Positions 1-64,000 of a stretch of DNA of 64,000 nucleotides are shown piece after piece. The stretch is from a virus. The stretch's first letter is position 1. Each line of letters opens with the position of its first letter. The stretch is taken from positions 1 through 64,000 of IMG/VR virus record IMGVR_UViG_3300031951_000074. One strand, written 5' to 3'. The position numbers were made by a program, and so were the translations under genes. The notes beneath the pieces were generated by a model that saw nothing but the letters and a program-made list of their open reading frames with translations, ran no database searches and was not told the origin of the DNA.

Positions 1-18
1 GTGTGATTTTTTGCTAGT

Positions 19-138
19 TTTTCCACTGGCGCAGGCGGCTTTTGGGGAATAAATTTTTCAAGGTTTTCCACTGGCGCAGGTGGCCAACAACTTCAAAAAT
101 TTCAAGGTTTTCCACTGGCGCAGGTGGGTCACCTGCGC
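19..138. repeat. Three 20-bp direct repeats and a terminal hairpin
   Basis: A 20-bp unit, TTTTCCACTGGCGCAGG(C/T)GG, occurs at 19-38, 64-83 and 108-127, a period of 44-45 bp; copies 2 and 3 also share upstream flank. The last copy runs into a perfect inverted repeat, GCGCAGGTG at 118-126 and CACCTGCGC at 130-138. No gene overlaps it. A protein-binding array (origin, partition or packaging site) is possible, but function is unknown. Confidence 0.7.
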
Positions 139-151
139 TAATTAAGTGGTT

Positions 152-208
152 GCTTATATTCGTGAACGCTTATATAAGCCGACTCTTATATAAGCGGCGG
201 CTTATATA
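152..208. repeat. Iteron-like CTTATATAAGC repeats
   Basis: Four full or partial copies of a palindromic 12-mer, GCTTATATAAGC, lie at 152-160 (partial), 168-179, 185-195 and 200-208 (partial). The copies sit 12-17 bp apart. The stretch 1-407 holds no convincing gene: only these repeats, the 20-bp repeats to the left, and the first promoter/stem-loop cassette to the right. AT-rich iterated palindromes suit an origin or operator, which is inference. Confidence 0.55.
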
Positions 209-297
209 CACCCAAACCCTCCATTGTATCATGTGCCCGGGGGTGGGGTCAAGTGGTTTTTCTACCACACACGACTCGTGGGGTCTTTCGAAAAACC

Positions 298-336
298 TTG
301 ACAACCTCACCAAAATTATGATATAATTTTGGCGCC
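298..336 (+). promoter_or_regulatory. Cassette 1 plus-strand promoter in palindrome
   Basis: TTGACA (298-303), 18 bp, TATAAT (322-327), then GGCGCC. The -10 lies in CCAAAATTAT-GAT-ATAATTTTGG. It points into the 3' end of a minus-strand gene and no plus-strand gene follows. Confidence 0.75.
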
Positions 337-338
337 AT

Positions 339-373
339 AATACCCCTATAACCTGGTCAACAATAGGGGTATT
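339..373. terminator. Cassette 1 stem-loop
   Basis: An 11-bp perfect stem (339-349 with 363-373) encloses a 13-nt loop. That loop carries ACCTGGTCAAC, which resembles the GGTCAAC element found upstream of other cassettes. Unlike the other cassettes, the loop is long. Confidence 0.6.
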
Positions 374-379
374 AGGTCA

Positions 380-412
380 AATAATAAGGGGCTATAAGCC
401 CCTTTTATTATT
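380..412 (-). terminator. Terminator of the 54-aa gene
   Basis: GGGGCT-ATA-AGCCCC (388-402), extended by A-rich and T-rich arms, overlaps the stop codon of the small minus-strand gene at 408. Together with the cassette 1 hairpin it ends the leftmost minus-strand operon. Confidence 0.7.
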
Positions 413-572
413 CCCTGATATGTTCTAGTATATCCGTGGCCAATTCTTCCATTTCCTTTGTAATATCCACATCAGACATCGGCTGTAGAGCCAGTTTAAT
501 AATAAGTGCCAACCGTATCATTTCCTCATGACTGAGTACAATAATATATTCAGTTTTGGTTTCAATTTGCAT
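408..572 (-). CDS. Small hypothetical protein, 54 aa
   Basis: A short acidic ORF that starts at ATG 572 with a textbook AAGGAG Shine-Dalgarno about 9 nt upstream and ends inside the terminator at 380-412. The protein begins MQIETKTEYIIVL and has a C-terminal helix rich in Glu and Met; no family is recognised. It lies 29 bp downstream of the SprT-like gene and is probably co-transcribed with it. The strong ribosome binding site and close fit to the terminator are the main reasons to believe it is real. Confidence 0.7.
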   Translation of the reverse strand: MQIETKTEYIIVLSHEEMIRLALIIKLALQPMSDVDITKEMEELATDILEHIRE

Positions 573-601
573 TTTTGATTCTCCTTTTGAAAATGCGGAT
601 T

Positions 602-988
602 TTAGTCCAGATCAGTAACTGGTGAATATAATTCTCCCGTACTGAATCCTAGATCATTTAGTATCTTTTCTAGGTGTGTTGCAATTAATTGGAATCGGTC
701 ATCGTGATGATAGTTTTCATTAAAGCTGTTATCCTCGATCATTTTGGCATGGATTAATTCGTGTGCAATTACCCCATACACATCAAAATTGGATTCCAAT
801 GTCTGGCCTAAATTAATGACAATTTTGTGTTTTTGGAGACGGTTATTGCGAAACACAGTATCGCACCAACCTGCCAAACCACGATGAGTCTTATTATAAA
901 CTCGGGTTTTCAATACTACGTCAACGGGTTTGTGTATTTCCAATACAGAAACCACGGCTTGAATCAACAACAATACATCAGGTTTCAT
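602..988 (-). CDS. SprT-like zinc metalloprotease domain protein
   Basis: A 128-aa protein with HELIHAKM near residue 75, the HExxH zinc site of the SprT/WSS1 metallopeptidase fold, followed by His-His-Asp-Asp, which could supply the third ligand. It is shorter than bacterial SprT and lacks the C-terminal zinc ribbon, so it is a minimal phage version. Family members act on DNA-bound proteins; the substrate here is unknown. The ATG at 988 has no clear Shine-Dalgarno and sits about 9 nt after a stem-loop (997-1022), so expression may depend on read-through from the upstream exonuclease gene. A second, unrelated-looking HExxH protein lies at 4769-5134. Confidence 0.75.
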   Translation of the reverse strand: MKPDVLLLIQAVVSVLEIHKPVDVVLKTRVYNKTHRGLAGWCDTVFRNNRLQKHKIVINLGQTLESNFDVYGVIAHELIHAKMIEDNSFNENYHHDDRFQLIATHLEKILNDLGFSTGELYSPVTDLD

Positions 989-996
989 GGTGTTTT

Positions 997-1022
997 ATAT
1001 GGGGGTTATTAGCCCCCATATA
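997..1022. terminator. Stem-loop between exonuclease and SprT-like genes
   Basis: ATATGGGGG and CCCCCATAT form a hairpin just after the stop codon of the exonuclease gene. It has the form of the cassette stem-loops but no plus-strand promoter accompanies it, so it may be a leaky intra-operon terminator. Confidence 0.6.
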
Positions 1023-1025
1023 TAT

Positions 1026-1724
1026 TTACTTTGCGACGAAGTGTTCTTTTACTTGGTGTTTTTTCCAATCATATGGAATTACCTTTTCTCGCCAATCACG
1101 CTTTTTCAAGATATTGACCAGAACGGGAACTTCAAAATCCCGCGCATCTTCCAGTGCAGTATGTGGCTCAACCTTAAACTCGCCACACACAAAACCACAA
1201 ACTGCTTCCGCCGTGGTTTTGTAGGTCATGTTTTGGTTGACGGTAGGGGAATTGAATAGATGGTTATCGATGCAAAACTGCCGATAGCGCTTAGTATGGG
1301 TAATATTACCGATACTAGCTTGCCAAAGACAGAATTTGTCATTGAAGATATTCAAATCAATTCCGGTTTTGTCGCATTTGTCGCGATCAAAAGCCAGATT
1401 GTATGCGGTAAGGGTAGGGTTATACTTACCCACAGCCTGATTCAGCCATTTATTAATGGCAGCTGTCGAAGCCAGCATACGAACACCAGAATTCAGCATG
1501 GATACATATGCTGCTTTACGCTTTTCCAGTCCCTCATAACCCCAAATATCATTTGCACGTTTATCGTGGAACAATTCATATGTGCAGTAATGGTCTTTTA
1601 CCAATACTGCACATTGGTTGTAAATCTTGCCATCACGGTCAACAATAACCGCAGCAAAATCAGCTACAGTATCTTGCATTGTGGTTTCAGTATCGACCAC
1701 GCACCAGAATTGCTTTTTAGCCAT
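1026..1724 (-). CDS. DEDD-family 3'-5' exonuclease (RNase T/DnaQ-like)
   Basis: A 232-aa protein from ATG 1724, where AAGGTT serves as a weak Shine-Dalgarno. The N-terminal VVDTETT (residues about 10-16) is Exo I with the D-x-E metal ligands, AYNLAFDRDKCD is Exo II, and HTALEDARD near residue 205 is Exo III with the H-x4-D ending of DEDDh enzymes. The fold cuts nucleotides from 3' ends of DNA or RNA; the phage substrate cannot be told. A promoter (TTGCAG-17-TACACT) lies about 65 bp upstream. An extra in-frame stretch up to 1775 lacks a ribosome binding site and was left out. Confidence 0.85.
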   Translation of the reverse strand: MAKKQFWCVVDTETTMQDTVADFAAVIVDRDGKIYNQCAVLVKDHYCTYELFHDKRANDIWGYEGLEKRKAAYVSMLNSGVRMLASTAAINKWLNQAVGKYNPTLTAYNLAFDRDKCDKTGIDLNIFNDKFCLWQASIGNITHTKRYRQFCIDNHLFNSPTVNQNMTYKTTAEAVCGFVCGEFKVEPHTALEDARDFEVPVLVNILKKRDWREKVIPYDWKKHQVKEHFVAK

Positions 1725-1788
1725 ATTAACCTTCACACATGAAACCGGAAAGGGCCGGAGTCTCGCCCATGCCAACTGGCACCCGGCG

Positions 1789-1817
1789 AGTGTAACGCTT
1801 TTTGTGACTCACTGCAA
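1789..1817 (-). promoter_or_regulatory. Minus-strand promoter of exonuclease gene
   Basis: TTGCAG (1817-1812), 17 bp, TACACT (1794-1789), read on the minus strand. Confidence 0.6.
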
Positions 1818-1852
1818 GCCCCTACAGTGTGGTCAACTATTGACCAGGCGGC

Positions 1853-1889
1853 TTGACGGGGGCCAATTATATAATATATAATTGGCGCC
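1853..1889 (+). promoter_or_regulatory. Cassette 2 plus-strand promoter in palindrome
   Basis: TTGACG (1853-1858), 18 bp, TATAAT (1877-1882), GGCGCC. The palindrome is CCAATTATAT-AAT-ATATAATTGG. It is preceded at about 1831 by GGTCAACTATTGACC, itself an inverted repeat. Confidence 0.75.
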
Positions 1890-1914
1890 AATATAAGGGT
1901 TTACCCTTATATTG
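1889..1914. terminator. Cassette 2 stem-loop
   Basis: A perfect 12-bp stem (1889-1900 with 1903-1914) and a 2-nt loop. It ends 2 bp before the stop codon of the PQ-loop gene. Confidence 0.7.
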
Positions 1915-1916
1915 AT

Positions 1917-2165
1917 TTATTTCCTTTCCCAGATTTTATATCTTATCATTATGACGACGAAAAACAGATTTAGTATGTAGTTGAATAACAGTGGCATATC
2001 TCCTTTTGGAAATATATAAACAATGGTGAATAACTCCCCAAAGAACCAACAACCCAAGAAAAAGGGGTTTAATCCTCGGGCGTGGCCGTCTTTTGCACAT
2101 TGCAAAACCTGGGGAATTGCACATATTGCAAATAATATGCTACCAATCCAACCTATAGTTTCCAT
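1917..2165 (-). CDS. PQ-loop (SWEET/MtN3-like) membrane protein
   Basis: An 82-aa protein with about three hydrophobic helices. It starts METIGWIGSILFAICAIPQV, the Pro-Gln of the PQ-loop signature closing the first helix, then continues GLNPFFLGCWFFGEL, as in the second helix of semiSWEET-like half transporters. Such proteins work as dimers to move small solutes across membranes; a phage role is unknown. Its ATG lies beside the TAA of the phosphatase gene (TAAAATG), so translation is probably coupled. It would sit in the host inner membrane. Confidence 0.75.
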   Translation of the reverse strand: METIGWIGSILFAICAIPQVLQCAKDGHARGLNPFFLGCWFFGELFTIVYIFPKGDMPLLFNYILNLFFVVIMIRYKIWERK

Positions 2166-2166
2166 T

Positions 2167-2631
2167 TTAGTGACCCTGAACCGAGGGAATATAAACACCG
2201 CGGATATTGAAATGGTCGCAAACTGCTTTTAGGTAACTCACATTGTCTTCGTAAAATACACAGTCCGCAGTCTTGAATTGCTTCAAATTGAAAAACTTTT
2301 GCAAACCCTTGATTTTAAGAGTTTTGCCAGACTGGTTATCACCGTCACGACGCGAGATAAGGTAATCGGGGCTGCCGAGAATCTCACGGATAAACACATT
2401 ATCCAATTCGCGCACAATACGCGCAGTGGCGATAATTACATAAGTATTTGGATCTTGCAAGTCATTGCGATATTGAGACACAAGAGGAAGCAAACCATCT
2501 TGCATACACCGATTTTCATTATCGCGCCAGTATTGCAAATCGATTTTGACAATACCATTTTCTGTTATTGTGCGGTAACGGTGACTGCTATCAACGATCG
2601 TGCCATCCATGTCATATATCGCAACCTTCAT
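2167..2631 (-). CDS. HAD-family phosphatase, T4 Pnkp 3'-phosphatase-like
   Basis: 154 aa from ATG 2631 with an AAGGGG ribosome site. Residues 4-14, IYDMDGTIVDS, are HAD motif I with the nucleophile and acid/base Asp pair; VIIATAR is motif II; a Lys lies in GKTLKIKG; and FYEDNVSYL is motif IV. The layout matches phosphatase domains of phage polynucleotide kinase-type repair enzymes, which remove 3' phosphates, but no kinase P-loop is present. Nucleotidase activity is an alternative. First gene of a two-gene operon with the PQ-loop protein, driven by TTGTGT-17-TACACT. Confidence 0.8.
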   Translation of the reverse strand: MKVAIYDMDGTIVDSSHRYRTITENGIVKIDLQYWRDNENRCMQDGLLPLVSQYRNDLQDPNTYVIIATARIVRELDNVFIREILGSPDYLISRRDGDNQSGKTLKIKGLQKFFNLKQFKTADCVFYEDNVSYLKAVCDHFNIRGVYIPSVQGH

Positions 2632-2658
2632 TTTGAACCCCTTGTTTTGTAGAGCCCG

Positions 2659-2687
2659 AGTGTAGCACGTTCGGCCAGGCGACACAA
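2659..2687 (-). promoter_or_regulatory. Minus-strand promoter of phosphatase operon
   Basis: TTGTGT (2687-2682), 17 bp, TACACT (2664-2659) preceded by TGC (extended -10). Confidence 0.7.
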
Positions 2688-2734
2688 GCCCCCAACAATG
2701 ACCCTACGTCGTGGTCAACCATTGACCAGGCCGC

Positions 2735-2773
2735 TTGACACGGTTGCCAATATTATGTTATAATATTGGCGCC
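2735..2773 (+). promoter_or_regulatory. Cassette 3 plus-strand promoter in palindrome
   Basis: TTGACA (2735-2740), 18 bp, TATAAT (2759-2764), GGCGCC. Palindrome GCCAATATTAT-GTT-ATAATATTGGC. The element GGTCAACCATTGACC lies about 20 bp upstream. Confidence 0.75.
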
Positions 2774-2833
2774 CCTATTAGGGTTAACCCTAATAGGGGC
2801 TTTTAAATAATAAGGGGTATAACCCCTTATTAT
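2772..2833. terminator. Cassette 3 double stem-loop
   Basis: A perfect 14-bp-arm palindrome (2772-2785 with 2786-2799) is followed by a second hairpin, 2807-2818 with 2822-2833, abutting the stop codon of the 110-aa gene. Confidence 0.7.
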
Positions 2834-2834
2834 G

Positions 2835-3167
2835 TCACGCAATGGCTTTTGCAATATCTCGAGCCTTTGCACCCAGTCGGTTAATAATGGTTTCTGACCA
2901 GTGGCCGCCAATATTGCACGGCAATACTTGCATACTCGCCCAACGGTCCAACACAAGATACTCGGCAACATCGTAGCGATACAGGGATTCTTCTACGCTG
3001 GCAAGACTCACAGCAAATTTGCCAGTATCGATGCCGGTTTGCTTGATACCAACACAAACCCCCAGCAAGGGAAAATGAAAGATAACCACGTCGGGATAAT
3101 CCGCCCGCATATCTTGCAGAATATCCAATTCCGTATCGTTCAAGACGGTCTGGTTCACGTTACGCAT
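2835..3167 (-). CDS. Hypothetical protein, 110 aa
   Basis: Starts at ATG 3167 with AAAGGG 8 nt upstream. The sequence is mixed alpha/beta: an N-terminal acidic helix (LNDTELDILQDMRADYPD), then a hydrophobic strand (VVIFHFPLLGVCVGI) and a C-terminal helical part with GGHWSETIINRLG. No family is recognised. It is a single-gene unit between the HTH gene upstream and the cassette 3 terminator downstream. It contains no membrane segment long enough to be convincing. Confidence 0.75.
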   Translation of the reverse strand: MRNVNQTVLNDTELDILQDMRADYPDVVIFHFPLLGVCVGIKQTGIDTGKFAVSLASVEESLYRYDVAEYLVLDRWASMQVLPCNIGGHWSETIINRLGAKARDIAKAIA

Positions 3168-3201
3168 GATAAGCCCTTTCTATGGCTTGGTTGGGAAAAT
3201 G

Positions 3202-3252
3202 GTTTGCTTAGGGCATATTATACCCTAAGCAAACCCCTTTCGGGGTTTGCTT
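3202..3252 (-). promoter_or_regulatory. Two mutually exclusive hairpins with embedded TATAAT
   Basis: On the minus strand, hairpin A (3252-3227, AAGCAAACCCC with GGGGTTTGCTT) follows the HTH gene. Hairpin B (3233-3222 with 3213-3202) uses the same AAGCAAAC segment, so both cannot form at once. The loop of B contains TATAAT (3222-3217), a possible -10 for the 110-aa gene with a poor -35. Confidence 0.55.
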
Positions 3253-3255
3253 CAA

Positions 3256-3588
3256 TCATTCGATTGGACGGGAATTGGCCAGTGCATCAAAGATCGCCTT
3301 CAATGCACGTTTGTTAGCCTTGGTGAGGCTATCAACGTCAGGCTCAGACAGCATAAGGATCTTGCCGATAGCCTCGGCGTGTGCATCCTTCTTCACGGGA
3401 GACTCACCAGTCTTGGTAACATAGGTCTTCTTCTGGTAAACACCCTCACGACTCAGTTTCGCAACAATCGAGCGAACCGATTTACCGAGACTCTCGGCAA
3501 GGGCTTCGACCGTAGTGCCGGCCTTGTACGCTTCGACCAGAGCAGCAGTCTGCTCAGGAGTATAATTCACAACCTTTTCAGTGGCCAT
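3256..3588 (-). CDS. Helix-turn-helix DNA-binding protein, copy 1
   Basis: 110 aa from ATG 3588. Residues about 9-50 (NYTPEQTAALVEAY, then VEALAESLGKSVRSIVAKL) look like a helix-turn-helix in which the second helix follows an LGKSVRS turn. The next part, SREGVY-KKTYVTKTGE, is strongly conserved with the 106-aa protein at 5511-5831. The family is common among phage hypothetical regulators; targets are unknown. Two stacked minus-strand promoters lie upstream, one of them near-perfect (TTGACG-17-TATAAT), the strongest minus promoter in this arm. It is a plausible regulator of the repeated promoter cassettes, which is inference only. Confidence 0.8.
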   Translation of the reverse strand: MATEKVVNYTPEQTAALVEAYKAGTTVEALAESLGKSVRSIVAKLSREGVYQKKTYVTKTGESPVKKDAHAEAIGKILMLSEPDVDSLTKANKRALKAIFDALANSRPIE

Positions 3589-3661
3589 TTTCAGTTTCTC
3601 CGAGTTAACACGCATGGGGAAATTTTGGCAATGCCGGGCAATCCCCTCAACCTATGCTGAT

Positions 3662-3690
3662 ATTATACAGGGTCAACATTCCCCCGTCAA
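3662..3690 (-). promoter_or_regulatory. Proximal promoter of HTH gene
   Basis: TTGACG (3690-3685), 17 bp, TATAAT (3667-3662): close to sigma70 consensus. Confidence 0.75.
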
Positions 3691-3734
3691 GTATTGTGTT
3701 TTCTTTCCTTTCTGTTCGTCGTCGTCAGGGACAC

Positions 3735-3763
3735 AGTATAACGGTTTTTCAGCCTGGACACAA
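3735..3763 (-). promoter_or_regulatory. Distal promoter of HTH gene
   Basis: TTGTGT (3763-3758), 17 bp, TATACT (3740-3735), followed by GTGT. The leader has an AAAGGAAAG ribosome site but no usable start codon behind it, as if a gene once started here. Confidence 0.7.
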
Positions 3764-3791
3764 TACCCTAGTGCATCGTGGGGTCTTTGCG

Positions 3792-3835
3792 CCAGGCGGT
3801 GATCGGCGGTTAACCAGGCGGTGATCGGCAGTTAA
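3792..3835. repeat. Tandem 22-bp repeat
   Basis: Two copies of CCAGGCGGTGATCGGC(G/A)GTTAA at 3792-3813 and 3814-3835 with one mismatch, followed by CCAGG. It sits between the distal HTH promoter and cassette 4. Confidence 0.8.
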
Positions 3836-3852
3836 CCAGGGGTAAGTCCCTA

Positions 3853-3890
3853 TTGACAGGTGTATTAGAACATGATATAATTTTGGCGCA
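3853..3890 (+). promoter_or_regulatory. Cassette 4 plus-strand promoter (no palindrome)
   Basis: TTGACA (3853-3858), 17 bp, TATAAT (3876-3881), GGCGCA. The -35/-10 and TATAATTTTGGCGC are kept although the palindrome is absent, which supports a real plus-strand promoter. Confidence 0.8.
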
Positions 3891-3983
3891 CCCCATAGGT
3901 AACACCTATGGGGTGCGGCGGCTCAATAGGTAACACCTATTGAGCCACAAACAAAAAAGCCGACAAAAACAGTCGGCTTTTTT
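3888..3983 (+). ncRNA. Candidate three-hairpin small RNA
   Basis: A transcript from the cassette 4 promoter would start near 3888. It would contain a 13-bp stem (3888-3900 with 3904-3916), a 12-bp stem (3920-3931 with 3935-3946) and a terminator (3953-3964 with 3972-3983, ending in six T). The first two hairpins share the AATAGGT-AAC-ACCTATT type apex. No ORF lies between 3884 and 4068, so this roughly 96-nt unit is not antisense to a gene. An empty cassette that lost its gene is the alternative. Confidence 0.45.
3953..3983. terminator. Strong bidirectional terminator
   Basis: AAAAAAGCCGAC and GTCGGCTTTTTT with a 7-nt loop give A/T tracts on both sides. Confidence 0.85.
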
Positions 3984-3992
3984 GTGTGGCCC

Positions 3993-4031
3993 TTGACAGG
4001 GCCCAAAATTATATGTTATAATTTTGGCGCA
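3993..4031 (+). promoter_or_regulatory. Cassette 5 plus-strand promoter in palindrome
   Basis: TTGACA (3993-3998), 18 bp, TATAAT (4017-4022), GGCGCA. Palindrome CCAAAATTATA-TGT-TATAATTTTGG, 11-bp arms. Confidence 0.75.
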
Positions 4032-4059
4032 AATTAGCCGCCTGGCCAGGCGGCTAATT
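4032..4059. terminator. Cassette 5 stem-loop
   Basis: A perfect 28-bp palindrome (14-bp arms, no spare loop) with a GC-rich apex, GCCTGGCCAGGC. The stem sequence is unlike any other copy. The next gene's stop codon is 9 bp away. Confidence 0.65.
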
Positions 4060-4068
4060 ATACTGCGA

Positions 4069-4233
4069 TTATTCGTCGGTGTTGACGACGATGGTGGAAA
4101 CGTGGGGGTCAGAAGCGGGAACAGCTTCCTCCAGCATCTTGACCCTATACGACACCCAGTTGATGCTGGTGTAGTATTCCTGATGATGCTTGAAGTGCTC
4201 TTGGTCCCACCATTCGATCATGTAAACCTTCAT
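4069..4233 (-). CDS. Hypothetical protein, 54 aa
   Basis: Starts at ATG 4233 after AGGAAAGGAACCC. The product begins MKVYMIEWWDQEHFK and is rich in His, Trp and Tyr in the first half and acidic at the end. No family is recognised. It forms a single-gene unit behind a weak TATACT-type promoter (4263-4291) whose leader, TGTTCTCTGCAACAGGAAAGGAAC, is nearly the same as leaders of other small genes in this arm. Confidence 0.7.
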   Translation of the reverse strand: MKVYMIEWWDQEHFKHHQEYYTSINWVSYRVKMLEEAVPASDPHVSTIVVNTDE

Positions 4234-4262
4234 TTGGGTTCCTTTCCTGTTGCAGAGAACAC

Positions 4263-4291
4263 AGTATAACGCTTTTTAAGCCACACAGCAC
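4263..4291 (-). promoter_or_regulatory. Minus-strand promoter of 54-aa gene
   Basis: TATACT (4268-4263) matches the local -10. The -35 at 17 bp (GTGCTG) is poor. Confidence 0.45.
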
Positions 4292-4328
4292 ATACCCGAG
4301 CGCATCGTGGGGTCTTTTAGCCAGGCCC

Positions 4329-4367
4329 TTGACAGGGCCCAAAATTATATGTTATAATTTTGGCGCC
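4329..4367 (+). promoter_or_regulatory. Cassette 6 plus-strand promoter in palindrome
   Basis: TTGACA (4329-4334), 18 bp, TATAAT (4353-4358), GGCGCC. The core from TTGACA to GGCGC is identical to cassette 5. Confidence 0.75.
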
Positions 4368-4398
4368 ATAATAACCCTATATATTATAGGGTTATTAT
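4368..4398. terminator. Cassette 6 stem-loop
   Basis: A perfect 14-bp stem (4368-4381 with 4385-4398) and 3-nt loop, 7 bp from the stop codon of the 53-aa gene. Confidence 0.7.
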
Positions 4399-4405
4399 GT
4401 GGTCG

Positions 4406-4567
4406 TTAGAAAAACCCCATGTTGATGATTTTGTAGTCCAGTTTGGGGCACTTTTTGCCTAAATTCTTTTTCAATTCTACACAATCCCTTTCTAAATCCG
4501 ACAGGTTTTGATAGTGACACACCAAAACATTATCGAAAAACAAACCCCAGACTTTTACAACACCCAT
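4406..4567 (-). CDS. Hypothetical protein, 53 aa
   Basis: Its ATG at 4567 overlaps the end of the upstream membrane-protein gene by 13 nt, so translation is probably coupled. The protein begins MGVVKVWGLFFDNVLVC, a beta-strand-like stretch, then has a charged helix (SDLERDCVELKKNLG) and two Cys. No family is recognised. It is the last gene of the operon before the cassette 6 terminator. Confidence 0.65.
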   Translation of the reverse strand: MGVVKVWGLFFDNVLVCHYQNLSDLERDCVELKKNLGKKCPKLDYKIINMGFF

Positions 4568-4767
4568 TTTGAAATCCCCACCAGGTTAGCGCACAAGAAA
4601 AACCCATTCAATACACTGAGGGATTTATCCCTTTTCGTGATCCCGATATATAGCCACGATATCGAACCAATAATAAACAAACTGTATCCCAAAATATATA
4701 TCTGAAACGCAACCAGAAAACTGCCGATAACCGAGCTTATAGTGCCTAGCCACGATATATACCCCAT
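4555..4767 (-). CDS. Small membrane protein, 70 aa
   Basis: Two to three hydrophobic helices: WLGTISSVIGSFLVAFQ, then YSLFIIGSISWLYIGI, then a short charged loop (TKRDKS) and a final hydrophobic helix. The opening GYISWLGTISSVIGS recalls the helix 1 pattern of the PQ-loop protein at 1917-2165, but the Pro-Gln is missing. It starts one base after the stop codon of the metalloprotease-like gene. An inner-membrane location is expected; function is unknown. Confidence 0.7.
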   Translation of the reverse strand: MGYISWLGTISSVIGSFLVAFQIYILGYSLFIIGSISWLYIGITKRDKSLSVLNGFFLCANLVGISKWVL

Positions 4768-4768
4768 T

Positions 4769-5134
4769 TTAGACCCGTTTGTAGTTTACCATGTTATGGC
4801 ATCGTTCTGGAGGCAGACCTAATTCTTTCATAATCTTTTTCCAGCTTTTGCCATGCCCAAAATCATTATACACCAGAAAAGCCACACAGTGTGCCAATTC
4901 ATGGGGAATAATAACCCTACAAAATTCGTCGGGATATTGTTCGAACAATTCAACCGACAAATCTATACACTGCGGATTGCGCTCAATAAAAGCACGTCCT
5001 GCGGTAGTTTTCAGCCGTTTATTCAAAACTACCGCAGGAGCAGTTTTGGTTAAGCTGGGGTACAGAAAGCACAGTATATCCCAAGTGTCTTGGGCACTGC
5101 GGTCTGCCATTTCTTGCATTGTGGGGGCTTTCAT
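4769..5134 (-). CDS. SprT-like zinc metallopeptidase domain protein
   Basis: 121 aa with IIPHELAHCVAF near residue 79 (HExxH) and, about 16 residues later, GHGKSWKKIMKELG, whose His is the usual third zinc ligand in the SprT-like fold. It ends with Cys-His and so lacks a full zinc ribbon. It is the first gene of a three-gene operon with two small downstream proteins. The -10 (TAGAAT) lies only 7 nt from the ATG, so the mRNA may be leaderless. It shares little with the SprT-like protein at 602-988 beyond the motif. Confidence 0.8.
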   Translation of the reverse strand: MKAPTMQEMADRSAQDTWDILCFLYPSLTKTAPAVVLNKRLKTTAGRAFIERNPQCIDLSVELFEQYPDEFCRVIIPHELAHCVAFLVYNDFGHGKSWKKIMKELGLPPERCHNMVNYKRV

Positions 5135-5141
5135 GGGCTGG

Positions 5142-5170
5142 ATTCTACTACAAAAATTTGGCTATCACAA
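5142..5170 (-). promoter_or_regulatory. Promoter giving a leaderless mRNA
   Basis: TTGTGA (5170-5165), 17 bp, TAGAAT (5147-5142). Only 7 nt separate the -10 from the start codon at 5134. Confidence 0.6.
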
Positions 5171-5205
5171 GACCCCTCGACCAGGTCAACTATTCCACAT
5201 GGGGC

Positions 5206-5244
5206 TTGACACGGTTGCCAATATTATATTATAATATTGGCGCC
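5206..5244 (+). promoter_or_regulatory. Cassette 7 plus-strand promoter in palindrome
   Basis: TTGACA (5206-5211), 18 bp, TATAAT (5230-5235), GGCGCC. Palindrome GCCAATATTAT-ATT-ATAATATTGGC, as in cassette 3. Confidence 0.75.
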
Positions 5245-5270
5245 AGTATTAGGGTTTACCCTAATACTGG
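5243..5270. terminator. Cassette 7 stem-loop
   Basis: A perfect 13-bp stem (5243-5255 with 5258-5270) and 2-nt loop. It ends the four-gene operon 5276-6144. Confidence 0.7.
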
Positions 5271-5275
5271 CCTTA

Positions 5276-5467
5276 TTAAATAGGTACGACTTTGTAGACA
5301 GTATGTTGGACGACCCTTACAGGAATACCGTCGAATACTTGAAGATGTTCCATATTCAGGGGTTTGTCGCCAGACAACAATTCCAATTCTTCCACAAATT
5401 CTTCCACCGTTGAACCTGCGCCAATATACTCGGCCCTATCGCTGGCAATATAGATTCCAAACAGCAT
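5276..5467 (-). CDS. Hypothetical protein, 63 aa
   Basis: Starts at ATG 5467 with AAAGGAAAC as ribosome site. It begins MLFGIYIASDRAEYIGAGST, then an acidic helix (VEEFVEELELL), then strands ending RVVQHTVYKVVPI. The alternation of short strands around one helix suggests a small alpha/beta domain. No family is recognised. It is the last gene of the operon that includes the second HTH protein. Confidence 0.7.
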   Translation of the reverse strand: MLFGIYIASDRAEYIGAGSTVEEFVEELELLSGDKPLNMEHLQVFDGIPVRVVQHTVYKVVPI

Positions 5468-5510
5468 GATGTTTCCTTTCTTGAAAAAGGGGGATATTAT
5501 CCCCCGGATA

Positions 5511-5831
5511 TCACACGATGAGCGAGAGCTTTTGCAGTACCTTTTGCAATGCGGTTTTGTTCGCCTTGGTGAGACTGCTAATCTCGGGTTCACTCAATTC
5601 ACAAAGAGCCCCGATTTTGTCTGCAAGCTCTTCTTTCGAAACAACTGTTTCACCAGTTTTGGTGACATACTCCTTTTTCCTGTAAACACCTTCCCGGCTG
5701 AGTTTAGCTACCACGCTGCGGACACTCTTGCCCAGCGTGGCCGCAATACTTTCTACGGGAACACCCTTGCTATACCCGTCCAGCATTTGTTGGACCTGCT
5801 CGGGAGTATAGTTTGCGGTTTTCTCAGTCAT
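5511..5831 (-). CDS. Helix-turn-helix DNA-binding protein, copy 2
   Basis: 106 aa from ATG 5831 (AAAGGAAAG). It is clearly a paralogue of the protein at 3256-3588: both have NYTPEQ near the start, LGKSVRS(V/I)VAKLSREGVY in the middle, YVTKTGE next, and LTKANK near the C-terminus. Differences concentrate in the first helix and in the linker, so the two copies may recognise different sites or form heterodimers. Middle gene of an operon driven by TTGTGT-17-TATACT. Confidence 0.8.
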   Translation of the reverse strand: MTEKTANYTPEQVQQMLDGYSKGVPVESIAATLGKSVRSVVAKLSREGVYRKKEYVTKTGETVVSKEELADKIGALCELSEPEISSLTKANKTALQKVLQKLSLIV

Positions 5832-5846
5832 CTTCTTTCCTTTCAA

Positions 5847-5942
5847 TCAAAGACCATCGCCGACAACAATAGCAATTCCCATTGCAAGAATCGCCACCCA
5901 GAATGGGCTAGTAGCCCAGATAATCAGAAAAAGATCAGACAT
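5847..5942 (-). CDS. 31-aa membrane peptide
   Basis: ATG 5942 follows AGAGGGG at good spacing. The peptide is MSDLFLIIWATSPFWVAILA followed by a Gly/Val-rich end: almost wholly hydrophobic, so a single-span inner-membrane peptide. It is too short to assign. The gene sits 15 nt upstream of the HTH copy 2 start and one base downstream of the 66-aa gene. Confidence 0.6.
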   Translation of the reverse strand: MSDLFLIIWATSPFWVAILAMGIAIVVGDGL

Positions 5943-5943
5943 T

Positions 5944-6144
5944 TTAACCCCTCTTTGAATAAACAATCAGACCCGTGAGATACTCGCGCTTACCCGCCAT
6001 GTAGCTGCGACGCACCACATAGGACTTCAAGCCCTTACTGTTGGCGGCTTCGATAGCCCCCGTCAGCAAGCTGTGCGACTCCAGCACAGCGGGCTTGTGA
6101 GCGACTTCACTAACATACACAGTGTAAACAGGCTCGTAACCCAT
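5944..6144 (-). CDS. Hypothetical protein, 66 aa
   Basis: The start chosen is ATG 6144, which has GGAGA 6 nt upstream. An upstream in-frame ATG at 6174 lies only 7 nt from the -10 and would give a leaderless 76-aa form. The product begins MGYEPVYTVYVSEV and ends in a basic strand-rich part (YVVRRSYMAGKREYLTGLIVY). No family is recognised. First gene of a four-gene operon. Confidence 0.7.
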   Translation of the reverse strand: MGYEPVYTVYVSEVAHKPAVLESHSLLTGAIEAANSKGLKSYVVRRSYMAGKREYLTGLIVYSKRG

Positions 6145-6181
6145 CGAAGGTCTCCGGTTGTTCGTCGTTTCCATGGGACAC

Positions 6182-6210
6182 AGTATAACGCTTTTTCGGC
6201 CTGGACACAA
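6182..6210 (-). promoter_or_regulatory. Promoter of the 5276-6144 operon
   Basis: TTGTGT (6210-6205), 17 bp, TATACT (6187-6182), then GTGT. Upstream GACCCCAC is shared with several other minus promoters of this arm. Confidence 0.7.
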
Positions 6211-6261
6211 TACCCTAGTGTGTTGTGGGGTCTTTGAGCCAGGCCTAGGGGTAAGTCCCTA

Positions 6262-6299
6262 TTGACAGCAAGAATTTGGTGTGGTATAATTTTGGCGCC
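6262..6299 (+). promoter_or_regulatory. Cassette 8 plus-strand promoter (no palindrome)
   Basis: TTGACA (6262-6267), 17 bp, TATAAT (6285-6290), GGCGCC. Like cassette 4 it keeps promoter and GGCGCC but not the palindrome, and its upstream AGGGGTAAGTCCCTATTGACAG matches cassette 4. Confidence 0.8.
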
Positions 6300-6332
6300 A
6301 CAAAAACCCTACAGATTGTAGGGTTTTTGTGG
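6298..6332. terminator. Cassette 8 stem-loop, gene-less
   Basis: A perfect 16-bp stem (6298-6313 with 6317-6332) and 3-nt loop, the longest of the family. Only 8 bp separate it from the -35 of cassette 9, so no gene belongs to this copy. Confidence 0.75.
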
Positions 6333-6340
6333 CCAGGCCG

Positions 6341-6379
6341 TTGACACGGCCCAAAATTATGTGCTATAATTTTGGCGCC
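6341..6379 (+). promoter_or_regulatory. Cassette 9 plus-strand promoter
   Basis: TTGACA (6341-6346), 18 bp, TATAAT (6365-6370, extended TGC before it), GGCGCC. Palindrome arms are 10 bp around GTGCT. Confidence 0.75.
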
Positions 6380-6380
6380 C

Positions 6381-6409
6381 CAAAGCCCCTGCACATTGCA
6401 GGGGCTTTG
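6381..6409. terminator. Cassette 9 stem-loop
   Basis: A perfect 13-bp stem (6381-6393 with 6397-6409) with AAGCCCC/GGGGCTT core, 2 bp from the stop codon of the 55-aa gene. Confidence 0.75.
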
Positions 6410-6411
6410 TG

Positions 6412-6579
6412 TTACTTTGACCGGCTGGCCCGAGCCGCCTTGACCTGGCGGTTACGCTCCGCCTTTTCGCGACGGTTACGCTCCAGCCGAGCCTTGCGCT
6501 CTCGTTCATCGGCACGCTTGTGAGCAACAGGAGCCAGACCCAGACCAGCACGCAGTTCGTTGATTTGATTCAGGTTCAT
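6412..6579 (-). CDS. Small basic coiled-coil protein, 55 aa
   Basis: Starts at ATG 6579 with TAGGAG 8-9 nt upstream. After MNLNQINELRAGLGLAPVAH the rest is a charged helix dominated by Arg, Lys, Glu and Ala (about 15 Arg). It probably forms one long helix and may bind nucleic acid. No family is recognised. Second gene of a two-gene operon with the 66-aa gene. Confidence 0.7.
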   Translation of the reverse strand: MNLNQINELRAGLGLAPVAHKRADERERKARLERNRREKAERNRQVKAARASRSK

Positions 6580-6616
6580 TTCAGTCACTCCTAGAAAAGC
6601 CCTTTCGGGCAGGTAA

Positions 6617-6817
6617 TCACTTGATCCTGGCCACAGCCATTTCAGTGTGGCCGACCACGGCATCGACGACCTTTTCGGAATCGTCCATAGCATCCGCCAG
6701 CATTCCGGACAGGTATCCGACAATAAAGGTTTCGGTAGCATCGCCAGACCAACCCTCAGAAGTCTTAGCATCACGAAGGGCTTGAATCAGGGCACGGGCT
6801 TTGTCGATGTTGGTCAT
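6617..6817 (-). CDS. Hypothetical protein, 66 aa, paralogue A
   Basis: Starts at ATG 6817 (AGAGGAACC). A mostly helical protein with the central segment ETFIVGYLSGMLADAM, matched by ESFVVGYLTGMLASAV in the protein at 7003-7194; the two are tandem paralogues. The opening MTNIDKARALIQALRDA is an amphipathic helix. No family is recognised. The gene is led by TTGCAC-16-TATACT. Confidence 0.75.
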   Translation of the reverse strand: MTNIDKARALIQALRDAKTSEGWSGDATETFIVGYLSGMLADAMDDSEKVVDAVVGHTEMAVARIK

Positions 6818-6847
6818 TTCGGGTTCCTCTTGTGTTGCAGTAGACAC

Positions 6848-6875
6848 AGTATAGCACAACACCAAGCCCGTGCAA
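6848..6875 (-). promoter_or_regulatory. Promoter of the 6412-6817 operon
   Basis: TTGCAC (6875-6870), 16 bp, TGC-TATACT (6853-6848). Confidence 0.65.
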
Positions 6876-6921
6876 CACCTAAATTTTAGCCCTTTGACCA
6901 GGTCAACCATTGTGGAAGCGC

Positions 6922-6960
6922 TTGACCCGGCCCAAAATTATGTGCTATAATTTTGGCGCC
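6922..6960 (+). promoter_or_regulatory. Cassette 10 plus-strand promoter
   Basis: TTGACC (6922-6927), 18 bp, TATAAT (6946-6951), GGCGCC. The core matches cassette 9. Confidence 0.7.
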
Positions 6961-6962
6961 AT

Positions 6963-6989
6963 AAAGCCCCCACAATCTGTGGGGGCTTT
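6963..6989. terminator. Cassette 10 stem-loop
   Basis: A perfect 12-bp stem (6963-6974 with 6978-6989). The next stop codon is 14 bp away. Confidence 0.7.
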
Positions 6990-7002
6990 GATTGATTGGT
7001 GA

Positions 7003-7194
7003 TTACTTTGACTTCAAGTCATTCGTGTGCCATTCCACGCTACGCGCCACGTCCTCGTTTTCGCGCACAGCACTGGCCAGCATACCCGTCAGGTAACCGA
7101 CAACAAAGGACTCGGAATAGCCCTTCTTGGCAGCGTGCTCGCGGGCGGCCTGGAGCAGGGCCTGGACTTGGTTGTAGGCTTCGGTAGCAGTCAT
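7003..7194 (-). CDS. Hypothetical protein, 63 aa, paralogue B
   Basis: Starts at ATG 7194 (AAAGGAAC). A paralogue of the 66-aa protein at 6617-6817, sharing the central (I/V)VGYL(S/T)GMLA core and a following acidic helix. It begins MTATEAYNQVQALLQAARE. Having its own promoter and cassette, it looks like a duplication of the whole gene-plus-cassette unit. Function is unknown. Confidence 0.75.
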   Translation of the reverse strand: MTATEAYNQVQALLQAAREHAAKKGYSESFVVGYLTGMLASAVRENEDVARSVEWHTNDLKSK

Positions 7195-7224
7195 CTCGTG
7201 TTCCTTTCCTGTTGCAGTGAACGC

Positions 7225-7252
7225 AGTATAGCACAACACCATGCTCATGCAA
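7225..7252 (-). promoter_or_regulatory. Promoter of the 63-aa gene
   Basis: TTGCAT (7252-7247), 16 bp, TGC-TATACT (7230-7225). Near-identical to the promoter at 6848-6875. Confidence 0.65.
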
Positions 7253-7299
7253 CATCTAAAATTTAACCCCTCAGTGTGGTCAACTATCCAGGCACCCGC

Positions 7300-7336
7300 T
7301 TGACAGGACCCAATTATATAATATATAATTGGCGCC
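7300..7336 (+). promoter_or_regulatory. Cassette 11 plus-strand promoter in palindrome
   Basis: TTGACA (7300-7305), 18 bp, TATAAT (7324-7329), GGCGCC. Palindrome identical to cassette 2. Confidence 0.75.
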
Positions 7337-7360
7337 CGAATAGGGGTTTACCCCTATTCG
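7337..7360. terminator. Cassette 11 stem-loop
   Basis: A perfect 11-bp stem (7337-7347 with 7350-7360) directly touching the stop codon at 7361. Confidence 0.7.
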
Positions 7361-7492
7361 TTATTCTTCATATACTATGAAGTATGGAGTTTCCCCATAA
7401 TCTCCAGAGTATTCAATGGGATGGTCTGGATTGAACAGAGTCATATCAATACCAGTATCCCAGAAAACATCAAAAACCCAGTCTTGATACAT
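7361..7492 (-). CDS. Hypothetical protein, 43 aa
   Basis: ATG 7492 follows AAAGGAAG. The peptide begins MYQDWVFDVFWDTG and is acidic and aromatic (many Tyr, Phe, Trp, Asp), with no Lys or Arg at all. That composition resembles small phage proteins that mimic nucleic acid or bind host enzymes, but this is only a resemblance. Last gene of a three-gene operon. Confidence 0.65.
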   Translation of the reverse strand: MYQDWVFDVFWDTGIDMTLFNPDHPIEYSGDYGETPYFIVYEE

Positions 7493-7502
7493 ATACTTCC
7501 TT

Positions 7503-7727
7503 TCAATAGTCCAACCAATCGCCCATACTCTCGATTTTGGCGGCTGCTTCTTCCACACTAATAACGTGTGGAATGTGCGATACCCAAGTCGGGCTATCGG
7601 GGCCAATATACATAACACAGCACCAGCGGCCCGTAGCACCACGGGCCAGACAATGGATGCCCTGTATGGGCCGGGGATACTTCGTACCCGTGATATCACA
7701 CTCGGTGATAGTGCCAAAAACCATCAT
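7503..7727 (-). CDS. Hypothetical protein, 74 aa
   Basis: ATG 7727 has AGGAG 8 nt upstream. It begins MMVFGTITECDITGTKYP and ends in an acidic helix (VISVEEAAAKIESMGDWL). Three Cys and several short strands suggest a compact alpha/beta domain; no family is recognised. It lies between the 64-aa and 43-aa genes with gaps of 20 and 10 bp. Confidence 0.7.
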   Translation of the reverse strand: MMVFGTITECDITGTKYPRPIQGIHCLARGATGRWCCVMYIGPDSPTWVSHIPHVISVEEAAAKIESMGDWLDY

Positions 7728-7747
7728 GGTATATACTCCTGATTTGA

Positions 7748-7942
7748 TTACGCCATTACCCGAGCGATATACGCCTGGGCCTGTTCCACAGTCTTAAAAG
7801 ACTTGACCTGCTTGGTGACCCAGTAGGCATCCTGCCGGATGGTGTCAAACTTGAACACCTGCACTTGGACAGTGCGAGTAGCCCACGGTACAACAAACGC
7901 CCTGACAGTGCCAAGGGCCGGGGGAGTGTAGGTGTTGGTCAT
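7748..7942 (-). CDS. Hypothetical protein, 64 aa
   Basis: ATG 7942 follows AGAGGAAC. It begins MTNTYTPPALGTVRAFVVPW and ends with a helix (VKSFKTVEQAQAYIARVM). The central part, strand-rich and basic, ends before a VxxAQAYIA helix often seen in small phage proteins. First gene of the operon 7361-7942. No function can be given. Confidence 0.7.
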   Translation of the reverse strand: MTNTYTPPALGTVRAFVVPWATRTVQVQVFKFDTIRQDAYWVTKQVKSFKTVEQAQAYIARVMA

Positions 7943-7972
7943 CTCGTGTTCCTCTTGTCTTGCTGTGAACAC

Positions 7973-8000
7973 AGTATAGCACAACACCACACCAGCACAA
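7973..8000 (-). promoter_or_regulatory. Promoter of the 7361-7942 operon
   Basis: TTGTGC (8000-7995), 16 bp, TGC-TATACT (7978-7973). Confidence 0.65.
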
Positions 8001-8046
8001 CATCAAAATTTTAACCCCTCGACCAGGTCAACTATTGTGCGGGGGC

Positions 8047-8085
8047 TTGACCGGGCCACCAAAATTATGATATAATTTTGGCGCC
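8047..8085 (+). promoter_or_regulatory. Cassette 12 plus-strand promoter in palindrome
   Basis: TTGACC (8047-8052), 18 bp, TATAAT (8071-8076), GGCGCC. Palindrome as in cassette 1. Confidence 0.7.
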
Positions 8086-8109
8086 ACAATAGGGGTAAAC
8101 CCCTATTGT
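8086..8109. terminator. Cassette 12 stem-loop
   Basis: A perfect 11-bp stem (8086-8096 with 8099-8109) directly touching the stop codon at 8110. Confidence 0.7.
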
Positions 8110-8244
8110 TTATTCTGTTAGTTCTCTGTATACCTGATCATAACTAACACAGTATTCCCAGGCTGCATTTCTGCAAGCATCAAAGAAACTCATGTGATAT
8201 ACAGACATCAATTGCTTTGCGTAACACACGGCAGCTTCAAGCAT
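8110..8244 (-). CDS. Hypothetical protein, 44 aa
   Basis: ATG 8244 follows AAAGGAAC. The sequence is MLEAAVCYAKQLMSVYHMSF and onward, a helical peptide rich in Ala, Cys and Tyr that resembles a small helical bundle subunit. No family is recognised. It lies 10 bp downstream of the 67-aa gene. Confidence 0.6.
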   Translation of the reverse strand: MLEAAVCYAKQLMSVYHMSFFDACRNAAWEYCVSYDQVYRELTE

Positions 8245-8254
8245 TTTGTTCCTT

Positions 8255-8458
8255 TCAAACCCGAAACGTGGGGTTGACACCCACCTTGTCAGCCACCATC
8301 CACACGTACTCCACGTACACTTCTTCTTCGCGGGCAGCCTGGGCCGCCACGTCCAGCTCCCAGTTGGCTTGGTCGTATTCTTCACGAATGGTCATCTCAG
8401 CCATGTCCAGCTCAAAGGACTCAATGTCTTCACGGGTCATGTCGGTGGGGTAGTACAT
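8255..8458 (-). CDS. Acidic helical protein, 67 aa
   Basis: ATG 8458 with AAGGAG 8 nt upstream. A strongly acidic, mostly helical protein: MYYPTDMTREDIESFELDMA, then repeated Glu-rich turns and a C-terminal VADKVGVNPTFRV. It could be an anti-host protein or DNA mimic by charge alone, but no family is recognised. First gene of a two-gene operon led by TTGACA-18-TATACT. Confidence 0.7.
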   Translation of the reverse strand: MYYPTDMTREDIESFELDMAEMTIREEYDQANWELDVAAQAAREEEVYVEYVWMVADKVGVNPTFRV

Positions 8459-8490
8459 CTTGGGGGCTCCTTGTCTGTGTCAGTAGAGTT

Positions 8491-8520
8491 AGTATAACGC
8501 AAAACAGCGTGTTGTGTCAA
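8491..8520 (-). promoter_or_regulatory. Promoter of the 8110-8458 operon
   Basis: TTGACA (8520-8515), 18 bp, TATACT (8496-8491). Confidence 0.7.
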
Positions 8521-8554
8521 ACCCGATCTTTGTGTGGGGTCTTTGACCAGGCCC

Positions 8555-8593
8555 TTGACCGGGCCACCAAAATTATGATATAATTCTGGCGCC
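8555..8593 (+). promoter_or_regulatory. Cassette 13 plus-strand promoter, degenerate palindrome
   Basis: TTGACC (8555-8560), 18 bp, TATAAT (8579-8584), TCTGGCGCC. A T-to-C change after the -10 breaks the palindrome but leaves the promoter intact. Confidence 0.7.
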
Positions 8594-8594
8594 A

Positions 8595-8623
8595 CAAAGC
8601 CCCTACAGATTGTAGGGGCTTTG
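8595..8623. terminator. Cassette 13 stem-loop
   Basis: A perfect 13-bp stem (8595-8607 with 8611-8623), 5 bp from the stop codon at 8629. Confidence 0.7.
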
Positions 8624-8628
8624 GTCAA

Positions 8629-8871
8629 TCACACCAAGGTGTACCGACCCGCATCGTACTCACGAAGCACAGCACGACCGATGTTGGCGTTAGTATCCAT
8701 ATCGAGCCCCCACAACACAACCACGCCGGAAATGTGGCGTGAGGCATCGTGAAAGAAAACCTCTACATCGTCCAGGTTCAGCTCTACCCCATCCTGTTCC
8801 TCGAACACAATGTCCAAGAATTGTTGATTGTTGTAGACCCGGCCGGTGTTGTAAACAATGTGCTTCTTCAT
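8629..8871 (-). CDS. Hypothetical acidic protein, 80 aa
   Basis: ATG 8871 has AGGAG 8-9 nt upstream. It begins MKKHIVYNTGRVYNNQQFLD, then an acidic beta-rich core (IVFEEQDGVELNLDDVEVFF) and ends with a short strand pair. It is probably a small beta-sandwich or barrel; no family is recognised. Second gene of an operon with the 28-aa peptide, closed by the cassette 13 stem-loop. Confidence 0.7.
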   Translation of the reverse strand: MKKHIVYNTGRVYNNQQFLDIVFEEQDGVELNLDDVEVFFHDASRHISGVVVLWGLDMDTNANIGRAVLREYDAGRYTLV

Positions 8872-8882
8872 CTTTGTTCTCC

Positions 8883-8969
8883 TTACATGAAGCGCTGAAC
8901 AAACCAAACCTTCAGCCAGAAAACTATCACAATCGTTTCGACGGCTGCAATGATTTCTGCTGTGGTCAT
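8883..8969 (-). CDS. 28-aa membrane peptide
   Basis: ATG 8969 follows AGAGGAAC at normal spacing. The peptide starts MTTAEIIAAVETIVIVFWLK and is a single hydrophobic helix with a basic end, so a tiny inner-membrane peptide is expected. It lies 11 bp upstream of the 80-aa gene and directly behind the promoter at 9001-9030. Confidence 0.6.
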   Translation of the reverse strand: MTTAEIIAAVETIVIVFWLKVWFVQRFM

Positions 8970-9000
8970 CTTGGTGTTCCTCTCGTGTTGCAGTGATGAC

Positions 9001-9030
9001 AGTATAGCGCAAAACACCACAGTCAGTCAA
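9001..9030 (-). promoter_or_regulatory. Promoter of the 8629-8969 operon
   Basis: TTGACT (9030-9025), 18 bp, TATACT (9006-9001). Confidence 0.65.
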
Positions 9031-9064
9031 ACCCGAGTTTTATGTGGGGTTTTTGAGTGGCCCC

Positions 9065-9094
9065 TTGACGTGGCCCAGGAACACGTGGTACAAT
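9065..9094 (+). promoter_or_regulatory. Plus-strand promoter at arm boundary
   Basis: TTGACG (9065-9070), 18 bp, TACAAT (9089-9094). It resembles the cassette promoters but has no GGCGCC or stem-loop and faces the terminase genes. The 326-bp gap 8970-9295 holds only promoters on both strands; a packaging site is possible here but not visible. Confidence 0.5.
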
Positions 9095-9237
9095 AGGGGC
9101 GGTTAACAGACTAGTTACTTTACTGAGTGTGCTGCGCCCTCCAACACGGCCTCTTTTAAAAAAATATCACACAACACTTTCGGTGCCAAAACCCAGCAAA
9201 TCCTTTTTAAAAATAATACCCAAGTCAAAAATAGTGG

Positions 9238-9266
9238 TTGAATTTTTTTAACACATGTTTTATAAT
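9238..9266 (+). promoter_or_regulatory. Promoter of the packaging/head operon
   Basis: TTGAAT (9238-9243), 17 bp, TATAAT (9261-9266), 29 bp before the small terminase start. Confidence 0.65.
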
Positions 9267-9295
9267 TCAGTTTTACACTACCCACAACACCAACC

Positions 9296-9781
9296 ATGAA
9301 CACACTGCCCGTTCCACACTCACCTGCAGAGGTAGTGCAGCTCACCCCAGAAGACGTGTTAATCTGCAATACGTACTTGACAACAGGAAGCATTGAAGTC
9401 ACGAGCTCTCAACTAGACATTAGTCAAGAACTGGTGGTCAAAACTCTGGAGTCGCCACTGTCCAAAAGTTATGTAGACCGTGTGTTTTTAGACTGGGGAT
9501 TTAACAATCGCTTCAAAATCCGCAAAGCAATGGATTTGGTGTTGGAAAAGAAATTTCAGGAGTTGGACGAGTCGGGGACGGGGTCTTCAAAAGATATCGC
9601 AGAATTGTTGGAATTGTCACACAAAATGACAATGAATGAATTGGACCGCCAGATTGCATTAGAAAAGATACGCTCCCGTCACACACCCACCATCAAAAAA
9701 CAAACAAACATTCAAGTAAACGACAACTCTGTCACATCCAACTACCACAACCTATTAAGTACACTATTAAAAAATGCTTGA
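9296..9781 (+). CDS. Terminase small subunit
   Basis: A 161-aa protein placed directly before the large terminase, overlapping it by 8 nt. Residues 15-60 contain a predicted helix-turn-helix (TPEDVLICNTYLTTGSIEVT, then SQLDISQELVVKTLES), as in DNA-recognising small terminases that probe for missing or repeated steps. A central helical segment follows (AMDLVLEKKFQELDES, then IAELLELSHKMTMNELDRQIALEK), typical of the oligomerisation region. It would form a ring that selects viral DNA and stimulates the motor. No clear Shine-Dalgarno precedes ATG 9296. The call rests on context and this layout. Confidence 0.75.
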   Translation: MNTLPVPHSPAEVVQLTPEDVLICNTYLTTGSIEVTSSQLDISQELVVKTLESPLSKSYVDRVFLDWGFNNRFKIRKAMDLVLEKKFQELDESGTGSSKDIAELLELSHKMTMNELDRQIALEKIRSRHTPTIKKQTNIQVNDNSVTSNYHNLLSTLLKNA

Positions 9782-11054
9782 AATCTCACGAGGCGATATC
9801 GTCTCCAGTCACATTCAAACTTGGAATACTCCCACTATTCAACTTCCAATCGAACCGTATTTAAAGCTGTTACCGGTGGGTACTACAACAGCCTACGACG
9901 GTTTAAACCGACCCCAAATTGCATTAATCAACGCAGTTAACTCACCTCACTACCGCTTTATTACTTGTGCGTACAGCCGTCGTCTGGGCAAGACGTTTAT
10001 TTCAAATGTGTTAGGACAGTTAATCTTTTTGATTCCAAACAAACACGTTTTAATCATGAGTCCTAACTATAGCTTGTCCAACATCAGCTTTGACTTACAA
10101 CGCAGTTTTATAAAGAACTTTGATTTAGAGGTGACTCGAGACAACACAAAAGACAGAATTATTGAATTAAGTAACAATAGTACGATCCGAATGGGATCGG
10201 TCTCAACGGTAGACTCCAGCGTAGGACGCAGTTACGACTTAATTATTTTTGATGAGGCTGCACTGCATGTGGACGGAGAAGACGCTTTTAACATTGCACT
10301 TCGCCCTACCTTAGACAAACCTACTTCAAAAGCAATCTTTATCTCAACCCCTCGTGGTAAGTCAAACTGGTTCTCTTCCTTCTACAACCGTGGGTTTGAT
10401 GACAGCTACCCGTACTGGTGTTCATTACGAGCAACCTACGACGAAAATCCTCGCATGAGTGAAACCGACGTTTTAGAGGCCAAGAACAGCATGAGTGTTG
10501 CCCAGTTCGAACAAGAGTATTTAGCGTCTTTTAATAGTTACGAGGGTCAGATTTACAAGTTTAGTGAACACAATGTAATAGACGAAACACATGTGGGCGA
10601 GTGTTTTAGTGGATTGGATCCGGGCTATCGAGACGAAACTGCATATGTAGTGGTTCAGTATTGTTATGAGTCAGATTGGTTCTATGTGTTAGACGAGTAT
10701 GTTGAAAAGAACCTTCCCACGTCCATCCATGCAGAGCGTATTAACAACCTCAATAATACGTATGGTGTAGAAACGGTGTTTATCGATTCAGCCGCAGCAC
10801 AAATGAGTGCGGACCTGGCCTACAACTACAACATCAGTTGTACAAAATCAAAAAAGGACGTTTTAGCAGGCATTAGCTTTGTGCAAAACTTGGTAGAAAC
10901 CAATCGTTTAAAAGTGCATCCTCGTTGTAAAGAAGTGTTAAAGATGTTAGACCAATATCGCTGGGATAGTTCCACGTCCGGAAAACCAGTTCATGACCGT
11001 TACTCACACATGGCAGATGCTCTTCGTTATGCACTATACAGTTTTGTTACCTAA
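9774..11054 (+). CDS. Terminase large subunit (ATPase-nuclease)
   Basis: The 426-aa packaging motor. The N-terminal ATPase shows a Walker A variant, SRRLGKT (residues 68-74), Walker B, LIIFDEAA (156-163), and the coupling motif STPRG (191-195). The RNase H-like nuclease supplies acidic residues at D282 (SGLDPGYRDE), D338 (VFIDSAA) and D415 (HMADALRYA). It docks on the portal, pumps DNA into the prohead and cuts concatemers. At 426 aa it is compact for this family. Followed after 51 bp by an HNH nuclease gene, an arrangement known from HK97-like cos phages, where HNH helps terminase cut. Confidence 0.95.
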   Translation: MLEISRGDIVSSHIQTWNTPTIQLPIEPYLKLLPVGTTTAYDGLNRPQIALINAVNSPHYRFITCAYSRRLGKTFISNVLGQLIFLIPNKHVLIMSPNYSLSNISFDLQRSFIKNFDLEVTRDNTKDRIIELSNNSTIRMGSVSTVDSSVGRSYDLIIFDEAALHVDGEDAFNIALRPTLDKPTSKAIFISTPRGKSNWFSSFYNRGFDDSYPYWCSLRATYDENPRMSETDVLEAKNSMSVAQFEQEYLASFNSYEGQIYKFSEHNVIDETHVGECFSGLDPGYRDETAYVVVQYCYESDWFYVLDEYVEKNLPTSIHAERINNLNNTYGVETVFIDSAAAQMSADLAYNYNISCTKSKKDVLAGISFVQNLVETNRLKVHPRCKEVLKMLDQYRWDSSTSGKPVHDRYSHMADALRYALYSFVT

Positions 11055-11066
11055 CAAAAAATTTGC

Positions 11067-11095
11067 TTGAGAAATTTTTGCCTTTAGTATATAAT
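11067..11095 (+). promoter_or_regulatory. Promoter before HNH/portal genes
   Basis: TTGAGA (11067-11072), 17 bp, TATAAT (11090-11095), 10 bp before the HNH start. Confidence 0.65.
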
Positions 11096-11105
11096 AAGGA
11101 CTGCT

Positions 11106-11600
11106 ATGGGAACAAACACAAACAAGCGAATTCCTGTAAAATGGATTCGTGACAAAGCAAAAAGTGCATACCAAAAACAAGACCATTGTTTTGTGTGTGG
11201 TGTGGAGTTGGACTTAGAACTACACCACTTAGGGTCAGTTACCCTATTATTGGAGCGCTGGTGCAAGGGTAGGGGGTTAGTCTTAAAAACGGATGACGAC
11301 GTTTTAAACATTCGTGATGAGTTTATTGAAAATCACCAAACAGAATTGTACAAAGACGTTTATACTCTTTGTAATCATCACCATGTTTTATTACACTCCG
11401 TTTTTGGAAAAGCGCCACCTCTGTCAAGCGTAGCCAAACAGCGTAACTGGATTGAGATTCAAAAGAACAAAAAAACCGATAAGATTGTTTTAAACAGTAA
11501 CATTCTTACTTTTAGCAGTTTTTACGGAAATTTTGAGTCCTTTAAACCATTGTACGAGAAAACAAATGAAAATAAGCACCGTATTCAAGAACTGGATTGA
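11106..11600 (+). CDS. HNH endonuclease next to terminase
   Basis: 164 aa with AAGGA before the ATG. C28 and C31 (CFVCG) with H40-H41 (LELHHLG) begin the beta-beta-alpha metal fold, and YTLCNHHHVLLH (87-97) supplies the remaining ligands and catalytic His. The middle is expanded (residues 45-85) relative to minimal HNH proteins. HNH proteins coded beside terminase bind the large subunit and are needed for DNA end cleavage in several cos phages; a homing-type role is the alternative. Its last 35 nt overlap the portal gene in another frame. Confidence 0.85.
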   Translation: MGTNTNKRIPVKWIRDKAKSAYQKQDHCFVCGVELDLELHHLGSVTLLLERWCKGRGLVLKTDDDVLNIRDEFIENHQTELYKDVYTLCNHHHVLLHSVFGKAPPLSSVAKQRNWIEIQKNKKTDKIVLNSNILTFSSFYGNFESFKPLYEKTNENKHRIQELD

Positions 11601-12744
11601 AAAACTCAATCCAGCTCAAGTTGTTATATCACGAGAAGAAGGTAGTTTAGTTGACACAACCAGTATCATCACTTACAAACAAGCGTTTGATAGGTTGGAA
11701 AGTGTTAACAGAGGCGTAAACATGATTGTTAGCGCCTGCAGCGGACTAGACTACGACATAAAAGATAAAAAATTAGATGGTGTATTTCAAGGAATGCGCC
11801 AAAAAACGTTAAACACAATATTAAATTATCAGCCAAATCCTTATCAAAGTGTTCAAGAGTTCCGACGTAACATATTCACAGACTTTTTATTAGACGGAAA
11901 TGTGTTTTTGTACTGGGACGGAGCGTCACTTTACCATTTACCAGCTGAAAATGTAACAATAGAAACAAGTGCAAAAACATTTGTTAGTCGTTACAACTAC
12001 AACTCAGAAATATTCTTCAAACCAGAAGAAGTGTTACACTTCAAAGACTTGAGTAGTAAGAGCATTTATCGTGGTGATAGTCGGTTACAGAGCTGTGATC
12101 GCAACATAAAAACTCTTTACAAAATGCAAAATTTTCAGGATGGATTCTTTGAAAATGGAGCTGTAATGGGAATGGTGTTGACCTCAGAAAACACACTGTC
12201 CCAGATTGCAAAAGACAGAACAATTCAAAACTGGACTTCAAAGTACAACCCTAAACTGGGTCCGCGGAAGCCAGTTATATTGGACAGCGGATTGAAGCCT
12301 GTTAAGCTGGGTGATGAAAGCTTTAAAGATTTAGATTTTGACAATTCTATCAAAACTCACGACAGCAAGATTTTAAAAGCACTTGGAGTTCCGCCTATCT
12401 TGTTGGAGGGTGGAAACAACGCAAACATTAGTCCTAACTTGAGATTGTTTTACCTAGAAACAGTAATTCCCATCTTAAATAACTACGTTTCAAGTTTAGA
12501 AAGATTCTTCGGATACGATATTGCTCCAGTGACAAGCAACGTATCCGCGATGCAGCCTGAGTTGAAAGACTTGGCTGCCTACTACACAACACTAGTAAAC
12601 GGAGGGATTTTGAGTCCAAACGAAGCTAGAGTTGAACTTCGCTACCAATCAAAGCCAGACTCGGATACTTTAAGAATTCCAGCAAATATTGCTGGGTCAG
12701 CAAGCAATCCAAGTACGGGCGGACGACCAAGCGAATCAAATTAA
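11566..12744 (+). CDS. Portal protein (HK97-type)
   Basis: 392 aa from ATG 11566. An upstream in-frame ATG at 11533 has no ribosome site and lies deeper in the HNH gene. The order of parts fits HK97-family portals: N-terminal strand region, a wing domain around VQEFRRNIFTDFLLDGNVFL, the clip and stem part with LSQIAKDRTIQNWTSKYNPK, then ILKALGVPPILLEGGN and FYLETVIPILNNYVSSLERF near the crown, ending NGGILSPNEARVELRY. A dodecamer forms the unique vertex for DNA entry. The C-terminal Ser/Gly/Pro tail is flexible. Confidence 0.9.
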   Translation: MKISTVFKNWIEKLNPAQVVISREEGSLVDTTSIITYKQAFDRLESVNRGVNMIVSACSGLDYDIKDKKLDGVFQGMRQKTLNTILNYQPNPYQSVQEFRRNIFTDFLLDGNVFLYWDGASLYHLPAENVTIETSAKTFVSRYNYNSEIFFKPEEVLHFKDLSSKSIYRGDSRLQSCDRNIKTLYKMQNFQDGFFENGAVMGMVLTSENTLSQIAKDRTIQNWTSKYNPKLGPRKPVILDSGLKPVKLGDESFKDLDFDNSIKTHDSKILKALGVPPILLEGGNNANISPNLRLFYLETVIPILNNYVSSLERFFGYDIAPVTSNVSAMQPELKDLAAYYTTLVNGGILSPNEARVELRYQSKPDSDTLRIPANIAGSASNPSTGGRPSESN

Positions 12745-12754
12745 AAGGAAGCAC

Positions 12755-14686
12755 ATGGATAAAAACAAAGTACTACGAATAAATAGTGCTTTTTCCATTA
12801 AAAGTGATGCCTCTAGCGATAGTTCTGTTTATATCGAGGGCTATGCAAGCACAAACGATGTGGACAGGCACGGAGACGTTGTCCCTAGTAGTGTGTGGGA
12901 AAAAGGCATCCAAAACTACTTGAAGAATCCAGTTGTGTTAGCATACCACGATCATGGTCAGCCCATTGGTCGTATGGTAGAACACAAAGCGGACTCTAAA
13001 GGGTTATGGATAAAAGCCAGGGTTAGCTCTGCTGCAAAGCAGTTTGGTTTAATCAAAGACGGCATACTATCCGCTTTTAGCATTGGATTCCGCGTTTTAG
13101 ACGCTGAGTACAATTCTGCAGCAGAAGTATTTTTAATCAAAGAACTAGAGCTGGTAGAGATTTCGGTCGTAAGTGTTCCAGCAAATCAAAATAGTCTTTT
13201 TGAACTATCTAAGGCGTTTAACACGCCTGAGGAATTTAAACTTTTTAAGGAGCAGTTTGCACTTCGTAGCGAATCAGCTAAAGGGCTTGAGTCCAAAGAA
13301 GCAAACAGCAATAAATCAAAGGAAATCATTATGAATCCAGAAGAAATCAAGCAAATGGTTGCTGAAGCAGCCAAGTCAGCCGCAGAGGCTCTAGTAAAAG
13401 AGCAAAAGATTGCTCAAGAAAAAGCAGAAAAAGAAGCCCAAGAAAAGGCTGCTTTCGAAGCAAAGGTAAAAGAAGCAGTACAAGTACATATCAAGACTGT
13501 TGATACCGGTGCTGAAAAGCTATTAAAAGAAGTTCAAGACCGTCTAGAAGCAGAGCGGGTTGCTAACAAGTCAGCTCTTGAAGGCCTACACGCCTCCATT
13601 AAAGAAAAGGCTGCTGAACTAGAAGCCATGCAAAAGTCAAAGATGACCTTTGCCGACAAGCAGACCCAAGACGCCGTAAGTTACAGCGAAAAAGAGAATG
13701 CAGTTCTTTTGGCCAAGGTCATGGGCAAGAGCATTGACAACACTCGCTACGGCAAGACAATCATTGAAAAGGCCGGTGCTCACCAGCCAACAAACGCCAA
13801 TGTTAACTACTGGGAAACAGAAGTTAGCATGAACATGGAAAACGAAGTACGTCGTCGGCTAGTAATGGCTCCTCTAATGAGAGGCATTGCAATGCAGACA
13901 AACGTAATGAAGATTCCTGTAAACCCAGAAGCAGGTGTTGCAACTTGGGTTCAGAACAGTGAGTTCGGTACTGCTAACTCAGCAGGTGCAGCTCAGACTC
14001 ATCAACTAAAAGAAATCACATTGAGCGCCTACAAGGTTGCAACACGTGAGTACTTGGCCTACGAAGAAGAAGAAGATTCAATGCTTGTTCTACTTCCAGT
14101 AGTTCGTGACGGTATGATCCGCAGAGTTGCTCGTGCAGTTGACAAGGCCATGATTAACGGTGCTGGTACTGCCAGCGATCCAGTACAAGGCGTTGCAATG
14201 TACGATGCCACATCAGCTGTAACAGTTGATTCAAGTGCTGCCGTAACAGTTGCAAACATGCGCTCTCTACGCAAGGACTTGGGTGCTTGGGGTCTAGATC
14301 CAGCCGAATTGGTTTATGTTGTAAACACCGAAGTTTACTACAACCTATTGGACGACACCAACTTCCTAACAGTTGACAAGGTCGGCGATCGTGCCACATT
14401 GCTAACTGGTCAGATCGGTGCTATCGGTAACACACCAGTTGTAGTAAGCGGAGAATTCCCTGCTATCGCTGAAGGTGCTGCTACTGCATCAACAAACATC
14501 GCAGCATTCTGCTTTGCTCCCTCTAACTTCTTGGTTGGTAACCAGCGCGGTCTACGTGTTGACACCGACAGCCTAGTAGAGACACAACGCAGAGTATTAG
14601 TTGCTTCACTACGTACTGGTCTAGTACAGCTTACAACCAACCTTGGTCCAGCTGTTTCTACACTACGCTACGTTAACGCAGCCTAA
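12755..14686 (+). CDS. Prohead protease-major capsid protein fusion
   Basis: A 643-aa polyprotein from ATG 12755 (AAAAGGAAG site). Residues 1-155 are the HK97-type serine protease: YHDHGQPIG has candidate catalytic H65, GILSAFSIGFRV the nucleophile (S106 or S109), and ELVEISVVSVPAN the Glu (E135). Residues 190-320 are a long Ala/Glu/Lys coiled coil, the scaffold-like delta region. Residues about 340-643 are the HK97 capsid fold (ITLSAYKVATREYLAYEEEE, then SNFLVGNQRGLRVDTDS near the end). The protease should cut the scaffold off during maturation. Most relatives have separate protease and capsid genes. A strong internal start at codon 193 would give capsid without protease. Confidence 0.9.
   Translation: MDKNKVLRINSAFSIKSDASSDSSVYIEGYASTNDVDRHGDVVPSSVWEKGIQNYLKNPVVLAYHDHGQPIGRMVEHKADSKGLWIKARVSSAAKQFGLIKDGILSAFSIGFRVLDAEYNSAAEVFLIKELELVEISVVSVPANQNSLFELSKAFNTPEEFKLFKEQFALRSESAKGLESKEANSNKSKEIIMNPEEIKQMVAEAAKSAAEALVKEQKIAQEKAEKEAQEKAAFEAKVKEAVQVHIKTVDTGAEKLLKEVQDRLEAERVANKSALEGLHASIKEKAAELEAMQKSKMTFADKQTQDAVSYSEKENAVLLAKVMGKSIDNTRYGKTIIEKAGAHQPTNANVNYWETEVSMNMENEVRRRLVMAPLMRGIAMQTNVMKIPVNPEAGVATWVQNSEFGTANSAGAAQTHQLKEITLSAYKVATREYLAYEEEEDSMLVLLPVVRDGMIRRVARAVDKAMINGAGTASDPVQGVAMYDATSAVTVDSSAAVTVANMRSLRKDLGAWGLDPAELVYVVNTEVYYNLLDDTNFLTVDKVGDRATLLTGQIGAIGNTPVVVSGEFPAIAEGAATASTNIAAFCFAPSNFLVGNQRGLRVDTDSLVETQRRVLVASLRTGLVQLTTNLGPAVSTLRYVNAA
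13331..14686 (+). CDS. Nested in-frame major capsid protein start
   Basis: In-frame ATG at 13331 (residue M193 of the fusion) is preceded by AAAGGAAATCATT, a Shine-Dalgarno as good as that of the full gene. It would yield a 451-aa protein, MNPEEIKQMVAEAAKSAAEA onward: exactly the scaffold-plus-capsid part, without protease. That solves the stoichiometry problem of a fused gene, since hundreds of capsid subunits are needed per few proteases. The start falls at the domain boundary. Direct evidence would be N-terminal peptides. Confidence 0.6.
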   Translation: MNPEEIKQMVAEAAKSAAEALVKEQKIAQEKAEKEAQEKAAFEAKVKEAVQVHIKTVDTGAEKLLKEVQDRLEAERVANKSALEGLHASIKEKAAELEAMQKSKMTFADKQTQDAVSYSEKENAVLLAKVMGKSIDNTRYGKTIIEKAGAHQPTNANVNYWETEVSMNMENEVRRRLVMAPLMRGIAMQTNVMKIPVNPEAGVATWVQNSEFGTANSAGAAQTHQLKEITLSAYKVATREYLAYEEEEDSMLVLLPVVRDGMIRRVARAVDKAMINGAGTASDPVQGVAMYDATSAVTVDSSAAVTVANMRSLRKDLGAWGLDPAELVYVVNTEVYYNLLDDTNFLTVDKVGDRATLLTGQIGAIGNTPVVVSGEFPAIAEGAATASTNIAAFCFAPSNFLVGNQRGLRVDTDSLVETQRRVLVASLRTGLVQLTTNLGPAVSTLRYVNAA

Positions 14687-14692
14687 TAAAAT

Positions 14693-14718
14693 CGGGGAGG
14701 AATTCCTCCCCGTTTTTT
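14693..14718 (+). terminator. Terminator after capsid gene
   Basis: CGGGGAGGAA and TTCCTCCCCG, perfect 10-bp arms, then TTTTTT. Confidence 0.9.
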
Positions 14719-14765
14719 CTAAGCAGATAGTGGTCTGTTTAGAAAAAACAAACCAGGAGTAATAC

Positions 14766-15335
14766 ATGGGACTAAATTTGATTACATTACAAGAATACAA
14801 AACATACAGTGGAATCAACAGTCCAAATGAAGACGCAACTATTAATTCTTTGATTCCAAAAGTATCAGATTTCGTAAAAACATACTGCAACCGCACTTTT
14901 ATCGACTGGGTGAGTGAGCCTAAAACTGAAGTCTTTAGCGGTGGTGTGGCATACTTGCCACAAGAGTTTCCAATCAAGAGCGTCTTGAGTTTGGAATACT
15001 CACAAGACTACGGCAACAATTATACTGAATTGGTGGAGTATGTCGACTGGGTGTTAAACAGCACCGGCGATATCGTCTTGATTAACGGGACGGGAATATT
15101 TGACACCAGACCAAACAGTTATAGGTTAACGTACTTTGCTGGATTGGATGCAGTCCCTGGCGATTTGAAATTGGCTGTTATGGACTTGTTGACGTACTAC
15201 AGACGCAATGATAGCGCAATTCATAGCACAAAAGCAGCCGGGTCGAACTCAGTACAGATTGAATACATTTCAACCACAAGTCTTCCAGCACACATCAAAC
15301 GGGTGTTGGACTTGTATGTAAATAACTACAATTAA
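14766..15335 (+). CDS. Head-tail connector (HK97 gp6-like)
   Basis: 189 aa with CCAGGAG as ribosome site. It begins MGLNLITLQEYKTYSGINSP, and continues with DATINSLIPKVSDFVKTYCNRTF, the two-helix opening of gp6-type adaptors that form a ring beneath the portal. The remaining part is longer than in HK97 and strand-rich, then closes with a helix bundle (LKLAVMDLLTYYRRNDSAI). It joins the portal to the head-closure proteins. Its place right after the capsid gene agrees. Confidence 0.8.
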   Translation: MGLNLITLQEYKTYSGINSPNEDATINSLIPKVSDFVKTYCNRTFIDWVSEPKTEVFSGGVAYLPQEFPIKSVLSLEYSQDYGNNYTELVEYVDWVLNSTGDIVLINGTGIFDTRPNSYRLTYFAGLDAVPGDLKLAVMDLLTYYRRNDSAIHSTKAAGSNSVQIEYISTTSLPAHIKRVLDLYVNNYN

Positions 15336-15337
15336 TC

Positions 15338-16987
15338 ATGAGTATTCCTTTTTCTACCTCCGCTAATATAAATAACTTTTTGTTAGGTATAGCAGCAGAA
15401 GAGGCACTTAATAATAAAGAAAAAGAAAAAGCCTTTAAAAGATTAGATCTTGAAGTATCTCGTATAAACAACAATCTAAGAGAATCATACGACGCACTGA
15501 TTCCAAATGTTTTTGTAGCAGATTGTGTTAGTTTTACAAATTTAATAGTAAACAGATTAAAACAAAATCCGGAAAAGTTTTACGACGATCCTAATGTCGG
15601 AAAAGACATTATAAAAGCCTTTGCAGATACAAATAGTCCTGAGTATAAGGCACTACTAAAAAGAATAGTTCGTTTGGTAGGTTTATATCATGCAAAGCTG
15701 CTTAAAGAACAGAATACTACAAATCCAATACTAGAATTAAACAATTTAGCCAGAAAATTATTTAGTAGAACTCGCAATATAGAAAACGTTGTTAGTGCAA
15801 GAGTTTTAGGTGTAGATTTTGGTAAAAATATAAGAAAAGTTTTCGGTAATAGAAGTGTATTGGCAGCAATAGATCCTGGATTAGGTAGCTCTAATACTGT
15901 TTTTGTATTCTTTTCGAGTAGTTTTAATTCTATTGGTAATAGTTTCAGAAATGCAGTATACGATCCACTACTACAATACATAAGAACAAGACTTGGATAT
16001 GTTGATACCAGTAGTAAACTAACTATTGGTTCCATTGTTAACTTAGGTCACGCAGCGCTTGTAAATGATCTAGGTGGTTGGGTAAATAGCCCAGCTTTTG
16101 CAAAAACATTATTTACAGTTGCTAGTGGTGGAAGCAAGAAATTTGCTCCAAAAGAACTAGAGCAAGCAGCATCTTTCTTCAAGAAAGAAAGTCGCATTAT
16201 AGAGAATAAAATCGAAGTAAGCAAAGAACTTACTTCAGTAGAAGAAGGGTACGGCATACTTCTTTCCTTGGGAGTAACTTTTACTAACTTTGAAGATGCA
16301 GTTATAAACAGCGATAGAGGTAGAAGGTATGAAGGCCCAACAGTACGTTTAATAGGTGATTCAAAGGTACAACCTCTGTCTACAAAACAAAAAGACATAT
16401 TAACAAACAAACTGTTTAGGCTAGTACTAAGAGCCAATCCTATTCTCGCCAGAAGCGGTAAAAATATAAAAGAATTTATAGAAGAGTCTTTTGTAAATAT
16501 AATTCAAGGCAAAAAAACAAAATCTGTAAAGTATAAATATCAAAAAACTCAGAAAAGTTTAAAAACAGTTTTTGTGCCTGTAAATAAGAAAATTACAGAA
16601 AAACAGAAAACAAAAGTTTCTACTAAACTGCAGCCTTTAGATATTTCTAAAGTACAGGAAAAATCTCCAGCTGATCTACTTACCCTAATCAACAGCAGGC
16701 TTCACGACACCATAAAAGCCAACATGGGCACCGGCGATAATCGAGATGTTTTGAACTATAGAAGTGGGCGTTTTGCCACCAGTGTAAAGGTTGAAAGACT
16801 GTCTACCAGCCGCATGGGCATGATAACGGCATTTTATACTTATATGAAAAATCCGTATGCAACGTTTTCAGGCGGCGGACTTCAGCAATTTCCACGGTCA
16901 CGAGACCCTAAGCTGTTAATAAGTCGTAGTATAAGACAAATCGCATCAGATCTAGTAACCAATCAATTGAGGGCTGTAAATGTCTAA
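15338..16987 (+). CDS. Neck or head-completion protein of unknown type, 549 aa
   Basis: Placed between connector and tail terminator, where head-closure or minor capsid proteins are coded, but far larger than the 100-150 aa of usual stoppers. It opens with a long helical region (NNKEKEKAFKRLDLEVSRIN), has a central beta-rich part (VFVFFSSSFNSIGNS), a Lys-rich stretch near 400 (GKKTKSVKYKYQKTQKS), and a C-terminal 100 residues (TIKANMGTGDNRDVLNYRSG, then PRSRDPKLLISRSIRQIA) that look like a separate conserved domain, perhaps the neck part. Local codon use is AT-rich. Function is inferred from position only. Confidence 0.6.
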   Translation: MSIPFSTSANINNFLLGIAAEEALNNKEKEKAFKRLDLEVSRINNNLRESYDALIPNVFVADCVSFTNLIVNRLKQNPEKFYDDPNVGKDIIKAFADTNSPEYKALLKRIVRLVGLYHAKLLKEQNTTNPILELNNLARKLFSRTRNIENVVSARVLGVDFGKNIRKVFGNRSVLAAIDPGLGSSNTVFVFFSSSFNSIGNSFRNAVYDPLLQYIRTRLGYVDTSSKLTIGSIVNLGHAALVNDLGGWVNSPAFAKTLFTVASGGSKKFAPKELEQAASFFKKESRIIENKIEVSKELTSVEEGYGILLSLGVTFTNFEDAVINSDRGRRYEGPTVRLIGDSKVQPLSTKQKDILTNKLFRLVLRANPILARSGKNIKEFIEESFVNIIQGKKTKSVKYKYQKTQKSLKTVFVPVNKKITEKQKTKVSTKLQPLDISKVQEKSPADLLTLINSRLHDTIKANMGTGDNRDVLNYRSGRFATSVKVERLSTSRMGMITAFYTYMKNPYATFSGGGLQQFPRSRDPKLLISRSIRQIASDLVTNQLRAVNV

Positions 16988-17423
16988 AAGAAGTTCAATA
17001 ACAAAAGCCCTGAGTACAAAGATCAATGAATTATTGGTGGGTGATAATAATTACACTACCAATTTGTACAACAACTGTTATCCCTACTTAAAGTTCTGGG
17101 ATGAAGTAGACAACTTTCCCAGCATCTATATAACACCAGGCAGTGAGACCCGTGAATACTTGCCCAGTAACTTTACTTGGGGGTTCTTGAACTTGAGTGT
17201 TAAACTGTACTGCAAGGGTGAGAATAGTAGTCAAGATTTAGAAACCCTATTAGAAGACTTTGAAAACGCAATAGATGCAAACAGAGTGTTGACTTATGAC
17301 GACGTCAACAGTCTAGAAACAACAGAAATCCTTGTTGTCAGTATAACAACAGACGAGGGGTTGTTGGCTCCGTATGCAGTAGGAGAAATAAATCTGCAAG
17401 TACGGTATGAATTACCGCAATAA
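16980..17423 (+). CDS. Tail terminator-like protein
   Basis: 147 aa. ATG 16980 overlaps the previous stop by 8 nt with TTGAGGG upstream. The protein starts with a helix (SSITKALSTKINELLVGDNNY), followed by alternating strands (PSIYITPGSETREYLP, WGFLNLSVKLYCKG) and a helix with a C-terminal strand (GEINLQVRYELPQ). This alpha/beta sequence pattern and the position before the major tail protein match lambda gpU-type terminators, which cap the tail tube and receive the head. No motif is decisive. Confidence 0.65.
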   Translation: MSKRSSITKALSTKINELLVGDNNYTTNLYNNCYPYLKFWDEVDNFPSIYITPGSETREYLPSNFTWGFLNLSVKLYCKGENSSQDLETLLEDFENAIDANRVLTYDDVNSLETTEILVVSITTDEGLLAPYAVGEINLQVRYELPQ

Positions 17424-17492
17424 AGCTGCTATATAAAACAGATAAATATCTAGTAAATAATAGCGCTTTTTTAATCCAAAAAAGGAAAAATT

Positions 17493-18629
17493 ATGGCATT
17501 AAATCTAGTACGTAATAGTAGAGTTTTCTTTACCACAAACGTAAACAGCGACGGAGTAGTAAATACAACTGGTATTACTACATCTAATACTTGGGAAATA
17601 CAGGTTCTGGATGGGTTAAGTTTTAGTCAGGCCACAACATCAGAAACTGTAACGGTTAATGAGGCTGGTGCAACTCCAACTCGTGGACAGAGATCGTTCA
17701 ATACGGCTCTAAATCCAGTTGAGTTTTCTATGAGCACCTATATTCGTCCAAAACTACTAACAGCACCAGATCCAGACGAAATTCTTGCAGAAGAGCGCTT
17801 CTTGTGGAATGCTTTTGCAGGAGTAGACGCTATCGGTACAGCAGCAGGAGCTGTAGGCTGGACAACAGGAGCATCTAGTTCCACAGTAGCATTTACAAAC
17901 AGTAACAAACACCAATTCCAAAAGTTTGGATTAATCATAGTTATTGATGGTGCTGCTTATCTCATCGATAACTGCTCACTAAACCAAGCATCGATTGACT
18001 TTGGTCTAGACGCAATTGCTACAATTGCTTGGAGCGGTCAAGGCACAGCACTACGTCAGCTAGAGACCGTAACACTAGCAACCAATACTTTTAGTGGTGG
18101 CTTAACCGGTACAGCAACAGGTAAGGTAACGGATGCAAAGTATTTAGCAAACAAACTAAGTACCGTTACAATACAAGCAGGTATTACAGGTACTGGCACC
18201 ACATACACACTACCTGTAACCGGTGGAAACATTACTTTTGCTAACAATATTACCTACTTAACTCCAGCTAACTTAGGTATTGTTAACCAACCAATTACTT
18301 ACTTCTCTGGTACTCGTGCTATTAGCGGTTCTTTAAACTGCTATCTACGTACTAATGAAGAAAATAGTAGCGCGGATCTGCTGAGCGAATTACTAACAGG
18401 TGCAGCAACGGATATTGCCCCAGGATACGAAATTATTATTTCTATCGGCGGCAGCAGTGGAACACGAGTTGTTATCACAATGCCTGCAGCAGTATTACAA
18501 ATCCCATCAGTAAATACAGAACAGGTTGTTTCAACAACAATCAACTTTACTGCTCAGGGAAGCGCAAGTACAGCGTACGATATTACTGCAGCAAACGAAG
18601 CAGAAATCAAGTATTACGCAGTTGCTTAA
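17493..18629 (+). CDS. Major tail (tube) protein
   Basis: 378 aa with AAAGGAAA as ribosome site. It starts MALNLVRNSRVFFTTNVNSD, the usual opening of tube proteins, and carries the tube fold with long Thr/Ser-rich strands, such as QPITYFSGTRAISGSLNCYL and the C-terminal VSTTINFTAQGSASTAYDIT. An insert around 120-260 may form a decorating domain. Hexamers stack to make the tail tube; length is set by the tape measure protein coded next. Position before the frameshifted chaperone pair supports the call strongly. Confidence 0.85.
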   Translation: MALNLVRNSRVFFTTNVNSDGVVNTTGITTSNTWEIQVLDGLSFSQATTSETVTVNEAGATPTRGQRSFNTALNPVEFSMSTYIRPKLLTAPDPDEILAEERFLWNAFAGVDAIGTAAGAVGWTTGASSSTVAFTNSNKHQFQKFGLIIVIDGAAYLIDNCSLNQASIDFGLDAIATIAWSGQGTALRQLETVTLATNTFSGGLTGTATGKVTDAKYLANKLSTVTIQAGITGTGTTYTLPVTGGNITFANNITYLTPANLGIVNQPITYFSGTRAISGSLNCYLRTNEENSSADLLSELLTGAATDIAPGYEIIISIGGSSGTRVVITMPAAVLQIPSVNTEQVVSTTINFTAQGSASTAYDITAANEAEIKYYAVA

Positions 18630-18635
18630 TTTACA

Positions 18636-18661
18636 AATCAGCGGGAGCAATCCCGCTGATT
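18636..18661 (+). terminator. Stem-loop after tube gene
   Basis: AATCAGCGGGA and TCCCGCTGATT, 11-bp stem with a 4-nt loop, weak T tract. It may attenuate so that the tube is made in excess. Confidence 0.6.
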
Positions 18662-18681
18662 AATAACCAAAAAGGAAAAAA

Positions 18682-19095
18682 ATGTCAACAAAAGTTTCTC
18701 TTAAGTCTTTGTTAGTTCCCTCAAAGAACATTGAGGTAGAATATCCTGGGATGCCTGGCTTTGAGATTTCTCTCAGCTTTTTAAGCCGTGAAACCCTGCA
18801 GGCCATTCGTAAAAAGAGTACAAAGACTAGCTTTAAAAACCGCCAACCAGTTGAAGAACTCAACGACGACTTATTCTTAGAGCTTTATGTAAAAGCCTCT
18901 GTTGTTGGTTGGAAAGGTTTAAAGATTCGTTATCTAGAACAGCTTGCACCAATCGATGTAAGTGGTTTAAATCCAGATGATGAACTGGAGTTCTCAGAAG
19001 AAAATGCATTGTACTTGATGAAGAGCTCTTCAAACTTTGATGCGTTTGTCTCAGAACAGGTAACAGACTTGGGAAACTTTTCGAAGACCAAATAA
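18682..19095 (+). CDS. Tail assembly chaperone, short form (gpG-like)
   Basis: 137 aa with AAAGGAAA before ATG 18682. It opens MSTKVSLKSLLVPSKNIEVE, with an early strand region, then the helix RETLQAIRKKSTKTSF and a long acidic helical part (NPDDELEFSEENALYLM). This is the pattern of gpG chaperones that coat the tape measure protein before tube assembly. Near its end the ribosome meets a slippery heptamer, GGGAAAC (19071-19077), in the right frame for -1 slippage. The short form ends 18 nt later. Confidence 0.85.
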   Translation: MSTKVSLKSLLVPSKNIEVEYPGMPGFEISLSFLSRETLQAIRKKSTKTSFKNRQPVEELNDDLFLELYVKASVVGWKGLKIRYLEQLAPIDVSGLNPDDELEFSEENALYLMKSSSNFDAFVSEQVTDLGNFSKTK

Positions 19096-19463
19096 GTCTT
19101 TTATTTGATAAACTAGATAACTGGTTGCAGAATGCAGATGTTAATGTTTCAAAAGAAACATACATCGAAATGTGTGAGATGATGGGCACAGAGCCCAATG
19201 AGGACGACATGCCGTTAGACATGTCTGACTTTCCAACGGAAGCACAGCAAGCAGTTCAAGTATTTGGTTTGTTAAAAGACATTTGGGATCCTTTCGGCGG
19301 GAACTATTTGGGCAAAGATTTGTCAATAATATTTCAAGTCTTTGACTTACTAGAAATAGATCACAATTCTCGCAAATTGATTTTCAAGATTGTGCAGCAC
19401 TTGGATAGTTGCAGAGCAGCAATAATAAAGCGCAAACAAGATAGTAAAAAGCCCTCTAAATAG
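18682..19463 (+). CDS. Frameshifted tail assembly chaperone (gpGT-like)
   Basis: A -1 slip on G-GGA-AAC at 19071-19077 moves reading into the frame that is open to 19463. The fusion would be 260 aa: 132 codons of the short form, then LFEDQISLLFDKLDNWLQNA and an acidic T domain (YIEMCEMMGTEPNEDDMPLD) of 128 residues. The T part recruits the tape measure, the G part the tube protein. The T frame has no ribosome site of its own. The stop codon lies in the stem of the following terminator. Confidence 0.85.
19071..19077 (+). promoter_or_regulatory. Slippery heptamer GGGAAAC
   Basis: Codons GGA (19072) and AAC (19075) of the upstream frame re-pair as GGG and AAA after -1 slippage, the X-XXY-YYZ rule. 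Confidence 0.85.
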
Positions 19464-19474
19464 AGGGCTTTTTT
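19446..19474 (+). terminator. Terminator after chaperone genes
   Basis: AAAAAGCCCTCTA and TAGAGGGCTTTTTT with a 2-nt loop. Confidence 0.9.
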
Positions 19475-19493
19475 ATGCTTAAAATTTATAGGT

Positions 19494-19522
19494 TTGACAC
19501 TTTTTAGCCTCTATGATATAAT
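19494..19522 (+). promoter_or_regulatory. Consensus promoter of tape measure gene
   Basis: TTGACA (19494-19499), 17 bp, TATAAT (19517-19522): a full sigma70 consensus directly after a terminator, so the tape measure gene is separately controlled. Confidence 0.85.
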
Positions 19523-19576
19523 CTGGAGTAAATAAAGAATACCTGTAAATTTTTACAGAAAAACACAGGAGAACCT

Positions 19577-22500
19577 ATGGCTACAATTAAAGTAGGTATT
19601 GACGTATCAGACAATGGTACTACCAAAAAAGCAACAGACGCTGCAGAACGATTAAAAAGTGCATACGACAGTGCAGCTAAAAGTGCAAAAAGTATTGGTG
19701 TTGGGCAGCAGTCTTCTTCAATGCCAAAAACTGGAATGGCAGCGCAGAGTCAGGCTATTACAACCCAAGAGTTGGTGGCGTACAACCGACAAAGAGCGGT
19801 TGCGCAACGCACAGGTGCGTCTGCTCGAGACTTTGCAAAGGAAGCCGAGGGCTTAGGTGGATTAGTTCGTTTGTACGCTACTTTTGCAGCCAACGTATTC
19901 GCAGTAAGTGCAGCTTTTAATGCATTGAGTAATGCAATGGACACTACCAACATGATCAAAGGATTGGATCAGTTGGGTGCTGCTAGTGGTCAAGCACTTG
20001 GTGGTTTGAGCAAGCGATTTGTAGAAGTAACTGATGGAGCCATTAGTCTTCGCGAATCTGTGGAATCTGTTGCAAAAGCAAGTGCAGCTGGTTTGAGTAG
20101 CAAGCAAATTTTACAGATTGGTGAAAATGCCAAAAAAGCTTCACAGGCACTAGGCGTTAACATGAGCGACGCTGTAAGTCGTCTTACTCGTGGTATTACT
20201 AAGTTAGAACCAGAACTATTGGACGAATTGGGTATTTATACCAAATTAGAAGAGTCTGTAAACAAGTATGCTTTGAGTGTAGGTAAAACTGCCAGTTCAC
20301 TAACAGATTTTGAACGTCGTCAGGCTTTTGCAGTTGCAGTATTAGACGAGGCAAATAAAAAGTTTGGTGCCATTGAATTAGATACAAATCCTTACAATAA
20401 ACTGTTGGCTACGTTTAGAGATGTAACATTTGCTGGATTGGAATTGGTTAATAAAGGACTGACTCCAATTGTAAGTTTATTGAGTCAAAGCCCTGTTGCA
20501 TTAGCTGGTATTCTGGGATTAATTGCAAAACAATTAGTAAGCAGCGCACTACCAGCTCTCGCTCAATATCGCCAAGGATTAGATGATCAAGTAGTAGCCA
20601 CTAAGCAAGCCTTAGAGGCTGCTCAAGCTCGTCGTGCACAAAACCGTAATTTTATTACTGAGCTTGAAGCAGAAACAGCGGCAAATAAAGATCGTGCTGC
20701 AGCCGCCAAAGCTGACCTAGAAGTAGAAAAAGCAAGAGCACAGTTTGCTTCCGGTAGAAAGCGCCCAGCAGTTTTAGCAGCGCTTCCAACTTCTGCTGAA
20801 TTATTGGCAACAGAGCCAGATTTAGACAAGCTAACAAAAGCATCTAAAGAAGTAGAAAGAAGAATAAGCCTAATAAAACAAGAAAAAACAGGCACAGAAG
20901 ATGTAAACAAAAAGCGTGAAAGAGAGATAAATCTTTTAATTGCTGCAAATAAGGCAATTAATGATAGAATCCAAGCCGGAAAACAGTTTAACGATTTTTT
21001 AAATGAAAATGTCGTAGGAACTCCAGGGGCACTTAGTAAAGTTCAAAAAGATCAAAGAGATCTAGAAAAAGCCACAAGAGCAGCTCGTGGAATTGAAATA
21101 GTACAAGACGTAGCGCAGACTTACGATACCAGCGGGTTTAATGAAGGGTTTAAAAAACTTGGCACCAGTATAGCAAACAGCAGAAAAGAACTAGGATTTT
21201 TCCGTACAGCATTGGTTGGTGTGCAAGGAGCCACACTGCTACTAGCCGGCGGAATAAGTCAAGTAATGAGTGCATTAAATCCGTTACTGTTTATAGTTAC
21301 TGCAGCAGTTACTGCCTTTGGATTTTTAGACGGTGTAATGTCGAGCAATAAAAAACAGGCAGAAGATGCCAACATGTCTTTTGGACTGTTAGATGAAGCA
21401 TTAAAAAATATAGACAAAACAGCTACAGCACTTTCAAAGAAAGATCCGCTAGAGCGTTTGTCAGCAAGTTCTATTGCAGCGAAAGCAAAATCTGTTAGCG
21501 AGTTGAGCAGTGCGCTTGGTGACTTGGTAGAAAAAGTAGAAGCTCAAGATGCCGCAGCCGGTAAATGGGATAAATTTGTAGACGGATTCAAAGTAATTTG
21601 GGGAGGAGACTTATTAAGCAAGTCTTCTGATAAATTAACAGAAAGTATCACAAAACTACTAAATAGTGCCGGCGGACCCGAAGCTGAACAGGCTTCAAAA
21701 AAGTTAAAGGAACTGGTTGGTGTTGATCCTCGCGACCAAGAAGCTTTTCGCAAGGCCCTACAAGAATCTCCACAAAAGTTTTTGGAATTAGCGCCAAAAG
21801 TAGCACAAGAAGCCCAAAACTTAACCAACAAGTTAACCGCGTTAGCGGGTTCAGCGCAGCAGGCTTCAGATGATATCAATACTGCCAGTAAATCACAGAG
21901 TGAGTTTGTTACTTCTGCGCTTCCTTCTGATAAATTGAGTAAGTTTGGAAGCGACTTAGTAAAAGCAGGAGTTTCTATTAAAAATGCTTTAAAGGATGCC
22001 AACTCAGAACTTTCAGTATTACAAAACCTATTAAAAAATCCAAACAACATAAAGCTGTTCAGCAAAGATTTTCAAGACTACTTTATAAAAAATCGCGATA
22101 GTATTGCAGCAAACTTATCTGTGCTGTCCGCTTACAGAGCAGAGCTGTCAAAACTAGAAAGACAGCAAAGTTCTTCAATGTTAAGAAGTACTGGAAGCGC
22201 ACTTTTAAGTAGTATGGGGTTCGGCGGAGCAGGTTCAACAATACAAACACTAAGAAGTGAAATTAAAAGAATAGAAGCAGAAACAGCTGGTAGACTAAAA
22301 GCAGAATCTGAAAGAATGATACAAAACGGCTTGAATTTTTTAAGCAGAGCCGCAGAAGAGTTATTGAAAAAAGCAGCAGGTATAATAAACTCAGCAAAAG
22401 TAGAATTATTGGGCAACACAGAAGAAGCCATAAGAGAGCGTACTAAAATAGATAATATGGCTCTAGACGCGCAGATTGCAGTATTGGAAACCGAAAAGAG

Positions 22501-25500
22501 TCTAATTGGCTCTCAAGACAGGCTTCAGCAAGCCATTGAACTACAAACTCTTGCTGTTCAAGAACAAACAGCAGAACAAAGAGCAGCTACACAACTTCAA
22601 GCCCCTGGAGCAGACAGAACAGCAATAGAATCAGGCTTACGAGAAACACTTCTTAACATTGCAAAAGCAAGACGAGAAATACAACTACCATCTGCTGATA
22701 ACAGGTTATCCGTACAGGCACAAAAACAGATAAGTGCACAGGTTGGAATTCTTCAATCCCAGAAACAGGCCAACTTATTCAGAGAAGCAAGTCAGCTAAT
22801 AGACTTAAATACGCGCAAACAAGAAGAAAATAATAATGTTTTAATTCGTAGAAATGAATCAATTCGTGATAGTTTAGAATTTGAAAAACAAACTTTTGGA
22901 GTATTAAGCGAACAAAAACAATTACAATTAGAGACTGCTAATAGAGAGATACTACGTCTACAACAAGTAAAAGAGCGGTTACCGCTTGAAGCACAGATTG
23001 AAAAAATAAATTTAGTTGCAAACCGCCCAAGTACTGCAATAAGAGAAGAAACAGAAATAACTAGACTATTAGAAAGAAGAGTTAATCTTGAACGTGAGAG
23101 AGAGGATTTAATAGATAGCACAGACAGTAGAGATTTACGTAGAGATACAGCTAAATCTGACAAAATTAAACAACAAATCGCAGATATTAAAAGTGGAAGG
23201 TTTTTTCAGGATAGTTCCAAAGCAGCAGTAACTAAATTAGAGGAGTTAGATAATCTAGCAACATTGTTAGAACAACGCTTAAGGAACACAATTCCGGTAG
23301 ATATAGATAAAATTATCACAGACGCAACTAGTGCTCGCGATCAGGCAGTAAGAGAGGCTGAAGAAGCAGCCAATAGTTTAATTGATAGATTAAATACTGA
23401 ATACGAAAATGCTCGTACTGAAAGGTTTAACAAAGCGACGCAAGATAGAGAAGCATTAAGAAAATTATTCGAAGACTATGGAAATAAAAGATCAACCTCT
23501 CGACAAGATACACCTGCTATTGTTGAATCACGCAATAAATATTTAGCTGCTCGTGCAGAGTTTGTTAATGCAGAAGAAATTAGAAAAAGAGTAAATAAAA
23601 AAGAAGAAGAAGCAAAAGATAAAAAAATCTCGGATGCTAGAAAAACTGCCGACGCTGTAAAGACACAGGCTGAGCGCACAGCGTCTGAACAAATAGCCCA
23701 ACAACAAAGAGTCTTTAATACAACGCAAACTATAGCAGAAAATCTAAATGTTAGATTGGCAGAGATATACGACGAAAGAGATAGAATTAGAACAGAACAA
23801 TGGATGCTGGCCGAAAGAAATACTGCAGGTCAATTAACTACTTTAGAAGGTGAATTAGATCTAGCACTTAAACAAGAATTTCTGGATTTGGAAGCAGCAA
23901 GCCAAGATCTGGATAAACGTACCAGAAATACTTTACAAGATCTACAAAATGAAATAAAAAAAGTAGAAGGGCAAATTAAATCTGCACAAACAGCCGTCGA
24001 TAAGGCTAGAGCACCTACTGGATTAGGAGCAAGCTCGCGACAAGAACAAGAAATACGACTAGAACAATTAAATGAATCGCAGGCACGTGACAGAGAAAGA
24101 TCTGAAAGAGAGAGCAATAAAAGAACTCTTGAAAACAGACAACAACAGTATGAAAAAGCAAGAGAGTTTATTAATAAATTAGCAGAGTTAGATAAAAGAA
24201 GTGCAGATTTGATTTTTGAAGAGCAAGTGGAAAGAATTAATACTCTTGAAAAATTAGGTATGATTTCCACGGAAACTCAGATCAAGCGCAAGGCAGATCT
24301 AGAAAAAGCTCAAGAGAAAAAGAACCTAGAAAATAGATTGGATACGTTAGGTAAAGAACTTACTAAAGAAGTAGATGTTTTAAGAGATCGTCAAAGAATA
24401 GCCTTTGGTTCCGGCCAACAACAGCAAGCTGTAGATTTACAAACAGAAATAGATGCTATTACAAATCGTTACAAAATTCTAGTTGGTGGCGAAGAAGCAT
24501 TAAGCAAAGCCCGCCAAGATGGAATAACTCAAATAAAAGAACAAAACTTATTATTAGAGTCGCAAAACAAGCTGGTGTCTGCACTAGAAAACGTTGCCAA
24601 AGCACTTGGTGATGCATTTGGTCAAAGCACTGGTGTTTTCTTTAATACTTTTGCTGTACTTGCAAAAACAGAAGCTGACTTTATAAACAGGAGCACAACC
24701 CTTGCAAAGACACGTGCTGCAGAAGAAGCAGCAGTCAAGTTAAAGTACAAAGAAGATGAGGTAGTTCAAACAAAGGCTCTTATTGAGATTGAGAAAAAGT
24801 ACGAAAACGAATTTAACAAACTTGGATTACAAAATATCCAGCAACAGGCAGCTGCAACAAAAGGATTCTTCAAAGAAAAGACTTTTGCCTACAAAGCACT
24901 GAGTATTGTAGAAAAAGTAGCAGCAGCACAAACACTTGCACTAAACCTACAAACAATGGCAAGCAACTTGGCGGCTCTTCCAGGCAAGATTGCCGGCGGT
25001 GTTGGACAGCTTGTTAGTCAGGGCGGTTTTGCAGGACTAGCAGCAGCTGCAGGCTTTCTGGCTCTTATGGCAAGTTTAGGCTTTAAGAAGGGCGGAGCAA
25101 AAGTAACACCAAGTGTGTCTTTGGAAGAAGTTCGTAAGACTCAAACAACTGGTCAGTTTTATAGTGGTAATACACTGATGACTCGTGCCGGAGCATTACA
25201 GGCTGATCCTACTGAAACCTTAAATTCTATTGACGAGTCTTTGGAAATAATCAAGTCTTCTGGATTTGATGATTTGGCAGTTTTCAACAAAATGTCCAAG
25301 TCTCTTGATAGAATAGATTTAAACACAAGAGCATTGTCAGAAAGATTGGCAATTTCTATTGGATCTGTTTTTTCTGAACTACAGGGCGGAGTCACAAACG
25401 AAAACCCATTAGCAAATCTTGCAAGCAATCCAGTAGTAAAAACAGGAACAACTCTTGGCGGAGCCGCATTGGGGTATGTTGGCGGATCAGTTTTAGCAGG

Positions 25501-27694
25501 AAGTATCGCAGGTCCTCTTGGAGGATTATTAGCAGGAGCTGGTGCTGGGGGTGCTTTAACTGGCAGTATTCTAGGTGGTTTAGGGGCTGTTGGCGGTCCG
25601 ATCGGATTGTTGGTAGGAGCATTGCTTGGAAGTAATTTGGACAAAATCATTACAGGCATTTTTGGCGGCAAAAAGACAACAACAGTAAGAGACTTTGGTA
25701 TTACTGTTGAAGGTACAATAAATAAACTAACAAAAGCAAATGCCGAATTGGTAAAAGGTTTTGCTGAGTTAGACGTCAAAATAAGCGGTGGTTGGTTCAG
25801 TCGCAACAGGTACTTTTTAGAAACAGCTACAGCAGAATTAGATCCCGAAAAAAATAAACCTATTTTTGAATATATTGGTGTATTGTTCAGTGACATAAGA
25901 AACAGCCTTTTAACAAGTGCTGAAGTATTAGGCAAAGACATAGACTCAGTTCTTGAGACTGCTGTTATTGAACCACTACAAATCAGAACAAAAGACCTAA
26001 AACCGGAAGAAATCGCTAATGCTATAAAGAACCAGACTAGTGCAGCATTTAACGAAATAGCTAAACAAGCTTTTGGACCCTTAATTGAAGCACTTCGTCA
26101 ACCTCTAGAAGAAGCCGGAACAACACTAACTCGACTTACTGCTCAAACACAAGCATTCTCTGATGGCATGCTGTTGTTGGGCAAAAATGTTGAAGACATT
26201 ACTGGTACATTGAAGACCATAATAGCAGACGATTTAGTAAAGGCTTTTGGTAATCTAGAAAACTACCAAAACAAAGTTCAGTTTTTCAGAGAAAACTTTT
26301 TAACAGAAGCAGAACAGATTGCTCCAGTCTCACAAAAGCTAACAGAAGAACTAAACAAGCTTGGTATTTCCACGAGTCTTACTCGTGACCAATACAAGAG
26401 TCTTGTGCTACAACAAGATTTGACTACAACATCTGGGCGTGAAACATTTACTGCACTACTAAACTTGGGCGAAGCGTTTGATAAAGTAACTGATTTTGCT
26501 GAAAAAGCAAAAGAAAAGCTAGATGGTTTTTCCACTACTATCAGAAACTTTATTAAAGAACAAACTCTTCAAATTGCTGGTTCTACAAACGGATTGAATT
26601 TCTTGTTAAAAGAATTCCAGTCTACTGTTGAAAAGAGCCTACAAGGCGATGAAAAGAGTTTAAGTTACTTAACTGAAATTGCAGGTAAAACAATTGAAAG
26701 TGCTCGTAGCAGCAGTCGTACTACTCGAGAGTTTAATTTACTACGTGCAGGAGTGGTGAGTAGTTTGGCTCAGGTCGCAACAGAAATCGAAACTGGAAAC
26801 ATAAAACTATTAACTCCACAAGAACAAACCAATGTTATTTTGGAGCAGATTGAACAAAATACCAGTTCGCTTCCAGAAGACATTGCTCAAAAGTTAGCAA
26901 ATAAGATTGACGGCATTTTGAATCCTGTTGTGGCTGATACCACTACTACTGCAACAACACTACCAGACACTGGTGTGGTCAATGACTCCAGTCTTGGTGA
27001 AGGTCAGGGCGGTCCAACCTCATCAGGACCTGTAGGTGCAGGAACTCTTGCACTGGCGAATGCAGTTGCTAATGCAACTAACACACTAGCCGATACTATC
27101 AAGGGCAATCCGTTGCTTGGACTAGTACCTGGTGCAGGATTGATTGTTCTATCAAATGCTGCGGCTAATGATGTTATTTCTCAAGCCGGGAGAGAGGCCG
27201 AGGCATTAGGGGCGGTGGGTGCCGCTGTCGCTGCTGGTGTTGATGCTGTGAGCTCGAGCGTAGATGGCCCAGCCGGACTTTTTGGATATGCAAAAGGCGG
27301 AGCTTTCCACAAGGGTATCAACATGTTTGAGTCTGGAGCAGCTTTCTCTAATAGTGTTGTAAGCAATCCAACACTATTCCCAATGGGAGTAATGGGAGAA
27401 GCCGGACCAGAAGCAATCATGCCACTGACTCGTATGAACGACGGAAGTTTAGGCGTAACAGCAGACATTCCGTTCAACAATAATAGTCAGTCCAACCAAC
27501 AGCTCATTCAAGAAGTACGAGAATTGAAGAAAGAAATGGAAAAAGTACGAATCGGTGTTGAAGTTACCGCAACGGGAACAAACAAGACCTTTAGACTACT
27601 TGACAGAGTAACCGAAAACGGCGATGCGTTGAACGTGTTGGCTGTGGAAGGAAGCGTAACAACTCTGAGCTCTATACAAGGTGGTCAGTTCTGA
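19577..27694 (+). CDS. Tail tape measure protein, 2705 aa
   Basis: An exceptionally long tape measure protein (most are 600-1500 aa). Long Gln/Glu/Lys/Arg-rich helical segments (residues about 900-1650) form the ruler. Hydrophobic patches near residues 80-130, 300-330, 565-590 and 1800-1840 (FAGLAAAAGFLALMASLGF) and a Gly/Ala-rich stretch near 1950-2030 look like membrane-active parts for DNA injection. By the usual 0.15 nm per residue, the tail would be near 400 nm. The C-terminal part (GGAFHKGINMFESGAAFSNS, then MGVMGEAGPEAIMPL) is a conserved tape measure ending. CAGGAGAAC precedes ATG 19577. No peptidase motif was seen. Confidence 0.95.
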   Translation: MATIKVGIDVSDNGTTKKATDAAERLKSAYDSAAKSAKSIGVGQQSSSMPKTGMAAQSQAITTQELVAYNRQRAVAQRTGASARDFAKEAEGLGGLVRLYATFAANVFAVSAAFNALSNAMDTTNMIKGLDQLGAASGQALGGLSKRFVEVTDGAISLRESVESVAKASAAGLSSKQILQIGENAKKASQALGVNMSDAVSRLTRGITKLEPELLDELGIYTKLEESVNKYALSVGKTASSLTDFERRQAFAVAVLDEANKKFGAIELDTNPYNKLLATFRDVTFAGLELVNKGLTPIVSLLSQSPVALAGILGLIAKQLVSSALPALAQYRQGLDDQVVATKQALEAAQARRAQNRNFITELEAETAANKDRAAAAKADLEVEKARAQFASGRKRPAVLAALPTSAELLATEPDLDKLTKASKEVERRISLIKQEKTGTEDVNKKREREINLLIAANKAINDRIQAGKQFNDFLNENVVGTPGALSKVQKDQRDLEKATRAARGIEIVQDVAQTYDTSGFNEGFKKLGTSIANSRKELGFFRTALVGVQGATLLLAGGISQVMSALNPLLFIVTAAVTAFGFLDGVMSSNKKQAEDANMSFGLLDEALKNIDKTATALSKKDPLERLSASSIAAKAKSVSELSSALGDLVEKVEAQDAAAGKWDKFVDGFKVIWGGDLLSKSSDKLTESITKLLNSAGGPEAEQASKKLKELVGVDPRDQEAFRKALQESPQKFLELAPKVAQEAQNLTNKLTALAGSAQQASDDINTASKSQSEFVTSALPSDKLSKFGSDLVKAGVSIKNALKDANSELSVLQNLLKNPNNIKLFSKDFQDYFIKNRDSIAANLSVLSAYRAELSKLERQQSSSMLRSTGSALLSSMGFGGAGSTIQTLRSEIKRIEAETAGRLKAESERMIQNGLNFLSRAAEELLKKAAGIINSAKVELLGNTEEAIRERTKIDNMALDAQIAVLETEKSLIGSQDRLQQAIELQTLAVQEQTAEQRAATQLQAPGADRTAIESGLRETLLNIAKARREIQLPSADNRLSVQAQKQISAQVGILQSQKQANLFREASQLIDLNTRKQEENNNVLIRRNESIRDSLEFEKQTFGVLSEQKQLQLETANREILRLQQVKERLPLEAQIEKINLVANRPSTAIREETEITRLLERRVNLEREREDLIDSTDSRDLRRDTAKSDKIKQQIADIKSGRFFQDSSKAAVTKLEELDNLATLLEQRLRNTIPVDIDKIITDATSARDQAVREAEEAANSLIDRLNTEYENARTERFNKATQDREALRKLFEDYGNKRSTSRQDTPAIVESRNKYLAARAEFVNAEEIRKRVNKKEEEAKDKKISDARKTADAVKTQAERTASEQIAQQQRVFNTTQTIAENLNVRLAEIYDERDRIRTEQWMLAERNTAGQLTTLEGELDLALKQEFLDLEAASQDLDKRTRNTLQDLQNEIKKVEGQIKSAQTAVDKARAPTGLGASSRQEQEIRLEQLNESQARDRERSERESNKRTLENRQQQYEKAREFINKLAELDKRSADLIFEEQVERINTLEKLGMISTETQIKRKADLEKAQEKKNLENRLDTLGKELTKEVDVLRDRQRIAFGSGQQQQAVDLQTEIDAITNRYKILVGGEEALSKARQDGITQIKEQNLLLESQNKLVSALENVAKALGDAFGQSTGVFFNTFAVLAKTEADFINRSTTLAKTRAAEEAAVKLKYKEDEVVQTKALIEIEKKYENEFNKLGLQNIQQQAAATKGFFKEKTFAYKALSIVEKVAAAQTLALNLQTMASNLAALPGKIAGGVGQLVSQGGFAGLAAAAGFLALMASLGFKKGGAKVTPSVSLEEVRKTQTTGQFYSGNTLMTRAGALQADPTETLNSIDESLEIIKSSGFDDLAVFNKMSKSLDRIDLNTRALSERLAISIGSVFSELQGGVTNENPLANLASNPVVKTGTTLGGAALGYVGGSVLAGSIAGPLGGLLAGAGAGGALTGSILGGLGAVGGPIGLLVGALLGSNLDKIITGIFGGKKTTTVRDFGITVEGTINKLTKANAELVKGFAELDVKISGGWFSRNRYFLETATAELDPEKNKPIFEYIGVLFSDIRNSLLTSAEVLGKDIDSVLETAVIEPLQIRTKDLKPEEIANAIKNQTSAAFNEIAKQAFGPLIEALRQPLEEAGTTLTRLTAQTQAFSDGMLLLGKNVEDITGTLKTIIADDLVKAFGNLENYQNKVQFFRENFLTEAEQIAPVSQKLTEELNKLGISTSLTRDQYKSLVLQQDLTTTSGRETFTALLNLGEAFDKVTDFAEKAKEKLDGFSTTIRNFIKEQTLQIAGSTNGLNFLLKEFQSTVEKSLQGDEKSLSYLTEIAGKTIESARSSSRTTREFNLLRAGVVSSLAQVATEIETGNIKLLTPQEQTNVILEQIEQNTSSLPEDIAQKLANKIDGILNPVVADTTTTATTLPDTGVVNDSSLGEGQGGPTSSGPVGAGTLALANAVANATNTLADTIKGNPLLGLVPGAGLIVLSNAAANDVISQAGREAEALGAVGAAVAAGVDAVSSSVDGPAGLFGYAKGGAFHKGINMFESGAAFSNSVVSNPTLFPMGVMGEAGPEAIMPLTRMNDGSLGVTADIPFNNNSQSNQQLIQEVRELKKEMEKVRIGVEVTATGTNKTFRLLDRVTENGDALNVLAVEGSVTTLSSIQGGQF

Positions 27695-27705
27695 CCACCT
27701 TTTTA
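27679..27705 (+). terminator. Terminator overlapping tape measure stop codon
   Basis: AGGTGGTCAG and CTGACCACCT with 2-nt loop, then TTTTT. The TGA stop lies inside the 3' arm. Confidence 0.85.
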
Positions 27706-27751
27706 CCTAGTTTTATTTGACTAGTAGAAACCCACCTTTTTAGGAAAAACA

Positions 27752-30700
27752 ATGATACCTATTATTCTAAAAAAATCTAATGTACCATCAAAAGCCCCAA
27801 CCACAGCAGATTTGGACTGGGGCGAACTTGCTGTAAACTATACAGATGGTAAGTTGTATTATAAAAAACAAAGCGACAACGATCCAACTGGAACAATAGA
27901 TTATTTTACCTCTTCTACGGCTGCAACCGGAGTAAATAATGGAGCTTTAACTCTTGCATCTGCCTCTGGAACTACAAACACAGCCGTAACAATAAATAAC
28001 GGTACGGGTTTCACAGCAAATTCTAGTCAGAACATACAGTACACAATAGCAGTAGGTCCAGCACTTACTGCTTTGTCTACTGTTATGTCGCCAAACAATA
28101 CAGGCTTACTTAAAAAAACCGGCACAGATACTTACACTCTTGATACTACCAACTACTTAACATCTGCTGTTACCAGTGTTAGTGGTACAGGAACAGTCGC
28201 CGGCTTGTCACTGAGTGGAACTGTGACTTCTACAGGAAACCTAACACTGTCCGGTACGTTGAGTGCTCCAGTGACTAGTATCAATGACAGTACTGTGGTA
28301 GGTAGAAACTTAGTAAAGCTAGCAGATCCAAATAATATTACATTTTTAAGAGTTAACGCAGACAATACAGTCAGTGCTTTAAATGCAGCTGACTTTAGAA
28401 CTGCAATTGGTGCTGGTACGGGCGGAGGCGGTACCGGCACTGTTACCAGTGTTAGTGGCACAGGAACAGTAGCCGGCTTGTCATTGAGCGGAACAGTCAC
28501 TACTACAGGAAACTTGAGTTTGAGTGGTACTTTGAGTGCTCCAGTGAGCAGCATCAACGACAGTACGACAGTTGGTAGAAACTTAGTAAAACTAACAGAT
28601 CCAGGCAGCATCACCTTTTTAAGAGTTAATGCAGACAACACAGTCAGTGCTCTTAACGCAACTGACTTTAGAACTGCAATTGGGGCCGGTACGGGCGGAG
28701 GTACTGGCACTGTTACCAGTGTTAGTGGTACAGGAACGGTGGCTGGTTTGTCTCTCACTGGAACAGTCACTACTACAGGAAACTTGAGTTTGAGTGGTAC
28801 TTTGAGTGCTCCAGTGAGCAGCATCAACGACAGTACGACAGTTGGTAGAAACTTAGTAAAGCTAGCAGATCCAGGTGCTGTTACATTTTTAAGAGTTAAT
28901 GCAGACAACACAGTCAGTGCGTTGAATGCAACTGACTTTAGAACTGCAATTGGGGCAGGTACTGGAGGCGGTGGAGTTATTCAAGTAACTGCTTCTGCCC
29001 CAATATCCAGCACAGGTGGTAGTACTCCAACAATATCTATAGATCCAGCTACAACTTCTGCTGCAGGCAGCATGAGTGCAGCAGATAAAGCTAAACTAAA
29101 TGGCATTGAAGCAGGTGCTCAGGTTAATTTACCAACAAATTTAGGTATAGGTGAACGTACCGGTTTAACTGCAGCTATTACAAGTTCTACTGGTACAAGT
29201 GCAATTTTATTTAATGCTACAGATACTTTAGCAGGCTTAATGAGTGCAGGAGACAAAATTAAACTAAATGGTATTCCAGCAGGAGGTAATGCAGCTACAA
29301 ATTTAGGTATAGGTGAACGTACCGGTTTAACTGTAGCTATTACAAGTTCTACTGGTACAAGTGCAATTTTATTTAATGCTACAGATACTTTAGCAGGCTT
29401 AATGAGTGCAGCAGATAAAGCTAAACTAAATGGTATTCAAGCAGGAGCAACAGCCAATACAGGAACTGTTGACAGCGTAGCCGGTAAGACAGGCGTAGTT
29501 ACATTGACCAAAACCGATGTTGGGTTAGGTAACGTAGATAATACGTCTGATGCAGACAAGCCAGTAAGTACAGCACAACAAGCTGCTTTAAATCTAAAAG
29601 CTAACATTGATTCTCCAAACTTTACAGGATCTGTAAAAGAAAATAATAATCAAGTATTGCATGCTGGTAACTACAGTGGATACTCGCCAACACTAACCGG
29701 AGGTGGAGCAAGTGGCTCTTGGAGTATTTCTGTTACTGGAAACGCAAGCACTGCTACAACATTGCAAACATCTCGTACAATCAATGGTGTTGCTTTTAAC
29801 GGTTCTCAAAACATTGTTGTTCAAGACAGTACAAAACTTCCACTAACTGGTGGTACATTAACAGGATCTGTAACTTTAAATGGTGGAAGTATTGGGATCG
29901 ATGTTGCCCCAACAGATCCGGCCGTTTCAGGCAGATCAATACAAATAGTTAATGGCGGTGGTTTGTTGTGGGCAACAACTGGGAGTTTTGTAGTTGCAAA
30001 CAATATTACAATAGATTCTTCTGGTAATGGTGTTTATCAATTAGCTACTGCTGCTTCTTCGTACTCACAAACTGCTGGCACTCATAGATGGTATACTGCA
30101 GCTGGTGGTACAGCGGGATCTGTGGCTAATATGGTAGAAGGTCTGAGTTTGAATTCAACAGCTCTAGACTCTAAGGTTGCCATCAAAGAAAATAACAACC
30201 AAGTATTACATGCTGGCAACTATAGCAATTATGCAATACCAGCTGTAGCACCTGGCACAAGCGGCAATGTGTTAACTTCCAACGGGTCTAGTTGGACTAG
30301 TCAAGCACCATCAGGAGGTGCTGGAAACTCAGTTAACATACAAGAGTTCTCCACAGTAGGTACTTCTACTTGGACCAAACCAGCAGGTGCCAAGTTAATA
30401 CATATTATTTTACAAGCCGGAGGTGGTGGGGGTGGATCGGGACGTGTTCGAGCTTCAGCAAGTTTTAGTACAGAAACTGCTGGAGGAGGCGGCGGAGGTG
30501 GTGGAGGCGGTAGAACAGAGTTCTTTTTTCCAGCCAGTCTTTTTGCAAATACAGAAAATGTGGAAGTGGGTGCTGGTGGAAGTGGTGCAGCATCACAAAC
30601 ATCAATAACAAGTGGTAATGCTGGAAGTACGGGTGGCAATTCAACATTTGGAACCACAGTTCGCGCCAGAGCTCGCGGAGGCGTGGGCGGAAACGGAGGC

Positions 30701-31180
30701 TCGGCAGGTGCTGCTACTACTGGAGCACTTGCCGGCGGTGTAACCAGTACAGGAACACCTTCAGGTACTTTTGTCTATTCTGCTTCTGGTGGTACCGGAT
30801 ACAATATTGGTGGTTCTGGAGGCCGTGGAGGATACAATGGTGGTGGTGGTGGTGGTGGTGGCGGGTATAATTCTAATAGCAGTATCGGCGGTGCTGGAGG
30901 TGCTGGAGGCTTGGGGGGTGCAATTATAGACTCTAGTACTAATAGTAGTGGTGGTGGTGGTGCTGGAGGTGCTTCTGGAAATCCTGGAACTGCCGGCTCT
31001 AATGCCACCGATCCATTTTTGGGTGGCAGTGGTGGTGGCGGTGGTTCTGGTGGGCAGCCCGGCGCCGCAGGTGGAATACCTGGCGGGGGTGGCGGAGGAG
31101 GTGGAGCCGGTTCAAATGCCGTTTCTGGAGCAGGTGGTAATGGTGGGCATGGTTTTGTTCGCATAACTACATATTTCTGA
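27752..31180 (+). CDS. Large tail fibre with glycine-rich adhesin tip
   Basis: 1142 aa. The N-terminal domain (LDWGELAVNYTDGKLYYKK, residues 25-45) is a virion-attachment module shared with the protein at 36775-38058. Residues about 135-410 are three near-identical 90-residue repeats built on GTVTSVSGTGTVAGLSLSGT and SALNA(A/T)DFRTAIGAG. Next come ADKAKLNGI(E/Q)AGA repeats typical of fibre shafts, and a 240-residue C-terminal part, more than half Gly, starting at STWTKPAGAKLIHIILQAGG. Poly-Gly sandwich tips of this kind bind receptors in other phages. The repeats are close at DNA level too, so recombination between them is likely. Confidence 0.85.
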   Translation: MIPIILKKSNVPSKAPTTADLDWGELAVNYTDGKLYYKKQSDNDPTGTIDYFTSSTAATGVNNGALTLASASGTTNTAVTINNGTGFTANSSQNIQYTIAVGPALTALSTVMSPNNTGLLKKTGTDTYTLDTTNYLTSAVTSVSGTGTVAGLSLSGTVTSTGNLTLSGTLSAPVTSINDSTVVGRNLVKLADPNNITFLRVNADNTVSALNAADFRTAIGAGTGGGGTGTVTSVSGTGTVAGLSLSGTVTTTGNLSLSGTLSAPVSSINDSTTVGRNLVKLTDPGSITFLRVNADNTVSALNATDFRTAIGAGTGGGTGTVTSVSGTGTVAGLSLTGTVTTTGNLSLSGTLSAPVSSINDSTTVGRNLVKLADPGAVTFLRVNADNTVSALNATDFRTAIGAGTGGGGVIQVTASAPISSTGGSTPTISIDPATTSAAGSMSAADKAKLNGIEAGAQVNLPTNLGIGERTGLTAAITSSTGTSAILFNATDTLAGLMSAGDKIKLNGIPAGGNAATNLGIGERTGLTVAITSSTGTSAILFNATDTLAGLMSAADKAKLNGIQAGATANTGTVDSVAGKTGVVTLTKTDVGLGNVDNTSDADKPVSTAQQAALNLKANIDSPNFTGSVKENNNQVLHAGNYSGYSPTLTGGGASGSWSISVTGNASTATTLQTSRTINGVAFNGSQNIVVQDSTKLPLTGGTLTGSVTLNGGSIGIDVAPTDPAVSGRSIQIVNGGGLLWATTGSFVVANNITIDSSGNGVYQLATAASSYSQTAGTHRWYTAAGGTAGSVANMVEGLSLNSTALDSKVAIKENNNQVLHAGNYSNYAIPAVAPGTSGNVLTSNGSSWTSQAPSGGAGNSVNIQEFSTVGTSTWTKPAGAKLIHIILQAGGGGGGSGRVRASASFSTETAGGGGGGGGGGRTEFFFPASLFANTENVEVGAGGSGAASQTSITSGNAGSTGGNSTFGTTVRARARGGVGGNGGSAGAATTGALAGGVTSTGTPSGTFVYSASGGTGYNIGGSGGRGGYNGGGGGGGGGYNSNSSIGGAGGAGGLGGAIIDSSTNSSGGGGAGGASGNPGTAGSNATDPFLGGSGGGGGSGGQPGAAGGIPGGGGGGGGAGSNAVSGAGGNGGHGFVRITTYF

Positions 31181-31188
31181 GGTTATTT

Positions 31189-31419
31189 ATGAGAAAACAA
31201 TTTTTATTAAACACAGATGGATCTGTTCCAGCAGGTGTAGATATAAACCTGTTAAGATCTGAAAATATACCATTAGTAATTCCTACCCCAGTACCAGTAC
31301 AGTCAGGTATGGTTGCAGTAGAACAAGACCCTAAACCTGACGAGTATGGCGTACTGCGGCAAGTTTGGAAACTGGAACCTTTTGTTGCAGAAAATCAACC
31401 AACCCCTGAAGAACTATAA
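31189..31419 (+). CDS. Small fibre-cluster protein, 76 aa
   Basis: Eight bp after the large fibre gene, with GAGGTT as ribosome site. It begins MRKQFLLNTDGSVPAGVDIN and is rich in Pro, Val and Leu, ending in VWKLEPFVAENQPTPEEL. Small proteins of this form accompany phage fibre genes and may be chaperones or fibre-associated subunits; no family is assigned with confidence. Its DNA composition matches its neighbours. Confidence 0.7.
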   Translation: MRKQFLLNTDGSVPAGVDINLLRSENIPLVIPTPVPVQSGMVAVEQDPKPDEYGVLRQVWKLEPFVAENQPTPEEL

Positions 31420-31450
31420 AACCCAAACCAAGCGTTCCATATTTTTTAGC

Positions 31451-31479
31451 TTGTACACTTGAGTACGATATGTTATAAT
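31451..31479 (+). promoter_or_regulatory. Promoter within fibre cluster
   Basis: TTGTAC (31451-31456), 17 bp, TATAAT (31474-31479), 48 bp before the next start codon. Confidence 0.65.
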
Positions 31480-31526
31480 ACAAACAAATACCAGCATAAT
31501 TTTTAACCTTTTTAAAGGGCTATTAA

Positions 31527-31883
31527 ATGACAACAGAATTCAAAATTGTTATCGATAACATTCGTACTCATGATGTTCAAAACTTTGAAAAGGTAGTAAA
31601 ACAAATTGATTTTACTATTAGTGGTACAAAACAATCAGAAACATTCTCTTTACCACAAAGCTTGGTTTTGACGGATAAACAAATAGAAAACTTTATTCCT
31701 TTTGAAGATCTTACAGAAGCCTGGGCCGTAGACTTGATTGAAAAGAACTTTGATAACATAGAACAAGTAAAGTCACACATTGAATACGTACTAGATACTA
31801 TGGTTTTAAAAAAGAATCTAGTTCAACAAAGTCTACCTTGGGCTTCGGCAAGCAATGCTGTACGCCCTTTTGTTCTTTTTTAA
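31527..31883 (+). CDS. Hypothetical structural protein, 118 aa
   Basis: It begins MTTEFKIVIDNIRTHDVQNF, a strand-rich opening, then has a charged middle and a C-terminal helix (VKSHIEYVLDTMVLKKNLVQ). Small proteins with this kind of opening occur in phage structural clusters, where they are unannotated. Its own promoter (31451-31479) leads the following tail genes as well. It ends 12 bp before the 679-aa gene. Confidence 0.65.
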   Translation: MTTEFKIVIDNIRTHDVQNFEKVVKQIDFTISGTKQSETFSLPQSLVLTDKQIENFIPFEDLTEAWAVDLIEKNFDNIEQVKSHIEYVLDTMVLKKNLVQQSLPWASASNAVRPFVLF

Positions 31884-31895
31884 AGGGTATGATTT

Positions 31896-33935
31896 ATGAA
31901 AGTTATTAAACCAATTGAGGTGTTACGTGATACGTACACAGATGTAAACACAAGAGATGTTGTACCAGCTTGGAACAGCGGTACTACATACGGAAGCAGT
32001 AGTACTTTTGATAAAGTATGGGTACAGTATCTTGGAGTGGTGTACGAGAGCATCAAGCCCGTCAATTTAAACAACACACCGTCTAGTGGCAGTACTTGGT
32101 GGAGAACTGTAACCACAACGTCCTCAGACGATTTTGCCGGTTCTGTTTATAACAGTGGTACTACCTACAGTACCGGAGACATAGTATACTACCAAACAAG
32201 TAGTACCGACTGGCCAAAGTATTATCAGAGTTTGCAAAATACCAACTTAAACAAAACACCACCAGATAATTTGACTGGAACAACACCCTACTGGCTAGAT
32301 CTGGGATACACAAACACAAGTAAATTATACGATATTGAAACCAGTACACAGACCATTACAACCGACGAACTAATAACCACTTTTACTGCCCGCAAAGTTA
32401 CTAGTGGTGGAATATTTGGTGCTTATGGTTCGAGAGTTTTATTAACAGCAAAATCAGAACGCAACCTGTACTCCAAAATAGACTGGAATACTACTGCGTC
32501 AGTTCATACTACAACTCCAACACTGAACTCAATGGTTTTTGCAGCAGACAAAAACATATTGTTGTTGTGCGGTAACAGCGGGTTTTTGAAGTACAGCAAA
32601 GACAATGGAGTTACTTGGATTAATTGTGTTACTCCTGCCACAGCGCCAAATTTAAAAACACTGAGTTACAGCAAGGATAACTCTGTTTTTATAGCTGCAG
32701 GTACGAGTAGTGATTCAAGCACTGCCATAATTTGGAAGAGTTTGGATGGTATTAACTGGACTAATATAACAGGATTGCCAACAGGTAGTGTTTCCTTAAA
32801 CAAGGCTATCTGGATAAAGCAATTAAACAAGTTTGTAATTGCTGCCAGTAATGGAAATATTTATACTTCAGATGGTACAGCCACAACATGGTTAGCTTCA
32901 AGCGTCGGGGCTGGTACGACCGACTTGGTAGGAATTGTTTATAATCCAGCAAATGGACTAGTTCACGTAATAGGAAATAATACACTAAGATATAGCAGCG
33001 ATTTGAATACTTGGACAGCTATAATGTGGCTAAACAATATAAGAGATATTGCAGTTGTAAATAACAGTGATTATTCAACAACCGGTTCTACAACACAATA
33101 TTGTATAGTAGCTGGAACTAGTGGGTCGCTGAGTACTACTCATAAGAGCTCTGATGGTATCACTTGGTCAACAGCTGCAATACTGACTGGAATTCCAACA
33201 AATTATGTATCTTCTGGGGTAACATACTGCTATACAGAATCTAAGTGGGTATTAAACATAGGTGGGTATATACTAACCTGGGATGGCAGCGCGTCTACTA
33301 GTTATACAGATATTACACCCAGCAACAATCCAAATACCAATCGTACAAGAGTGTACTACAATAACTCAACAGACAGTCTTTTCTTTTTTGGTAATAATAG
33401 CACTCTAGTAACAAGCCCAAACATTTACTTTAAAGAGTACAACTTGAATAGTTCCCTAGTAGATAATTGGTATGATTATTTTTACAAAGATTACACTCTT
33501 TTGAGCGAGTCAATTTTTGAAGATATTCCTGTTTATACGCGTACAAGAATTACTATTTGTGTTATTGGAGATGTAGTGCGGTGTGGTATTGCTTTTGCTG
33601 GTATAAGTAACAAAATAGGAACAACACAATATGGAGCGTCAGCCGGTATTATTGACTACAGCAAAAAAGAAACAGACGAGTTTGGTACCACTACGTTTAT
33701 TAAGCGAGCTTTTAGCAAGCGAATGAATGTAAACTTAATTTTACTGAGCGCTGATTTGTACAGAGTACAAAAAGTTTTAAGCGATGTTCGTGCTACTCCG
33801 TGTATTTGGATAGGAAGTGACACAGATATTTACAAGAGTCTTACCATGTATGGGTATTACAGAGATTTTAGCTTGGAAATTCCATATCCAGAATATTCCT
33901 ATTGCAGCCTACAAGTAGAAGGATTAACAGAATGA
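31896..33935 (+). CDS. Tail tip protein with carbohydrate-binding and propeller-like parts
   Basis: 679 aa. Residues 25-75 and 88-140 are two copies of a small module, W-N-S-G-T-T-Y with later WW or YW, that resembles chitinase-type carbohydrate-binding modules. Residues 170-500 show sialidase-like repeats (GFLKYSKDNGVTWINC, AIIWKSLDGINWTNITG, THKSSDGITWSTA), with SxDG-x-T/N-W Asp-box signatures that build beta-propellers. The C-terminal 120 residues (FAGISNKIGTTQYGASAGI, then VRATPCIWIGSDTDIYKSL) look like a conserved tail-attachment domain. A receptor-binding or hub role is inferred; no glycosidase acid residues could be assigned. Confidence 0.75.
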   Translation: MKVIKPIEVLRDTYTDVNTRDVVPAWNSGTTYGSSSTFDKVWVQYLGVVYESIKPVNLNNTPSSGSTWWRTVTTTSSDDFAGSVYNSGTTYSTGDIVYYQTSSTDWPKYYQSLQNTNLNKTPPDNLTGTTPYWLDLGYTNTSKLYDIETSTQTITTDELITTFTARKVTSGGIFGAYGSRVLLTAKSERNLYSKIDWNTTASVHTTTPTLNSMVFAADKNILLLCGNSGFLKYSKDNGVTWINCVTPATAPNLKTLSYSKDNSVFIAAGTSSDSSTAIIWKSLDGINWTNITGLPTGSVSLNKAIWIKQLNKFVIAASNGNIYTSDGTATTWLASSVGAGTTDLVGIVYNPANGLVHVIGNNTLRYSSDLNTWTAIMWLNNIRDIAVVNNSDYSTTGSTTQYCIVAGTSGSLSTTHKSSDGITWSTAAILTGIPTNYVSSGVTYCYTESKWVLNIGGYILTWDGSASTSYTDITPSNNPNTNRTRVYYNNSTDSLFFFGNNSTLVTSPNIYFKEYNLNSSLVDNWYDYFYKDYTLLSESIFEDIPVYTRTRITICVIGDVVRCGIAFAGISNKIGTTQYGASAGIIDYSKKETDEFGTTTFIKRAFSKRMNVNLILLSADLYRVQKVLSDVRATPCIWIGSDTDIYKSLTMYGYYRDFSLEIPYPEYSYCSLQVEGLTE

Positions 33936-35179
33936 TTACAACAATTTCAACCCTACCACAATCACCAAATCGTAACGATCCTGCAACTTTTAGTGACAAA
34001 GCAGACGCTCTTTTGGGGGCAATGCCTACTCTTGTAACAGAACTAAATAGTTTTGTTAACGAAGTTAATACACTCAGTTTTAAAACTGCTTGTAAAGCCG
34101 CTACACTCGCTGCAATTACATTAAGTGGTACCCAAACAATTGATGGGCAAAACATAGTTGCAGGCGACAGAGTATTGGTAAAAAATCAAGCCAGTCTGGC
34201 AGAAAACGGTATTTATACAGCAAGTATTAATGCTTGGACAAGAGCACCAGACATGGATACAGTTGCTGAAGTTGCTGGCAGCTTTGTACCTGTTACTTTT
34301 GGGGCACAGCAGGGTGGAAAGATCTACTATACCACTTTTAATGCCACTGGAGCTACTTTGGGAACAACAGCTATTCCTTGGAATAGTTTAACAGAAGCCA
34401 GTATTACTGGAATAGGTACTGTTGCAGTTGCAAATGGCGGCACTGGTATTGCAAGTTATGCAATTGGTGATTTGATTTACGCCAGCGGTACAACTACTCT
34501 TGTAAAGCTAGCAGCAGCAGCGAGTGGTAATGTTTTAAAAAGTGGCACTGCGCCTAGCTGGGGCAAAGTAGCTTTAACATCTGATGTGTCTGGTACGCTT
34601 CCTGTGGCGTCTGGCGGTACTGGCGCAGCCACTCTGACCGCGAACAACGTCTTGCTGGGCAACGGCACCTCTGCTGTTCAGACGGTAGCGCCTGGTACGG
34701 CGGGCAATCTTTTGACCTCTGTTGGTGGCACTTGGGCAAGCGCTCCTCCACCGGCGGGTGGAGTGACAAGTCTCAACAGCCAGACAGGTGCTGTTGTAAC
34801 GACCGGATTTGGTGATATCGGTAGTGTTGCGGTACTGATGATTGCAACTAATACCAATGTGGCGGTTGGTTCGACTGTTGCGGGTAGCGATCTTCGATAC
34901 GGTTGGAATCCCAATTTTGGTGCAATGACCTACGGAGGTCTTACCGATTTTGCGACCAATCGTGGAAACAGTTCGGCAACATATAACGGCGGTGGCACTG
35001 CCCCGGCCGGGGGTGTCGGAACTTGGCGAAAGATAAGCTCTGGGAATACGTATTTTTCATCTGGTGGGTCTTACGCGGGAGTCAATTTAGTTTCTGCCTG
35101 CTGCGGCTCTTTTTTACAAGTTCAAGTATTTTCGGCTTCTTACGTTTGGGCCGCAGCCCTCTACGTCCGTGTTTCTTGA
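33932..35179 (+). CDS. Tail fibre protein with mosaic C-terminus
   Basis: 415 aa; ATG 33932 overlaps the previous stop (ATGA). Residues 1-140 hold a common fibre module (GDRVLVKNQASLAENGIY, WTRAPDMDT). Residues about 160-300 are shaft repeats of the VANGGTG-IASYAIGDLIYAS and LGNGTSAVQTV type, ending PPAGGVTSLNSQTG. The last 120 residues form a compact tip (WRKISSGNTYFSSGGSYAGV). DNA up to about 34,550 is AT-rich like its neighbours; beyond it GC rises sharply, so the distal half appears imported by recombination in the shared shaft repeat. Confidence 0.85.
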   Translation: MITTISTLPQSPNRNDPATFSDKADALLGAMPTLVTELNSFVNEVNTLSFKTACKAATLAAITLSGTQTIDGQNIVAGDRVLVKNQASLAENGIYTASINAWTRAPDMDTVAEVAGSFVPVTFGAQQGGKIYYTTFNATGATLGTTAIPWNSLTEASITGIGTVAVANGGTGIASYAIGDLIYASGTTTLVKLAAAASGNVLKSGTAPSWGKVALTSDVSGTLPVASGGTGAATLTANNVLLGNGTSAVQTVAPGTAGNLLTSVGGTWASAPPPAGGVTSLNSQTGAVVTTGFGDIGSVAVLMIATNTNVAVGSTVAGSDLRYGWNPNFGAMTYGGLTDFATNRGNSSATYNGGGTAPAGGVGTWRKISSGNTYFSSGGSYAGVNLVSACCGSFLQVQVFSASYVWAAALYVRVS

Positions 35180-35187
35180 GGTGCATC

Positions 35188-35460
35188 ATGTTCAATGTTC
35201 AATATGCAACTGATCTGGTCTGGGCAGATGCGGATCAAACCAACTTCAAATGCAACGTCAAGCTGGCCGAGTTTGATGAAGTCATGCCGTGCGGTGTAAA
35301 CGCAACGGATCGGTACGCACACATCAAAGAGCTTTGGACCAGGGGACTCGCGGGAGAGTACGGCCCCATCGCGCCCTATGTCGCGCCGCCTGAGCCGGAG
35401 CCCGAGTCCGTTGCACCTGTACAGGGACAGCCTACGCAGACGGGTGCGGAGCAGTTCTGA
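35188..35460 (+). CDS. Tail fibre accessory/assembly protein, 90 aa
   Basis: ATG 35188 follows TGAGGTG. The protein reads MFNVQYATDLVWADADQTNF, then VKLAEFDEVMPCGVNATDRY and helical LWTRGLAGEYGPIAPYV, ending in a Pro/Glu/Gln-rich tail. This pattern is common next to tail fibre genes of proteobacterial prophages, where it serves fibre assembly. Its GC-rich DNA belongs to the imported cassette. It shares ATGA with the next gene. Confidence 0.75.
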   Translation: MFNVQYATDLVWADADQTNFKCNVKLAEFDEVMPCGVNATDRYAHIKELWTRGLAGEYGPIAPYVAPPEPEPESVAPVQGQPTQTGAEQF

Positions 35461-35738
35461 TGAAATCTGTTTCCTCCAAATACAGCGTGACCTACGACGG
35501 TGCGGTGATGAACATCTACCACGCCAACAAGGGCGAAGGTCTTCCGGCTCACGAACATCGGTACTCGCACCTGACCATGTGCCACTCCGGTCGCTGTGTT
35601 GTGCGGAAAGAAAAGGGCGAGCGCATCATCGACAAGAACTCTACGCCGCTGAACTTGGTTGCCGGGGAGTGGCATGAGATCGAGGCGCTGGAGGATGATA
35701 CGGTGTTTGTAAACGTCTTTGCAGAGGGAAAGCAGTGA
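35460..35738 (+). CDS. Cupin-fold protein, 92 aa
   Basis: A small single-domain cupin: AHEHRYSHLTMCHSGRCVV (residues 30-48) gives His ligands in the first cupin motif, and GEWHEIEALEDDTVFVNVF fits the second. Metal-binding cupins range from sugar epimerases to sensors; here, in a fibre cassette, a role in fibre folding or sugar contact is possible but unproven. GC-rich like the gene before it. Its stop codon overlaps the start of a broken ORF. Confidence 0.75.
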   Translation: MKSVSSKYSVTYDGAVMNIYHANKGEGLPAHEHRYSHLTMCHSGRCVVRKEKGERIIDKNSTPLNLVAGEWHEIEALEDDTVFVNVFAEGKQ

Positions 35739-35869
35739 ACTTCGATGCAGCTTTCAACACCCTTCTCAATCCAGCACCCAACAGCCACCAACTTCGATAT
35801 AGTATCACTATCGATTATATAAGAATAAATAAAATACACCCACTAACCCTGGGTGTATTTTTTACTTGA
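35735..35869 (+). pseudogene. Truncated remnant, possibly a lysozyme N-terminus
   Basis: A GTG (35735) overlaps the cupin stop, in the coupled style of the cassette. The ORF begins with NFDAAFNTLLNPAP, which resembles the first residues of GH108-type phage lysozymes (NFD-x-AF-x-x-(L/V)-(L/I)), then loses coding character near 35,785, where GC falls back, and ends within the next promoter. It is best read as the edge of an imported block cut off at the junction. Confidence 0.45.
35831..35863 (+). terminator. Terminator after imported cassette
   Basis: AAAATACACCCA and TGGGTGTATTTT with a 7-nt loop and a T tract. Confidence 0.85.
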
Positions 35870-35894
35870 CAATTTTTACCCTGTATAGTATAAT
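35866..35894 (+). promoter_or_regulatory. Consensus promoter for second fibre operon
   Basis: TTGACA (35866-35871), 17 bp, TATAAT (35889-35894), with CAGGAG before the start at 35939. Confidence 0.85.
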
Positions 35895-35938
35895 TATACC
35901 TATAAAAAAATCTATACTTGTTTTAAGCAGGAGTTATT

Positions 35939-36523
35939 ATGACAGCACCTACCCGACTAAATTTAAAGATTTATCAGGGCAGTACCTTTAGGCAAATCTT
36001 ACGTTGGGAAAGTGCTACAAAGGTATATGTTCCTGTAACCTCTATTACAAACGCAGCACCAATGGTAATTACAGCCAATGCTCATGGAGCCCCTCAAGGC
36101 TGGAGAGTAAAACTCAGCAATGTGAATGGAATGAAAGAAGCCAATAATCTAGACTATGTAATAGCCACCGGAACCACTACAAACACCGTTACTATAAACA
36201 GTGTAAACAGTATTGGTTTCGCTACTTATACTAGCGGAGGCGTACTGGAGTACAATCAGCCCGTTGATTTAAGTGGTGTAACAGCAAGAATGCAGATCAG
36301 ACCAAAAGTAGACAGTGATCAAATATTAGACACTTTAACAACAGAAAATAATAAGATTGTTTTAGATAACGTTTTAAAAACTATTACAATAGAAATAGAC
36401 GAATCTGTAACTGCATCGTACTCTTTTAAGAGTGCAGTCTATGATCTAGAAGTCGTCAAAAACAACGATGTTATCCCATTTTTAACAGGAACAATCCTGC
36501 TTACTAAAGAGGTAACACGATGA
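35939..36523 (+). CDS. Tail/baseplate-associated protein, 194 aa
   Basis: It starts MTAPTRLNLKIYQGSTFRQI, the opening of a widespread phage structural family in which a short N-terminal strand region precedes beta domains. The insert with ITANAHGAPQGWRVKLSNVN and VNSIGFATYTSGGV looks like an independent small domain found in many phage proteins. The C-terminal half (VDLSGVTARMQIRPKVDSDQ) forms the conserved core. It overlaps the next gene by 4 nt. A role joining fibres to the tail is inferred. Confidence 0.7.
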   Translation: MTAPTRLNLKIYQGSTFRQILRWESATKVYVPVTSITNAAPMVITANAHGAPQGWRVKLSNVNGMKEANNLDYVIATGTTTNTVTINSVNSIGFATYTSGGVLEYNQPVDLSGVTARMQIRPKVDSDQILDTLTTENNKIVLDNVLKTITIEIDESVTASYSFKSAVYDLEVVKNNDVIPFLTGTILLTKEVTR

Positions 36524-36765
36524 GCTTTTACACTACTATAGAAAACGATTCAACCTCTAGTCTAGTAGTTATTGATGATACCAGAGAAATCATTATTGTT
36601 AGTGGAGCTATTGGCCCAAAGGGGGATAGTGGCGGAACCAACATAGGAAGTTATCCGGTTGTAGTATCAAATATTCAGGGCAATGATCTATTGTTGTTTA
36701 GCCAACCACAAAATGCTTGGGTAAACGTACCTCAGACTTCAATAACAGACGGCGGAACTTTTTAA
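36520..36765 (+). CDS. Small fibre-cluster protein, 81 aa
   Basis: Overlaps the previous stop (ATGA). It reads MSFYTTIENDSTSSLVVIDD, a strand pair, then IIIVSGAIGPKGDSGGTNIG, a short Gly-rich hinge with one collagen-like triplet, then NIQGNDLLLFSQPQNAWVNV, a motif that recurs in the protein at 36775-38058 (NVQNQNVLQYNSLLGVWQNV). It probably packs with the fibre base. No enzyme motif is present. Confidence 0.65.
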   Translation: MSFYTTIENDSTSSLVVIDDTREIIIVSGAIGPKGDSGGTNIGSYPVVVSNIQGNDLLLFSQPQNAWVNVPQTSITDGGTF

Positions 36766-36774
36766 GGAGGTTAG

Positions 36775-38058
36775 ATGGCGAATGTAATCAAATTAAAAAA
36801 TTCCGGAAATCCAGGGGTTATTCCAACACCAGTACAGTTAGTACATGGCGAATTGGCTATTAACTATGCTGATGGTAAGTTATATTACAAAAAATCAGAT
36901 AATACCATAGGCACAATAACCGCACAAGGCGGAAGCGGTTATGCACTAGCAGGTAACAACACAGATATTACCAGTCTTACAGGTATTACTGGTAATATCT
37001 CAACAATAAGTTATGTAGACTTTAATTTAAATAGTAATGTTACTGACCAAGAAGGCCGGTTGTATTGGAATAACCAAGACAATACCTTGGATATTTCTCA
37101 TTCTAGTACATTTAAATCTGCTGTCAATCAAACTTCAGTAGTTCCTCCATGTTTAAACAACAGTGGAACAGCGATTGCAAAAGGCAATCTTGTAATGGCC
37201 ACAGGCAGTCAGGGCGATAAAATAACTATCGCAAAGGCTGTTACCAATGGAACTATAGCAGCACAGTACATGCTGGGTGTTGCAGGCGAAAATATAACAT
37301 CAGGACAAGAATTTTCGCATATCATAACAACTGGTGTTGTTAGAGACATAAACACTGAAATTTGGCCTGTTGGAACTGTGTTATACCCAGATCCTGCAGT
37401 GCCTGGCGGCTTGACGAGTGTTGTTCCAACAGCCCCAAGTCTAAAAACTCCAATTGCAATAGTACTTCGTTCGCATCAAAATACTGGGCGAATTTATGTA
37501 CGAATGACTTGGGCCAGTGGTTTAGGAATCACAGACTCAAATGTTCAAGTCTCCAATGTACAAAATCAAAACGTTCTTCAGTATAACTCACTGTTGGGCG
37601 TTTGGCAGAATGTTCAAGATTTGTACTTAAATGGAGAGTTAAGCCACAAAGGATTGGTGTTAACAGAAGGTAATAAAATAGATCAGGTACTGACTATTAC
37701 CAAAACTCTTACACTTACAACAGACTGGCAAGACACAGGAATAGATTCCACAGACTTAGAAACTGGCACTTATATAGTCCAACTTTACGCAAACGACACT
37801 GGCTCAGGCGGAACAAATAGTAATGAGTATTACAGTGGCACAATGAGTTGGTACAGTGGACAAACAAATAGTTCATTAGAACTACCAACAGACGAAATTG
37901 TGTTACACAGAGCAGGGGGCAGTGGCGACGGAGCCATGTACCTTAGAACCTATAGAACACCACTAGCGGATCCTAGTGATTTAAAACTTCAAATCTACTC
38001 AAACACGGCCAGTGCATCTAGCAGCAACTACGTGTTTAAATTTAGAAAAATGATATAA
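36775..38058 (+). CDS. Tail fibre protein, 427 aa
   Basis: AAGGAGG precedes the ATG. The N-terminus (LVHGELAINYADGKLYYKKS) repeats the attachment module of the 1142-aa fibre. The middle (YVDFNLNSNVTDQEGRLYWN, then NSGTAIAKGNLVMATGSQGD) is a beta-rich domain found in many phage fibres and pyocin-like tails. The C-terminus (LTTDWQDTGIDSTDLETGTY through KFRKMI) forms a globular tip. No intramolecular chaperone is present. It may be an alternative fibre sharing a socket with the large fibre. Confidence 0.8.
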   Translation: MANVIKLKNSGNPGVIPTPVQLVHGELAINYADGKLYYKKSDNTIGTITAQGGSGYALAGNNTDITSLTGITGNISTISYVDFNLNSNVTDQEGRLYWNNQDNTLDISHSSTFKSAVNQTSVVPPCLNNSGTAIAKGNLVMATGSQGDKITIAKAVTNGTIAAQYMLGVAGENITSGQEFSHIITTGVVRDINTEIWPVGTVLYPDPAVPGGLTSVVPTAPSLKTPIAIVLRSHQNTGRIYVRMTWASGLGITDSNVQVSNVQNQNVLQYNSLLGVWQNVQDLYLNGELSHKGLVLTEGNKIDQVLTITKTLTLTTDWQDTGIDSTDLETGTYIVQLYANDTGSGGTNSNEYYSGTMSWYSGQTNSSLELPTDEIVLHRAGGSGDGAMYLRTYRTPLADPSDLKLQIYSNTASASSSNYVFKFRKMI

Positions 38059-38072
38059 CTTAGGAGCACGAC

Positions 38073-39971
38073 ATGGCTTTTAAAATTAAAGACGGTGTTA
38101 GAATAGGCACCACGGACATATTTGATAATGCTGGAACGTTACTAGTTAACGCACCAACTGCAACCAAGTGGCTCAACGCAAGAACCATCACTCTTGGTGG
38201 TGATCTGAGCGGTAGCGTGTCCGTAGACGGGTCACAAAACGTTACACTAACTGCAACTATTGCTGCAGACTCTGTTGCTTTAGGCACAGATACAACAGGT
38301 AATTACGTAAGTCTGGTACAAAGCAGTGGAACTGGTATTGTTGTTAGTGGAACCGCTGGAGAAAATGCAACATTTTCAGTTGCCCACGCAGACACCTCAA
38401 CACAAGCTACTGTAACCAACAGTGGCAGAACATACCTTCAAAGCATTACACTAGATGATTTTGGACACATTACTGCAGTAACTAGTGCAACAGAGCCAAC
38501 AGAAGGCAGTGGTACTCTTACCCTAAACATAGGCAGTGCTGGAGCAACTGGTAGTTCTGTAACAATTGCTACAGGTACTGGATTTAATGCTAACAGCAGC
38601 TCAAACGTTACATACAGTGTAAGCGTTGGTCCAGCCCTGAGCGGATTAGCCACAACAATGACAGGTGCTGGGTCAGGCTTCTTGAAAAAGACCGCGGCCG
38701 ATACTTATACAATCGACACAAACACGTACTTAACGGCCGAATCAGACACGTTGGCCACAGTAACAGGACGTGGGGCAACAACAAGTACTGCATTGAGCTT
38801 AACCAACTCAACAGCAAGCTCTAATACAACCACTGGTGCTCTAGTAGTAACTGGCGGTGTTGGTATTGGCGGTGCTTTAAACGTTGGCGGAAACACAGGA
38901 GTTACCGGCAACTTAACCATCACCGGCAACTTGATTGTAAATGGCACAACCACAACAGTCAATTCAACCACAACAACCTTAGACGATCCCATTATTACTC
39001 TGGGTGGCGATAGTGCTCCTGGTACTGACGACAACAAAGATCGTGGTGTTGAGTTCCGTTGGCACAATGGTACCTCCGCTAAAATCGGTTTCTTTGGGTA
39101 CGACGACAGCACAGGCAAGTTTACCTTTATTCCAGATGCTACAAACTCTTCAGAAGTGTTCTCTGGCACTACTGGAGAAATTGATGCAAAGATTGATTGG
39201 AGTAACATTCTTAATACTCCAGCCGCAGCAACAGTAAATAACGGTACATTAACATTAACAGCATCAGCTGGTGCAACAAACACTTCAGTTACTATTGGTA
39301 CAGGTACTGGCTTTAGTGCAAACGATTCAAACAACGAAACTTATGACATTGATGTAGGCCCTGCATTAAGCAACTTGGCTACAACAATGACTGGTGCTGG
39401 TAGTGGTTTTTTAAAGAAAACAGCACAAGACACTTATACTGTTGATACAAACACATACTTAACGACCGAGTCCGACACATTATCTAGTGTAACAGCCCGG
39501 GGAAATACTACTACTGATATCATCATCGCTGCAAATACTACACAAAGTACCAGCTCTCTTACAGGTGCTATTGTAGTAGGCGGTGGTTTGGGTGTTGCAA
39601 AGAACATTACAACAAAAGCATCGGTTGTATATAACAATTCAAGTGACGCAAAAATCAGTGAAGATTCTGGTCTATCAGCAACAGTAGCAACCACAACTAC
39701 TACAGATTTGGATACTTGGGCAGTTGCAACTTATCGCAGTGCACGTTACTTGGTACAGATCACACAAGGATCAAACTATCAAGTTAGCGAAGTATTGGTA
39801 TTACACAACGGTACTACTACAACAATGACTGAATATGCTGTATTGGAAAGCAACGGTGCCTTGGGTACATTGACCAGCGACATAAATGCAGGTAATGCCC
39901 GCCTACGAGTTACGATGGGCACCTCAACTTCTGCTACTGTCAAGATTCATCGCACTCTGGTAACAGTATAA
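38073..39971 (+). CDS. Tail fibre protein, 632 aa
   Basis: AGGAGC precedes ATG 38073. N-terminal MAFKIKDGVRIGTTDIFDNA, followed by WLNARTITLGGDLSGSVSVD, is a shaft-start found in many tailed phages. Two internal repeat units (about 150-230 and 390-480; VGPAL-SxLATTMTGAGSGFLKK-TA) flank a GGVGIGGALNVGGNTGVTGN and LDDPIITLGGDSAPGTDDNK region, a typical fibre module. The last 110 residues form the tip (YRSARYLVQITQGSNYQVSE, then ATVKIHRTLVTV). The VGPAL repeat also occurs once in the 1142-aa fibre, so these genes exchange parts. Confidence 0.85.
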   Translation: MAFKIKDGVRIGTTDIFDNAGTLLVNAPTATKWLNARTITLGGDLSGSVSVDGSQNVTLTATIAADSVALGTDTTGNYVSLVQSSGTGIVVSGTAGENATFSVAHADTSTQATVTNSGRTYLQSITLDDFGHITAVTSATEPTEGSGTLTLNIGSAGATGSSVTIATGTGFNANSSSNVTYSVSVGPALSGLATTMTGAGSGFLKKTAADTYTIDTNTYLTAESDTLATVTGRGATTSTALSLTNSTASSNTTTGALVVTGGVGIGGALNVGGNTGVTGNLTITGNLIVNGTTTTVNSTTTTLDDPIITLGGDSAPGTDDNKDRGVEFRWHNGTSAKIGFFGYDDSTGKFTFIPDATNSSEVFSGTTGEIDAKIDWSNILNTPAAATVNNGTLTLTASAGATNTSVTIGTGTGFSANDSNNETYDIDVGPALSNLATTMTGAGSGFLKKTAQDTYTVDTNTYLTTESDTLSSVTARGNTTTDIIIAANTTQSTSSLTGAIVVGGGLGVAKNITTKASVVYNNSSDAKISEDSGLSATVATTTTTDLDTWAVATYRSARYLVQITQGSNYQVSEVLVLHNGTTTTMTEYAVLESNGALGTLTSDINAGNARLRVTMGTSTSATVKIHRTLVTV

Positions 39972-40001
39972 TTTTAACAACCTCGTGGATAGGGAAACGG
40001 G

Positions 40002-41426
40002 ATGGCTAACGAATTCAAAGTAAAAAACGGGATTAAATTTCCAGACAACACAATCCAAACTACCGCTGCTGCCGGCAGCGGTACTAGTTCATTAGTAAGC
40101 GGCACAGCAGTAAATAGTACTAGTGGCACAACAATTGATTTTACCAGTATTCCATCTTGGGTAAAACGCGTTACTGTTATGTTTAGTGCTGTAAGTACAA
40201 GTGGTACTTCGTCTTTATTGGTTCAAATCGGCGATAGTGGCGGAATCGAAACCACAGGGTACGATAGTTATGCATTGTACGCCCCTTCTAGTGGTGGATT
40301 TATTTCGTCCACTTCTGGATACGTTCTAGAACCAACAGGATATTTGAGCGGCACAATCGCCAGGTATGGTATGATTGTACTAGCCAATTTAACAGGTAAC
40401 AACTGGGTAGCATCTTCGAATTTGTACGAAGGATCTGGCGGTGTTGTAGCAATGGCCGCCGGAGGAAAAACCCTTTCTGCAGTATTGGATCGTGTTCGTG
40501 TTACCACAGTTAATGGTACCGATACTTTTGACGGCGGCACTATCAACATATTATATGAAGGTGGTGGCGTTGGAGGCACGCTGGATTCAATAACAGACGT
40601 TAGCGCCCCGGCTCCTTCTAATGGCCAAGCACTGGTTTGGAACAGTACTACTAGTCAATGGGAAGCTCAAACTGTAAGTGGTGGTGGTGGAACAGGTATT
40701 TCTTGGAGTAAAAAGACTAGTAACTATACTGCGTCAAGCGGAGACTTTTTATTAACCGATACAGGATCTGGCAGTTTTACCGTAACATTGCCGTCTTCAC
40801 CAACTACTGGAAATTTTGTTGTAGTAGCAGATGCCAATGATTGGAAAACAAACAATCTAATAATTGCAAGAAACGGTAGTACAATAGAAGGATTATCTGA
40901 AGACTTGTATTTAAATATAAAAGGAATCCAGGTAAGTATTATATTTGATGGCACTACTTGGGAAGTGTTTGCTTTTGCAGCACCTTCTATAGATATTACA
41001 AACGATACTTCTACCAATACTACACAGTATCTTACAATGTCGCGAGCCACAAGTGGGGCTCTGAACGGTGCCTATGTTAGCAATAGTGGTTTAACATTTA
41101 ATCCAAGTACTGGTACTCTGTCTTCTACCAATTACAACTCTTTATCAGATAAAAACCTTAAAAAGAATATACAGCCACTAGAAGATTATGGCTTTATATT
41201 AGATCAATTAAACCCTGTAAAATTTCAATGGAAGTCGAACGACAAAACAGGATTTGGTTTAATAGCTCAAGAGGTTGAAAAAGTATTACCAGAAATAGTA
41301 GAAGATAATGATACTTATAAAACAGTAAGCTATCAACAGCTTATACCATTTTTATTAGCGTGTGTTAAACAACAGCAAAAAGAACTAGAAGAATTAAAGG
41401 AGATAGTAAATGGCAACATTAACTGA
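40002..41426 (+). CDS. Tail fibre with S74 intramolecular chaperone
   Basis: 474 aa. It begins MANEFKVKNGIKFPDNTIQT, a common fibre start, followed by beta-rich domains. The last 95 residues (LSDKNLKKNIQPLEDYGFIL, then GFGLIAQEVEKVLPEIV and YQQLIPFLLACVKQQQKELE) are a Peptidase_S74 chaperone, which trimerises the fibre and then cuts itself off; the Ser of LSDKN and the Lys of LKKN match the Ser-Lys dyad. It is the only S74 domain in the window. The gene overlaps the next by 17 nt. Confidence 0.9.
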   Translation: MANEFKVKNGIKFPDNTIQTTAAAGSGTSSLVSGTAVNSTSGTTIDFTSIPSWVKRVTVMFSAVSTSGTSSLLVQIGDSGGIETTGYDSYALYAPSSGGFISSTSGYVLEPTGYLSGTIARYGMIVLANLTGNNWVASSNLYEGSGGVVAMAAGGKTLSAVLDRVRVTTVNGTDTFDGGTINILYEGGGVGGTLDSITDVSAPAPSNGQALVWNSTTSQWEAQTVSGGGGTGISWSKKTSNYTASSGDFLLTDTGSGSFTVTLPSSPTTGNFVVVADANDWKTNNLIIARNGSTIEGLSEDLYLNIKGIQVSIIFDGTTWEVFAFAAPSIDITNDTSTNTTQYLTMSRATSGALNGAYVSNSGLTFNPSTGTLSSTNYNSLSDKNLKKNIQPLEDYGFILDQLNPVKFQWKSNDKTGFGLIAQEVEKVLPEIVEDNDTYKTVSYQQLIPFLLACVKQQQKELEELKEIVNGNIN

Positions 41427-41685
41427 TTTATTGGGCTCTACTTTTAGTGGGTTGGGCTTTACCTTTTATCCTTCTTTTAATTTAGCAACTGTTTACAATA
41501 AAAATGACGTAGTTCATTACAGTACAAATGGAAATACTTATGTGGCTATAGCTAACGGTATATCCACGGGAACTACTCCAGACCTGGATACTTCTAACTG
41601 GGCACTGTTTGTTCCAAAGGGTGATACGGGCGGTGGTGGAATTACAACAGGAAAAGCCATTGCAATGGCCATAGTTTTTGGATAA
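41410..41685 (+). CDS. Small carbohydrate-binding-module-like protein, 91 aa
   Basis: It starts inside the S74 coding region with AAAGGAG before the ATG. Residues 25-65 (FNLATVYNKNDVVHYSTNGN, then TYVAIANGISTGTTPDL, then NWALFVPKG) match the small W/Y-rich chitin-binding-type module seen in the 679-aa tip protein. A Gly-rich tail follows. It is probably a fibre accessory subunit that contacts surface sugars; this is inference. Confidence 0.65.
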   Translation: MATLTDLLGSTFSGLGFTFYPSFNLATVYNKNDVVHYSTNGNTYVAIANGISTGTTPDLDTSNWALFVPKGDTGGGGITTGKAIAMAIVFG

Positions 41686-41697
41686 GGATAATAAAAA

Positions 41698-42063
41698 ATG
41701 GCAAATCCTAATATTGTAAACGTAGCAACCATACTTGGAAGAACTGTTGGTGCTGCTTTAACTACAACTAGTGCCGACATTGTAACCAACAGTGCGGGTA
41801 GTAACAAGATTTTTAAAATCAACTCCGTCTATGTGTCTAATGTAGACGGAACCAATAATGCGACTGTTGATGTTACTTTTTACGATGCCAGCGCAACAAC
41901 AAGTTATTATTTAGCGGATGCGATTGTTGTGCCTGTTACATCAACCTTAAAAGTAGTAACAAAAGATGCTTCTATTTACTTAGAAGAGGGCGATAAAATT
42001 GCAGCACTAGCCAGTGCTAATAATGATTTACAGATCGTTGTTAGTTACGAGGAGATCAGCTAA
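41698..42063 (+). CDS. Hypothetical virion protein, 121 aa
   Basis: A beta-rich small protein, MANPNIVNVATILGRTVGAA, then IFKINSVYVSNVDGTNNATV and VPVTSTLKVVTKDASIYLEE, ending LQIVVSYEEIS. Proteins with this pattern are common among phage structural genes, possibly as head or tail decoration. It shares one base with the next gene. Confidence 0.7.
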   Translation: MANPNIVNVATILGRTVGAALTTTSADIVTNSAGSNKIFKINSVYVSNVDGTNNATVDVTFYDASATTSYYLADAIVVPVTSTLKVVTKDASIYLEEGDKIAALASANNDLQIVVSYEEIS

Positions 42064-42980
42064 TGAACGGTAATTTAATAGGTGCTGTAAATTTACCAAC
42101 TATTAGTTCTGCTTCAGGTGTATGGACTATTGAAGAAGTAAAACTAGCACGGCAGCAGAGTATTTGGCCAGGACTCATAGTTATAGACTACTTGATAGTT
42201 GCAGGCGGTGGCGGTGGTTCTGATTATGGTGCTGGTGGCGCCGGCGGATATAGAACAGGTACTATTAATACTGGTGTGTTTAATAACAGTTTTACTATTA
42301 CTGTTGGTGCAGGTGGTTCCGGTGCAGCCACAGGCTCTAACGGATCAGACTCTGTACTAGGTACATTTGTATCATCAGGCGGCGGTAGAGGGGGAAAAGC
42401 AAACACAAGCCCGGGGCAAAATGGCGGATCTGGTGGCGGTGGTGGTTATGCAAGTACAGGCAATCCCGGAGGTTTGGGTAACACCCCAGCAACTACTCCA
42501 TCACAAGGTAATAACGGTGGAGCAGGTTATAATCTAAACGGTGCACCATTTGCAGCAGGTGGCGGAGGTGGTGCAGGTGCAGTGGGTCAGGCAGGTCAAT
42601 CCACCATTGGTGGTGCGGGTGGTGCGGGGTCTTCTTCAACAATAACAGGTTCGTCAGTCACTTACGCAGGAGGTGGTGGGGGAGGACATTTCAGCGGAAC
42701 CGGAGGAAATGCAAGTGGTGGTACCGGTGGGGGTGGTACAGGTGGTAAAAATAGCTCTGGTACAACTGCAGGCACTGCAAATACTGGCGGCGGCGGCGGC
42801 GGTTCTGGTGTAACTAGCGGTTCTGGAGGATCTGGTGGTTCGGGGGTAGTAATTATAGCATATCTTGATTCTTTTCCGGCATTAAGTAGTATAGATGTTG
42901 GGTTAACATACGACCAACCTTCAAGATCAGGTTACAGAGTATATAGATTTACTGCAGGTACCGGAACCGTTACGGTTTAA
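42063..42980 (+). CDS. Glycine-rich adhesin-like protein, 305 aa
   Basis: After 40 residues and a strand (VIDYLIVAGGGGGS) the protein is a 190-residue Gly/Ser/Thr-rich block with GGAGG and GGGGG runs every 10-15 residues, as in poly-Gly sandwich receptor-binding tips, then a C-terminal domain (VVIIAYLDSFPALSSIDVGL and YDQPSRSGYRVYRFTAGTGT). It is a separate gene, unlike the glycine tip fused to the 1142-aa fibre, and could serve as an exchangeable adhesin. Its overlap with the previous gene suggests coupled translation. Confidence 0.8.
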   Translation: MNGNLIGAVNLPTISSASGVWTIEEVKLARQQSIWPGLIVIDYLIVAGGGGGSDYGAGGAGGYRTGTINTGVFNNSFTITVGAGGSGAATGSNGSDSVLGTFVSSGGGRGGKANTSPGQNGGSGGGGGYASTGNPGGLGNTPATTPSQGNNGGAGYNLNGAPFAAGGGGGAGAVGQAGQSTIGGAGGAGSSSTITGSSVTYAGGGGGGHFSGTGGNASGGTGGGGTGGKNSSGTTAGTANTGGGGGGSGVTSGSGGSGGSGVVIIAYLDSFPALSSIDVGLTYDQPSRSGYRVYRFTAGTGTVTV

Positions 42981-42995
42981 ATAAAGAGAATAAAA

Positions 42996-43370
42996 ATGGC
43001 ACACTATGCTTTTATAGATGACAATAATATAGTCACAGAGGTTATTGTAGGAAAAGATGAGAATGAAGGTTTAATTAATTGGGAGGAATACTACGGTAAT
43101 TTTAGAAAAAAACGCTGCCTTCGCACTTCTTTTAATACATACGGTAATAAGCACTTAAATAATGGCACACCGTTTAGGAAAAATTATGCAGGTGTAGGAT
43201 ATACCTATGACACTCGACTAGATGCATTCATTCCACCTAAACCATATAGCAGTTGGGTATTAGATGAAGAAACATGTATTTGGCAAGCACCTGTTCCCAT
43301 GCCGAATGACGGATCGTCGTATATTTGGGATGAAGAATCAACGTCTTGGAAAAATAATAATATCAATTAA
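42996..43370 (+). CDS. Conserved phage protein, YSSWVLDE type
   Basis: 124 aa beginning MAHYAFIDDNNIVTEVIVGK, with WEEYYGNFRKKRCLRTSFNT, YAGVGYTYDTRLDAFIPPKP and the marker YSSWVLDEETCIWQAPVPMP. Proteins with this final motif occur in many aquatic T4-like and other phages near fibre genes. The function is unknown; a virion-associated role is inferred from company. Both halves are rich in aromatic residues, suited to carbohydrate contact. Confidence 0.8.
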   Translation: MAHYAFIDDNNIVTEVIVGKDENEGLINWEEYYGNFRKKRCLRTSFNTYGNKHLNNGTPFRKNYAGVGYTYDTRLDAFIPPKPYSSWVLDEETCIWQAPVPMPNDGSSYIWDEESTSWKNNNIN

Positions 43371-43396
43371 ATAAGCCGAGTTCAAAAGGAGCGAAG

Positions 43397-43927
43397 ATGG
43401 CTATTAAAGTACAAAATACTACTGTAATAAATGACAGTAGACAGTTAGAAAATATAAGTAATTTAAAGACTGTTAACAGTCAAAGTATATTGGGGGCTGG
43501 CGATATTTCTATTACTGGTATTCCAACAGCCGGTACAACGGGACAAGTACTTACAAAAAATAGTTCTACAAACTACGATGTTTCTTGGATAAATCCAGGA
43601 AATGAAGTAACCTCAACTGTTACCAGTAGTGCAGGTGCTGCTACCATAAATACCAGTCTAGCAACTGTATTTTTGCATTCTTTAACAGAGAATACCACAT
43701 ATACATTTTCTAATCCTCCTGCAAGCGGAACTGGATATACTATTACTTTAAAAATAGTACAAAACAGCACTCCTCGTACAATTACTTGGCCAGCCAGTGT
43801 AAAATGGGTAGCTGCATCACCGCCAACACTATCAACAGGAAGCGGCGACGTTGACGTATTTGCGTTTTTTACGCATGATGCAGGAACTAACTGGTATGGT
43901 TTTGTTGCTGGACAGGATCTGTCATGA
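43397..43927 (+). CDS. Tail fibre-type protein, 176 aa
   Basis: AAAGGAG precedes the ATG. N-terminal MAIKVQNTTVINDSRQLENI, SNLKTVNSQSILGAGDISIT, is the shaft-start module of many fibres, here followed by a single beta-sandwich-like domain (TYTFSNPPASGTGYTITLKI, then ITWPASVKWVAASPPTLSTG) that is widely shared among phage and prophage tail proteins. It overlaps the propeller gene by 4 nt. Confidence 0.75.
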   Translation: MAIKVQNTTVINDSRQLENISNLKTVNSQSILGAGDISITGIPTAGTTGQVLTKNSSTNYDVSWINPGNEVTSTVTSSAGAATINTSLATVFLHSLTENTTYTFSNPPASGTGYTITLKIVQNSTPRTITWPASVKWVAASPPTLSTGSGDVDVFAFFTHDAGTNWYGFVAGQDLS

Positions 43928-45474
43928 GTTCCAATAGAAAGATATTAATGGCAGCTGCTGGTAACACTAAGCCTGGGTGGGAATTGGACAAAGCAGTTTT
44001 ACCAAATTTTTTGAATGTTAATAGTCAGACCGCCAATGCATTTGGAATGTTCTTTAGCCCTGATGGCTTAAACTTGTATATTGGAGGTGATTCTTCAGTA
44101 TTTCAGTATGTGTTGAGTACTGCTTGGTTGGTATCCACAGCTACATACACAAGATCTTTTACTTTTACAAATTCAATAGTGGGTGTACATTTTAGTACAG
44201 ACGGTACTAAAATGTTTATAATAAATCCGAATCACTTAATAACAAGGTACACAGTGAGCACTCCTTGGAATATAAGTACTCTTACCTATGGTGGAGAAAT
44301 TCAACTCTACTCGTACGATACCTCACCCCAAGATCTATTTTTTAGCTCTGATGGTACTATCATGTATACTTTAGGATCTACAACTGACTCCGTGTATCAA
44401 TTTACTTTAGGATCTGCCTGGAGTTTGTCTAGTGTAACGTATGTTCAAAGCTTTTCAGTCACAGCACAAGACACAACGCCAACTGGTTTATTTTTTAAAG
44501 CAGACGGCACTAAGATGTACGTCATGGGACTTGCAGGAGACGATATAAATGAATACGCTCTTAGTACTGCATGGAATATAAGTACAGCAAGTTTTGTGCG
44601 AGTCAGCGGAGGTACTCCAGAAGGAAGTCCAGGTGGTTTATTTTTTAAACCTGATGGTTCTGTGGTATATTTTGTCGGAAGTGGTCTAGACACAGTTTAT
44701 ACCTATATTGCTACAACTCCTTGGAATGTATCCACGCTTAAAACAGACAGATTTTTTAGAGTTGCAACCCAAGAGACGAGTCCGCAAGCAATATTCTTTA
44801 AACCAGATGGTACAAAAATGTACGTCATGGGATCTACAGGAGACGATGTCAATGAATACAGTCTTAGTACTGCCTGGGATATATCCAGTGCTACTTATGT
44901 AAGAATATTTGTTGTTTCAACACAAGAAACAACGCCAACTGGTTTATTTTTTAAAGCAGACGGTACTAGAATGTACGTAGTAGGTAGTACTGGCGACGAT
45001 ATAAACGAATACAGTCTTAGTACTCCATGGGATATAAGTACTGCTACTTATGTAAGAGTTTCTTTAGCGCTAACGGAAACTAATCCACAAGCACTATTCT
45101 TTAAACCAGATGGTACTAAGATGTATTTAATAGGTAGTACATACGATCAGGTGGCGGAATACGACTTGTTAACTGCATGGAATGTAAACACTCTAGCCTC
45201 TGTAGGAACATTCTCTCCTGGATTCGACACTGGGCCTACAGGAATATTTTTTAAACCAGATGGTTCTAGAATGTTTCTTTATGGATTTGGTAATGACAAA
45301 GTTTATTCTTATAATCTAAGTACTGCATGGAATATTTCAACGGCATCATACTACCAACAATTGAGTTTAAAAAATCTGGATGAAATAATAAATGATATTT
45401 ATATAAGACCAGACGGTAAAAAGTTGTATGCTGTAGGCAGTACAATTGATGCAGTTTTTGAAATAAATTTATAA
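43924..45474 (+). CDS. Beta-propeller repeat protein, 516 aa
   Basis: Built from about nine degenerate 50-residue repeats with core GLFFKPDGTKMYVMGSTGDD and V-x-EY-x-LSTAWDISTATYVR. Each looks like one four-strand blade, with the FFKxDG(T/S)(K/R)M(Y/F) strand and the turn D-D-V/I-N-E-Y. A large propeller, or two, would make a receptor-binding head. The repeats from 44,480 to 45,060 are close at DNA level. ATGA coupling with the previous fibre gene suggests the two form one device. Confidence 0.8.
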   Translation: MSSNRKILMAAAGNTKPGWELDKAVLPNFLNVNSQTANAFGMFFSPDGLNLYIGGDSSVFQYVLSTAWLVSTATYTRSFTFTNSIVGVHFSTDGTKMFIINPNHLITRYTVSTPWNISTLTYGGEIQLYSYDTSPQDLFFSSDGTIMYTLGSTTDSVYQFTLGSAWSLSSVTYVQSFSVTAQDTTPTGLFFKADGTKMYVMGLAGDDINEYALSTAWNISTASFVRVSGGTPEGSPGGLFFKPDGSVVYFVGSGLDTVYTYIATTPWNVSTLKTDRFFRVATQETSPQAIFFKPDGTKMYVMGSTGDDVNEYSLSTAWDISSATYVRIFVVSTQETTPTGLFFKADGTRMYVVGSTGDDINEYSLSTPWDISTATYVRVSLALTETNPQALFFKPDGTKMYLIGSTYDQVAEYDLLTAWNVNTLASVGTFSPGFDTGPTGIFFKPDGSRMFLYGFGNDKVYSYNLSTAWNISTASYYQQLSLKNLDEIINDIYIRPDGKKLYAVGSTIDAVFEINL

Positions 45475-45485
45475 AAGGAATAATA

Positions 45486-45917
45486 ATGCATTTAAAAATC
45501 CTACCAGACAATTCTGTATTATTTCCATACAGTTTATCTGATCTATACAACTCAAATCCAAATACAAGTTTTCCCTCAACATTATCAGAAGAACTATTAA
45601 ATAGTTATAAAATATATTCTGTAAAAGCAACTCCACCAATACAAATCGACCCTAAAACGCATAAACTGGTACAAAGTGCAGAAAAAGTAGGTGAAATCTG
45701 GACTCAGGTTTGGAATACTGAACCACTGAATGTTGAAACCGCCAGCCTAAACGTACGAGCACACAGAAATAAATTGTTAACAAAATCAGACTGGACACAA
45801 ACAGAAGACAGTCCTGTTAACAAGGCCTCTTGGAAGACATATCGTCAAGCACTACGAGATATTAGTCTTCAAACCAACTTTCCCCATGAAGTAACGTGGC
45901 CGACACCACCAAATTGA
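45486..45917 (+). CDS. Tail fibre assembly chaperone-like protein
   Basis: 143 aa. The C-terminal RNKLLTKSDWTQTEDSPVN, then WKTYRQALRDISLQTNFPHE and VTWPTPP, is the hallmark of a widespread phage family annotated as tail assembly chaperone. The N-terminal 70 residues are a separate strand-rich part (LPDNSVLFPYSLSDLYNSNP). It comes right after the last fibre gene, as expected for a folding helper. AAAAGGAA precedes the start. Confidence 0.8.
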   Translation: MHLKILPDNSVLFPYSLSDLYNSNPNTSFPSTLSEELLNSYKIYSVKATPPIQIDPKTHKLVQSAEKVGEIWTQVWNTEPLNVETASLNVRAHRNKLLTKSDWTQTEDSPVNKASWKTYRQALRDISLQTNFPHEVTWPTPPN

Positions 45918-45939
45918 GATTTAAATAAAGGAGTCCACT

Positions 45940-46404
45940 ATGGACCCTATTACTGCAATAGCTATGGCGAGTACTGCATTGGGTACAATTAAAAGCGCTA
46001 TAAACACTGGAAAGGAAATTCACGAAGTAACCAGTGAAATAGGCAAATTTTTTGGAGCGGTAACAACCGCAAGGAGTATTCCAAAAAAGAAAAAGTCTAT
46101 TTTTAAAAAGTTATTGGATAAAGGGTCCGTAGAGCAAGAAGCTCTGGAAACAATTGTCAATCAGAAAAAACTGGAGCAAATGGAGTCTGAACTACGTGAG
46201 TTAATCGTGTATACTTATGGTGTAGAAACCTACAGAGACATGATTATCTTGCGTAGAAAGATAAAACTGGACAGAGAATTAGAGGAAAAGAAAGAGCTTT
46301 TGAAAAGAAAAGAACTGTTTGAAAACTATATTTATGCAGCCGTTATAATGGGATGTGTTGGTGTAATAGCTTGGATAACAATCGTAATACTACAAAATAT
46401 ATAA
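45940..46404 (+). CDS. Membrane-anchored helical protein, 154 aa
   Basis: AAAGGAG precedes the ATG. The N-terminus is an amphipathic helix (MDPITAIAMASTALGTIKSA), then a basic segment (SIPKKKKSIFKKLLDKG), a charged coiled-coil middle, and a C-terminal transmembrane helix (IYAAVIMGCVGVIAWITIVI). Proteins of this pattern lie near lysis genes in T4-like phages of aquatic bacteria. Its position at the head of the lysis operon suggests a lysis or membrane role, not proven. Confidence 0.7.
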   Translation: MDPITAIAMASTALGTIKSAINTGKEIHEVTSEIGKFFGAVTTARSIPKKKKSIFKKLLDKGSVEQEALETIVNQKKLEQMESELRELIVYTYGVETYRDMIILRRKIKLDRELEEKKELLKRKELFENYIYAAVIMGCVGVIAWITIVILQNI

Positions 46405-46408
46405 AATC

Positions 46409-46876
46409 ATGGAACAAGTATTGTGGATTTTAGGGTTCTTGCCCAAAGCTTTCTGGTTTCTTTTGTTGATAATCTCTTTTTTAGTGTTGTTATTGAATAG
46501 GCTTTTAAATAAAATTCCAGGATTTTATTTGTACAGTGGTTACATAAAAACCGCCTCCGTAATAGCACTGATTGTTTCTTCTTGGTTTATTGGATACAAC
46601 TACAATGAAACCAAGTGGCAAACAGAAATAAAAGAAACAAAACAAAAGATAGAAGTACTGGAACAAAAGAATAAAGACTTGAGTAACACACTAGAAACCC
46701 GTTCTCAAGAAAAGATTGTTGAAATACAAGAAAAAACAAGAAACGTAATAAAGTTTGTAGAAAAGCAAGTGCTCCAAGACAAAGAAGTAATTAAGTATGT
46801 AGAAAGTTGTCCAAAACTGCCAGATGCTGTATTAGAAGCACATAATAGAGCAGCTCACTTGGAGAAGCAAAAATGA
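46409..46876 (+). CDS. Inner-membrane spanin-like protein (i-spanin)
   Basis: 155 aa with two N-terminal hydrophobic helices (FWFLLLIISFLVLLLNRLLN and TASVIALIVSSWFIGYNY) and then a long charged coiled coil (KWQTEIKETKQKIEVLEQKN) reaching toward the periplasm, ending near HNRAAHLEKQK. That is the shape of an i-spanin with an added helix. It overlaps the lipoprotein gene by 4 nt. With its partner it would fuse inner and outer membranes in the last lysis step. Confidence 0.75.
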   Translation: MEQVLWILGFLPKAFWFLLLIISFLVLLLNRLLNKIPGFYLYSGYIKTASVIALIVSSWFIGYNYNETKWQTEIKETKQKIEVLEQKNKDLSNTLETRSQEKIVEIQEKTRNVIKFVEKQVLQDKEVIKYVESCPKLPDAVLEAHNRAAHLEKQK

Positions 46877-47130
46877 AAATTTTTGTAGGTTTAGTACTGA
46901 GTTTGTTATTAACCGGCTGTTGGAAAACTATTCCCACTTTTCCAACACCTCCGCCTTCAGCCATGGAAAGTTGCCCCGTTTTAGAAAAAGCAAATGACGC
47001 AGATTTAGAGTCTTTTATTAAAACAGTAATAAAAAACTATGAGTCTTATTATTTGTGTAAAAATAAAACAGATACTTGGATAAAGTGGTATAGTGATACT
47101 TCAAAAAACTATAAGGAATCTATTAAATGA
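46873..47130 (+). CDS. Outer-membrane lipoprotein (o-spanin)
   Basis: 85 aa with a signal peptide ending in a lipobox, LLLTGC (Cys at residue 17), then a Pro-rich stretch (TFPTPPPSAM) and a helical part with paired Cys. Lipoprotein plus Pro-rich linker directly after a coiled-coil membrane protein is the standard two-component spanin arrangement. It shares 4 nt with both neighbours, so the three are translated together. Confidence 0.8.
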   Translation: MKIFVGLVLSLLLTGCWKTIPTFPTPPPSAMESCPVLEKANDADLESFIKTVIKNYESYYLCKNKTDTWIKWYSDTSKNYKESIK

Positions 47131-47738
47131 TTTCAGAAGATAAATTAAAGGAATTGATTCCTAAAAACAAATATGTCCCTCAGTGGTCAAAAGCTTTGAA
47201 TTTAATACTTCCAGACTACGAGATTAATAGTACACTGAGAATTGCTGCATTTTTAGCACAGTGTATTCATGAAAGTGGTGGTTTTATTTTCTTAACAGAA
47301 AACTTAAACTACAAGGCTGAAAGTTTAATGAGAGTATGGCCACGTCATTTCCCTACTTTAGAAATTGCAAAAAGCTATGAGCGTAATCCACAAAAGATTG
47401 CAAATAAGGCGTACGCAAACAGAATGGGTAATGGGGATGAAAACAGTGGCGACGGTTGGCGATACTGCGGACGCGGGTTAATTCAATTGACTGGTAAATC
47501 AAACTATCAAGCATTTGCAGACTCAATTGAAACACCACTACAAGATATTCCAGAGTATCTTCAGACATTTGAAGGAGCAGTTCAAAGTGCTTGCTGGTTC
47601 TGGGAAACAAATAACTTGAATGTGTTAGCTGACAAAAAAGATATTTTGGGATTAACTAAAAAGATCAATGGCGGAACTATTGGATTAGATGATAGAATAA
47701 AACACTACGAACATGCACTCCATGTTTTAGGAGGCTAA
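47127..47738 (+). CDS. Endolysin, GH19 chitinase-like muramidase
   Basis: 203 aa without signal peptide or transmembrane start, so export needs a holin. The GH19 core is clear: FLAQCIHESGGFIFLTENLN carries the likely general acid (E49) and second catalytic Glu (E58); GDGWRYCGRGLIQLTGKSNY is the conserved substrate groove. Phage GH19 enzymes cut peptidoglycan glycan chains. There is no cell wall-binding domain, as expected for Gram-negative hosts. Confidence 0.92.
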   Translation: MISEDKLKELIPKNKYVPQWSKALNLILPDYEINSTLRIAAFLAQCIHESGGFIFLTENLNYKAESLMRVWPRHFPTLEIAKSYERNPQKIANKAYANRMGNGDENSGDGWRYCGRGLIQLTGKSNYQAFADSIETPLQDIPEYLQTFEGAVQSACWFWETNNLNVLADKKDILGLTKKINGGTIGLDDRIKHYEHALHVLGG

Positions 47739-47740
47739 TA

Positions 47741-48040
47741 ATGTTAAACGACAAAAAATTGTTTTTGGGATTATTGGCACTATTAATAATTCCTATCACG
47801 GCATCCTTTATAATGTTTGGAAAAGATCATTTTAGATATCAATGTCAGGATCCAAAAAATTGGAGCTCAGAACAGTGTAAGCCGCCTATATGTGATGTTA
47901 CGCGCTCTTGCCCAGAACACGTATTTAAAGGTCAAAGAGATCCGCGATTAGGGCCACCACCACCAGTCGTATTTACCGCACAGCCTCCAAGCTGTCCTAG
48001 TAGTTGTGTTGCAGGAGCACAAGATGGAAAACAAAAATAA
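47741..48040 (+). CDS. Single-span Cys-rich protein, 99 aa
   Basis: After MLNDKKLFLG, a transmembrane helix (LLALLIIPITASFIMFG), followed by a periplasmic-type part with six or more Cys (YQCQDPKNWSSEQCKPPICD, then SCPEHVFKG) and a Pro-rich C-terminus. The single N-terminal helix with an external domain recalls class III holins or antiholins, but a secreted anchor protein is equally possible. It lies between endolysin and the two-helix holin candidate, overlapping the latter by 17 nt. Confidence 0.6.
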   Translation: MLNDKKLFLGLLALLIIPITASFIMFGKDHFRYQCQDPKNWSSEQCKPPICDVTRSCPEHVFKGQRDPRLGPPPPVVFTAQPPSCPSSCVAGAQDGKQK

Positions 48041-48440
48041 TTTTATGTACACAGAAGAACAGCTCATGGCAAGATTAAAGTTTTTTATAGGTGTATGTCT
48101 TGCACTAACACTGTTCGGAATTGTGTTTGTGGTACTGTACAGCATTATATTTGTTGCTCAACCATTGAATGCAATAAGTCCAATAGATCAAAAGTTCTTT
48201 GAATTGATTGTTCCTATCGCAACTTTTTTGACTGGTACATTGAGCGGTATTATGTTGGCTGGCAATAAAAAAGAAGATCAAGAAGCAATGTTGAGTGCTC
48301 AAAAACTGGCAAACGACAACTTTGCAGAAACAAAAAAGACTATTGCACGAGTTCATGAAGAAAAAAAGGAACCGGCTTTAGGTCTTCCACAACCACAAGT
48401 GTTAAAAGCCCCCATCCAACCACCACATCCGGAGATTTAA
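48024..48440 (+). CDS. Holin candidate, two transmembrane helices
   Basis: 138 aa from ATG 48024 with GCAGGAG upstream; a longer frame start at 48006 lacks a ribosome site. Helix 1 is FFIGVCLALTLFGIVFVVLY with IIFV after it; helix 2 is FELIVPIATFLTGTLSGIML. The N-terminal charged segment and long cytoplasmic tail (KKEDQEAMLSAQKLANDNF) fit a class II holin-like topology. Position beside the endolysin supports this, but a direct functional test is lacking. Confidence 0.6.
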   Translation: MENKNNFMYTEEQLMARLKFFIGVCLALTLFGIVFVVLYSIIFVAQPLNAISPIDQKFFELIVPIATFLTGTLSGIMLAGNKKEDQEAMLSAQKLANDNFAETKKTIARVHEEKKEPALGLPQPQVLKAPIQPPHPEI

Positions 48441-48441
48441 A

Positions 48442-48639
48442 ATGAAAAAAGTTTTTGCACTGTTAGTTTCTTTTAGTTTGTTGATGCCGGTATATGCGGC
48501 AGAAACAAAAGAAGTATGTAAGCCCAAGATGACAAAAGATAACAAAGAGGTTTTGGATAAAAATAAGAAACCTGTTATGGACTGCAAAAAAATAAAAGTT
48601 CATAAAAAGCATGAAGGAACTCCTGTACCTTCAAAATAA
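48442..48639 (+). CDS. Secreted small basic protein, 65 aa
   Basis: Begins with a Sec signal peptide, MKKVFALLVSFSLLMPVYA, with cleavage expected after VYA. The mature part is short and Lys-rich with two Cys (EVCKPKMTKDNKEVLDKNKK). Its start follows the previous stop by one base. It is probably periplasmic and might modify lysis or superinfection; no family is recognised. Confidence 0.65.
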   Translation: MKKVFALLVSFSLLMPVYAAETKEVCKPKMTKDNKEVLDKNKKPVMDCKKIKVHKKHEGTPVPSK

Positions 48640-48662
48640 TCTTTAACTAACCAAGGAATAGC

Positions 48663-49349
48663 ATGGCAGTATCAAGTGGTAAAAAAGCTAGAAAAGCTCA
48701 TAACTCGGAAGACTCTTTTTTTGCAACAGAATTTAAAGAAGTCAAACCACTTAATTATATCCAAGAAACATATTTAGATGCTATAAAACATAACGATATA
48801 GTGTTTGGTGTAGGAAGTGCGGGTACTGGTAAAACCTACATTGCTGCAAATTATGCGGCACATGAACTGTATCACAGAAACATAGAAAAAGTAATATTAA
48901 CACGCCCAAACATTGAAACAGGTAAAAGTTTGGGCTTCTTACCGGGTACATTGGAAGAAAAATATCAACCATACTTAGAACCATTTGACTCAATATTTTC
49001 TAGATCTCTTGGCAAAGGATTTTACGAATACTGCTTGAAGAACAAAAGAATTGAGCCACGCCCATTGGGCTTTATGAGAGGAACTACGTTTGAAAATTGT
49101 GTTGTTTTAGTCGACGAAGCTCAAAATTGCACAAAGACCGAACTAAAAATGTTATTGACAAGAGCAGGTAGAAATTGTAAAATAATAGTTTCAGGAGACA
49201 CCGACCAGTGTGATATTGAAAACAGTGGCCTGCAGGATGCAGTGAACAGACTGAGTCACATAGAAGGAGTAGAAGTAGTTCGCTTCTTAGACTCTGACAT
49301 TGTTCGCAGTAGACTTTGTAAGAATATAATTATGGCTTATAGGAATTAA
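48663..49349 (+). CDS. phoH: PhoH-like ATPase
   Basis: 228 aa with CAAGGAA before ATG 48663. GVGSAGTGKTYIAANYA (residues about 56-72) is Walker A; VILTRPNIETGKSLGFLPG is the PhoH-specific motif; CVVLVDEAQNC is Walker B; IIVSGDTDQCDI follows as sensor. Phage PhoH proteins are widespread, especially in aquatic phages; they are RNA-associated P-loop ATPases of uncertain role. It is a complete single-domain form without PIN domain. Confidence 0.93.
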   Translation: MAVSSGKKARKAHNSEDSFFATEFKEVKPLNYIQETYLDAIKHNDIVFGVGSAGTGKTYIAANYAAHELYHRNIEKVILTRPNIETGKSLGFLPGTLEEKYQPYLEPFDSIFSRSLGKGFYEYCLKNKRIEPRPLGFMRGTTFENCVVLVDEAQNCTKTELKMLLTRAGRNCKIIVSGDTDQCDIENSGLQDAVNRLSHIEGVEVVRFLDSDIVRSRLCKNIIMAYRN

Positions 49350-49350
49350 A

Positions 49351-50121
49351 ATGGAAGAACTAAAAAGTTGCCCTGTTGGTACACTGTACTCAGAGGTAAA
49401 TCTACAAAATCATATTTTTGCCTTAGAACTTGGTGAGTACGGACCAGCAGACCCTCGTCAGCCCAACACAGAGTTTTGGCAAAACAAAATGAAGATCTGG
49501 GATGTAAATGAGGGCACCGCAATAATGAGAGTTTGCACCAGCTGTCATTTTGCAGATAAAACTGCAGAAATGCAAGACTGCATTATTGAGGGACCAGGCG
49601 GCGAGTTCAAAGAAAGCGATCTTCCATTGAACCCTGTTTGGGCAGAGATTGATGGATTACCATACTACTACTGTACCAGATGGAACATGACAATCAATCC
49701 ATTACGTACATGCAATGGTTGGCAACCAGAAGACTGGGAACCAGACGAAGACGAAGACGAGGAACACTCTAAAAACTACGTCGAAAAAGCACTTACTTAC
49801 AAACCTACAACCGGAATGGCAAGTGCAGCAAGACGAGCATTAAAGTGGAAAGACGAAGGTCGTCGTGGTGGTACACGAGTAGGATTGGCACGAGCCAATC
49901 AGCTTGTACGCCGTGAAAACCTGAGTGAGAGTACTGTGTTACGCATGTATTCTTTCTTTAGTCGACACGCTGTTGACAAACAAGCAACAGGATTTAGTAG
50001 TGGCGAAGAAGGTTTTCCTAGCCCTGGCCGAGTTGCGTGGGACTTGTGGGGTGGTGACGCTGGCGAGAGTTGGAGCAAAGCCAAGCGTGATCAAATCATG
50101 AGAAGACGAGAAAGCAAGTAA
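49351..50121 (+). CDS. Conserved phage protein with Cys cluster and basic C-terminal domain
   Basis: 256 aa. The N-terminal half carries Cys pairs (CTSCHF near residue 62, a later Cys, then YYYCTRWNMTINPLRTCNGW), suggesting a zinc or metal site. After an acidic linker (EPDEDEDEEH) comes a C-terminal domain (GMASAARRALKWKDEGRRGG, then RMYSFFSRHAVDKQATG and RVAWDLWGGDAG) that recurs as a stand-alone or fused module in many phages, including next to capsid or protease genes. Function is not known. The acidic hinge between the parts suggests a fusion. Confidence 0.75.
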   Translation: MEELKSCPVGTLYSEVNLQNHIFALELGEYGPADPRQPNTEFWQNKMKIWDVNEGTAIMRVCTSCHFADKTAEMQDCIIEGPGGEFKESDLPLNPVWAEIDGLPYYYCTRWNMTINPLRTCNGWQPEDWEPDEDEDEEHSKNYVEKALTYKPTTGMASAARRALKWKDEGRRGGTRVGLARANQLVRRENLSESTVLRMYSFFSRHAVDKQATGFSSGEEGFPSPGRVAWDLWGGDAGESWSKAKRDQIMRRRESK

Positions 50122-50124
50122 ATA

Positions 50125-50160
50125 AAAAAGCCCGCTTAGATAATACTAAGCGGGCTTTTT
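50125..50160. terminator. Bidirectional terminator between convergent operons
   Basis: AAAAAGCCCGCTTAG and CTAAGCGGGCTTTTT with 6-nt loop, between the late plus-strand operon and the minus-strand block. Confidence 0.9.
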
Positions 50161-50163
50161 GTT

Positions 50164-50373
50164 TTAGTCGTCGTGTTCATGAACAAGGTGTTTGTAGTGT
50201 TTCATTGTTAACACAGCACCCTTCTTTTCTTCTGTTAAACGCACAATCTTTTCCATTAATTCGTGCAAGTCTTCGTCTGTTGCATCTGTTGCGTATTCCA
50301 TAAGCCGTAGCAGCAGTGGAATATTTAGTTTAACAACATCTTCTGTATCCTGACGTACAATAAATAGCATCAT
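50164..50373 (-). CDS. Small helical protein, 69 aa
   Basis: MMLFIVRQDTEDVVKLNIPL opens the protein, then LLLRLMEYATDATDEDLHEL and a charged helix (MEKIVRLTEEKKG), ending in MKHYKHLVHEHDD, a His-rich tail. The first ATG has only a weak ribosome site, and the ATG one codon on is equally possible. No family is recognised. It is last in the minus-strand structural-like operon. Confidence 0.65.
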   Translation of the reverse strand: MMLFIVRQDTEDVVKLNIPLLLRLMEYATDATDEDLHELMEKIVRLTEEKKGAVLTMKHYKHLVHEHDD

Positions 50374-50389
50374 GATCTTGTGCTTTCAA

Positions 50390-50794
50390 TTAAACTGCGT
50401 TCCAGTTTGTTCCATTAAAAACTAATGTAACACTTCCGTCTGTTGCTGCTAAAATTGTATAGCTTGCTGCATTTTCAATCGTTTCTGCTCCGTTTGGAAC
50501 AATGGTAATGTCACTTGTTTGACCGGCTTCTGATTTGATTACAACTGTTCTGCCATTAGTGCCTGCAGTTAGGTTGATCGTAACACCACCCCCAGCCCCT
50601 TGCACGCCCAAATAATAATTTGGAGTAGTACCAGCACTGTCCAGTGTATACGGACTGGCTGCATCAGTAACTGTGTAAACATTAACAGTGTCGTTTCCTA
50701 CAACAGAAATGATACCGTTGGTTACACTGATATTTGTTCCAACTTTAACTACACCGTAGCCTGTAGTTGAGGCTAATGGACTATTGAATGCCAT
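50390..50794 (-). CDS. Fibre-like virion protein, 134 aa
   Basis: AAAGGAAAA precedes ATG 50794. Residues 8-32, ASTTGYGVVKVGTNISVTN with GIISVVG, are a fibre-shaft-end motif also present in the 185-aa protein two genes upstream. The remainder (GVQGAGGGVTINLTAGTNGR, then ITIVPNGAETIENAASYTIL and VTLVFNGTNWNAV) is a compact beta domain shared by many phage tail and decoration proteins. Likely a minor virion component. Confidence 0.7.
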   Translation of the reverse strand: MAFNSPLASTTGYGVVKVGTNISVTNGIISVVGNDTVNVYTVTDAASPYTLDSAGTTPNYYLGVQGAGGGVTINLTAGTNGRTVVIKSEAGQTSDITIVPNGAETIENAASYTILAATDGSVTLVFNGTNWNAV

Positions 50795-50811
50795 GATTTT
50801 TTCCTTTAGAG

Positions 50812-51117
50812 TTATCCTGCTATTGTTTTCCAGTTAATACCGTCATATAATAACAACAGTCGGCCGAACTGGGTGTTTATAATAGCAAATGCTGCACCAT
50901 CAACGGTCTTGCCACCAGGTGCTGTGATTGTAATTGGGTTGACTTTGGAATTGCCCGAAAAATCTTTGACGTAATAACTTCTGCCTTTTTTGTCGCCAGA
51001 AACTGCTGGTAGTATTATGGACGAACTTGTGGCCACATTACTCAGTATTACTTCGTCATCGGTAGTAATGATATAAGGAGTAGTGGTAATTATTTTGGTA
51101 TCATAATTTATGGCCAT
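50812..51117 (-). CDS. Beta-domain virion protein, 101 aa
   Basis: Starts at ATG 51117, adjoining the stop of the previous gene. The sequence SIILPAVSGDKKGRSYYVKD, then KVNPITITAPGGKTVDGAAF and LLLLYDGINWKTIAG is the same kind of beta domain as in the flanking genes, here alone. Four tandem genes thus carry versions of one domain, which suggests duplication and divergence. Confidence 0.7.
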   Translation of the reverse strand: MAINYDTKIITTTPYIITTDDEVILSNVATSSSIILPAVSGDKKGRSYYVKDFSGNSKVNPITITAPGGKTVDGAAFAIINTQFGRLLLLYDGINWKTIAG

Positions 51118-51118
51118 T

Positions 51119-51676
51119 TTAGTCTATCCTTGTTACCGTGACTTTGGCAGCATACCCAGTTGGTCGTGTTGGATTAACCTGTGCAGCAATAGGAGAAAAA
51201 CCGGTTGTTATATCGGGACTACTCCAGCACATTTGAATATTATCACCAGCTGATAGTGCTAGTGTAAAATTACCACTTAAAAATACAATAGATAACACGT
51301 TGGTTAGTTGCAGCTCTTGAGTACTACCAACCACATCTACACCGTTTTTTCTTAACCAAATACTAAGCGTTGCAGTTCCACCACTGGTTTTTGTAGTAAT
51401 TAAATCAAATATTTGAGTGTATGTTCCAGCATTGCTGACAACAATACTATCACCGCCGCCAATGCTAACACCATTTGAAGGACCCAAAGTATCAAAGGTT
51501 ACTATGTTGACTGCATTAGCAACTGGATTGGACTGAGGTGTACTGCTACTAATAAAACCGTAATTGTTAGATCCCGCAGCTCCAGCACTGATTATTCCAT
51601 TTGTTACACTAATACCACTTCCTACTTTTACGACTCCATAGTCTGTGGCACTAGCTATATTCTGATTGTAGCTCAT
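51119..51676 (-). CDS. Fibre-like virion protein, 185 aa
   Basis: ATG 51676 overlaps the stop of the upstream gene (ATGA), so the longer frame start at 51688 is not preferred. N-terminal NIASATDYGVVKVGSGISVT and GIISAGAAG match the 134-aa protein. The C-terminal 120 residues (VNIVTFDTLGPSNGVSIGGG, LSIWLRKNGVDVVGSTQELQ, FLSGNFTLALSAGDNIQMCW) form a TNF/C1q-like jelly-roll pattern, often seen at fibre tips. Confidence 0.7.
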   Translation of the reverse strand: MSYNQNIASATDYGVVKVGSGISVTNGIISAGAAGSNNYGFISSSTPQSNPVANAVNIVTFDTLGPSNGVSIGGGDSIVVSNAGTYTQIFDLITTKTSGGTATLSIWLRKNGVDVVGSTQELQLTNVLSIVFLSGNFTLALSAGDNIQMCWSSPDITTGFSPIAAQVNPTRPTGYAAKVTVTRID

Positions 51677-52167
51677 ACCACGTTCCATTCTATTCCGTTG
51701 TAGATCAAACTAATAGATCCCCAGTCTGTATTTAGAGTATAACTTGGTTGAATATCTATTGTTGAGGACGTTGCAGTTATTGTAATAGGATTTGTATTTG
51801 CAGCTCCAACACTATCTTTTACAATAAACACTTTGCCTAGAGTACCAGCTGGTAAGTTTATTGTAACTGTGCCATCATAAATAACGCCTAAAAAGTATTC
51901 GTCAACAGTGGCGTTGTATGTGGGGTCGTCTATTAAAGTAACAGGAACGTTTGCAAGTGTGCCGGGGGGTCCTTGTGGACCTTCTGGTCCCTGCGGCCCT
52001 GGCGGACCCGGTGGTCCAGGAGGACCAAGCATACCGCCGTTATAATTAATAAAAAGGTCATTATCTTCGAGTAGGGGTGGCGGAGAACATGGAGCTACTG
52101 GCGGTACTGGAGGTATTACAGGACACCAACCAATAATGGGCAATAAGTGCTGTCTTTGGTTTATCAT
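51673..52167 (-). CDS. Collagen-like virion protein, 164 aa
   Basis: A Pro-rich start ([20 protein letters not shown]) is followed by seven to eight Gly-X-Y triplets ([19 protein letters not shown] and on), able to form a short collagen triple helix, then the beta domain common to the neighbouring genes ([40 protein letters not shown]). Trimeric collagen-like stalks occur in phage fibres. It would place the beta domain on a stiff stalk. GGAG lies before ATG 52167. Confidence 0.8.
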
Positions 52168-52187
52168 AGATAACTCCTAGTAAAAGC

Positions 52188-52214
52188 GCCCCCAGGTCTT
52201 TTGAACATGGGGGC
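52188..52214 (-). terminator. Stem-loop between minus-strand structural genes
   Basis: GCCCCCA and TGGGGGC arms, 7 bp, no T tract on the minus side. It may slow transcription between the 299-aa gene and the collagen-like gene. Confidence 0.45.
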
Positions 52215-52231
52215 CAACCGTTAATTAGAGA

Positions 52232-53131
52232 TTATCTAATATTTGTATTTGTGTTTGCTGGATTAGCGGTTTGTGTTCCACTACCAACATTGATTGCTGA
52301 GTTAGTGCTCTGAATTTGTTGGGCAATACCCCAGAGAGCATTGTAAAGCTGACCGTATTGTTGTTGCTGTTGAGCTTGCTGTTGCATCTGATTGATGTTG
52401 TTGGTTGTGTTGACCTCAACACCACGAGTACGTTCGGCTGTATCGAAACGTGCCTGTAGAGCAATAACTGCTGCATTAGCATCGCTTAGCTGACGATTTA
52501 GTGTGGCCTCATACTGTTGAGTAATAAGAGCACGTGTTTTTTCGCCGTCGTTAGAAATGTCTTTGGACAGTTCGTAACGATTTTGCATTACTTGCTGCTG
52601 AACACCATTTAACTGCTGAGAAAGCATCATTGTGCCTTGACTAACATTGTCTTTGACACCTTGAATAGCAATTAGATTTGCGCTAGTAGCTGAGTTAATT
52701 GCATTTGTTAGCTGGCCTGTTTGTGTGGCATTGCTAGTTTCTGTGGTTGCAGTGCCTAGAGCAACAGAACGATTAACATCGCCAATTGCTTGCATGAGGC
52801 TCATGTTAGCGTCAACTTGCTCAGGCGGACTACGTAGAGTTGCTCCAGCACCACTGCCGTCGTTTCCGAAAAAGTTTCCGTTGTTGCGTAGAAGGCTTCC
52901 GAGGATAAGACCTCCAATTAGTCCGCCTCCGCCACCGCCCCCGAAAAGACCGTCGCCGCCGCCGCCGCCGCCCATAATCATGCTTGGAGTTAATACTTCT
53001 GCCATTTCATTTTCCTTTTCAGTAATTTTATCAGCCAGTTTCTTGTAATAACGCTTAGCTGATTCTTCTAATTTTCTTACATCTGCTGCTATGCTGTCCA
53101 TAGTAGCAGGTACAACTGCTTCTTCTGCCAT
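52232..53131 (-). CDS. Glycine-rich helical virion-associated protein, 299 aa
   Basis: ATG 53131 has GGAAGGAAA upstream. N-terminal helix (residues 10-45), then MIMGGGGGGDGLFGGGGG and GLIGGLILGSLLRNN, a Gly-rich hydrophobic hinge, followed by a long Ala/Gln/Asn/Thr-rich coiled coil (ANLIAIQGVKDNVSQGTMML, then QYEATLNRQLSDANAAVIAL) and a Gln-rich end. The makeup resembles proteins ejected or packed inside phage heads, but this is conjecture. A second in-frame start at 53005 (MAEVLTPSM, with AAGGAAA before it) would skip the first helix. Confidence 0.7.
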   Translation of the reverse strand: MAEEAVVPATMDSIAADVRKLEESAKRYYKKLADKITEKENEMAEVLTPSMIMGGGGGGDGLFGGGGGGGLIGGLILGSLLRNNGNFFGNDGSGAGATLRSPPEQVDANMSLMQAIGDVNRSVALGTATTETSNATQTGQLTNAINSATSANLIAIQGVKDNVSQGTMMLSQQLNGVQQQVMQNRYELSKDISNDGEKTRALITQQYEATLNRQLSDANAAVIALQARFDTAERTRGVEVNTTNNINQMQQQAQQQQQYGQLYNALWGIAQQIQSTNSAINVGSGTQTANPANTNTNIR

Positions 53132-53210
53132 ATTTTCCTTCCTTTGTAAGTTTTGCAGGAAGTTCGTTTCGTTGATTTTTATATTTGTTATTTTACCACC
53201 AACTTTTACT

Positions 53211-53239
53211 ATTATACTATTTTTGCTGGTAAAAAACAA
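53211..53239 (-). promoter_or_regulatory. Promoter of the 50.2-53.1 kb minus operon
   Basis: TTGTTT (53239-53234), 17 bp, TATAAT (53216-53211), just after a strong terminator. Confidence 0.7.
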
Positions 53240-53266
53240 TATGTAATTTTTTATGACAATAAAAAA

Positions 53267-53300
53267 AAAAAAGCCTGCTAAAAATTTAGCAGGCTTTTTT
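53267..53300. terminator. Terminator after ribonucleotide reductase gene
   Basis: AAAAAAGCCTGCTAAA and TTTAGCAGGCTTTTTT with a 2-nt loop; it separates replication and structural minus-strand operons. Confidence 0.9.
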
Positions 53301-53301
53301 G

Positions 53302-55326
53302 TTAACGTATTGGACAAGCGCCAGTACTGCAGTCTTGATCTAGCAATTCATCGAAACTATTGCTGGTTTCAATATCTACTGGTAACAACTTACGAACATA
53401 TTCTTCGTATGACTCTTTGGTAGTTACTTCTTGAGGCAGGTAAGGATATCCCAAATCTTTAGCAGTCTTGCTTGGATCGTTACGGAACAAGAAACTTACG
53501 GCAACATAACTATCCCAGTTTTGGTATAGCCAGTTTACAATTTCTTCTGTTTCATCCACGCTGTAAGAAATTGTACAGCTTACATTTTGTTGACAGTAGT
53601 TGTCCATCAACATCTTGTAAACTTCTAGCTGCTGAACAGCGGAATCCAAGTTTACTTCTTTGTTATCGACTACATCAAACTCTACTCCGTCATTTTTGAC
53701 CGGAAATGTAATCAGTGTAGCACTGTCGTCGTAGGGATGGTTAAAAACATTATAGTTTGCACTACGTAGCTTTTCCACTAGTGGATCGTACTTTGAAAAA
53801 GCAACATTGTTGAAAATGTACTTTCCAAGCGGCTTGTGCATTCCCTCCAGTGAATCATAACACTTTGATTGTGTGCCTTCAGGCTTCAAAGCAGTAATAT
53901 TCTTTGGATAGGACAAGTCCAGTTCTTTAGCCATTTCGTAGGCAGCGGCTGTAACAACACGCTCTAAACGTCGATAGTCATAGGCCTTCATGTCGTTGCG
54001 ACCGGCTACACCCATCAGACTAACACCACACAATCGTAGGTGTTCGTTGTTTAAGTGCCAGCTTTCTTGTAATATACCGTCTCTGAAATCTACAACAGTC
54101 TGACGGTAGTTGGCGCGAGCAATAATTTTTGCTGCACGCAATAGCCCCAAATTGTCGTTTTTGAACTTCAACACATCAATACTGACCAGATTGCAGAAGC
54201 CCTTGTTTGGCAACAAGATCTCTGCACAAGGATTCATTCCCACTGCCCAAGGTGCACGAGCACGAAGTTGTTGGCCGTTGATTAGTCCAGGCTCACCATT
54301 TCCGCCTTTATTGATCTTTTCAAACCAAGCAGTCAGCTCTTCGTAGCTGGGCTTTTTCCAGAAAATAATAGAATTATTACTCTGTGCACGGTGGTTATTG
54401 CCATTTTCCCAAATGTTGTACTTTGCTTCTGCAAAGTCGTAGATCACAGGACTGTGGTCGTCCAACACAGCAATCTGTGCGCTCCGACGAGTGCTCAACA
54501 CAGTACCCAATAGATTTACAATATCTAAGATGTCGATTTCTGATAGTAATGAATCGGCCTTTGCATTTAAGATTTCATAGACCTTTGTATAGGCTTTTGT
54601 CAAACCAACATCACCCTGACTCAACCAGCCGTAGTTCTTTAAACGAACGCCAGGCTTGCGAATCTGTGAAAAGTCCAACACCAGCTTTTGGGCTGCAAAC
54701 TTGCCAGCCAACAACTTGCCGATACTCTTGGCCCATGCCTCAGCTGAGTCTCCGATTCTAATGGTCCAGGTCTTGGTAGTATTGTCCCAAGTCTCTGTAT
54801 TAGTTTCGATTCCTTTATCGGTAGAATTATTACTGCGTACAATCTCCAGTTCTGGAATGTACTTTCGGAATCCTGTTAGTGAACCGCTAACAGGACGGAA
54901 GCCTACTCCACAGCCCTGCAGTAGTAACCAGAATACATCTACTACGTCGTATACAGTTTCCACATTTGTAAAACTGCAATTAAACATGCTGGCTTCACGA
55001 CGACGAGCAATGTCTGTTCCACCCAACCACAGAGTACGACCCGCAACCGCTACTTTGCGATCGTGTAGTAGTGCCTTCAACTCTTGCAGTTCCGACTCTT
55101 CTTTTTCAGTTAAAGCTACCCAGTCTTTTGACTCGCGTACAATGTTGTGAAGTGCAACATCTGGGATTAGGTTGTGTGTTTTTGCTCGTTCCCACAAAAA
55201 CCGTTGATGATTTACAACTCGTTCAACAGTTTGAGCCCAAGTCTCAAAAACTGTGCCTTCATCGTTTAATGGACGGTTGTAGGTTCGTCGTGTGATTACT
55301 TGTGCTCTTGTACTAGGATTATTCAT
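53302..55326 (-). CDS. nrdJ: Class II (B12-dependent) ribonucleotide reductase
   Basis: 674 aa, the size of monomeric adenosylcobalamin-dependent ribonucleoside-triphosphate reductases. N-terminal ITRRTYNRPLNDEGTVFETW is typical. FNCSFTNVETVYDVVDVFW and LLQGCGVGFRPVSG form the first conserved block; NPCAEILLPNKGFCNLVSID carries the active-site Cys region; LKPEGTQSKCYDSLEGMH is the substrate loop. The C-terminus ends CSTGACPIR, a Cys pair that is re-reduced by thioredoxin or glutaredoxin. No small subunit gene is needed, and none is present. It supplies dNTPs and depends on host cobalamin. Confidence 0.9.
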   Translation of the reverse strand: MNNPSTRAQVITRRTYNRPLNDEGTVFETWAQTVERVVNHQRFLWERAKTHNLIPDVALHNIVRESKDWVALTEKEESELQELKALLHDRKVAVAGRTLWLGGTDIARRREASMFNCSFTNVETVYDVVDVFWLLLQGCGVGFRPVSGSLTGFRKYIPELEIVRSNNSTDKGIETNTETWDNTTKTWTIRIGDSAEAWAKSIGKLLAGKFAAQKLVLDFSQIRKPGVRLKNYGWLSQGDVGLTKAYTKVYEILNAKADSLLSEIDILDIVNLLGTVLSTRRSAQIAVLDDHSPVIYDFAEAKYNIWENGNNHRAQSNNSIIFWKKPSYEELTAWFEKINKGGNGEPGLINGQQLRARAPWAVGMNPCAEILLPNKGFCNLVSIDVLKFKNDNLGLLRAAKIIARANYRQTVVDFRDGILQESWHLNNEHLRLCGVSLMGVAGRNDMKAYDYRRLERVVTAAAYEMAKELDLSYPKNITALKPEGTQSKCYDSLEGMHKPLGKYIFNNVAFSKYDPLVEKLRSANYNVFNHPYDDSATLITFPVKNDGVEFDVVDNKEVNLDSAVQQLEVYKMLMDNYCQQNVSCTISYSVDETEEIVNWLYQNWDSYVAVSFLFRNDPSKTAKDLGYPYLPQEVTTKESYEEYVRKLLPVDIETSNSFDELLDQDCSTGACPIR

Positions 55327-55636
55327 TTCTTGGTTTCCACAATTTGCTAAATTTTAATACATTTGGTACGTCTTGTCTTGGACACACCACAATACAGCTT
55401 TTGACACCATCCAGTGTTTTGCTTTCATGTGCTAAATACACCAGTTCTAAAGCTGCGATCTTCTCAAATTCTTTTTTGTTTACTCTTACAACACACTTTT
55501 TAAAGGAATTGTTTAGCCACAGATTATAGTCTAGTATGTCCTTAAAAAGTAAATGCGCACCCAATACTGAGTGCGCAACAAGAGTCGGTGTTATAAAGTC
55601 CGGTACGTCTTCTAACACCGCTATATACAGCTTCAT
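55319..55636 (-). CDS. Pth2-like or related small protein
   Basis: 105 aa overlapping both neighbours by a few nt. The order of parts (MKLYIAVLEDVPDFITPTLV, AHSVLGAHLLF, CVVRVNKKEFEKIAALELVY, SCIVVCPRQDVPNVLKFSKL) follows the bacterial/archaeal Pth2 fold: first strand, helix with conserved His, a KKxVVRV-type strand and a helix. Pth2 cuts peptidyl-tRNA, but catalytic residues are not clear, so this may be an inactive or different member. Similar small proteins lie near nucleotide metabolism genes in T4-like phages. Confidence 0.55.
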   Translation of the reverse strand: MKLYIAVLEDVPDFITPTLVAHSVLGAHLLFKDILDYNLWLNNSFKKCVVRVNKKEFEKIAALELVYLAHESKTLDGVKSCIVVCPRQDVPNVLKFSKLWKPRNE

Positions 55637-56202
55637 TGCTTTCCAGTACTGCCAAATCCGCCAGCACCACGAGCTGTGTTATTCCATTGTTCTTCTGTGG
55701 AATAATTGTCTACTTTTATCATTGCGTAAGGAACAGGCATTACAACCAACTGTACTACGCGCTCATTTTTGGGAATTATTACTCCATTTTCAAATTCGCC
55801 CACGTACATCAAGCTGGCCAAGATCTCTCCTCGATAATCAGAGTCGATTACGCCAACAGAATTGGTCATAACAATGTTATTTTTGCTCAGTGAACTGCGA
55901 GGAAATAACAGTCCTACATGATTTTCTGGAATAATTGCTCTGACCCCAGTACCTACCAGTGTGCGCTTGTTTGGCTTTAAAACAACTTCCTCTTTAGACC
56001 TTAAATCAAACCCAGCACTTCCGTTTGTGCCTTTTTGAGGAATCAAGTCTCCGTGTTCTACCTTTACCACTAGTGGCATATACGGCTTTGTAACTCTCAC
56101 ACTAGTACCACCATCTGCACAACCACTGTAGTAGTAGGTGTCTTCGTTTGTGTATTTAAACACTCCTCCAGTTACATCACCAAATTTAAAATGTTCAACC
56201 AT
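55633..56202 (-). CDS. dut: dUTPase
   Basis: 189 aa. All five trimeric dUTPase motifs are present: GSAGFDLRS (motif 1, about residue 62), PRSSLSKNN (2), GVIDSDYRGEI (3, with the catalytic Asp), RVVQLVVMP (4) and RGAGGFGSTG (5, C-terminal Phe lid). A 50-residue N-terminal addition (VFKYTNEDTYYYSGC and on) is absent in most dUTPases. It turns dUTP into dUMP, keeping uracil out of DNA and feeding thymidylate synthesis. Coupled by overlap to the flap exonuclease gene. Confidence 0.95.
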   Translation of the reverse strand: MVEHFKFGDVTGGVFKYTNEDTYYYSGCADGGTSVRVTKPYMPLVVKVEHGDLIPQKGTNGSAGFDLRSKEEVVLKPNKRTLVGTGVRAIIPENHVGLLFPRSSLSKNNIVMTNSVGVIDSDYRGEILASLMYVGEFENGVIIPKNERVVQLVVMPVPYAMIKVDNYSTEEQWNNTARGAGGFGSTGKQ

Positions 56203-57043
56203 TGCTTTTTAATACCTCTTTAATAGTGTTGCAGTTTGTTTCGCCTAATGCTTCGTCGCAAAATTCCAACAAATCCATTAGTTTATAGTTGTTTAGTAGT
56301 TGCGCGGCCCCAAAATCGTTAAGATTACTGATATACTTATAACGACTGCTAATGGGCATATTAGCAATAATATCGTAACAAGTTCCGTACTCTTTAACAA
56401 GAGCCTGTGCTTTCTTAGGACCAATGCCAACAACACCAGGAATGTTGTCACCAGCATCACCCATAAGACACTTGATAGAGATATGGTCATCTGGATCGTA
56501 GTCATAGTGAGTACTCCAGTTATCCCAAGTGACCTCTTTACGTGTTACGTAAGAGAACCTCATTACATCAGGTCTAATCAACAAATCCCAGTCTTTATCG
56601 CTAGAGATCAAAACAATATTTTTGAATCCAAACTGCTTTTTGTGTTTTACAACATAAGCAGCAATATCGTCGGCTTCACACTTGTCAAACCTAAAAACAG
56701 GATATTTGTTTTTGTTTTGATAGTCTTCTATTGTTCTGTTGAACTCGTTAAAGAACATTTCAAACGCTTTGCGTTCTTCTTCGGTTTGAGTTTCAAACTT
56801 GTCTTTGCGATTTTGCTTGTAGGTTGGTAGTAGATTCTTTCTGTAGCTGCTGCTACCACTATCACAAGCCAAGATTACTTTGGATGCTTTGTAAGACCTT
56901 TTTAGACTTTCTACTGTTTTTTGATATTCGTCTAGAAACTCAGCTGCTCCGCTGTGCTTCCAACGAAATCCCAAATTTAAGCAGTCTACAATCATTACCG
57001 TAGATTCTGCTTCTTGTGTTAGATTGTTAAATGTTTTGCTCAT
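56195..57043 (-). CDS. 5'-3' exonuclease/flap endonuclease (T5 D15-like)
   Basis: 282 aa. VMIVDCLNLGFRWKHSG holds the first metal Asp; ACDSGSSSYRKNLLPTYKQN the arch entry; FDKCEADDIAAYVVKH and LISSDKDWDLLIRPD the metal-binding core; and CLMGDAGDNIPGVVGIGPKK the helix-3-turn-helix DNA clamp. It is a complete FEN family nuclease that removes RNA primers and flaps. A near-consensus promoter (TTGATA-17-TATAAT) ends 6 nt before ATG 57043 and no ribosome site is seen, so it may be read from a leaderless mRNA. Confidence 0.93.
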   Translation of the reverse strand: MSKTFNNLTQEAESTVMIVDCLNLGFRWKHSGAAEFLDEYQKTVESLKRSYKASKVILACDSGSSSYRKNLLPTYKQNRKDKFETQTEEERKAFEMFFNEFNRTIEDYQNKNKYPVFRFDKCEADDIAAYVVKHKKQFGFKNIVLISSDKDWDLLIRPDVMRFSYVTRKEVTWDNWSTHYDYDPDDHISIKCLMGDAGDNIPGVVGIGPKKAQALVKEYGTCYDIIANMPISSRYKYISNLNDFGAAQLLNNYKLMDLLEFCDEALGETNCNTIKEVLKSNG

Positions 57044-57049
57044 TTATAA

Positions 57050-57078
57050 ATTATATACTATTGTGATGTTTTTATCAA
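57050..57078 (-). promoter_or_regulatory. Promoter before flap exonuclease gene
   Basis: TTGATA (57078-57073), 17 bp, TATAAT (57055-57050); spacing to the ATG implies a leaderless start. Confidence 0.7.
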
Positions 57079-57527
57079 GTCACAAATTTGGGATTTGTGT
57101 GGGTTATCCAGTCTTCTAGTATCGACACAAAAAACTGATGCGGATCTCTGGAAATATAAACAAAGTTATAGTCCACATCAGGAAAGTCCTCAAATCCAAC
57201 AAAGATTTTGCTGCGATCGTGTTTGAATAACAGCAGTGGCTTTTTATTTACTTGAACGGCCTGTCTAACAGCTTGAGACCACCAATCAATTATAGTAGGA
57301 TTTTTACTTGTTAGTATTTCCGACGTCAAATGATCTTCTTTGTAGTGTTTGCATTCTACACAGAATACGTTGGTAACTCCAGGCACGTACAGATCTCCCT
57401 TTAATAGGTGTTTAGGATCTAGTGCCCCGCTGCCTGGAGTTCTTTGCCAGCCCAAGCCCGTTAGGGCTTTGAGCTTGTCTTTTATTAGTGTTTCTGCTCT
57501 TGAACCTTTGTCTCTGCTGTCAACCAT
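57075..57527 (-). CDS. PD-(D/E)XK nuclease, resolvase-like
   Basis: 150 aa. GSRAETLIKDKLKAL has the N-terminal Glu of the fold; GWQRTPGSGALDPKHLLKGD and LYVPGVTNVFCVECKHYK carry the metal-binding Asp (KGDLY) and the E-x-K pair (VECK). The arrangement is that of archaeal Hjc and VRR-Nuc-like Holliday junction or recombination nucleases. In T5 the D14 gene sits between D13 and D15, the same slot, but identity of function is not shown. It overlaps the SbcC-like gene by 8 nt. Confidence 0.8.
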   Translation of the reverse strand: MVDSRDKGSRAETLIKDKLKALTGLGWQRTPGSGALDPKHLLKGDLYVPGVTNVFCVECKHYKEDHLTSEILTSKNPTIIDWWSQAVRQAVQVNKKPLLLFKHDRSKIFVGFEDFPDVDYNFVYISRDPHQFFVSILEDWITHTNPKFVT

Positions 57528-59319
57528 TCTCTATCCTTGATATATTCTTTGTTTTTACAACATGAATCTTTTCTAACAAAGGATGAGAAAATCCGTGAGA
57601 GATAATAAAAGTGTTCAAGTAAGGTTCTTGTAACAACACTTCTATTAGCTTTTCTTTGCCTTCTAGGTCTAGATTCTCAATTGTTTCATCTAAAATCAAC
57701 ACATTGATTCGTGTATTGCTAATACCCTGCATTAATTTGCGAATTCCCAACAGTGCAGCTGCATTTACTCGTGCACGCTCACCACTGCTCAGTGCAGTCA
57801 TTTCTATGTCTTTGCCGTTGTCTGTTACTACAACGTTCAATTTGTCACTGTCATTGATTTTAAAACTGAGCTGAAACCTTCCATCACTCAATGTACTCAA
57901 GTAACGGTTGATTAAATCTTCTAAGTCTTTTACCAAACACTCTATCTTGTACGCAATCAATCCAGTACTGCTAAAAGTTTTTGTCAAAACGCCGATTTTG
58001 GAGATTTTATCTTCTAACAGCTTTTTGGACTCAAACAGTTCTAACAACTCTTTGTTGTGGTCTACCAATTGTTCTTTTATCAACACCACTCTTGCATTGT
58101 GAGCCAATACTTCGTTGTTTGTTTTTGTGGCTGCTGCAATAGAGGCTTCAATATCTTTTATTTTGATACTATTGACAGCTATTTCTTTTTCTAGTTCTTT
58201 TTGATCTGTTGTTGTCTTTTCCATTGTTGGATCGTACAGATTGTAGTATTCTTCATACTGCTTTTTAGAACGCTCTTTACGTTCCCATTCTGAAACGTCC
58301 TTGTAAAAACTAGAAATAACTTCTTCAAGCATCTTGGACTTGCTTAGTCCGGCCTCACAGATTTCATTGTGTTCTTGTACCAGTTCGTTGATCTTGGTCT
58401 GATCAATCTTCTGCAAACAGGTAGGACAAGAAGACCCTAACCTGTTCATTTTTAGTATAAAAGCAGAACTGTCTTTTACTGCTTTGTCGTGTTCTGCTTT
58501 TTCAGTAATCAGTGTGTTGACTAGTAGCTTCGGCTTTTCACCCGGTAGTTCAACAATTATGGAATCTAATAACTCTTTGTATTTGTTGTTTTGAATTACA
58601 CGCTTGTTGAGCTTTTCTAAGTTTCTCAGCCTGTCCAACAATACAGCATTCTTTTCTTCCAAGTCTTTTGGGTAATTCAACACCTCTACTAACGCTTTTT
58701 GTTCTTGTGGCTCTTTGGAGTACTTTTTGATCAAACTATCTGTTGTGTTTATTTTGGTGTTTATAACAGCCAGGTTCTTGTCTAGAGTTTTTAATTCTTC
58801 CTTAAAGTACTCACCAATCTCAACGTACTTGTTCAAATTCAACAAATCAATCAAAAACTTTTTGCGGTTTGTGTCAGTTGCTGTTAGAAACTCTAAACTT
58901 GCAGCACTGCTTTGGTATACAATCTGACAAAACGTTTTGTGATCGTACCCTATCAAACCCTCTATTGCTTTAAATGTGGCCGTTGCAGTGTGGCTGGAAA
59001 TGTCTGTGTTGTCTTTTAGTAGCACAACTGTTTGAGTAGCACCTCTAACAGTTTTTATGTTGTAAACACTGTTGTCTTTTTCAAACTCCAATTCAATAGA
59101 GTACGTCTTTGCTTTGGAGTTGCGGTTTAAGATATCGGCTTTTTTAATGTTTTTGCTGTTTTTGTTGTACAACACTTCTTCCAATATAAGTGCTATACTA
59201 CTCTTGCCGTGGCCGTTAAATCCTACAATCTGCGTTAAGGGACTGCTATCAAAATTAATATAGTTGTTTTCTCCATAAGAAAAAACATTGCTCCAACTCA
59301 TCTTTTTTAGTTTAATCAT
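57520..59319 (-). CDS. SbcC/gp46-like recombination ATPase (T5 D13-like)
   Basis: 599 aa, compact for the Rad50/SbcC family. Walker A is GFNGHGKSS (residues 33-41); two coiled-coil arms flank a zinc-hook SCPTC near residue 306; the C-terminal lobe has LSSGERARVNAAALLGIRKL (signature motif) and VLILDETIENLDLEG (Walker B with D-loop). With the SbcD partner it resects DNA ends for recombination-dependent replication. Gene order SbcD, glutaredoxin, SbcC, with overlapping ends, couples their synthesis. Confidence 0.95.
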   Translation of the reverse strand: MIKLKKMSWSNVFSYGENNYINFDSSPLTQIVGFNGHGKSSIALILEEVLYNKNSKNIKKADILNRNSKAKTYSIELEFEKDNSVYNIKTVRGATQTVVLLKDNTDISSHTATATFKAIEGLIGYDHKTFCQIVYQSSAASLEFLTATDTNRKKFLIDLLNLNKYVEIGEYFKEELKTLDKNLAVINTKINTTDSLIKKYSKEPQEQKALVEVLNYPKDLEEKNAVLLDRLRNLEKLNKRVIQNNKYKELLDSIIVELPGEKPKLLVNTLITEKAEHDKAVKDSSAFILKMNRLGSSCPTCLQKIDQTKINELVQEHNEICEAGLSKSKMLEEVISSFYKDVSEWERKERSKKQYEEYYNLYDPTMEKTTTDQKELEKEIAVNSIKIKDIEASIAAATKTNNEVLAHNARVVLIKEQLVDHNKELLELFESKKLLEDKISKIGVLTKTFSSTGLIAYKIECLVKDLEDLINRYLSTLSDGRFQLSFKINDSDKLNVVVTDNGKDIEMTALSSGERARVNAAALLGIRKLMQGISNTRINVLILDETIENLDLEGKEKLIEVLLQEPYLNTFIISHGFSHPLLEKIHVVKTKNISRIENG

Positions 59320-59564
59320 TTTTTATTCATAAAGTAAAGTTCTAGCCCTCCAAGACCACCAACGTGTTCGCCTTCAACAAAAATCTGTGGCACACTTCGT
59401 GCATTGGGTAATACCTCAAACAGATCTTTTTTAGTCCAGGTGCCTTCGCCTATCAGTCTGTAGTCTACCACATAGTCCATGCTTTCTAGTATTGCTTTTG
59501 CTTTTTTGCACGCAACACAGTTTGTTTGACCCCAAACTACAGCAGTTTTACCACTTTGATTCAT
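59316..59564 (-). CDS. Glutaredoxin/NrdH-like thioredoxin-fold protein
   Basis: 82 aa. VVWGQTNCVACKKAKAIL gives the redox pair C16-x-x-C19; SVPQIFVEGEHVGGLGGLEL carries the cis-Pro (residue about 61) and Gly-Gly glutathione or partner groove. It probably donates electrons to the ribonucleotide reductase coded 4 kb downstream. It is embedded between the SbcD and SbcC genes, overlapping them by 17 and 4 nt, an unusual place that breaks the usual gene pair. Confidence 0.9.
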   Translation of the reverse strand: MNQSGKTAVVWGQTNCVACKKAKAILESMDYVVDYRLIGEGTWTKKDLFEVLPNARSVPQIFVEGEHVGGLGGLELYFMNKK

Positions 59565-60513
59565 GATTTTTAAACTCCTCTATTACAGAACCCACAACTT
59601 CTTCGTTTAATCCAAGTGCGTATGTTAAGTACTCCTCTACTTCTTGTTGCAGTGTCATATTGGAGTCTAAAATAAGTGTTAGGTCATTTACTGTTTTTAC
59701 TAATTTTTTGTCTACGAGTTCGCTGTCTTCTATGTTTATCAACTCAGAAAGATTGCCTTCTACCTCATAAACAACATGATCAAAAGTACCTGGCGTCATT
59801 TCTTCACCAGCCTTGACCGTTTTACGAATTAATTGAGGTAGGTTTAATTTGTGCCAAGTATGGGTCAAGTCATCAGTGTCTAACACTACTACACCAGTTT
59901 CTATGGTATTACGGTGAAAGCTTGTAGAAAGTGGACTACCGGGATAGACAATATTACGCTGACTATTGCTATAACTGTGTAGATCGCCGGCAAGAACCAC
60001 CTGCCATCTGGAGAAAATATCGAGATCAACTTCTGCTTTAACATGGGGCGGAATATCTCCTCTGACATGGGTACATAAAATCTTGTTGTGTAGGCTGTGA
60101 AAAGCGTTGTCTTGCTCTTTTTCGTATTCCTTTAACTTGTTGTAAGGAATAATATCGATTGGTAGAACTGGATGTGACCAGTAGTCGTCTACGACTGTCA
60201 CTAATTTATTGACTTTGTTTGTGACCGCTTTTAGGCTGGTCAAAAATGTTGTGTTCTTTTTAACAGCTTCGTGATTTCCGCTGTAGATAAAAGTAGGAAT
60301 CTTGCAACTGGCGACAAAATTAAAGTAGATTTCTAACTCGTCCATGTTGGGTAGTTTGTCGAACACATCACCACCGACAACGAACAAGTCACAACCTTCT
60401 TGCAAGTCCCATAGCTGATCCAACAACATTTCGTAGCGGTTTAGGGTCCAGGTTGTGGGAACATTCTTTTGACCGATCTTTATGTGTATGTCTGCTGTGA
60501 ATAGTAATTTCAT
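59548..60513 (-). CDS. SbcD/gp47-like nuclease (T5 D12-like)
   Basis: 321 aa. Calcineurin-like phosphoesterase motifs in order: LLFTADIHIKIG (D-x-H, residues 3-14), VVGGDVFDKL (G-D), YSGNHEAVKK (GNHE), CTHVRGDIPPH and LAGDLHSYS (GDxHx). The capping domain follows (LIRKTVKAGEEMTPGTFDHV) and a helical C-terminus binds the SbcC partner. Together they form an Mre11-Rad50-type complex. It is preceded by a terminator-like hairpin after the ssDNA-binding protein gene. Confidence 0.95.
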   Translation of the reverse strand: MKLLFTADIHIKIGQKNVPTTWTLNRYEMLLDQLWDLQEGCDLFVVGGDVFDKLPNMDELEIYFNFVASCKIPTFIYSGNHEAVKKNTTFLTSLKAVTNKVNKLVTVVDDYWSHPVLPIDIIPYNKLKEYEKEQDNAFHSLHNKILCTHVRGDIPPHVKAEVDLDIFSRWQVVLAGDLHSYSNSQRNIVYPGSPLSTSFHRNTIETGVVVLDTDDLTHTWHKLNLPQLIRKTVKAGEEMTPGTFDHVVYEVEGNLSELINIEDSELVDKKLVKTVNDLTLILDSNMTLQQEVEEYLTYALGLNEEVVGSVIEEFKNHESKW

Positions 60514-60526
60514 GGTTTTTATAGTA

Positions 60527-60563
60527 AAAGAAGCCCCTAGGCTTTAGGCTTAGGGGCTTCTTT
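60527..60563. terminator. Terminator after ssDNA-binding protein gene
   Basis: AAAGAAGCCCCTA and TAGGGGCTTCTTT, 13-bp stem, 11-nt loop. Confidence 0.8.
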
Positions 60564-60565
60564 GT

Positions 60566-61201
60566 TTATAGATCTTTGACTGATTCTTTGTCTACTGTTG
60601 CAGGAACTTCTTCGTCTACACCACTAGCAAACTTTTCTAGAAGTGCTAGTACGTCGTCGGGTGTTGGACGGGGGTACTTTGTGTCAATGCTTTCCGCTGC
60701 GTCCGCAACAGCCTGTTCGTCCTTTGATAGAGCCCTGCGCTTGCACTTCAAAACTGCAAGAGTGTATTCTACATTGAAAGGTAGAGGGCCAGTCTTTTGA
60801 CGCTTGAACACTACGTCCCAACCAGTATCGTAATCAGTAGGATCGCCCAGGTCTTCTGCAGCAGTTAGGATCTGCTCAAACAGCTTCTTTTTAAGGTTCA
60901 ATACCTTGACCTTGCCGTCCTTTGGATCAATACAGTTGATGCTGTAAGACCAAGAGCACTTGGCTTCTGGATAAAACGTTGGTACGTGATCTGTTTCTTT
61001 GTTTGTAAACTTTTCTTTGTCACGATCAAAAGCCAGGCATTCTACGGGAATATCTTTGTTGTTGCTTCCCTTTAGCCAGTAAACATACCGTGGCAGTACT
61101 CCGCCAACTAGTCGTACTACATTCTCGCCATCTTTGTACTCGTATGCTTCTACTGACTTCTTTACTGCCTTGCCCTTTGTTTCGTTAAACTTTAGTGCCA
61201 T
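60566..61201 (-). CDS. Single-stranded DNA-binding protein (gp32-type)
   Basis: 211 aa with GAGGAAG before the start. The core (ENVVRLVGGVLPRYVYWLKG, then CLAFDRDKEKFTNKETDHVP and WSYSINCIDPKDGKVKVLNL) is a phage OB-fold SSB pattern with a possible metal-binding insert, and the C-terminus is acidic (SGVDEEVPATVDKESV), as in SSBs that recruit partners by their tails. The terminator directly behind the gene allows high separate expression, expected for SSB. Functional assignment is by pattern and place. Confidence 0.75.
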   Translation of the reverse strand: MALKFNETKGKAVKKSVEAYEYKDGENVVRLVGGVLPRYVYWLKGSNNKDIPVECLAFDRDKEKFTNKETDHVPTFYPEAKCSWSYSINCIDPKDGKVKVLNLKKKLFEQILTAAEDLGDPTDYDTGWDVVFKRQKTGPLPFNVEYTLAVLKCKRRALSKDEQAVADAAESIDTKYPRPTPDDVLALLEKFASGVDEEVPATVDKESVKDL

Positions 61202-61583
61202 GATCTTCCTCGTGTTTAAACTTTATTTGTTTGTTGGTGATTGTTAGTAACGGATTGTTTTTTATGTTTTGTATATTTAAATCCGGAAAAAAACTTAAAT
61301 CTAAGTATTTTATCTTGTATGTTCTATACAGTAACAGATCGCGACGTCCTGCTAGTTTAATGTATTGTACTATGTCTGAGAGTTTGCGATCTGTACTATA
61401 TAAAACCGGATTCGGATTTAAAATAAAACTATTTCCTGCAAGTGACTTTGTTAGTGGCTTGTATTTTTCTTTCTTGGGTACTACTATTGTTTTTTCGTGA
61501 TGATACTTTAACAGTTTTAAAAACTTTTCATCATTATTTTCAGCTTCTTGCTCTAGAAGACTCAAATTAAAAAATAAAGCCAT
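61185..61583 (-). CDS. Hypothetical protein, 132 aa
   Basis: Starts at ATG 61583 with GAGGCG as ribosome site. MALFFNLSLLEQEAENNDEK opens a helical part, followed by basic segments (IVVPKKEKYKPLTKSLAGNS, then KLAGRRDLLLYRTYKIKYLD). It could be a T4 gp59- or uvs-like DNA-binding accessory by its basic makeup and place before SSB, but no family is recognised. It overlaps the SSB gene by 17 nt and has its own promoter. Confidence 0.7.
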   Translation of the reverse strand: MALFFNLSLLEQEAENNDEKFLKLLKYHHEKTIVVPKKEKYKPLTKSLAGNSFILNPNPVLYSTDRKLSDIVQYIKLAGRRDLLLYRTYKIKYLDLSFFPDLNIQNIKNNPLLTITNKQIKFKHEEDHGTKV

Positions 61584-61602
61584 ATTCGCCTCAAGAACAA
61601 CT

Positions 61603-61631
61603 ATTATAGCACTTTGGCTATGTCGTTGCAA
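61603..61631 (-). promoter_or_regulatory. Promoter before 132-aa/SSB genes
   Basis: TTGCAA (61631-61626), 17 bp with TGC, TATAAT (61608-61603). Confidence 0.75.
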
Positions 61632-61640
61632 GTGTAAATT

Positions 61641-61943
61641 TTAGTTAGGTTTGTTATTGTTGTTAATAACTGGTTTGTTGTAGTAATAGGTTAGTTTTTC
61701 CCATAGTTTTAATAAACCAGGAGTATAGAGATCTACTATTAATGCGAAAATATTTATTACAGGCATAAAAGAAGCAACAAGCCTTAACACTACGTCACCC
61801 CACGTGAGTTTGACAACGTAGTAGTCTAAGTTATCTCTGCTTTTATCTCGCTTATAATCTTGGTAGGTTTTGTAAGTATATCCAATCAAACACAGTATTG
61901 TTGGTAAAACATACACTAGTATTATTAAATTAAAGTTGGTCAA
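61641..61943 (-). CDS. Membrane protein, 100 aa
   Basis: The start is a TTG (61943) inside the helicase 3' end, with AGGATGG 7 nt upstream. Helix 1: FNLIILVYVLPTILCLIGYT; a charged loop; helix 2: VVLRLVASFMPVINIFALIV; an Asn-rich tail. A two-span inner-membrane protein. No family is recognised. Coupling to the helicase gene by overlap supports it being translated. Confidence 0.65.
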   Translation of the reverse strand: MTNFNLIILVYVLPTILCLIGYTYKTYQDYKRDKSRDNLDYYVVKLTWGDVVLRLVASFMPVINIFALIVDLYTPGLLKLWEKLTYYYNKPVINNNNKPN

Positions 61944-62880
61944 TTTTCCATCCTTTGCTCAAGTAAAATCCCATCTTTATAGCCTGTTGTTTCTTTTCTG
62001 CAGGACTATTGAAATGTAAATCAATGACTACGGGATCCTGTTTGTCTTCATGCATTCTCATTACTCGTCCAATGATCTGCTCTAAGTTTACTAGGTTAGA
62101 GCTTGGTACTGGCAGAATAACGCAACTCAAACGGTTGATTGAAATCCCTTCTGAGAATATCTGACGCGATCCAGCAATACACAACACTTTGCCGTTGTTG
62201 ACTTTTTCTGCGATTTGCTGTCGTTCTTCAAAAGAGGTTTTGCCTGTAACAAGCGCGCAATCTTCACCAAGTTTTTCCTTTAAATTTTCTAGAAATTCTA
62301 CTCTATCAGCAATAACTAAAACACTGTGCTTTTGAAGGATTTGTGCTCTAGCTACGCCAGCTACAAAGTTTTGATAGTCTTCGTCGTACAATAATTCGTT
62401 TATTTTTTCAACCCAAGTCTTTGAACTACTCAATCGTAGTCCTGTGTTCAGTATTTTAACTGTGGGGTTCAACGTATTGCTTTGTGGTGGACGAATTACT
62501 TTTGTTCCAAAAAAGTCTTTGAACAAAACGTGCTTTTTGTCTTTTCGTTCCATTGTCCCACTCAGTGCAATTCTATAACGAGAATACATAGAGTCTAAAA
62601 ACTCGTGAAACGTTTCAGCTGGAACGTGGTGTGCTTCGTCTAGGATAATGGTTCCAAACTCTTTTTGAATTTGTGGAACCATTTTAATAGCAGTCTGAAT
62701 GTTTGCTATAACAATAAAATGATCTTCGATGTCAAACACACCGCTGCCAATGATGCCAGGCTTCATTCCAAATAGCTTTTCTACTTCTGTAGCCCACTGA
62801 TCTCGTAGGAAAGTATTGTGAGTTAAGACCAGTGTTTTTTGTTCTAGTTTTTTAGCAATGTGCAATGCAGTAAATGTTTT
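61930..62880 (-). CDS. DEAH-type helicase, exon 2 (T5 D10-like)
   Basis: 316 codons and stop. Read across the exon join, the P-loop is completed as ALVGWG-KTFTALHIAKKL, with Lys-Thr as the first codons of this exon. Then TIILDEAHHVP (DEAH box), RIALSGTMERKDK (motif III), and in the second lobe ILQKHSVLVIADRVEFLENL and EGISINRLSCVIL, with LEQIIGRVMRMHEDKQDPVV (motif VI). It is a superfamily 2 helicase like T5 D10 or T4 UvsW, for branch migration and replication restart. Without splicing, the ORF lacks the Walker A glycines and cannot work. Confidence 0.92.
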   Translation of the reverse strand, partial: KTFTALHIAKKLEQKTLVLTHNTFLRDQWATEVEKLFGMKPGIIGSGVFDIEDHFIVIANIQTAIKMVPQIQKEFGTIILDEAHHVPAETFHEFLDSMYSRYRIALSGTMERKDKKHVLFKDFFGTKVIRPPQSNTLNPTVKILNTGLRLSSSKTWVEKINELLYDEDYQNFVAGVARAQILQKHSVLVIADRVEFLENLKEKLGEDCALVTGKTSFEERQQIAEKVNNGKVLCIAGSRQIFSEGISINRLSCVILPVPSSNLVNLEQIIGRVMRMHEDKQDPVVIDLHFNSPAEKKQQAIKMGFYLSKGWKIDQL

Positions 62881-62909
62881 CGTTTGTGGACTATACCTTT
62901 ATCTTACTA

Positions 62910-63668
62910 TTATAGAACTAAAGAAGCTGTATCGTATTTTCTATCTAATCTAGTTTTTTCTGTAGAGTTAGCGTATAAAAGACTTAGTATATCTTTACTA
63001 TCGTCCAAATTAAAACGTATAGTGTATACACTACCTTTTTTATTATTTTGCAACGTTATTTTTTGTGGAATAATTCTATTTATGAGAATACCACATAACT
63101 CTACATATTCTTCTAAGAAATTTCTATTTGCAGAACACAGATGGAGAGCTACTCTTTTAGAGGCACTTTTTTCTAAGTGCCCATCTCCGTCTATATAACC
63201 GCGCATAAATTCAAGAAATAGGTGTGGTTCTTCAAACTCAGGCATTTTATAAGTAAAAGTTTTTGCTTGAGTTATATTGAATTTACTCTCTAAATCTTTT
63301 ACCATTTGTTCACTATTAAATCTAATTCTAAATGCAGTATTATTCATAAAAGGACATATATCGTGCCCAGACTCTACCGCATTTTTAAATTTTTCTAGAT
63401 GTTTATAGTCTTGCGCCTGTAGGGCCAACCCCACTCTGTTTCTTTCTTTCTCTATCCAACCATCGGCCGCTAAAAATCCGGCCCAGTAATATACTGCTTT
63501 TTCTTTACCTGAAAAATAGTACTCATTCAATGGTTTTTTCTTAGAATAGTCTAGACCCCAAGATTTCGTCCTATAATTAACCTGTCTTTCTGTCAGGTCA
63601 AAAATAGTTCCTATTTCTGAGAAAGTCTTTCCTTGTTGTCTTAGATTTAAAAATTCTTCTTTAGTCAT
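62910..63668 (-). CDS. LAGLIDADG homing endonuclease (intron-encoded)
   Basis: 252 aa. An N-terminal helix-turn-helix (EEFLNLRQQGKTFSEIGTIF, then LTERQVNYRTKSWG) precedes the nuclease. Two LAGLIDADG helices are visible: YYWAGFLAADGWIEKERN (residues about 55-72) and FMRGYIDGDGHLEKSASKR (about 155-173), each with its acidic residue, so it acts as a monomer. It should cut intronless helicase genes at the insertion site and spread the intron. The stop lies 10 nt from the S element. A stem-loop sits 60-86 nt upstream of the start. Confidence 0.92.
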   Translation of the reverse strand: MTKEEFLNLRQQGKTFSEIGTIFDLTERQVNYRTKSWGLDYSKKKPLNEYYFSGKEKAVYYWAGFLAADGWIEKERNRVGLALQAQDYKHLEKFKNAVESGHDICPFMNNTAFRIRFNSEQMVKDLESKFNITQAKTFTYKMPEFEEPHLFLEFMRGYIDGDGHLEKSASKRVALHLCSANRNFLEEYVELCGILINRIIPQKITLQNNKKGSVYTIRFNLDDSKDILSLLYANSTEKTRLDRKYDTASLVL

Positions 63669-63727
63669 ACTATGTACCCCATATGTGGTTTTGATACAAA
63701 GTAAGATATTCGCCGTGTTATACTACT

Positions 63728-63754
63728 ATTAAATACCTTACCAAGGTATTTAAT
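63728..63754 (-). other. Stem-loop upstream of endonuclease ORF
   Basis: A perfect 12-bp stem, ATTAAATACCTT with AAGGTATTTAAT, 3-nt loop, in the intron between R and the endonuclease start. It may be part of the intron fold or limit endonuclease translation. Confidence 0.6.
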
Positions 63755-63949
63755 TTTACCCCATCCAACAAAAATCTTCAAGGATAATTTTTCGTATCCC
63801 AGTCCAGTTCCGTTCTGGAGCTGCTGTGAGTCTCTGAACCATTTGAAGGCATTCCTGCCAACTCTGGCTGCTGATTGTCCTGTTTAGGCTTTCCAGCAAT
63901 TGAGCGAATTTATTACTAATTAGTCGCCTAATTAGAGGGCAAAACATTT

Positions 63950-64000
63950 ACCCCAGCCTACTAGGGCATTAATAAAGCAAGTGTCGTTTACTTCTTCGTA
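63950..64000 (-). CDS. DEAH-type helicase, exon 1 (partial)
   Basis: The last 17 codons of the first exon, cut by the window edge: YEEVNDTCFINALVGWG. The ending is the front half of the Walker A motif, GWG, which joins the KT of exon 2. The unspliced frame runs on to a stop codon 6 codons into the intron (GKCFAL, stop). Confidence 0.88.

Follow-up and report, generated by a model that had tools for sequence, protein, structure and literature searches.

What is the role of a consensus promoter that lies behind a small early gene of a phage and points back at that gene? The question is raised by the window analysed here, the whole of a 64,000-nucleotide stretch of IMG/VR virus record IMGVR_UViG_3300031951_000074, in which such promoters recur thirteen times, each joined to a stem-loop.

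The cassettes and their setting

A preliminary description of this DNA had proposed thirteen promoter/stem-loop cassettes on the plus strand. A search with the core pattern TTGAC-N16..20-TATAAT-N0..12-GGCGC found an exact core at all thirteen sites, on the plus strand only, with 0 expected; the core was absent from 100 dinucleotide shuffles of the 64 kb. Every core is followed by a perfect stem-loop (13/13, arms of 10-15 bp), here called T. The cassettes do oppose their neighbours, as had been proposed: the flanking genes are on the minus strand, and the antisense arrangement is common to the family. The description allowed one palindrome per cassette, which is correct for the downstream stem-loop T but overlooks a second palindrome, P, in 11/13 copies. 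Likewise, cassettes 4 and 8, reported to have no palindrome, lack P but possess T. The features are:

25-146, plus strand: array like the T5 terminal-repeat nick region, bordering the cassette block; consists of three CACTGGCGCAGG units and, after the last, hairpin GCGCAGGTGggtCACCTGCGC
298-374, plus strand: cassette 1; promoter 298-327, P 310-332, GGCGC 331-335, T 338-374 (loop 13)
1853-1914, plus strand: cassette 2; P 1863-1885, GGCGC 1884-1888, T 1889-1914
2735-2798, plus strand: cassette 3; P 2747-2769, GGCGC 2768-2772, T 2773-2798; P and T abut with no spacer in the DNA fold
3853-3914, plus strand: cassette 4; no P, T 3890-3914; beyond it lie another hairpin and a canonical plus-strand terminator, which ends at about 3985
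3993-4059, plus strand: cassette 5; P 4003-4027, GGCGC 4026-4030, T 4032-4059
4329-4399, plus strand: cassette 6; P 4339-4363, GGCGC 4362-4366, T 4367-4399
5206-5269, plus strand: cassette 7; P 5218-5240, GGCGC 5239-5243, T 5244-5269
6262-6331, plus strand: cassette 8; no P, GGCGC 6294-6298, T 6299-6331; leading member of the tandem pair formed with cassette 9
6341-6409, plus strand: cassette 9; P 6351-6375 (loop 5), GGCGC 6374-6378, T 6381-6409
6922-6989, plus strand: cassette 10; P 6932-6956 (loop 5), GGCGC 6955-6959, T 6963-6989
7300-7360, plus strand: cassette 11; P 7310-7332, GGCGC 7331-7335, T 7337-7360
8047-8109, plus strand: cassette 12; P 8059-8081, GGCGC 8080-8084, T 8086-8109
8555-8623, plus strand: cassette 13; P 8567-8589 (one A-C mismatch), GGCGC 8588-8592, T 8595-8623
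408-8871, minus strand: small early genes, read against the cassettes, including the next three entries
602-988 and 4769-5134, minus strand: SprT-like genes
2167-2631, minus strand: dmp homologue
3256-3588 and 5511-5831, minus strand: D5-like DNA-binding paralogues (phrog_323)

The thirteen cassettes share the plus strand and form a single block in a 91.6-kb T5-like phage. As in Demerecviridae-like phages, the T5 order of terminase, portal and D-gene block is kept, with about 40-49% identity to cultured T5-like phages. Because the cassette block lies between the terminase and an array resembling the T5 terminal-repeat nick site, and encodes a homologue of T5 dmp, it is probably the first-entering pre-early region. 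The wider intergenic gaps of the window carry a cassette and most tight gaps have none; at some unit ends of the block (about 1000 and 3200-3240) there is an ordinary hairpin but no cassette. A 100%-identical contig (L108) contains another family promoter about 50 bp to the left of the window start.

The promoter and the hairpin around its -10

TTGACA and TATAAT are matched at all 12 bases in 9/13 cassettes, with an extended TG in most, and the two hexamers, at the 16-19 bp spacing of sigma70 promoters, are kept in relatives. GGCGC sites are nearly all-or-none for the promoter core (perfect -35 in 344 + 66, one -35 mismatch in 9), and P plus GGCGC almost never occurs without a -35, in agreement with the earlier view that the promoter itself is conserved. 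A search of P-bearing relatives for decayed promoters with retained hairpins, the outcome that the preliminary description had named as refuting it, found none. Two opposing genes flank 237/327 unique family cassettes, and nearby downstream genes are antisense to the cassette promoter in 251/272 cases, at a median distance of 77 nt.

What the preliminary description missed is that a -10 hexamer is held, in a natural setting, within a hairpin that covaries. In 11/13 cassettes P overlaps the -10 (10 perfect, one with a single mismatch), and it is built from the -10 hexamer and the end of the spacer, such that part of the promoter is folded into the hairpin. Changes near the -10 have a mirrored counterpart in the spacer, TATAAT to TAAAAT included, and the loop length is variable. 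The short segment x of the arm is mirrored in 39 cases against 3.6 expected, hexamer variants are mirrored in 40/41, and covariation in P is 0.172 compared to 0.078 after shuffling. The earlier view that stem sequences vary with pairing retained is borne out. Across the family, GGCGC is anchored to the base of P and not to the -10, from which its distance varies (1-4 nt). Interior mismatches in P are G-T in 13 cases and A-C in 2, an excess which suggests that the plus strand folds, and predictions for single-stranded DNA give P and T as two adjacent hairpins (z about -7). A role for P as a second, minus-strand promoter was rejected, since no -35 lies at a suitable distance from the mirrored -10.

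The downstream hairpin

At T, a hairpin score of at least 9 is reached in 62% of family cassettes compared to 2.3% of control stretches. Terminator-like signals are found on the plus strand in 116/223 cassettes versus 34 in controls, and on the minus strand in 84 versus 40. With its near-symmetric stem, an A-rich 5' and T-rich 3' stem base (48% A and 48% T, respectively) and signals on both strands, T looks like a bidirectional terminator, as far as can be predicted from sequence. The 8 nt after the stem average 2.7 T (at least 5 T in 16%), and many T hairpins have no clean U-tract outside the stem. T stems and loops have no common sequence across many copies or relatives, and T mismatches showed no strand preference (G-T 6, A-C 8). 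The enrichment of terminator-like signals on the plus strand makes plausible the short RNA, with its end close to the stem-loop, that was originally suggested.

Distribution and gene exchange

The search of related phages for core and hairpin that had been recommended was productive: at least 118 IMG/VR stretches contain the core, its copies being grouped on one strand and pointing at the 3' end of a gene. A T5-like terminase is encoded in 35/37 records tested. In 15/16 records the core is limited to one strand of one block, the exception (G005) having one unlike match on the opposite strand, and a reversed-pattern control gave zero. A host or cellular origin was rejected, as one scan of genome contigs returned 8 matches, one apiece in unrelated bacteria, close to the number expected by chance. 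The element was absent from the cultured phages examined by blastn, and no mirrored -10 promoters were found in the corresponding region of T5 and Vibrio phage D149. Uncultured T5-like phages that have the element after almost every small early gene form a widespread group.

The intergenic modules, about 150-180 bp long, are 70-80% alike within the window. One relative (L011) has an extra gene and cassette compared to the window, with the break at 8107/8110, at cassette 12, and another (L089) likewise differs from its relatives by one gene and cassette, with breakpoints at cassettes. In chained alignments, 118 breakpoints fall at cassettes versus 50 expected, a count that ignores kinship; raw BLAST ends showed no enrichment at cassettes because paralogous cassette hits swamp the signal.

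GGCGC and the nick sites of T5

The major nicks of T5 fit R/GCGCRGG (PMC3517423; AY543070 annotation and sequence) and have no known function (PMC3517423). The T5 terminase and D genes are oriented opposite to those of the window, and therefore the nicked minus strand of T5 corresponds to the window's plus strand. GGCGC of the cassettes fits R/GCGC on that strand, a short motif of five bases; the full R/GCGCRGG occurs in three array units (25-122) but not in the 13 cassettes. The array sequence TTTTGCACTGGCGCAG(G) resembles the T5 terminal-repeat nick context GGATTTGCACAAAA/GCGCAGGGC, and a hairpin follows several of its units, as in T5. Promoters are absent from the nick sites of T5, and hairpins accompany only some of them. 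Since GGCGC is present without a promoter in the adjacent array, its role would reach beyond transcription. The preliminary description had noticed neither this match to the nick consensus nor the correspondence of the block to the T5 terminal-repeat region.

Possible functions

The explanation that we tentatively favour, with a little less than even confidence, is that the cassette is a boundary element of the pre-early transcription unit, in which a bidirectional terminator is paired with an opposing promoter, perhaps gated by P. Hairpin T would act as a weak bidirectional terminator at the end of the unit. Just beyond it, the strong sigma70 promoter would fire toward the 3' end of the preceding gene, generating a short structured RNA and confronting leftward read-through with a polymerase that travels the other way, such that transcripts from both sides would end at T and each small gene would be insulated from the next gene's own promoter. 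P would probably gate the promoter, with a cruciform or single-strand fold hiding the -10. Opposing polymerases are known to terminate transcription by colliding (PMC10349824). What the analysis establishes is the promoter's sequence and orientation, the P and T structures, the covariation of P, the enriched terminator signals and the position at unit ends; transcription, collision, termination and gating by P are inferred, as is the nicking considered below. Against the boundary-element model, a terminator alone would need neither a consensus promoter nor P nor GGCGC, and the model must also accommodate T hairpins without a clean U-tract, promoterless GGCGC in the array, and cassette-free unit ends.

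Perhaps the cassette is mainly a T5-type DNA-processing site, in which GGCGC is a plus-strand nick site (R/GCGC) between fold-back hairpins P and T, and the promoter opens the region or makes an R-loop RNA that aids nicking, replication start or staged entry of the first-transferred DNA. The nick consensus on the equivalent strand, the adjacent array with its hairpins, the anchoring of GGCGC to P, the G-T excess and the predicted adjacent folds all argue for such a site, but we consider it unlikely given the five-base motif, the promoterless and often hairpin-free nick sites of T5, and the lack of a known function for the T5 nicks. A previously unknown composite device, made up of promoter, T5-type nick site and both hairpins, is unlikely to the same degree: here nicking or supercoiling would fold out P and T on the nicked strand, switching the promoter and exposing the template strand, and transcription would be tied to entry or replication of the DNA that T5-like phages inject first.

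It is quite unlikely that the promoters each serve to produce a small RNA of their own, regulatory or antisense. Consensus promoters with plus-strand terminator-like signals would suit this purpose, and so would the predicted product of cassette 4, about 100 nt long with three hairpins and a canonical terminator, whose structure is similar to that of RNAI at a sub-threshold score (E 0.012). However, T has no sequence common to many copies or relatives, the RNA would stop short of the antisense gene's 3' end or barely enter it, and no Rfam family reached its gathering score in the block. The tiny regulatory RNAs proposed earlier gain little from hairpins whose sequences and loops differ freely, and a polymerase decoy is unsupported by the analysis. 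Maintenance of the elements as recombination seeds for swapping small genes, like the PeSL cassettes of T4-type phages, is improbable. In favour are the similar intergenic modules and the gain and loss of genes with breakpoints at cassettes. Recombination, however, depends on sequence in common, whereas the T stems vary freely and what P retains is its pairing and not its sequence; moreover, shuffling explains neither the perfect promoter nor its orientation and is probably a by-product. Very improbable is a P that serves as symmetric operator for a dimeric phage repressor shutting the promoter off. The dyad does cover the -10, and the block encodes two D5-like phrog_323 proteins, but the P halves match each other and not a common half-site at fixed spacing. 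The variable arm length (x of 1-4 nt) and span (mostly 22-25 nt) would break dimer phasing, and a protein operator at P was rejected on these grounds.

Relation to known systems

The cassettes look like an undescribed kind of between-gene punctuation, which would be recurring and strongly selected in a large uncultured phage group. They provide a lead on two open T5 questions, namely the purpose of the site-specific nicks and the control of first-step-transfer DNA, and such compact insulators would be of use as genetic parts.

With the major single-strand interruption sites of T5, the cassettes share the RGCGC motif, the genome strand and the terminal-repeat neighbourhood, and the T5 terminal-repeat nick site has a hairpin immediately after the nick, as do the cassettes after GGCGC. 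The cassettes differ in having a promoter and P, the RGG tail is usually absent, and their nick site is putative. PeSL cassettes consist of an early promoter and a stem-loop, repeated between small early genes and tied to gene gain and loss. The present cassettes are also repeated promoter and stem-loop modules amid small, shuffled early genes, but here the promoter lies upstream of the stem-loop and opposes the genes (see the antisense count above) rather than driving the next one downstream, GGCGC and a second hairpin at the -10 are added, and the phages are T5-like. Ju, Li and Liu (2019) reportedly described bidirectional terminators that are helped by opposing transcription, with convergent genes supplying both transcripts. 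The near-symmetric stem-loop where opposing transcripts are predicted to meet is common to both, whereas in the cassettes the promoter beside the stem-loop is a dedicated one and lacks a gene of its own. Finally, promoters have been engineered to be switched by cruciform extrusion, using a palindrome that overlaps the -10 and spacer; P has the same overlap, but occurs naturally and in repeated copies, covaries, and is linked to GGCGC and another hairpin.

Distribution of the cassettes

The 13 plus-strand promoter/stem-loop cassettes described in the early region of the window (298-8623) were all recovered exactly by a pattern scan, which returned none in shuffled sequence. Nine of the 13 match TTGACA/TATAAT at all twelve bases, and the scan found the core (this promoter followed by GGCGC) nowhere else in the 91,614-bp parent virus record. 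The wide gaps between minus-strand genes are those that bear cassettes, the tight gaps mostly having none. Several cassettes have a promoter-like minus-strand site on their far side, which puts the two promoters back to back.

Related phage genomes were also searched, as the preliminary description had proposed, and at least 118 IMG/VR stretches carry the core; 327 unique cassettes were extracted from the matches listed. One of the contigs (L108) matches window 1-9300 at 100% identity and is therefore not an independent relative. In all 16 long records examined the cassettes are confined to one block, which in G011 spans both contig ends, and in 15 they lie on one strand only (the exception, G005, has one unlike match elsewhere); the reversed pattern gave zero matches in these 16 records. 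A scan of bacterial genomes found single cores only, at chance level, and blastn found the element in no cultured phage. T5-like phages are the nearest cultured relatives found (about 40-49% protein identity), and 35 of 37 records tested encode a T5-like terminase (54-68% identity), the remaining two being contigs of 20 and 55 kb. The terminase gene of G011 (94289-95554) has two in-frame TAG codons and is otherwise intact; this record is possibly an amber-recoded relative. A strong clue to the host lies in the window's own record:

L130:11764-12173 (record 75764-76173), minus strand: permuted, betaproteobacterial-type tmRNA with the tag ANDEVFALAA

This gene points to a betaproteobacterial host. 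The tmRNA, itself unusual for a T5-like phage, lies near about 18 tRNA genes.

The two hairpins

In 11 of the 13 cassettes, the -10 hexamer sits in the right arm of a hairpin, P, with the layout CC-x'-ATTAT, short loop, ATAAT-x-GG, where GG begins GGCGC and x' mirrors x. Across the 270 distinct cores taken from relatives, the forms of x include TTT, T, TT, ATT, TTC, TCT, C, G, TTTT and ATC; its exact mirror occurs in the spacer 124 times against 52.5 in permutations (maximum 68), and 39 times against 3.6 (maximum 10) where x is other than TTT, with kinship ignored in both tests. When the hexamer itself varies (TAAAAT, TACAAT), the left arm is altered to match in 40 of 41 hairpins. Counts over an alignment of 53 distinct 25-mers show that 95.5% of cells are paired and that double changes occur at four pairs; the covariation score, with kinship ignored, is 0.172, compared to 0.078 after shuffling and no more than 0.054 after sliding. 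The compensatory stem changes sought at the outset are thus present in P. The opposite pattern, hairpins retained while the promoter decays, is practically absent, in that P and GGCGC hardly ever occur without a -35.

In relatives the -35/-10 spacing stays constant while the arms of P shift by two bases and the loop varies; judging from this behavior, P is a within-strand pairing or cruciform rather than a dimer operator. Inner mismatches on the promoter strand, though small in number (13 G-T versus 2 A-C), favor folding of the plus strand. In G002, G003, G005 and G010, which are distant relatives, the promoter and GGCGC are retained mostly without P, so this hairpin may be a lineage feature added on an older core. 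In two P-less cassettes (L133, from G003, at 2932 and 4377), the spacer (ATTGGAG) has a possible alternative pairing partner, CTCCAAT, immediately past GGCGC; this fold would place the -10 inside the loop.

The stem-loop downstream of GGCGC, T, is perfect in 13 of 13 cassettes, with arms of 10-15 bp; the preliminary description was right about this element but wrong to deny a palindrome to cassettes 4 and 8. Of the stretches downstream of cassettes, 62% have a stem scoring 9 or more, compared with 2.3% of controls. Terminator-like signals at T are enriched on both strands, more so on the plus strand, and no strand bias was found among T mismatches. Cassette 4 is followed by a second hairpin and a canonical plus-strand terminator, and an RNA is predicted here:

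3880-3985, plus strand: predicted RNA with the canonical terminator

This RNA would be about 100 nt long and would form three hairpins, AGGTAACACCT being common to two of them; its resemblance to RNAI is sub-threshold.

Proposed transcription boundary or DNA-entry site

Genes were called with a simple script that uses ORFs and ribosome sites. Of 272 such genes lying downstream of a cassette and near it, 251 are antisense to the cassette (median distance from GGCGC, 77 nt), so the promoter does point against its flanking genes. Genes are also gained and lost at cassettes, as had been suggested. Compared to the window, L011 has one added gene and cassette, and the break falls where T ends (8107/8110); L089 and L061 differ by a 759-bp unit with cassettes at its bounds; and 118 alignment breakpoints fall at cassettes against 50 expected, an excess whose significance is inflated by shared ancestry of the loci.

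We favor a model in which the cassette is a transcription-unit boundary. T would act as a bidirectional terminator at the end of the unit, the opposing strong promoter would bring about collision-aided termination, a known mechanism (PMC10349824), and P would gate that promoter via cruciform or hairpin formation. The main rival is that the cassette is a nick or DNA-entry site, since GGCGC is also found in the adjacent array, where no promoter accompanies it. Position is relevant here, and the block includes or adjoins these features:

25-146, also in relatives: array of TTTTCCACTGGCGCAGG units, resembling the T5 terminal-repeat nick and injection-stop region
3256-3588 and 5511-5831, also in L108 beyond the window's left end: paralogs of a small, D5/GcrA-like DNA-binding protein

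In five genomes the terminase is followed by the cassette block, which contains a homolog of T5 dmp; in the examples read, a TTTTGCACTGGCGCAG array or a GCACTGTATAATGGGCGC-type promoter lies at the far edge of the block. According to the T5 annotation, the terminal repeat, first to enter the cell, contains dmp and the injection-stop/nick region. Because gene order and this one gene match T5, the block is probably a terminal-repeat, pre-early region; tblastn found no A1 or A2 homologs. The D5/GcrA-like proteins are candidates for binding the cassettes. In 19 related loci (L020, L100 and L035, for example) there are parS-like sites (TGTTTCACGTGAAACA), 25 of the 26 lying no more than 200 bp from a cassette; the window's record has none.

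Comparison with T5 nick sites

The major nicks of T5 follow the consensus R/GCGCRGG (PMC3517423), a fit that we confirmed on the T5 annotation and sequence. They lie on the T5 minus strand, which by gene order corresponds to the window's plus strand. The cassettes have only RGCGC in common with this consensus, and nicking at their GGCGC is therefore a hypothesis. The full consensus is matched by three array units (window 25-122). The T5 terminal-repeat nick site GGATTTGCACAAAA/GCGCAGGGCAATTGCCCTGC resembles array units of relatives such as GGATTTGCACTGGCGCA, and in both a hairpin follows the site.

Follow-up and report, generated by a model that had tools for sequence, protein, structure and literature searches.

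Does the gene-less interval at positions 3853–3984 of this phage DNA encode a small RNA, or is it something else? The window analysed here is a 64 kb stretch out of a 91,614-base virus record. Within positions 1–9400 it carries 13 plus-strand promoters of one type, and the interval is the one that had been numbered cassette 4. The original prediction regarded it, with its promoter, two hairpins of matching apex and strong terminator, as the best candidate for a dedicated small RNA.

Anatomy of the gene-less cassette

All of the predicted parts are present in the sequence. The promoter (3853–3881, plus strand) consists of TTGACA (3853–3858), a 17 nt spacer and an extended -10, TGnTATAAT (TATAAT, 3876–3881), and scores 12 of 12 against a sigma-70 consensus that may not be the host's. 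Its -10 lies in no palindrome, a configuration that we denote type A. The flank immediately upstream of the -35, AGGGGTAAGTCCCTA (3837–3852, plus strand), recurs at a second gene-less unit at 6262, and CCCTA directly before TTGAC also ends many non-palindromic promoters in relatives. A GGCGC motif common to all elements of this kind (3885–3889, plus strand) leads into hairpin 1 (3888–3916, plus strand), a perfect 13 bp stem with an AAC loop (GTT in the close relative L013). Hairpin 2 (3920–3946, plus strand) has a perfect 12 bp stem and the same apex, AGGT-AAC-ACCT. An intrinsic terminator with a 13 bp stem, AAAAAAGCCGAC...GTCGGCTTTTTT, follows at 3952–3984; with six T on each strand, it can act bidirectionally.

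Transcription is predicted to start at about 3888. The resulting RNA (3888–3984, 97 nt) folds at −64 kcal/mol, against a mean of −19.8 for shuffled sequences (z = −13.8; equalled by 0 of 200 shuffles). An ORF scan of the stretch found no ORF of more than 31 amino acids overlapping the cassette, and neither flanking gene, 3256–3588 (minus) or 4069–4233 (minus), extends into it, so the claim that it is gene-less holds. A transcript of 96–97 nt is a reasonable prediction from the sequence. In L013, 6 of the 17 spacer bases differ, while the -35, the -10, GGCGC and all stems are identical; because they are kept despite the changed spacer, the promoter and stems look selected.

Downstream lies a second element (3993–4060, plus strand), of what we term type B. 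Its promoter has the -10 within a palindrome, CCAAAATTATATGTTATAATTTTGG; GGCGC and a hairpin come next, and the element points at the 3′ end of the gene at 4069–4233 (minus). The promoter of the cassette starts 140 nt before this palindromic element, with the two hairpins and the terminator between them.

The cassette lies in a putative pre-early block

By its gene content the phage is T5-like. Terminase (TerL), portal, head and tail genes run rightward from 9774, the best TerL matches among isolates are Vibrio phages, mostly of 112–114 kb (48% identity), and relatives of T5 D5, DNA polymerase, ligA, D12, D13, D14 and D15 are encoded. The array at 1–9400 consists of small minus-strand genes and includes a homologue of the T5 pre-early gene dmp (2170–2631, minus), which marks it as a pre-early block. 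It adjoins the terminase genes, a position that presumably corresponds to that of the T5 terminal repeat. From these features we infer the array to be the pre-early, first-transfer block.

The gene preceding the cassette (3256–3588, minus) encodes a D5-like small DNA-binding protein of 110 amino acids, a candidate regulator of the array, with a paralogue at 5511–5831 (minus). The D5-like region of both belongs to phrog_323, and relatives of these paralogues occur throughout element-bearing loci (about 200 tBLASTn matches). Any tie between type A units and the D5-like gene is doubtful (10 of 20). Promoters of minus-strand operons containing TATACT, often followed by GTG, also recur (for example at 4262–4290, 8491–8520 and 9001–9030), back to back with the elements. 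In one related record (G006, the record of L070), the TerL frame (94289–95554, minus) contains two in-frame TAG codons; this may be a TAG-recoded phage.

Promoter–GGCGC–hairpin elements form a family

Each of the 13 plus-strand array promoters is followed by GGCGC and a hairpin, and nine of them score 12 of 12. Against an expectation of 0.8, the window contains 18 copies of the pattern TTGAC-N14-26-TATAAT. Besides the element at 3993, type B promoters lie on the plus strand at 298–335 (then a hairpin), 1853–1888, 2735–2772, 4329–4366, 5206–5243, 6341–6378, 6922–6959, 7300–7335, 8047–8084 and 8555–8592. The second gene-less type A unit (6262–6333, plus strand) and the type B element at 6341 form a tandem.

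Using a pattern scan of IMG/VR (at least 119 stretches) and relatives of TerL, we collected at least 317 distinct elements, or at least 226 once near-copies were removed, with the consensus TTGACA-17/18-TATAAT-GGCGC-hairpin and the -10 usually within a palindrome. Genomes carry up to about 15 copies, and a dmp relative was present in at least 91 of the loci searched. In ten T5-like records (82–128 kb), all 71 matches to TTGACN16-20TATAATN1-3GGCGC were on the TerL strand, nearly all within about 15 kb upstream of TerL when contigs were read as permuted, in the block that carries dmp. One element used as a DNA query against 50,697 phage records gave no convincing match among isolate phages, and no similar element was found in the T5 stretch scanned. 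Two exact motif matches in bacterial genomes lack a -35 and look like chance. The family is widespread in uncultured T5-like phages and apparently undescribed.

A typical -10 palindrome is CCAAAATTATnnnATAATTTTGG, with variants, and on the right it closes with the GG of GGCGC. The gap between TATAAT and GGCGC ranges from 0 to 3 nt, and the palindrome moves with GGCGC. Its arms covary, CCAATATTAT occurring with ATAATATTGG, CCGAAATTAT with ATAATTTCGG and CCAATTATA with TATAATTGG. Among 123 non-redundant elements outside the fetch pattern, 56 were at least 90% palindromic, against 0.3 expected with shuffled spacers and 9.8 with spacers swapped between discriminator classes. Since the arms change together, symmetry is kept rather than one sequence, and we rejected a conserved operator of fixed sequence. 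A symmetric, bidirectional -10 is possible but not general, as only 113 of 175 elements have a perfect TATAAT on the opposite strand. Inverted flanks around the -35 were weak (21 versus 8.6 expected).

A stem follows GGCGC in 194 of the 226 collected elements (mean 12 bp) and is perfect in 166. G-T and A-C mismatches are about equally frequent (8 and 9), so neither RNA strand is favoured in the stems. U-tract terminators were found at 50 of 168 palindromic elements on the plus strand (about 30%) and 40 of 168 on the minus strand (24%), with controls of 1.2 and 0.6. The hairpins are not simply plus-strand terminators: the 8 bases after the stems hold 2.9 T against a background of 2.4, and a minority terminate either way.

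Type A promoters lack the -10 palindrome and have CCTA before TTGAC; the cassette at 3853 and the unit at 6262 are both of this kind. In relatives, type A units often lie 78–80 nt upstream of a palindromic element, gene-less and with a single hairpin between (L059, L062, L083, L089, L095, L113 and L115). The cassette at 3853–3984 is one unit of this family and probably not a special small-RNA gene. Two further arrangements were seen. Tandem units of about 160–175 nt in L045, L053, L099 and L125 carry, in the gene-less unit, an opposite-strand sequence resembling TGGTATAAT...GGCGCGCC that runs head-on to the element promoter. A second promoter type (..GCACTGTATAAT, then GGCGC) occurs among edge repeats on the far side of the block (L014, 1733; L018, 1687; G001, 118 and 97198; G003, 68961), with near-identical copies at both contig ends in G001.

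Elements face the ends of convergent operons

Of 152 non-redundant palindromic elements with enough flanking sequence, 141 had a convergent gene nearest downstream, 6 a co-directional one and 5 none, giving a convergent share of 141/147 where such a gene exists. GGCGC lay a median of 78 nt from the convergent stop codon. Operon ends in the window were read by eye, since automated gene calling erred at some boundaries. Every minus-strand operon end examined was followed, before the promoter of the next operon, by an element or, at 9065, by a TACAAT variant, though some of the minus-strand promoter calls there are weak.

The reading that we tentatively prefer, to which we would give somewhat less than an even chance, is that the elements are portable transcription boundaries ending opposing pre-early operons and that the cassette is a doubled boundary. 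It builds on the anatomy, convergent placement, conservation and strand bias of the elements, and on stems that favour neither RNA strand; promoter activity, polymerase encounter and termination at the elements are predicted. In a block with almost exclusively minus-strand genes, each operon would end at an element that combines a very strong plus-strand host promoter with GGCGC and a perfect hairpin. RNA polymerase of the host would load there and, while still held on the near-consensus promoter or as it begins to leave, meet head-on the polymerase finishing the minus-strand operon. The hairpin would position and stabilise this encounter, both transcripts would end at the element, and the promoter of the next operon would be insulated. 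The cassette would reinforce the element at 3993 with an extra promoter, a further pair of hairpins and a bidirectional intrinsic terminator.

Near-consensus promoters can hold polymerase. The T5 N25 promoter has been described as escape rate-limited (PMC12464699). In E. coli, convergent transcription reportedly often ends where two polymerases meet head-on at a hairpin, which prolongs the half-life of the collided complex from 6 to 150 min (PMC13082048). The boundary model does not explain the -10 palindrome with its covarying arms, nor why GGCGC is kept in the elements and avoided elsewhere on the same strand. It is also weakened by two considerations: the majority of elements have no U-tract, and an elongating polymerase usually displaces a single promoter-bound polymerase. 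If the model is correct, a portable, promoter-driven boundary stops transcription by opposing traffic on the DNA that enters the cell first; it would represent a compact insulator of natural origin and a clean test case for head-on polymerase termination.

GGCGC is avoided on the terminase strand outside the array

Outside the array, GGCGC occurs 56 times on the TerL strand against 122 expected, and 125 times on the opposite strand against 118 expected (G000, G002, G004, G005 and G008). Summed over these five divergent genomes, it ranks first of 1024 5-mers for strand-specific avoidance, which holds for genes in either direction and is not clear in each genome singly. The 16 plus-strand copies in the window array are those of the 13 elements and three edge repeats. 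GGCGC is thus likely to be a strand-specific signal. The left-edge repeats, of TTTTCCACTGGCGCAGG type (28–35, 73–80 and 117–124, plus strand), are exact matches to R/GCGCRGG. Repeats of this type resemble those of the T5 injection stop signal (GTCGGATTTGCACAAAAGCGCAGG), and a similar repeat sits at the T5 nick inside that signal.

These observations bring in an alternative, which we consider rather unlikely, that GGCGC on the terminase strand is cut by a phage nickase, as at the R/GCGC interruptions of T5, with the promoter opening the site or acting as a partner. The T5 major nick consensus is R/GCGCRGG (PMC3517423), and the T5 record gives NPu-pGCGCN, with annotated nicks all on one strand, that of the T5 tail genes; likewise, all 71 element matches lie on the terminase strand. 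The avoidance of GGCGC outside the array, and the full accounting of its plus-strand copies by elements and R/GCGCRGG repeats, fit a cut site. So do the palindrome, which abuts GGCGC though its distance to the -10 varies, and the hairpin that directly follows the first nick in T5 too. However, the elements match RGCGC only, the full motif occurring at 28, 73 and 117, and the avoidance is not clear in every single genome. Nicking itself needs no consensus promoter, and the major T5 nicks lie away from promoters; in phage tf, annotated nicks are not within annotated promoters. Moreover, T5 mutants without nicks remain viable, and in phikF77 the nicks undergo repair early during infection (PMC3517423).

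Minus-strand genes are transcribed from the plus strand as template, so a nick immediately beyond the 3′ hairpin could stop their transcription by run-off as well. In a combined version, GGCGC would signal strand-specific cutting or transfer in the block injected first, coupled to a host promoter and a palindrome, and nick–promoter–hairpin units would set the 3′ ends of pre-early mRNAs on incoming DNA. We judge this version improbable; were it true, the single-strand interruptions of T5 would gain a function. A strand-specific GGCGC sharing the T5 nick core makes both the purpose of those interruptions and the organisation of the first-transfer block testable.

Hairpin loops invert between relatives

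Comparison of orthologous hairpin pairs, not all of them independent, revealed 33 with the same loop, 7 with exactly inverted loops and 2 that differed otherwise, so that differing loops were exact inversions in 7 of 9 cases. Swaps of a loop for its exact reverse complement between close relatives were seen at 3901–3903 and 4366–4398 and involved L013, L083, L089 and L106. The inversions point to flipping of the palindromes at the DNA level. Together with the lack of RNA-strand bias in the stems and the restriction of the three-hairpin RNA to two phages (see below), they favour structures that serve both strands, or act as DNA, over a single RNA whose loop is read.

The elements might instead persist mainly as repeats through which small genes are gained, lost and shuffled, like the PeSL cassettes of T4-type phages, with transcription secondary. 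Similar elements do occur many times per genome, and compared with the window L013 has additional units of gene and element near 8100 and 8600, whose breakpoints fall within or next to the repeated promoter–element stretch. Yet element sequences diverge within a genome while the hexamers, GGCGC and palindromy stay, which points to function, and homologous recombination alone requires no strict strand bias such as the 71 of 71 seen here. We hold recombination as their main role to be more doubtful than nicking.

The predicted small RNA is poorly conserved

The least probable reading, and to us a very unlikely one, is a true three-hairpin regulatory RNA from 3888 to 3984, possibly an antisense RNA like RNAI or OOP. 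The consensus promoter, strong fold and terminator favour it, as do the stems and promoter kept in L013; by sequence, the cassette has its own promoter and terminator without an ORF. A resemblance to RNAI (RF00106) reaches 31 bits, below the Rfam gathering cut-off of 47. The window contains no Rfam match at cut-off, and the weak ones near the cassette are sub-threshold look-alikes.

The original prediction had called for a covariance search in relatives. A covariance model, R1, built from the three-hairpin RNA and searched against 1 Mb of relatives, gave strong matches only in this phage and L013, its remaining listed matches being antisense or overlapping hairpin echoes, or weak. Between these two phages 5 of 97 alignment columns differ, with no compensatory stem changes, so conservation of that kind across relatives is absent. 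A single hairpin occupies the corresponding slot in other relatives. The hairpin 1 loop is inverted in L013 (AAC to GTT), as loops of the family generally are, 3-nt loops are poor kissing partners, and no target is known. The small-RNA interpretation is weak; a 96 nt RNA is probably made from the cassette, but chiefly as a by-product.

Comparison with known systems

PeSLs are reportedly promoter-early stem-loop cassettes of T4-type phages, a term associated with Arbiol in 2010 and Comeau in 2014, and the latter is said to describe them as promoter–terminator motifs that mediate shuffling. They share with the elements a strong sigma-70 promoter and stem-loop repeated between small accessory genes, and gene gain and loss. 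The elements are multi-copy and intergenic, and recombination at them alters gene content in one genome pair (the window and L013). Unlike PeSLs, their promoter faces the 3′ end of a neighbour and drives no downstream early gene (141 of 147 convergent), they carry GGCGC and a usually covarying -10 palindrome, and they are confined to one block of T5-like genomes and strictly to one strand.

In the lambda pO-oop-tO unit, too, a promoter pointing towards the 3′ end of a convergent early gene, cII, yields a short terminated RNA (PMC5869508). OOP, however, overlaps 52 bases of cII, whereas most element hairpins stop before the convergent gene; the elements are present in many copies, and the cassette at 3853–3984 overlaps no gene. 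With the T5 interruptions and injection stop signal, the elements share a one-strand R/GCGC core, a terminal block containing dmp, and R/GCGCRGG repeats at the left edge. The major T5 nicks, in contrast, are few and not at promoters, while the elements have only GGCGC and their nicking is putative.

In the collision-type terminators of E. coli ynaJ–uspE, a hairpin lies between head-on transcription units (PMC13082048), as it does in the elements. There, both polymerases come from real genes, whereas the elements supply one of the two from a gene-less, dedicated promoter beside the hairpin.
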